NCBI GenBank assembly: GCA_018814945.1
Contig: JAHIYT010000153.1
Location: 1 to 12,021, forward strand
Direction of reading: 5' to 3'
Length of the DNA stretch: 12,021 bases
Source: Patescibacteria group bacterium
GTDB taxonomy: Bacteria > Patescibacteriota > Gracilibacteria > UM-FILTER-43-11
Position 1 is the first letter of the stretch, and each line of letters begins with the position of its first letter. Below the pieces are notes generated by a model. That model was not told the DNA's origin and did not search any database. It was given only the letters and a program-made list of their open reading frames with translations. Both the position numbers and the translations under genes were made by a program. Below are positions 1-12,021 of the stretch, piece by piece.

Positions 1-1
1 A

Positions 2-151
2 CTTCGCCATGAACCAGTAGATGAAATAGTATTTGAAGATGCAGAAATTGTAAGTGAATCTGTTGCCAGTCCTGAAGGAAGAAAGATATTGGGTCAAATT
101 AGAACAGAGCTTGGTCGATTTTTTGGAAGACGGAAAAACCAAAACAACTAA
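2..151 (+). CDS. 3' end of an unidentified gene (partial)
   Basis: An open frame enters from the left edge and runs 49 codons to a TAA at 149-151. It has no start in the window, so only the C-terminus is seen. The visible part is acidic at first (EPVDEIVFEDAEIVSE) and ends in a basic tail (FFGRRKNQNN). I do not recognise the family. Codon use is AT-rich like the neighbouring backbone genes, which supports real coding. It points the same way as the dehydrogenase gene that starts about 60 nt downstream, so the two could be cotranscribed. No terminator is obvious between them. Confidence 0.6.
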   Translation, partial: LRHEPVDEIVFEDAEIVSESVASPEGRKILGQIRTELGRFFGRRKNQNN

Positions 152-212
152 GCATTTTTGATTTTAGATTTCAATAAGGATAGAATGGTTGAGGTTTTTT
201 AATAATTCTCAT

Positions 213-1163
213 ATGGAAAGAAGAATTTTAGTAACAGGAGCTGTTGGACAAATTGGCTCTGAACTTATTCCTGCGTTAAGGGCAAAACACGGAGGTGAAA
301 ATGTAATCGCGGTTGGGCATAAAAAAGAACCAACTGAGGAATTCAGGAGTTCGGGACCTTATGAAACAGCGGATACAACAGACAAAGAGGAAATAAAATC
401 TTTAATAGAAAAATACGATATTAATACGATATATCATTTGGTTGGTGTTCTTTCAGCGGTTGGTGAAAAGAAGCCTGACTTGGCATGGAGTGTAAATATG
501 GATGGGTTGAAGAATGTTTTGGATCTAGCCGTGGAATATAAAATTGATAGACTTTTTTGGCCAAGTTCAATTGCTGCTTTTGGCCCAACAACACCACTAG
601 AGAATACTCCACAAAGGACGGTGCTTGAACCTACAACCATGTATGGAGTTACAAAAGTTGCCGGAGAGCTTTTATGCCAATATTACTTTGTTAAATACGG
701 ATTGGACGTAAGAAGCTTGAGATATCCGGGTGTTATTTCGTGGAAAACTCCCCCTGGTGGTGGAACAACAGATTATGCAGTCGCTATATATTATGATGCT
801 GTTCAAAAAGGAAGTTATGATTGTTTTGTTGGTGAGGAGACGGTTTTGCCAATGATGTATATGGACGATGCGGTGCAAGCAACAATACAGTTAATGGAGG
901 CTGAACCGGAAAAAATTACTGTGAGGACTGCTTACAATCTTACGGCGGTAAGCTTTTCCGCAAAGGAATTGGCAGATAATGTTGCAAAGCATGTTGATGG
1001 ATTTACCTGCACATTTACGCCCGACGAAAGACAAAAAATTGCCAACTCATGGCCATCATCCATAGACGATTCCAAAGCGAGAGAAGATTGGGGATGGAGT
1101 CATAAGTTTGGCTTGGATGAGATAAGTGGGGATATGATTACAAATTTAACTAATAACCAGTAG
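213..1163 (+). CDS. L-threonine 3-dehydrogenase, short-chain dehydrogenase (SDR) type
   Basis: NAD-dependent oxidation of L-threonine to 2-amino-3-ketobutyrate, in the cytoplasm. The 316-residue protein is an extended-SDR/epimerase-like Rossmann enzyme. Visible motifs are TGAVGQIG near the N-terminus (residues 8-15), FWPSSIAAFGPTTP (115-128), the catalytic YxxxK pair Y144/K148 with S118/S119, the TPPGGGTTDYA substrate loop (179-189), PMMYMDDA (213-220) and SSIDDSKAREDWGW (282-295). These match the SDR-type threonine dehydrogenases known from bacteria such as Flavobacterium and from animals, not the zinc-dependent E. coli Tdh. I chose ATG 213 because MERRILVTG fits the family N-terminus. An in-frame TTG at 189 has an AAGGA 8 nt upstream and would add 8 residues. 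No kbl (2-amino-3-ketobutyrate CoA ligase) gene is visible in the window. Family assignment is confident; substrate is inferred from motif identity. Confidence 0.88.
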   Translation: MERRILVTGAVGQIGSELIPALRAKHGGENVIAVGHKKEPTEEFRSSGPYETADTTDKEEIKSLIEKYDINTIYHLVGVLSAVGEKKPDLAWSVNMDGLKNVLDLAVEYKIDRLFWPSSIAAFGPTTPLENTPQRTVLEPTTMYGVTKVAGELLCQYYFVKYGLDVRSLRYPGVISWKTPPGGGTTDYAVAIYYDAVQKGSYDCFVGEETVLPMMYMDDAVQATIQLMEAEPEKITVRTAYNLTAVSFSAKELADNVAKHVDGFTCTFTPDERQKIANSWPSSIDDSKAREDWGWSHKFGLDEISGDMITNLTNNQ

Positions 1164-1167
1164 TGGA

Positions 1168-1239
1168 GCCAATGGAGGGACCTGTTGTGGAATCCACCAT
1201 TGGCCCCTCGATTGGTCCCTCGATTGGTCCCTCAACAGG
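1168..1239. repeat. Intergenic word-repeat palindrome in the csaA leader
   Basis: Three direct 12-nt units lie at 1198-1209, 1210-1221 and 1222-1233 with consensus (c/g)ATTGG(c/t)CCCTC. On the left side, 1168-1182 carries the same words inverted (GCCAAT, then GGAGGGACC). CCTGTTG at 1181-1187 is a perfect inverted match to CAACAGG at 1233-1239. Because AGGA at 1237-1240 is the only Shine-Dalgarno candidate for csaA, one possible fold would cover it. The order of words differs between the two arms, so several alternative pairings are possible. Confidence 0.75.
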
Positions 1240-1244
1240 AAATT

Positions 1245-1580
1245 ATGAAACAAATAACTTGGAATGAATTCGAGGCTGTGGAACTAAGAACCGGAACAAT
1301 TACTGATGTTCAGGATTTTCCGGAAGCAAGAGTTTCTGCATATAAAATTACTGCGGACTTTGGTGGAGGTATTGGGGTGAAGAAATCCAGCGCGCAAATT
1401 ACGGAGATTTATAGCAAAGAGGAACTGATGGGGAAGAAAATTGTTGGAGTTGTGAATTTTCCCCCAAAACAGATCGGGCCTTTTATATCGGAATTTCTGG
1501 TCACCGGTTTTTATACGGATAAAGGGGTAGTTTTAGCTGTTCCGGATAAGGATGTGGAGAATGGGTTGAAGTTAGCCTAA
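1245..1580 (+). CDS. csaA: CsaA, tRNA-binding OB-fold protein
   Basis: A 111-residue cytoplasmic protein, the normal size of CsaA. CsaA is a dimeric OB-fold tRNA-binding protein related to the EMAPII/Trbp111 and MetRS C-terminal domain, and in Bacillus it has been given chaperone-like activity linked to secretion. Diagnostic stretches are VELRTGTI (residues 12-19), DFPEARVSAYKI, the IGVKKSSAQIT motif in the middle of the protein, and VVNFPPKQIGPFISEFLV. The start at 1245 is chosen because the frame could be extended upstream only through the 12-nt repeats (giving LVPRLVP), whereas MKQITWNEF fits family N-termini. AGGA ends 4 nt before the ATG, a rather short spacing. The gene follows the threonine dehydrogenase by 81 nt and may be cotranscribed with it. 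Its stop codon lies inside a terminator hairpin. Confidence 0.93.
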   Translation: MKQITWNEFEAVELRTGTITDVQDFPEARVSAYKITADFGGGIGVKKSSAQITEIYSKEELMGKKIVGVVNFPPKQIGPFISEFLVTGFYTDKGVVLAVPDKDVENGLKLA

Positions 1581-1623
1581 TTTCCATTATGGAAATTAGG
1601 CCCCGCTAAGCGGGGCCCTTTTT
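1576..1623 (+). terminator. Double-hairpin intrinsic terminator after csaA
   Basis: The first hairpin is CCTAATTTCC (1576-1585), loop ATTAT, GGAAATTAGG (1591-1600), a perfect 10-bp stem that includes the csaA stop codon. The second is GGCCCCGC (1599-1606), loop TAA, GCGGGGCC (1610-1617), followed by C and five T (1619-1623). The stems share the two G at 1599-1600, so they form in tandem with slight competition. The GC-rich stem plus T-run is a classic rightward terminator. It also sits downstream of the leftward gene ending at 1633, but on that strand no T-run follows. Confidence 0.9.
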
Positions 1624-1632
1624 GGAAGGGCA

Positions 1633-2232
1633 TCATAATCTGCGAACAGCTAGGAAAATCAGGGGGGTTTCTTCGGTGGAGCCACCGTCGGAGCACATCC
1701 AATCGATGTCGAAGCCGTTGTCGACGTCTTTGTAGATGATTGGAACGTACTTGTGTGTGGCGCAGGAGAGGTTTATTTCGGGGTCGTCGCAACCTTGCAC
1801 GGGGTATTCCCACTCGAATCCTAGCGCGACTATTGGCTTGGTTTCCAGAGTAGAAAACTGCTCTGCGACGTAGGGGTGGATCTCATCCGGGTACTCTATC
1901 ACTAGGGATAGAAGGTGATCTAAACTGGCGGGCTTGCGATTGTTTCTCAGATTCTTGCGCGCCTCATCGAAGGTTATGTAGCCGTAGTCCAACAGCTCCA
2001 ACCTGACCATCTTCTCGTACTGGTACTTGCTGTCCTCAAATCGATGAGAGTACAGATTGCCCAGAACCCATTCGATGGAATGTTCTTCCAACGTTGGAAC
2101 GAGCGCTCGGCCGTACGTAGTCAGGACTCTGAACTTGCCAACGACTTTGCAATGAGATCTTGTTTTTCCAACTGCCGAGAAGCAAATGGAAACCATGAGG
2201 ATTGCGAATATTGCGATGAAAATCTTTTTCAT
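1633..2232 (-). CDS. Secreted protein of unknown function, GC-richer than its surroundings
   Basis: A 199-residue protein whose N-terminus is a clear Sec signal peptide: MKK, a hydrophobic stretch IFIAIFAILMVSICFSA, then cleavage probably near residue 20-22. The mature part has four cysteines (28, 148, 157, 180), which could pair as disulfides outside the membrane, and several aromatic-rich segments (GFEWEYPVQG, DNGFDIDWMC). I recognise no domain. The start is fixed by a strong Shine-Dalgarno AAGGAGGGAG (2236-2245, reverse strand), with GGAGG 6 nt before the ATG. Two counted 60-nt lines in the gene give 53% and 55% GC, against about 37% in backbone genes, and it ends in TGA. These features suggest a transferred gene. 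It faces csaA convergently across the double-hairpin terminator. Confidence 0.78.
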   Translation of the reverse strand: MKKIFIAIFAILMVSICFSAVGKTRSHCKVVGKFRVLTTYGRALVPTLEEHSIEWVLGNLYSHRFEDSKYQYEKMVRLELLDYGYITFDEARKNLRNNRKPASLDHLLSLVIEYPDEIHPYVAEQFSTLETKPIVALGFEWEYPVQGCDDPEINLSCATHKYVPIIYKDVDNGFDIDWMCSDGGSTEETPLIFLAVRRL

Positions 2233-2235
2233 TTT

Positions 2236-2245
2236 CTCCCTCCTT
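2236..2245 (-). promoter_or_regulatory. Strong Shine-Dalgarno site of the secreted-protein gene
   Basis: The reverse strand reads AAGGAGGGAG immediately upstream of the ATG at 2232, with six nucleotides between GGAGG and the start codon. It is much stronger than anything in front of the AT-rich genes of this window. Confidence 0.85.
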
Positions 2246-2374
2246 GGAGTTTTGTTGCTGATGCAAATGATGTGAATGAGCTACTTAACCACCCCTCCTT
2301 CGCATAAAGCTACGATAGGGAGTTAAATAGAGGTCAAATTTTAAGCTTATGGAGATTTAAAGTCAATTACACTA

Positions 2375-2403
2375 TTGCTTTTTTGGCTTAGATATGGTAA
2401 AAT
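2375..2403 (+). promoter_or_regulatory. Sigma-70-type promoter for the duplicated-domain gene
   Basis: TTGCTT (2375-2380), a 17-bp spacer, then TAAAAT (2398-2403) preceded by TG at 2395-2396, an extended -10. Transcription would start near 2410, leaving a leader of about 20 nt before the ATG at 2433. The leader is A-rich and has no Shine-Dalgarno. The rest of the gap (2246-2374) shows no further structure that I can name; it should also hold the promoter of the leftward secreted-protein gene, which I could not identify convincingly. Confidence 0.65.
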
Positions 2404-2432
2404 ATAGAGATTAATTAATAAAAAAAATCAAA

Positions 2433-3380
2433 ATGTCATTTTTAGATAAAATTAAAGGTTGGTTTGGCGGAAAGGGCAAGGAATCTCAAGCTGGAACAAC
2501 TGAATCTGCTTTCCAGCAACAAAGAAAAGAGTTTAGTGAAGTTTTTTCAGATCAAAAGGGCACTTATGAGGAAAAAACTATTGCTACCCGCGAGGAAATT
2601 CAGGCTAAACAAGCACGCAAGGAAGTAGAAGAAACTCTTTTAGAAACTCCAGTACCTGAAAGTCTTCAGCATGAAGTAACAATGCCAGAAATTAAACCAA
2701 AAGCTGTACCAAAATTTAAAATGACAAAAGAACTGGTACAAGAATATTTAAGTAAATCTAATGATCCTTTGGGGCGTTATATATTGAATAATACTGATGC
2801 TAAAGTGGTGGATAAGGATTATATGGCACGCATAAAACATGAATTACTTGAAAGACCCGAATTACTTGAACAAAAAACTGGTAGATTTTACTGTCCTCCG
2901 CTTGAGGATTACCTAAGAGTAATGGGTTATTCATACGTACCAGAGAAAGATAGTAAGTATAGCGAAATTGATTATCTTGTAGAACGGATACTAAGTAATG
3001 TAGCGCATGATATAGAATGGTCTGGTAAAGTTGAAGAAATACAAAAAGAAGTTGTTAATGAATATATGGATAGAGAAGAGGATCCTTTTGGCAAGAACAT
3101 GAAAGAAGTTCTTGGTGTTGAGAATTTTGATGAAAACCGCAAAAGAGTTGTTTACTTTGCGATTAAAGAAAATCCAGTAACAATTGAACATGAAACATGT
3201 TTTGAATTGGAGGATTATATAAGAGCTATGGGGAAAACAAATGAAGAAGCGATTAGGCTTTCCAGAGAAATTCTAAGAAGAGCCTATATTGATATTAGTG
3301 CAGGAAAAGAAGCAAAAGAAGAAATTGCAGCAACTGGTACAGAAGGTATGACACAAAAAGCTGTTAAAATAGCGTCTTAA
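2433..3380 (+). CDS. Unknown protein with two tandem copies of a novel-looking ~95-residue domain
   Basis: A 315-residue, highly charged, soluble protein with no signal peptide. It opens with an amphipathic/basic segment (MSFLDKIKGWFGGKGK), followed by a low-complexity, probably coiled or disordered stretch to about residue 95. Residues ~98-195 and ~202-290 are diverged copies of one domain. Each has a Tyr-Met/Leu start, a DPxG motif (D111-G114 and D217-G220), an E-x-P turn, and the block LEDYxRxMG (157-165 and 259-267), then a long helix. Spacing between the motifs is conserved to within four residues. I do not recognise the domain; it is probably all-helical. The gene has its own promoter and terminator, so it is monocistronic. 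No Shine-Dalgarno precedes the ATG, only an A-rich leader. Confidence 0.85.
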   Translation: MSFLDKIKGWFGGKGKESQAGTTESAFQQQRKEFSEVFSDQKGTYEEKTIATREEIQAKQARKEVEETLLETPVPESLQHEVTMPEIKPKAVPKFKMTKELVQEYLSKSNDPLGRYILNNTDAKVVDKDYMARIKHELLERPELLEQKTGRFYCPPLEDYLRVMGYSYVPEKDSKYSEIDYLVERILSNVAHDIEWSGKVEEIQKEVVNEYMDREEDPFGKNMKEVLGVENFDENRKRVVYFAIKENPVTIEHETCFELEDYIRAMGKTNEEAIRLSREILRRAYIDISAGKEAKEEIAATGTEGMTQKAVKIAS

Positions 3381-3397
3381 AAACGTAAATATTTTCG

Positions 3398-3428
3398 AAG
3401 GCGAATTGGTTTTAGCTGATTCGCTTTT
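3398..3428 (+). terminator. Intrinsic terminator after the duplicated-domain gene
   Basis: AAGGCGAAT (3398-3406) pairs with ATTCGCTTT (3419-3427) with one G-T pair. Wobble pairs extend the stem inward toward the loop TTTTAG, and a T-run (3425-3428) follows. It lies 18 nt after the TAA of the upstream gene. Confidence 0.72.
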
Positions 3429-3435
3429 AGTCTTA

Positions 3436-3465
3436 TTGACTTTAAGGATAATAAAAGTGTAGTAT
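3436..3465 (+). promoter_or_regulatory. Probable promoter for the 66-residue protein gene
   Basis: TTGACT (3436-3441), an 18-bp spacer, then TAGTAT (3460-3465). Transcription would begin near 3472, about 60 nt before the ATG at 3535. The position directly after a terminator supports it. Confidence 0.5.
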
Positions 3466-3534
3466 TTTGTTTGGTGAAAGTAATTTTTGATCAAATGGTC
3501 CCGCTGAGCTGGATCGTAACTAGCTAAAACAAAA

Positions 3535-3735
3535 ATGAAAAGAGGCCCCTCACAATCACTGGATGATAGTCAACGCCCTGCAATAGAAACTGTGGATGGT
3601 TTTGGGTTTGTTGAAGTTGCAAGGGAAGCAGTAAGAAAAATTAGAGGCACTGAGCTGACAAGAGAAGCGGAATTGGAATTACTTATTAGCGCAGGTAGAA
3701 ATGGTGGTGGTTTTCAGTTAATTGAAGCAGATTAA
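3535..3735 (+). CDS. Small hypothetical protein (66 residues)
   Basis: A short soluble protein without signal peptide or membrane segment, and I do not recognise it. The middle (FVEVAREAVRKIRGTELTREAELELLISAGRNGGG) looks like two helices joined by a short turn, followed by a glycine-rich loop and a short C-terminal strand (FQLIEAD). This could be a small adaptor or a DNA- or protein-binding unit, but nothing specific supports a role. The case for coding is an uninterrupted frame with protein-like amphipathic helices, a promoter candidate upstream at suitable distance, and the next gene's promoter beginning only 4 nt after its stop codon. No Shine-Dalgarno is present (AAAACAAAAATG), as for most genes here. 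Confidence 0.6.
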   Translation: MKRGPSQSLDDSQRPAIETVDGFGFVEVAREAVRKIRGTELTREAELELLISAGRNGGGFQLIEAD

Positions 3736-3739
3736 ATAT

Positions 3740-3767
3740 TTGACAAATTCTGTTAACGGTGTACAAT
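3740..3767 (+). promoter_or_regulatory. Strong sigma-70-type promoter for the secreted CARDB-like gene
   Basis: Consensus TTGACA (3740-3745), a 16-bp spacer and TACAAT (3762-3767). Transcription would start near 3774, giving a leader of about 25 nt before the ATG at 3799. It is one of the best matches to the consensus in the window and separates this gene from the small gene upstream. Confidence 0.75.
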
Positions 3768-3798
3768 TTATCCCCTATATCGATAATATATTTTAATT

Positions 3799-4509
3799 AT
3801 GTCTAAAATTACTCAATTTATAGCAATGTTTTTGATTGGAGTTATGCTAATGCCAGTTGCATTTGCAAAAAGTGAAGAGCCTATTTACATAGATGGTGCA
3901 AAAGCATACACGGAACCAGCTAATCAGGGTGTTGTTGCTAAGGTTACTGTTTGTAATTCTAACAGCAATCGTATTAAATTCACCCTTAAAGCAAAAAATC
4001 TTACTATAAACGACACCTATAAGAGGAGACTAACTCTTGTGGACAATGGTTGTGAAGTAATCGAAATAGATTTTACTAACAGTTTTTCAGACCTTACTCA
4101 AGCTGGAGATAAAATAGAATTTTCTATAACAAATATTAAAGATTCAGATATAGACGAAGATTATGATGAGCCAAATCCTACTACTGTAACTGTTGAAGAA
4201 CAAGATCCTGAAAGCCCACCATGTGGTGATAAAAGTGGTGATGATGATGAATATGATCTTTGTGTGGGTGATTTTCTTACCCATAATGATACAAAAGTAA
4301 GAATAAAACTTATTGGTTACAAAAATAGCCACAGAAGTAACTATGTTGATCTTCTTGTTTCAAATATTAGGTGGGGTGGCTCAGAAACAGTAAGAGTATA
4401 TTCTGACAGAACGACTGAAGTTACCTCAAGAAGTAATTCAAAATTGAAAATTACCAATTACGGCAGATCTCATAGTGGTCATTATCTTATTCAGTTACAA
4501 GGCAACTAA
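3799..4509 (+). CDS. Secreted two-domain beta protein, CARDB-like N-terminal domain
   Basis: A 236-residue exported protein. Residues 1-23 form a Sec signal peptide with a likely AFA cleavage site at 21-23. Residues ~45-132 look like a CARDB/Ig-type beta sandwich: alternating hydrophobic strands (VVAKVTVCN, RIKFTLKAKN), a central LTLVDNGCEVIEIDF strand pair, LTQAGDKIEFSIT, and an acidic DxDIDEDYDEPNPT segment resembling the acidic, N-rich end of CARDB domains. An acidic linker (~134-153, GDKSGDDDEYD) that may bind Ca2+ leads to a second beta domain (154-236) beginning CVGDFLTHNDTKVRIKLIGY. Cysteines 52, 85, 142 and 155 could form two disulfides. Domain assignment is by pattern only; a surface or adhesion role is inferred. 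The gene overlaps the convergent tyrA-pheA gene by 4 nt. Confidence 0.8.
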   Translation: MSKITQFIAMFLIGVMLMPVAFAKSEEPIYIDGAKAYTEPANQGVVAKVTVCNSNSNRIKFTLKAKNLTINDTYKRRLTLVDNGCEVIEIDFTNSFSDLTQAGDKIEFSITNIKDSDIDEDYDEPNPTTVTVEEQDPESPPCGDKSGDDDEYDLCVGDFLTHNDTKVRIKLIGYKNSHRSNYVDLLVSNIRWGGSETVRVYSDRTTEVTSRSNSKLKITNYGRSHSGHYLIQLQGN

Positions 4510-6188
4510 TAAGAACCCAAAACTTTTAGTTTTTCAACTTTGCCCTTAACTTTGTTAAGGGCTTTTTGAATGTTGGAATTTTGTAAGCCTCCTTCAAAGT
4601 CTATGTAGAAAACGTAATCTCCATGAACTTTTGGGTTTGGTCGTGACTCGATTTTGGTTAAATTTATTTTGAAGTCCGAGAAATTCTGAAGTACAGAAAA
4701 AAGTGAACCTGGTGCATCTTTTTTAAAGGTAAAAGCTATTGAGGTTTTTTTGCCATTAGATTTTTGGTCTTTTGTTTTTGAACTTTTTCGAATTACTGCA
4801 AAATAAGTTCTATTATTTTCATTGTCCTGAATAGACTTTTTAATTATTTTTAGTCCGTATTTTTTTACGACGGTTTCTGATCCAATTGAAACCACATAAG
4901 GATCTTGCTCCTTTAACACTCGCGAAAGTGCCGCGGCTGTACTTGCTACCGGCAGGCAAACTGCATTGGGCAGATTCTTTTTAATAAATTGCCTGCTTTG
5001 TAGGAATGGCTGTGGATGGGAATAGACTGTTTTTATATCTTTCAAATTGATACTTCTGATGCCGATTAATGCAAGATGAATTGGAAGTGATGTCATTTGC
5101 TCTATCCATACATCTTCCTCAAAGAGCTCATCTAATGCTTCGCGTACAGAACCTGTAAGACTATTTTCGATTGGGACAAATCCATATTTAATTTTTCCGT
5201 CTCTGACTAGTGCAAATATTTCGTTGATGGAAGATGTGTACCAAATTCTTGCTTTTGGTTTAAATTTTCTTGCCGCAATATCTGAATATGTATCCCTTGG
5301 TCCAAGAACTGCTAAATCATATTTTTTAACTAAATCTTTTGGTGGTTCGGCGGATGGCATACCTGAACCAAGCATTTCCTTTATAAGTCTATCACTTTCT
5401 ATCATCGCCTGCTCTGTAAAAGATCCTAAATACTTGCTGGCGGAATTAAAATATTTAACAAAGCTTTTATTATCTTTTTTTGTGACTATCTCCGTAAGCT
5501 TTTTACAGCTTTCAATAAAATCCTGCATCACTTTTTTACTGAGCGGATTGTCTATCTGGATATTGGCATAAAGATTTGGGTCCTGATTTAAAATACGCCC
5601 CATCATGTCTAATTCTAAGCGATATACAGGGCTTTGATATGTGACCATTTCTTTGATTGGAATGCCTGATTTACGGAGCGTATCCGCGAGTGCGATATCA
5701 GAAAAATGCGTAAGCGCCTGAACATATGACATTAGAGTATCGTGTTTTTTGGTAGTAAGAGTTTTAACAATTACTTTGTTTTTTTCGAATAGATTCTTTA
5801 GCCAATCGAACCATTTAGAACCTTTCCCTGGGCACATAATTACAAGTTGCCCCTGAATTGGATTACTTGGTCCAAATAGCGGGTGACAGCCAAGATGGGA
5901 GGCTTTTGTGGCCTTCATAGCTTTCATTGGAAATTCTTTTAAAGAAGTTAAATCCATTAACAATCCCGACTTCTTGATAAGTGGAGCAATTTCTTTAATA
6001 ACTTTCTCAGTTTTATCTATTGGAACTGAGATAATTACTACGTCTGCCTTTTTGGCCAGTTGCTTGTTTGTGAGAGAAGTTTTTTTGTCACTGATAATTA
6101 CCTCGTATCCATTACTCTCAAAAAAATCGGCAAAGTATTTGCCCATTGCACCACGACCACCTATGATTCCAATGACTTTATTGCTCAT
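4506..6188 (-). CDS. Fused prephenate dehydrogenase / prephenate dehydratase with ACT domain
   Basis: One 560-residue protein joining the two enzymes that split prephenate toward tyrosine (4-hydroxyphenylpyruvate) and phenylalanine (phenylpyruvate). Residues 1-275 are TyrA: GGRGAMG (10-16), D34 favouring NAD over NADP, HPLFGPS (H102), MSYVQALTHF (153-162) and SPVYRLELDMMGRILNQDPNLYANI-type block (187-211, like E. coli T-protein). Residues ~290-465 are the PheA dehydratase: VLGPRDTYSDIAA (294-306), VPIENS (338-343), SHPQPFLQ (390-397), NNRTYF (458-463). Residues ~482-558 are a regulatory ACT domain with ESRP (514-517), suggesting phenylalanine feedback. There is no chorismate mutase domain. 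Oddities: GPxGTYS has D299 instead of Gly, and TRF reads TYF. ATG 6188 gives the family-like N-terminus MSNKVIGIIGG; an upstream in-frame ATG at 6206 abuts the intergenic palindrome. Neither has a Shine-Dalgarno. Confidence 0.93.
   Translation of the reverse strand: MSNKVIGIIGGRGAMGKYFADFFESNGYEVIISDKKTSLTNKQLAKKADVVIISVPIDKTEKVIKEIAPLIKKSGLLMDLTSLKEFPMKAMKATKASHLGCHPLFGPSNPIQGQLVIMCPGKGSKWFDWLKNLFEKNKVIVKTLTTKKHDTLMSYVQALTHFSDIALADTLRKSGIPIKEMVTYQSPVYRLELDMMGRILNQDPNLYANIQIDNPLSKKVMQDFIESCKKLTEIVTKKDNKSFVKYFNSASKYLGSFTEQAMIESDRLIKEMLGSGMPSAEPPKDLVKKYDLAVLGPRDTYSDIAARKFKPKARIWYTSSINEIFALVRDGKIKYGFVPIENSLTGSVREALDELFEEDVWIEQMTSLPIHLALIGIRSINLKDIKTVYSHPQPFLQSRQFIKKNLPNAVCLPVASTAAALSRVLKEQDPYVVSIGSETVVKKYGLKIIKKSIQDNENNRTYFAVIRKSSKTKDQKSNGKKTSIAFTFKKDAPGSLFSVLQNFSDFKINLTKIESRPNPKVHGDYVFYIDFEGGLQNSNIQKALNKVKGKVEKLKVLGSY
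4542..4567 (+). terminator. Intrinsic terminator embedded in the convergent tyrA-pheA gene
   Basis: GCCCTTAAC (4542-4550), loop TTT, GTTAAGGGC (4554-4562), then TTTTT (4563-4567). This is a perfect 9-bp stem plus T-run, oriented to stop rightward transcription of the secreted gene ending at 4509. On the opposite strand the same bases are codons for the KALNKVKGK segment of the ACT domain (about residues 542-550), so one stretch serves both as terminator and coding sequence. Confidence 0.85.
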
Positions 6189-6207
6189 GGTGAAGTAACG
6201 ATACATT

Positions 6208-6280
6208 AACTTTGAAAATCTGAAAACTTGAAAACTAAGTTCTTATACCTGGTTTTTCAGATTTTCAAGTTTTCAAAGTT
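6208..6280. repeat. Word-repeat palindrome filling the ATPase/tyrA-pheA gap
   Basis: Left arm 6208-6236 and right arm 6252-6280 are 29 nt each and match in inverted orientation at 23 positions. Outer AACTTTGAAAA/TTTTCAAAGTT is perfect over 11 bp. Inside, each arm consists of 8-nt words YYTGAAAA; the left arm reads TCTGAAAA then CTTGAAAA, and the right arm (reverse complement) has them in swapped order. The element occupies the entire gap: it starts 2 nt outside the upstream ATG option (6206) and ends 2 nt inside the ATPase stop codon. A weak leftward promoter (TTGAAA 6263-6268, 15-bp spacer, TATAAG 6242-6247) could lie in it. Confidence 0.85.
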
Positions 6281-8984
6281 ATTTTTTTGATTTTTTATTA
6301 TCAGGCTTTTTCTCGAATTTTTTCTCAGACACCTCAGTTTTGTTCGGGGCATGCTTTTTCTCTCCATCACCATCCTTCCCTTTCTCAAGTTTCTTAATCG
6401 GTTGGCTCCAGCGTAAGATCTTGTCCTCTACAATGGCACGTTCGGTACAATAGCGTTCACGAGATAAGCGTACGACTTTATCTCTTCGCTCTTCGTCTAA
6501 ATCAAAGTCTACAGGAGGTAATGTGCTAAGTGAGAATGTCTGACTTGGCATTCCGTCAATCATCAACTTTGTATAACAGCTATATTTTGGGAGTGTGATG
6601 ATGTCATTTGGTAATACTTCTTCAGAGAATTGATTGGAAAAGTACTCGGCATCCTCAAAACCAACCTGGAAACAAAGTGATGTACCCACATTACCAAATA
6701 CTGCATCGCGAACTTCATCCGGCATTTGTGCTACATACTGATTAGCCATTGTTAAGTTGAGCTTGTATTTACGAGCTTCAGAGAGAATGGTTGCAAAGGC
6801 ATCTGTGGCAAAATTTTGGAACTCATCCACGTATAAGTAGAAGTCTCTACGATCTTTTTCAGGTACATCCGCACGGCTCATCGCATCAAGCTGGAATTTT
6901 GTAATTAACATTGAACCGAGGAGACTTGAATTATCTTCACCAATTTTACCTTTGGAGAGATTTACGACAATGATCTTTCCGCTATCCATCATAAAGCGGA
7001 TATTTACCGTAGATTTCACTTGTCCAACGATATTGCGAATCATTGGAGAGGAAAGAAATTGTCCAACCTTATTTTGAATTGGGGATATTGCTTCAACTCT
7101 TTGGCGATCCTGGAATTTACCAAATTCATCAATCCAGAAACTTCTTACCATAGGATTTTGCAGTTTCTCTACTACCTTTCTTCGATATTCATCATCTACA
7201 AGAATACGCATAATACCGAGCATGGAAGTGTTTGGAGTTTCGGTAAGTGCAAGTAGGCAGTTTCGGAGGATGTGCTCAAGACGTGGTCCCCAACTATCGG
7301 AATACATCTTTTTAAATACACCAAGTAAGCCAGATGCCATTAGATTTCTTTTGTTTGGATCTTCGGTATATTCCAGCATATTAAATGCAAATGGATGAGA
7401 GACGTCGGATGGATCAAGAATAACAACATCATTTGTTCTGTAAGACGGAACGAAATCAATTACTTTGTCGGCCAAATCCCCGTGTGGATCAACTACCGCA
7501 ATACCCTTTCCTGCGCGCACATCAGAATAAGCCATGTTTTCCAGAAGTACAGATTTACCCATACCGGTTTTACCAATGATATATATGTGACGTCTGCGAT
7601 CTACGGTTTTGATTCCAAATAATTCTCGATGTCCGCGGAAATCAGTTTTACATATTATAGTTAATTCACTGTCTGGGATTGTCCCTGGCATTGGTAAATC
7701 GTTAGGCGGTTCAAGCTTACGAGATGTTACCCACATAACGTTCGGCGTTTTAACCTCCATTGATGGCATATGGTAGATGGTCGCTATCTCTTCAACATTC
7801 AGAATCATCGGTTTAATAACTAACCTTTGCTGATAACGCTTAAGAATTGCAGAGTTAGCTTTATTGATTTTTGAAATTCCAAAGCTATTTAAATTTGGTA
7901 GATCAAATTGTCTCAAGCTTCCTGCAATTTCATTTATCTTCACTTCAGCAAGATCAAGATTTTCTTTGCGAGGAATGTATACTATGCGGATGTTGGTATC
8001 AAAACTAAGACGTGTAACCTTGTCGACAGCCGCAGAAACTGGGTCTTCGCGATCATGCATTCTAGATACTTCTTCACGCAAATCCTGATCATCACTACTT
8101 TTTACACTAAGGTCTTTTGTTCTAAATCCTCTGAGTGACCAAAATAGGAGATAGAGAGGGGTGTAAAATAATCTTTTCCAAAATCCTCTCGCTAAATAAA
8201 TGTTTGTGGCTAATTTTTGAAGCCAAAAGACATTGTTAAACAGACCATTGCTAACTATTCTAAGACATTTTAAACCTCTTTTTCTCCACCAATCCCCTAT
8301 GGGTTCCATTGTAATCTGAATCCAAGCCTGCTCATCGGTGGCGTTTAACTTGGAAAGTGTTGCAGTAATGCCAGCTAGAGGTTCTGTTGCAATACGAGTA
8401 AGTTTATCTTCAAATTGTGGATAACGCTTGATTGGATAAATATCCGGATCGTCGAATCTTAATTCAGCTGTTATTGCGTATTTCATGGCCTCGACTTTCT
8501 TTTTGATGATAGCCGGTAGGTTTGATCCATCTGCTACCCCTTGAACCTCCACTTCTTCTGCTTCATCACCTGTAATCTGACCACTATAGGCAGCAAAAGC
8601 CTGAGTTGCATAATCATCGACCTCTTCAATTTCGACATCGGGATATTGAGCATAAATCTGGCTTTCAATTACATTTTTAAAACGCTTTGGCGTCCAGATA
8701 AAAAACTGAATTTTATTTTTAACATTTGCAATTTCAAGACTTATGCGCGGTTTTGTACGACCGAGAAGATAGTCACCCAATCCATAATTTTCTTCTAATC
8801 CATGAAGTGCTGAAAAAATTTGCTCGGCAACTATTGGACCTTTTTCATTTAATCTGGAAACAGCCACACGCAAAACAACAGATTTTAGATTTCTGTTATA
8901 ACTAGTTCTTCGCATCCTTAGAAAAATGCGATACAGAATGTAAAAACCTATGATTCCAAGAATAACTGGAAGATAATTTTGCAT
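6279..8984 (-). CDS. Membrane-anchored VirD4/TraD-like ATPase (type IV secretion coupling-protein family)
   Basis: A 901-residue P-loop ATPase of the HerA/FtsK-like VirD4/TraD/VirB4 clade. Residues ~4-22 form a single N-terminal membrane helix (LPVILGIIGFYILYRIF). A second hydrophobic patch lies at ~272-286. Residues ~30-440 are a large N-terminal region typical of CPR homologues, for which I can give no activity. The motor follows: Walker A GKTGMGKS (471-478), the VVDPHGDLADKVID strand (497-510), Walker B FYLYVDEFQNF (715-725) with acidic D720/E721, and ARKYKLNLTMANQYVAQM (737-754), the region of the TraD/VirD4 sensor glutamine. The C-terminal ~35 residues are Lys/Glu-rich and probably disordered. 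It likely moves DNA or protein across the membrane, or helps assemble an envelope machine. No relaxase, VirB or pilin gene accompanies it in the window. It starts a leftward unit with tyrA-pheA 90 nt downstream. Confidence 0.85.
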   Translation of the reverse strand: MQNYLPVILGIIGFYILYRIFLRMRRTSYNRNLKSVVLRVAVSRLNEKGPIVAEQIFSALHGLEENYGLGDYLLGRTKPRISLEIANVKNKIQFFIWTPKRFKNVIESQIYAQYPDVEIEEVDDYATQAFAAYSGQITGDEAEEVEVQGVADGSNLPAIIKKKVEAMKYAITAELRFDDPDIYPIKRYPQFEDKLTRIATEPLAGITATLSKLNATDEQAWIQITMEPIGDWWRKRGLKCLRIVSNGLFNNVFWLQKLATNIYLARGFWKRLFYTPLYLLFWSLRGFRTKDLSVKSSDDQDLREEVSRMHDREDPVSAAVDKVTRLSFDTNIRIVYIPRKENLDLAEVKINEIAGSLRQFDLPNLNSFGISKINKANSAILKRYQQRLVIKPMILNVEEIATIYHMPSMEVKTPNVMWVTSRKLEPPNDLPMPGTIPDSELTIICKTDFRGHRELFGIKTVDRRRHIYIIGKTGMGKSVLLENMAYSDVRAGKGIAVVDPHGDLADKVIDFVPSYRTNDVVILDPSDVSHPFAFNMLEYTEDPNKRNLMASGLLGVFKKMYSDSWGPRLEHILRNCLLALTETPNTSMLGIMRILVDDEYRRKVVEKLQNPMVRSFWIDEFGKFQDRQRVEAISPIQNKVGQFLSSPMIRNIVGQVKSTVNIRFMMDSGKIIVVNLSKGKIGEDNSSLLGSMLITKFQLDAMSRADVPEKDRRDFYLYVDEFQNFATDAFATILSEARKYKLNLTMANQYVAQMPDEVRDAVFGNVGTSLCFQVGFEDAEYFSNQFSEEVLPNDIITLPKYSCYTKLMIDGMPSQTFSLSTLPPVDFDLDEERRDKVVRLSRERYCTERAIVEDKILRWSQPIKKLEKGKDGDGEKKHAPNKTEVSEKKFEKKPDNKKSKK

Positions 8985-9180
8985 ATTTTTATTTTTACTA
9001 ACTTATTCTAGCGAATTTTCACGAAAATATATAGTAAAATGGATGATTAATTTCCAATTTCCAATAAAATTCTAATTTTGATTTTCTAATATCTAATGTG
9101 CTCATTAGAAATTAGAAAATTAGTCATTGATTATTCACTGGAAATTAAAAATTGGTTATTGAAAATTATTATTAATCGGG
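8985..9180. repeat. AT-rich gap with a long 18-bp palindrome and word repeats
   Basis: The gap between the ATPase start and the GC-rich gene region is very AT-rich. Its centre is a hairpin with arms 9081-9098 and 9103-9120 (ATTTTCTAATATCTAATG against CATTAGAAATTAGAAAAT), 17 of 18 pairs, loop TGCT. Outside it, words TTTCCAA (9051-9057, 9058-9063 partly) recur inverted as GGAAATT and ATTGG (about 9140-9157), so the palindrome is nested and imperfect over roughly 9051-9175. A weak leftward promoter for the ATPase gene may lie at 9031-9057 (TTGGAA, 15-bp spacer, TACTAT). No coding sequence is supported here. Confidence 0.75.
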
Positions 9181-9221
9181 CCTCCAGCACGCTCCGTAGT
9201 CGGTTGGAACGTGCGTGGAGG
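9181..9221 (-). terminator. Terminator-like hairpin after the twin-CX3C gene
   Basis: CCTCCA (9181-9186) pairs with TGGAGG (9216-9221); inside it GCACG pairs with CGTGC and TCC with GGA, with one bulge and one mismatch, around a loop of about 10 nt. It lies 31 nt beyond the TGA of the leftward gene at 9253. The leftward sequence after it is only weakly T-rich, so termination is likely but not certain. Confidence 0.55.
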
Positions 9222-9252
9222 TCTCGTGGTCGTGGTGCCCGATGTCGGCCGA

Positions 9253-9561
9253 TCAGATCGGCCGTTGACGGTGGTTGATGATGATATTCAGTCCGCCGAT
9301 CAGCAGGATGGCGCATGCCGCACCGAGGAAGGCGCGAATGCTGGTCGGGAGGCTGTAGGGCTCCTCGGCAGAGTCGTCATCGTCGGCGGTGATGCACTCG
9401 TCGAAGCAGGCGCTCTGTGGCGCACACAGCTCTTCGCAGTGCTCTTGACGGCTGGATTCCTGGGCATCCGCCTTCTTGACGATGGCCACGACGACCAAAA
9501 CGCCGACCAAGAAGTAAGCGGTTATCATGATGGCTTGCCAGTGCTTTTTCTCCATCTTCAT
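9253..9561 (-). CDS. Small GC-rich membrane protein with twin CX3C motif
   Basis: A 102-residue protein I cannot assign to a family. Residues 8-30 are strongly hydrophobic (WQAIMITAYFLVGVLVVVAIV) and end in KKADAQ, so they are either a membrane anchor or a signal peptide cut after ADA (31-33). Residues 42-56 contain C-x3-C-x5-C-x3-C (CEELCAPQSACFDEC), a pattern able to make two disulfides across a helical hairpin. An acidic run (TADDDDSAEE) follows, and residues 75-96 (IRAFLGAACAILLIGGLNIII) are a membrane helix with a short basic tail. The start at 9561 is fixed by AGGAGA 7 nt upstream. Counted lines within it give 55-68% GC and it ends in TGA, both unlike the backbone genes, which suggests transfer. 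Leader sequence 9582-9599 can form a 5-bp hairpin. Confidence 0.7.
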   Translation of the reverse strand: MKMEKKHWQAIMITAYFLVGVLVVVAIVKKADAQESSRQEHCEELCAPQSACFDECITADDDDSAEEPYSLPTSIRAFLGAACAILLIGGLNIIINHRQRPI

Positions 9562-9568
9562 GGAACTG

Positions 9569-9574
9569 TCTCCT
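9569..9574 (-). promoter_or_regulatory. Shine-Dalgarno site of the twin-CX3C gene
   Basis: AGGAGA on the reverse strand, 7 nt before the ATG at 9561. It decides between this start and a possible in-frame start nine codons upstream at 9588. Confidence 0.75.
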
Positions 9575-9620
9575 AAACAAAGGTGCATATTTCAGCACCC
9601 GGGTTTTGTTCGGTCCCACT

Positions 9621-9742
9621 TTCACAAAGAGGGCACCTAGTAGGCAAACAAGAACCAACAACGATCCCGATTATTCGAGATGATGAGGGTAGAAGTTGCC
9701 AACCACGTAGCTCTTTGTGAAGAGATTATGATGTGAAAGAGC
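9621..9742. repeat. Inverted repeat and hairpin in the 9562-9778 gap
   Basis: TTCACAAAGAG (9621-9631) is repeated in inverted form as CTCTTTGTGAA (9711-9721), 79 nt apart. The right copy also lies in a local hairpin, GCTCTTT (9710-9716) with AAAGAGC (9736-9742). This hairpin is downstream of the leftward hypothetical gene ending at 9779 and could help end its transcript, though no T-run follows. A promoter for the twin-CX3C gene must lie in this gap, but I found no convincing match. Confidence 0.55.
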
Positions 9743-9778
9743 ATTATTCTTATTCTGGCCTAAAAGGTTCAACAAGTA

Positions 9779-10156
9779 CTATATAGGTTCTTGTACCTTA
9801 CGTTTTACTTCTTCAATAGGAGAATCTGGATCACGCAAAGGGCAATCACCATTTAAACAATCTCTGCACTCTAAACGATAGGCATTTACAATAGGTGCCA
9901 GCTCACCTGCTTCTACTATTAATTCCTGAGATTCTTTTCCACTATTTGATAAAGGGAAAATCTTCATAAGATCAAGATCGTGAAGTTGATCATGGGTCAC
10001 GCATGTCGACTGATTAACTAATTGTCTCAATTGCAACATTACAAGTACTCGATCTTCCTCAAAATCAGATTGGGGTCTTGATTTAACATTATCAATTTCA
10101 CGAGTGAGCATGGTTCGAACGTTATAACCCATTTCTGGTTTAAGTTGTTTAGCCAT
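9779..10156 (-). CDS. Hypothetical protein with a cysteine cluster (core frame; may start further upstream)
   Basis: The core from ATG 10156 encodes 125 residues (MAKQLKPEMGYNVRTMLTREI...), soluble and mostly helical, with no signal peptide. Near the C-terminus is YRLECRDCLNGDCPLRD, a C-x2-C-x4-C cluster (97, 100, 105) that might bind a metal together with an upstream His (H55 or H59), although the fourth ligand is uncertain. I do not recognise the family. The frame stays open upstream to a TTG at 10345 (188 residues), and ATG 10195 (SEMLIFF...) is another option. The upstream 63 residues are polar and then hydrophobic and look less protein-like, and the TTG overlaps a repeat word, so I prefer 10156. 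No start has a clear Shine-Dalgarno. A good leftward promoter at 10417-10444 serves any of them. Confidence 0.6.
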   Translation of the reverse strand: MAKQLKPEMGYNVRTMLTREIDNVKSRPQSDFEEDRVLVMLQLRQLVNQSTCVTHDQLHDLDLMKIFPLSNSGKESQELIVEAGELAPIVNAYRLECRDCLNGDCPLRDPDSPIEEVKRKVQEPI

Positions 10157-10245
10157 AATATTGGGGGGTAAAAAGTTTATAAAAAAAATCAACATTTCAC
10201 TGTTAAGAAAAAATTCCTTACTTGTGAAAGGTCCACTGGTTTTAG

Positions 10246-10267
10246 TCTCTCCGTTCTTTTGGAGAGA
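10246..10267 (-). other. Hairpin in the leader (or 5' coding part) of the cysteine-cluster gene
   Basis: TCTCTCC (10246-10252) and GGAGAGA (10261-10267) form a perfect 7-bp stem around an 8-nt loop. If translation starts at 10156 it lies in an approximately 250-nt leader and might be regulatory; if it starts at 10345 it is coding. Confidence 0.45.
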
Positions 10268-10416
10268 TAAATTTCCTGACTGATTCACATTTTTCCTAGA
10301 ATCAGGCTCTTCTTCCTTACAGCTCACTTTACTGGAATTAGCCAATGGCTACTATCTGTAAGTTTACAAGCGCACCTATAGTGGATAGGTATCAGGGTTT
10401 ACAATTTACAAGAAAC

Positions 10417-10444
10417 ATTTTAACATATATTAAATATTTGTCAA
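10417..10444 (-). promoter_or_regulatory. Strong leftward sigma-70-type promoter
   Basis: The reverse strand reads TTGACA (10439-10444), a 16-bp spacer, then TAAAAT (10417-10422) with TG one base upstream, giving an extended -10. Transcription would begin near 10410 and run left into the cysteine-cluster gene. Confidence 0.75.
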
Positions 10445-10504
10445 TAGTAATGTTAATCTTTTATTTATTGGCTAAATGCAGTACAATCCTTACGCTTAAT
10501 TACC

Positions 10505-10587
10505 AATTGCTAAGCCAGTTGCTGATCCATAGCTAATCCAATAGCTACTGGATATACAACTGGATAAGCCATCGGATAAGCAACCGG
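10505..10587. repeat. 11-nt phased inverted-repeat array in the miaB leader
   Basis: From 10518 the sequence can be cut into six consecutive 11-nt units (10518-10528, 10529-10539, 10540-10550, 10551-10561, 10562-10572, 10573-10583). The first two read gttGCTgATCC and ataGCTaATCC; units five and six, ggataagccat and cggataagcaa, are the same word in reverse complement. Related words (GGCTAA, CCAATGGCTACT) also occur at about 10337-10352 and 10467-10475. The array ends 4 nt before the miaB ATG. The rest of the gap (10346-10504) holds the leftward promoter and no other feature that I can support; a rightward promoter with TACAAT near 10482 is possible but has a poor -35. Confidence 0.75.
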
Positions 10588-10591
10588 AAAT

Positions 10592-11923
10592 ATGAAATAT
10601 TTTATTCAAACATATGGGTGTCAGATGAACTACTCCGATTCGGAGAGGTTAACGACTGTTTTGAAGAAGCTTGGATACAAAGAATGTGATCATTACAATA
10701 AGGCTGATCTTATTATTTTAAATACCTGTTCCGTTAAACAAAATGCGGATAATAGAATTTATGGCCTTGGTGAGCCATTCGCAGAGTTAAAGAAAAAAAA
10801 CCCTAAACTCAAAATTGGTATAACTGGTTGTGCTATCCGCAAAGGTACGGGTATTCGAGGTGAATGTAAGGATCAGATTTTTAGAAGAATGGATACGGTT
10901 GATTTTGTTTTTAGAATAAAAGATCTGATGCAGGTTCCGGAGATACTCAGAAAACTTCATCACGTAGAAGGTGCGGATGAGGTGAAAGATTTACTAAATT
11001 ATTTTCATATTGATCCGACCGTTGCAAATATTACTCAGGTTTTTATACCGATTATGAGCGGATGTAATAATTTTTGCGCTTATTGCATAGTGCCCTACGC
11101 TAGGGGTAGAGAGGAAAGCAGAAGTATGTCGGAGATTTTGGAGGAGGTTGAAAAAATGGCTAAAAGAGGTGCAAAAGAGGTGAATTTAGTTGGTCAGAAT
11201 GTAAATACTTATAAACCGAGTGATGCGAGTCCGGACTCCAAAGAAACTCCATTCACACAATTATTGAGGAAAATTGATGCCGTGCAAGGAATTGATAGAA
11301 TTAGATTTTATACTGTGCATCCAAAGGATATGACGGATGATGTTATAAATTTGTACGGAGAACTAAAGAGTATGGTTCCGCATTTGCATTTACCAGTTCA
11401 ATCCGGTTCGAATTCGGTTTTAAAGAGAATGAATCGTTTGTATACTGTTGAGAGATTTAAGGAATTGGTGAGTAAGATGAGGAAAAAAATGCCAAATATA
11501 TCTATTTCCACCGATATTATTGTTGGTTTTTGCGGTGAGGCGGAAGAGGAATTTATGGAAAGTGTTAATTTGATTAAGGATGAAAAAATTGATTTAGTTT
11601 ATGTCTCAAAATACTCCGAAAGACCAGGTACTTTGGCACAAAAGGAGCTTGAGGACGATGTTTCTGATGATGTTAAAAAGGAGAGGTTTGAGAAAATTAC
11701 TGAAATTATGAAAGATGTTTCTCATGAATATAATCAACAATTCCTCGGCAAGACTGTTCAGGTTTTAGTGGAAAAAGTTGCAAAAGGTTATGCGAGTGGA
11801 AAAATACCGGAGTATAAAATGTGTAGGTTTAAATCTGATGATCCGAGTTTGATTGGAGAGTATATAAATGTGAAGGTTGATAAGGCGATGGAGTGGTGTC
11901 TTGAGGGCGACGTTGTCGCCTAA
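10592..11923 (+). CDS. miaB: MiaB, tRNA-2-methylthio-N6-dimethylallyladenosine synthase
   Basis: A 443-residue radical-SAM methylthiotransferase, full length for the family, which adds the 2-methylthio group to i6A37 of tRNAs reading UNN codons. The N-terminal UPF0004 domain carries the auxiliary-cluster cysteines C10 (TYGCQMN), C46 (NTCSVKQNAD) and C80. The radical-SAM CxxxCxxC is SGCNNFCAYCIVPYARGREESRS (C158, C162, C165). LVGQNVNTY (199-207), HLPVQSGS (267-274) and YSERPGTLA (341-349) follow, and a TRAM RNA-binding domain spans about 384-443. Two departures from usual MiaB are visible: the third-cysteine region reads GCAIRKGTGIRGECKD with an extra cysteine (C92), and the common GFPGE reads GFCGE (312-316). 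TYGCQMN and the CNNFC block favour MiaB over RimO or MtaB. It starts 4 nt after the 11-nt repeat array, with only a GGA-like ribosome site. Confidence 0.93.
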   Translation: MKYFIQTYGCQMNYSDSERLTTVLKKLGYKECDHYNKADLIILNTCSVKQNADNRIYGLGEPFAELKKKNPKLKIGITGCAIRKGTGIRGECKDQIFRRMDTVDFVFRIKDLMQVPEILRKLHHVEGADEVKDLLNYFHIDPTVANITQVFIPIMSGCNNFCAYCIVPYARGREESRSMSEILEEVEKMAKRGAKEVNLVGQNVNTYKPSDASPDSKETPFTQLLRKIDAVQGIDRIRFYTVHPKDMTDDVINLYGELKSMVPHLHLPVQSGSNSVLKRMNRLYTVERFKELVSKMRKKMPNISISTDIIVGFCGEAEEEFMESVNLIKDEKIDLVYVSKYSERPGTLAQKELEDDVSDDVKKERFEKITEIMKDVSHEYNQQFLGKTVQVLVEKVAKGYASGKIPEYKMCRFKSDDPSLIGEYINVKVDKAMEWCLEGDVVA

Positions 11924-12021
11924 TTACAAGATTAACGCTTCGCTTATTAGTTATTACAAAATTATTTTGATGTAGAAATATCCAGCCTAATCTTGTAATC
12001 TTGTAATAGCTAATCTTGTAA
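11924..12021. repeat. Word-repeat palindrome downstream of miaB, running to the window edge
   Basis: TTACAAGATTA (11924-11934, directly after the miaB stop) is matched in inverted orientation by TAATCTTGTAA at 11988-11998 and 12011-12021, with an overlapping third copy AATCTTGTAA at 11997-12006. A diverged word TTATTACAAAATTA lies at 11951-11964. The element may continue past the edge. It could fold at the 3' end of the miaB transcript, but there is no GC-rich stem with T-run, so I do not call it an intrinsic terminator. Confidence 0.75.

Follow-up and report, generated by a model that had tools for sequence, protein, structure and literature searches.

Five gaps between the genes of one contig hold palindromes in which a few tandem copies of a short word face inverted copies of the same word. 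They raise the question of whether each palindrome grew where it stands or belongs to repeats that are copied from place to place. The source is the uncultured Peregrinibacteria genome G000 (GCA_018814945.1, contig JAHIYT010000153.1), and the window, the whole stretch of DNA that was analysed, covers positions 1–12021 of the forward strand. The arrays are referred to as g1 to g5 in order of position.

Structure of the five arrays

Array g1 (1151..1246, plus strand) is built of the 12-nt words CCAATGGAGGGA and CCTCGATTGGTC on a CCARTNG skeleton, with the left arm at about 1151–1182 and the right arm at about 1194–1244. Its right end, CAACAGGAAATT, is followed by the ATG at 1245 of a gene for a putative tRNA-binding domain (PF01588; 1245..1580, plus strand), which we take to be CsaA-like. 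Array g2 (6208..6281, minus strand) consists of 8-nt words YYTGAAAA in a left arm (6208–6236) and a right arm (6254–6281). It sits between the stop codon of a TraG/VirD4-like gene and the first ATG of a prephenate dehydrogenase/dehydratase gene. In transcription order, the gene of the TraG/VirD4/HerA-type ATPase (6279..8984, minus strand) precedes the array and that of the fused prephenate dehydrogenase and dehydratase (4506..6206, minus strand) follows it. Array g3 (9047..9175, no strand assigned) has an inner hairpin of TCTAAT words (9081–9098 and 9103–9120, 94% complementary) and outer arms of TTTCCAA words (9047–9079 and 9116–9175); no confident start codon adjoins it. Array g4 (10498..10591, plus strand) has left words CCARTTGCTRAK and right words YGGATAAGCAAC, and its end CCGGAAAT abuts the ATG of a gene (10592..11923, plus strand) with radical SAM and TRAM Pfam domains, which is presumably MiaB-like and served as the anchor for orthologous gaps. 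Array g5 (11921..12021, plus strand), with words around TTACAAGA and AATCTTGTAA, runs onward from the stop codon of this gene and is incomplete because the contig ends at 12021, within the element.

Gaps were scored by how many bases lie under 6-mers that recur in direct orientation (D), in inverted orientation (I), or in both (DI), and compared with 1000 dinucleotide shuffles per gap. The numbers of shuffles that reached the observed I, D, and DI scores were 2, 19, and 13 for the gap at 1168; 0, 64, and 6 at 6208; 2, 3, and 0 at 9051; 39, 1, and 1 at 10505; and 5, 10, and 0 at 11924. The proposal of an earlier note on this DNA, that the five gaps share one architecture, is confirmed: tandem words face inverted words in all five, beyond the dinucleotide shuffles. 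Since all five have inverted arms, they are not of the direct-only tandem heptamer type. Four of six control gaps from the window (300 shuffles each) were without any signal; the gap 1581–1632 has no tandem words and holds a simple hairpin of terminator-like appearance, and the gap 9577–9778 gave a weak signal (13 of 300 shuffles for D and 13 of 300 for DI). The RNA folding z-scores of the five arrays range from -3.8 to -6.4 (g1 -3.8, g2 -6.4, g3 -5.2, g4 -4.7). None of the nine terminator-like sites found in the window in a search for intrinsic terminators falls in the five arrays, and the window has no match to a known structured RNA in Rfam at gathering scores.

The permuted word order noticed earlier in the gaps at 1168 and 6208 is supported by the centres of inverted matches and by word positions. 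In g2, a perfect 15-nt inverted match (6212–6226/6254–6268) and an 89% inverted match over 19 nt (6216–6234/6262–6280) have symmetry centres 8 nt apart, which is the length of one word. The g1 word CCTGTTG (1181–1190/1230–1239) is innermost in the left arm and outermost in the right arm.

Abundance and word families in the source genome

In a comparison with shuffled gaps of the kind proposed in the earlier note, arrays far exceed expectation. They occupy 30 of 159 gaps in a 317-kb source sample (shuffled mean 1.4), the gaps being those left by a rough gene finder in a non-random third of the genome, and 25 of 127 source gaps against a mean of 1.3 and a maximum of 4 in 100 shuffles. Among relatives, arrays were seen in 9 of 74 gaps from 12 genomes, in samples that are small and partly picked for arrays; in a small sample from other families of the class, 3 of 36 gaps do (shuffled mean 1.4, maximum 3). 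Arrays lie mostly between co-directional genes, and the lower share among divergent gaps (5 of 49, versus 60 of 316 others) is not significant (p 0.16). Repeats come within 15 nt of both gap ends in 35 of 48 array gaps and in 105 of 220 gaps without an array. A fit to stop and start codons was rejected as an array-specific property, because control gaps show the same more weakly and the nearness is partly trivial. Some gaps hold direct words only (for example L194/2052 and L201/2511). Inverted arrays and such direct-only gaps may grade into each other; the wider collection of arrays, from other assemblies and loci, was chosen for inverted words.

Contrary to the view that these are not dispersed repeats, four of the five arrays recur elsewhere in the genome, at about 4 to 20 additional places each. 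The g4 word set has eight further copies in the source with 76–87% identity, and the nine copies align end to end. The g5 word set was located at 20 places, the window among them, with 11 of the 21 match rows covering the 34-nt right arm only; the g2 set occurs at about 21 places, the g1 set at 5, and the g3 gap has a single weak partner. This is part of what the earlier note named as refuting its reading, with the copies forming several families rather than one. The claim that words differ from gap to gap needs correction for the gaps at 1168 and 10505, which are related. Both g1 and g4 have 11–12-nt words on the CCARTNG skeleton and end with GGAAAT or GGAAATT before ATG, and one covariance model, R1, finds both (g1 match E 2.3e-5). 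At E <= 0.01, R1 matches the source genome at 12 places, including the nine copies from which it was built. In same-family relatives, it gave nine weak matches in seven genomes and none in 31 of 38; on reading, all nine were arrays with different words.

An exact end-to-end pattern of the CCAAT-word type was too strict, with one match genome-wide. A regular-expression scan for this type found eight arrays in the source and none in the related genomes G006 and G011, probably because their words differ. CCAAT-word arrays have GGAAAT, or a sequence close to it, where their right ends meet the ATG; a scan for a GGAAA-ATG end with inverted content was discarded, as most of its 24 rows were apparently coding. 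In phage and viral collections, g4 had no match (1e-5) and two array patterns had no exact match.

Ten copies of the g4 family were compared by 8-nt core words, which were picked by a pattern that leaves the fourth position free. At this position, 24 of 25 left words have A or G; of the right words, taken as the reverse complement, 21 of 28 have T. The arms therefore mostly keep one difference, as predicted by whole-unit copying. Compensatory evolution was considered for this family and rejected: RNAalifold gave two-sided changes in 1 of 22 predicted pairs, so that selection for structure only is not shown. Copy C92 has three GCTGATCC words in its right arm and none in the left, and copy C22 is the only one with GTTAATCC matching in both arms, a case of co-varying arms. 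Elements of the g5 type showed, by eye, no clear concordance of word variants between arms.

Exchange at orthologous junctions and its explanation

Comparison of orthologous gaps, also proposed earlier, revealed some junctions that keep the architecture while the words change. In 12 of 15 hand-picked junction pairs with arrays in both genera, the words differ (at most four shared 8-mers). Elsewhere, an array in one genome faces a tight junction in another: a source gap of 1 nt corresponds to 101 nt in G006 and 90 nt in G011, and a source array to a gap of 1 in G006, with upstream neighbours unchecked in both cases. At junctions with orthologous neighbours, a source gap of -1 corresponds to 92 and one of 92 to 14. 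An element of one family where the relative has another family's or none was seen at several junctions. Of 48 syntenic junction pairs, 11 have an array in both members, 17 in one, and 20 in none, and many junctions are without an array in one genus. Co-occurrence is weak, with a pooled p of 0.04 from pairs that are not independent (source–G006 p 0.03, source–G011 p 0.22, G006–G011 p 0.56).

Copies shared between genera in differing gene arrangements are identical to 95% over 81 nt and 98% over 53 nt. The fourfold sites of miaB, the one gene from which synonymous divergence was judged, are 49% identical to the source in G006 (60/123) and 36% in G011 (44/123). Two further conserved cross-genus stretches, which at first looked like shared elements, proved to be tRNAs. 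Array g5 and its counterpart at the corresponding place in G011 are 91% identical, and third-position identity in the adjoining codons is 60%; vertical conservation under selection accounts for the match no less well than mobility does. Locus L258 of G011 contains a 7-fold run of one word, CGGCTCATCAAT. In genome G009, an array of this type supplies the C-terminal tail of an encoded protein, which we assume to be of the DHH family. Arrays of the same general look occur at one Syntrophaceae locus and at other Patescibacteria loci, and the array class may therefore extend beyond the Peregrinibacteria lineage.

The explanation that we favour, with some reserve, is that one Peregrinibacteria lineage harbours many small palindromic repeat families that disperse by copying of entire units and turn over fast; four of the gaps, and probably the remaining one too, would hold members of them. 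Each family would have its own 7–12-nt word, and an element would comprise two to four tandem words, a short centre, and two to four inverted words, about 50–145 nt in all. The end-to-end copies within the genome and the near-identical copies in sister genera suggest a copying of entire elements to new sites, where they would settle mainly in the space that separates a stop codon from the start or stop codon following it. The element at a junction may be replaced by that of another family, or by none, in a relative. Single examples indicate that words may multiply within an arm by slippage and that the arms may occasionally correct each other. Fold-back of the element in RNA would bring the stop codon and the next start closer together and keep the cost to the operon low; a regulatory use of the arrays or a role in mRNA can be envisaged. 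Against copying stands that neither a target-site duplication nor a fitting encoded mover emerged and that the distant genera compared offered no near-identical empty site at base resolution, and g3, which has almost no relative, speaks against mobility of all five.

Growth in place, by local slippage and template switching in a small palindrome with common words arising from biased mutation, would explain the displaced order of words in g2 and g1, the arm-specific runs and matched words of copies C92 and C22, and the 7-fold run in G011. It does not account for end-to-end g4 copies at nine places, g5 words at 20, or 95–98% identity between genera at unrelated places, and, already weakened, it is an unlikely account of the arrays. 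The growth mechanism suggested earlier is thus retained for arm-specific runs and co-varying arms, and not for near-identical whole elements in other genera; continual creation is plausible, through copying and replacement as well as growth. Selection could instead keep leader or intercistronic hairpins for translation coupling, mRNA stability, or processing, while the words drift because only pairing matters. The different words at the same junctions across genera, the conservation of g5 beside diverged codons, the GGAAAT-like ends at the ATG, and the strong folding all agree with such hairpins. Nevertheless, co-occurrence at syntenic junctions is weak, many junctions are without an array in one genus, and the g4 family conserves word sequence rather than pairing, with a constant mismatch between the arms in its word consensus, which makes this reading rather doubtful. 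It is conceivable, and we propose it tentatively, that a hairpin slot is inherited at junctions and that competing word families swap in while the folded stop–start spacer persists. The conserved unit would then, equally tentatively, be architecture and place, not sequence.

Movement as REPINs or REP pairs by a resident RAYT (Y1 transposase) was considered because Y1_Tnp (PF01797) has two matches in the source, at C60 and C46, and occurs in 11 of 20 genomes searched, source included; several array centres also contain small GC palindromes. However, the RAYT-type gene L301, one of the two source Y1 loci, is flanked by other (GC) palindromes without array words, and RAYT was rejected as the mover. 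Genome G005 (79% complete) has a CCAAT-word array and no Y1 match, the word families are many and unrelated, and the g4 consensus has neither a GTAG nor a CGTC tag (GTAG lies inside two of the eight further g4 copies, CGTC in none of the nine). This origin is highly improbable. Low-complexity chance or an assembly artefact might be suspected in an AT-rich sample (33% G+C) from an assembly of 187 contigs with one element at a contig end. The shuffles and coding controls, the occurrence of comparable arrays in further assemblies, and the lack of enrichment at contig ends (7 of 122 with arrays, versus a mean of 4.3 and a maximum of 8 in interior pieces) refute this for the set and leave it a negligible probability; single weak arrays may be due to chance.

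Candidate-phyla genomes, small and gene-dense, are commonly portrayed as reduced to the essentials. In the source, roughly one sampled gap in five holds an array, and these arrays belong to several families with turnover among related genera. Should the exchange at fixed junctions be real, it would provide a natural case for deciding whether intercistronic hairpins in bacteria are parasites that harmless sites tolerate or spacers retained for their fold.

Relation to known repeat systems

The arrays can be regarded as a variant on dispersed palindromic repeats already known. A literature search on Peregrinibacteria, Patescibacteria, and candidate phyla, which covered few subscription journals, listed no paper describing arrays of this kind. 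REP and REPIN sequences are based on one short palindrome, usually tagged with GTAG or CGTC and present in many copies, and their RAYT gene is flanked by the same palindromes. The g4 family, in which the tag was checked, has no conserved GTAG or CGTC, and the RAYT-type gene L301 is flanked by other palindromes. The arrays resemble REP, BIME, and REPIN palindromes with RAYT (PMC3116915, PMC3733652, PMC8266576) as short, intergenic, multicopy hairpin palindromes in a genome with a Y1 transposase, and differ in having arms of tandem 7–12-nt words and many unrelated families per genome.

The TAACTGA heptamers of marine Beggiatoaceae are tandem and intergenic, mostly a few nucleotides before start codons; a single heptamer recurs in direct orientation, and one inverted instance is reported (PMC4679880). 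They share with the arrays the tandem short words between genes; the arrays, in contrast, commonly have inverted arms, and their words vary between families and genera. The STRR heptamers of cyanobacteria are likewise degenerate short words in tandem between genes; they are not known to have the inverted architecture of the arrays or the exchange at orthologous junctions. MITEs and other small mobile bacterial sequences are non-coding, multicopy, inverted-repeat elements, for which a target-site duplication and terminal repeats in common with a full transposon are characteristic. The arrays are also multicopy, non-coding, inverted-repeat, and apparently mobile, whereas they are internally repetitive in their arms, and no target duplication or related transposase has emerged for them. 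Rickettsia palindromic elements are likewise dispersed and palindromic and can be incorporated into proteins, as is the array in the C-terminal tail of the G009 protein. Unlike them, the arrays described here are mainly intergenic and have arms made of tandem words.

Abundance of the arrays

The window is a complete contig of 12,021 bases from a source assembly of 1.03 Mb in 187 contigs. In each of five of its gaps (g1, 1151-1246; g2, 6208-6281; g3, 9047-9175; g4, 10498-10591; and g5, 11921-12021), short words repeated in tandem are followed by a centre and then by the inverted array. Each gap stands out in its inverted, direct, or joint repeat content (6-mers), or in more than one of these, and comparison with 1000 dinucleotide shuffles per gap confirms that the architecture described in the earlier note is above chance in all five. 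The shift in word order between the arms of g2 and g1 is also real. None of the terminator-like sites of the window is positioned within the arrays, and a comparison of the window with Rfam gave no match. The nearest relatives of the MiaB-like protein (10592-11923, forward strand) in the named collection searched, JAFGCT010000006 (86%) and PFOK01000087 (78%), are both titled Candidatus Peregrinibacteria and place the window in that group. Open frames from the MiaB search in four genomes of the same class (G026, G028, G030, and G037) contain several in-frame TGA codons, consistent with TGA recoding in relatives of this class.

A gap was counted as an array gap when its 7-mers covered at least 30 inverted bases and at least 20 bases both direct and inverted; gene calls followed a simple longest-ORF rule, without a gene finder. 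In the first 229 kb of the source genome (41 contigs including the window), 25 of 127 gaps pass; 100 shuffles gave 1.3 on average and never more than 4, and 20 sets drawn from coding pieces gave 0.7 on average and at most 2. The frequency of arrays remains well above that in shuffled intergenic sequence in 317 kb (61 contigs including the window; 30 of 159 gaps, shuffled mean 1.4 in 10 shuffles), a non-random sample in which contigs C69, C143, and C137 were picked after hits in earlier searches. The sister-genus genomes G006 and G011 contain 55 of 264 (5.4 shuffled) and 29 of 234 (6.4 shuffled) array gaps; the shuffled count makes up a considerable part of the total, above all in G011. Array gaps were also counted in loci from other Patescibacteria (10 of 103 vs 3.0 shuffled), deltaproteobacteria (6 of 96 vs 0.8), and Firmicutes and Bacteroidetes (3 of 80 vs 0.5), and in small pieces of 12 further genomes, some fetched for an array match (9 of 74). 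In pieces from other families of the class, the count is not above chance (3 of 36 vs 1.4). Similar-looking arrays built of other words lie between co-directional genes at loci L094 (Syntrophaceae), L090, and L092 (both Patescibacteria group).

The window contains two G+C-rich islets, 1601-2200 (0.50-0.53 G+C) and 9201-9600 (0.585), compared to 0.33 in the sampled genome, and the second immediately follows g3. Both contain short ORFs; those at 1633-2232 and 9253-9588 match no Pfam family.

Dispersed word families

The source genome contains eight further copies of g4 that can be aligned end to end. A model built from the nine copies finds 12 places in the source genome at E ≤ 0.01, including g1. 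The common form has left words CCARTNGCTAAT and right words YGGATAAGCAAC, ending in a last GGAAA or near form with the start codon close behind. Across ten g4-type copies, 24 of 25 left words carry A or G at the fourth position of the GCTAATCC core, and 21 of 28 right words, read as the reverse complement, carry T there; therefore, the arms retain a constant mismatch. The copies on contigs C92 and C22 depart from this pattern in a way that suggests subsequent changes within an arm or between the two arms.

No fewer than 20 places in the source genome carry the words of g5 (in 21 match rows, of which 11 cover only the 34-nt right arm), and G011 has at least 11 match rows; both are lower bounds since only 40 of 42 candidates (source) and 40 of 46 (G011) were scored. 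G006 has six rows, and 17 other genomes have none (1e-6). The words of g2 occur at about 21 places, counting the window, and those of g1 at five, whereas g3 has just one further, weak partner. The earlier note's observation of arrays was right; however, its reading of local creation without a dispersed family needs to be changed to one of dispersed, exchangeable families. In several arrays (for example L057:282-382, L058:2606-2716, L189:2134-2228, and L204:3324-3467), small G+C-rich palindromes are nested within the words or between them, as if hairpins had been inserted into hairpins.

Orthologous junctions and near-identical copies

In relatives, the g4 model gives nine weak matches in seven of 38, all from the same family as the source, and all nine are arrays of like architecture with different words. 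The array upstream of miaB consists of CCAATTGCTAAG words in the source genome and of CGAATAGTGGCT words in G006, where the end is of a like kind (CCGAAATATG); G011 has no array there. Together with miaB, 14 junctions hand-picked from 36 syntenic co-directional pairs (a gap of 40-250 nt in one or both members) gave 15 pairs with arrays apparent on both sides, some weak or with direct words only. Words differ at 12 of the 15, which share at most four 8-mers; the remaining three share 8, 9, and 27. Non-orthologous array pairs share a mean of two, and five or more in 11 of 210. At some junctions with orthologous neighbours, an array in one genus faces a gap of -1 or 14 bases in the other; another faces a 1-base gap, with neighbour orthology not checked. 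Automatic calling at 48 syntenic junction pairs found arrays in both genomes at 11, in one at 17, and in none at 20. The p values (pooled 0.04; source-G006 0.03; source-G011 0.22; G006-G011 0.56) support co-occurrence only weakly; the detector overlooks some clear arrays, such as L258.

A leader, GTGGGAGGCCTCGAAAGCCGTTAAWACCACGCAAC, is conserved beside the start codon in the source genome (L077:1369-1415) and in the G011 gap upstream of L252:12058-12760, and the palindromes adjoining it are unrelated. A g5-family right arm follows a TATAAT-like box and precedes the start codon in G011 (L259:6533) and G006 (L247:6076), with the left arm absent from the stretch shown, and may serve as a leader on its own.

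Some copies are near-identical across genera. The palindrome L077:1421-1501 lies between co-directional genes and matches, at 95% identity across 81 nt, a palindrome that lies between convergent genes in G006; its family has 16 match rows in the source genome, 15 in G006, and a single one in G011. Similarly, L043:3060-3112, between co-directional genes, has a counterpart between divergent genes in G011, with 98% identity across 53 nt. Fourfold sites of miaB are only 49% (G006) and 36% (G011) identical to the source, and median ortholog identities are 73% and 68%. Near-identical copies of this kind require recent movement, transfer, or very strong constraint. The best case for selection on one array, or equally for re-insertion at one site, is g5, which is 91% identical between the source and G011 at the same place after miaB, compared to 60% for third positions of the last 10 miaB codons.

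Possible movement, placement, and known systems

Y1 transposase matches number two in the source genome, five in G006, and two in G011 (one below the cut-off), and the transposase is present in 11 of 20 genomes searched. A resident RAYT, the Y1 type associated with REP/REPIN palindromes, was rejected as the array mover: at the one source-genome locus read (L301, contig C60), the flanks carry GC palindromes and no array words.

We observe directly that the families are dispersed and include end-to-end copies, that words differ between orthologous junctions, and that arrays occur opposite tight junctions. Slippage inside an arm, correction between arms, and use as a protein tail are indicated by single cases; in G009, a CCAAT-word array (L187, contig C13), one of the nine weak matches of the g4 model, is in frame as the C-terminal tail, beyond the conserved part, of a DHH-family protein. 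In the mechanism that we propose, elements would be copied as whole units, and one word family would replace another at a junction. The fold would draw stop and start together so that operons stay working, and elements might survive at junctions by virtue of this operon-sparing fold.

Among gaps of 40-160 nt in the source genome, G006, and G011, a stricter fold-plus-repeat criterion is passed by 48 of 268 between co-directional genes, 12 of 48 between convergent genes, and 5 of 49 between divergent genes, a difference that is not significant (p 0.16). Arrays begin at a median of 5 nt past the stop and end at a median of 6 nt ahead of the ATG. Because gaps without arrays give 7 and 11 nt by the same measure, this close fit mainly reflects that the arrays fill their gaps.

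The literature searched yielded no account of arrays like these in this group. The G+C-rich palindromes alongside the RAYT-like Y1 genes at L301 and L300 (G023) are of the classical REP style, and the arrays differ from them. The nearest described system read is the TAACTGA repeats of Beggiatoaceae, tandem heptamers positioned right before start codons, with one inverted case reported (PMC4679880), whereas all five arrays of the window have inverted arms.
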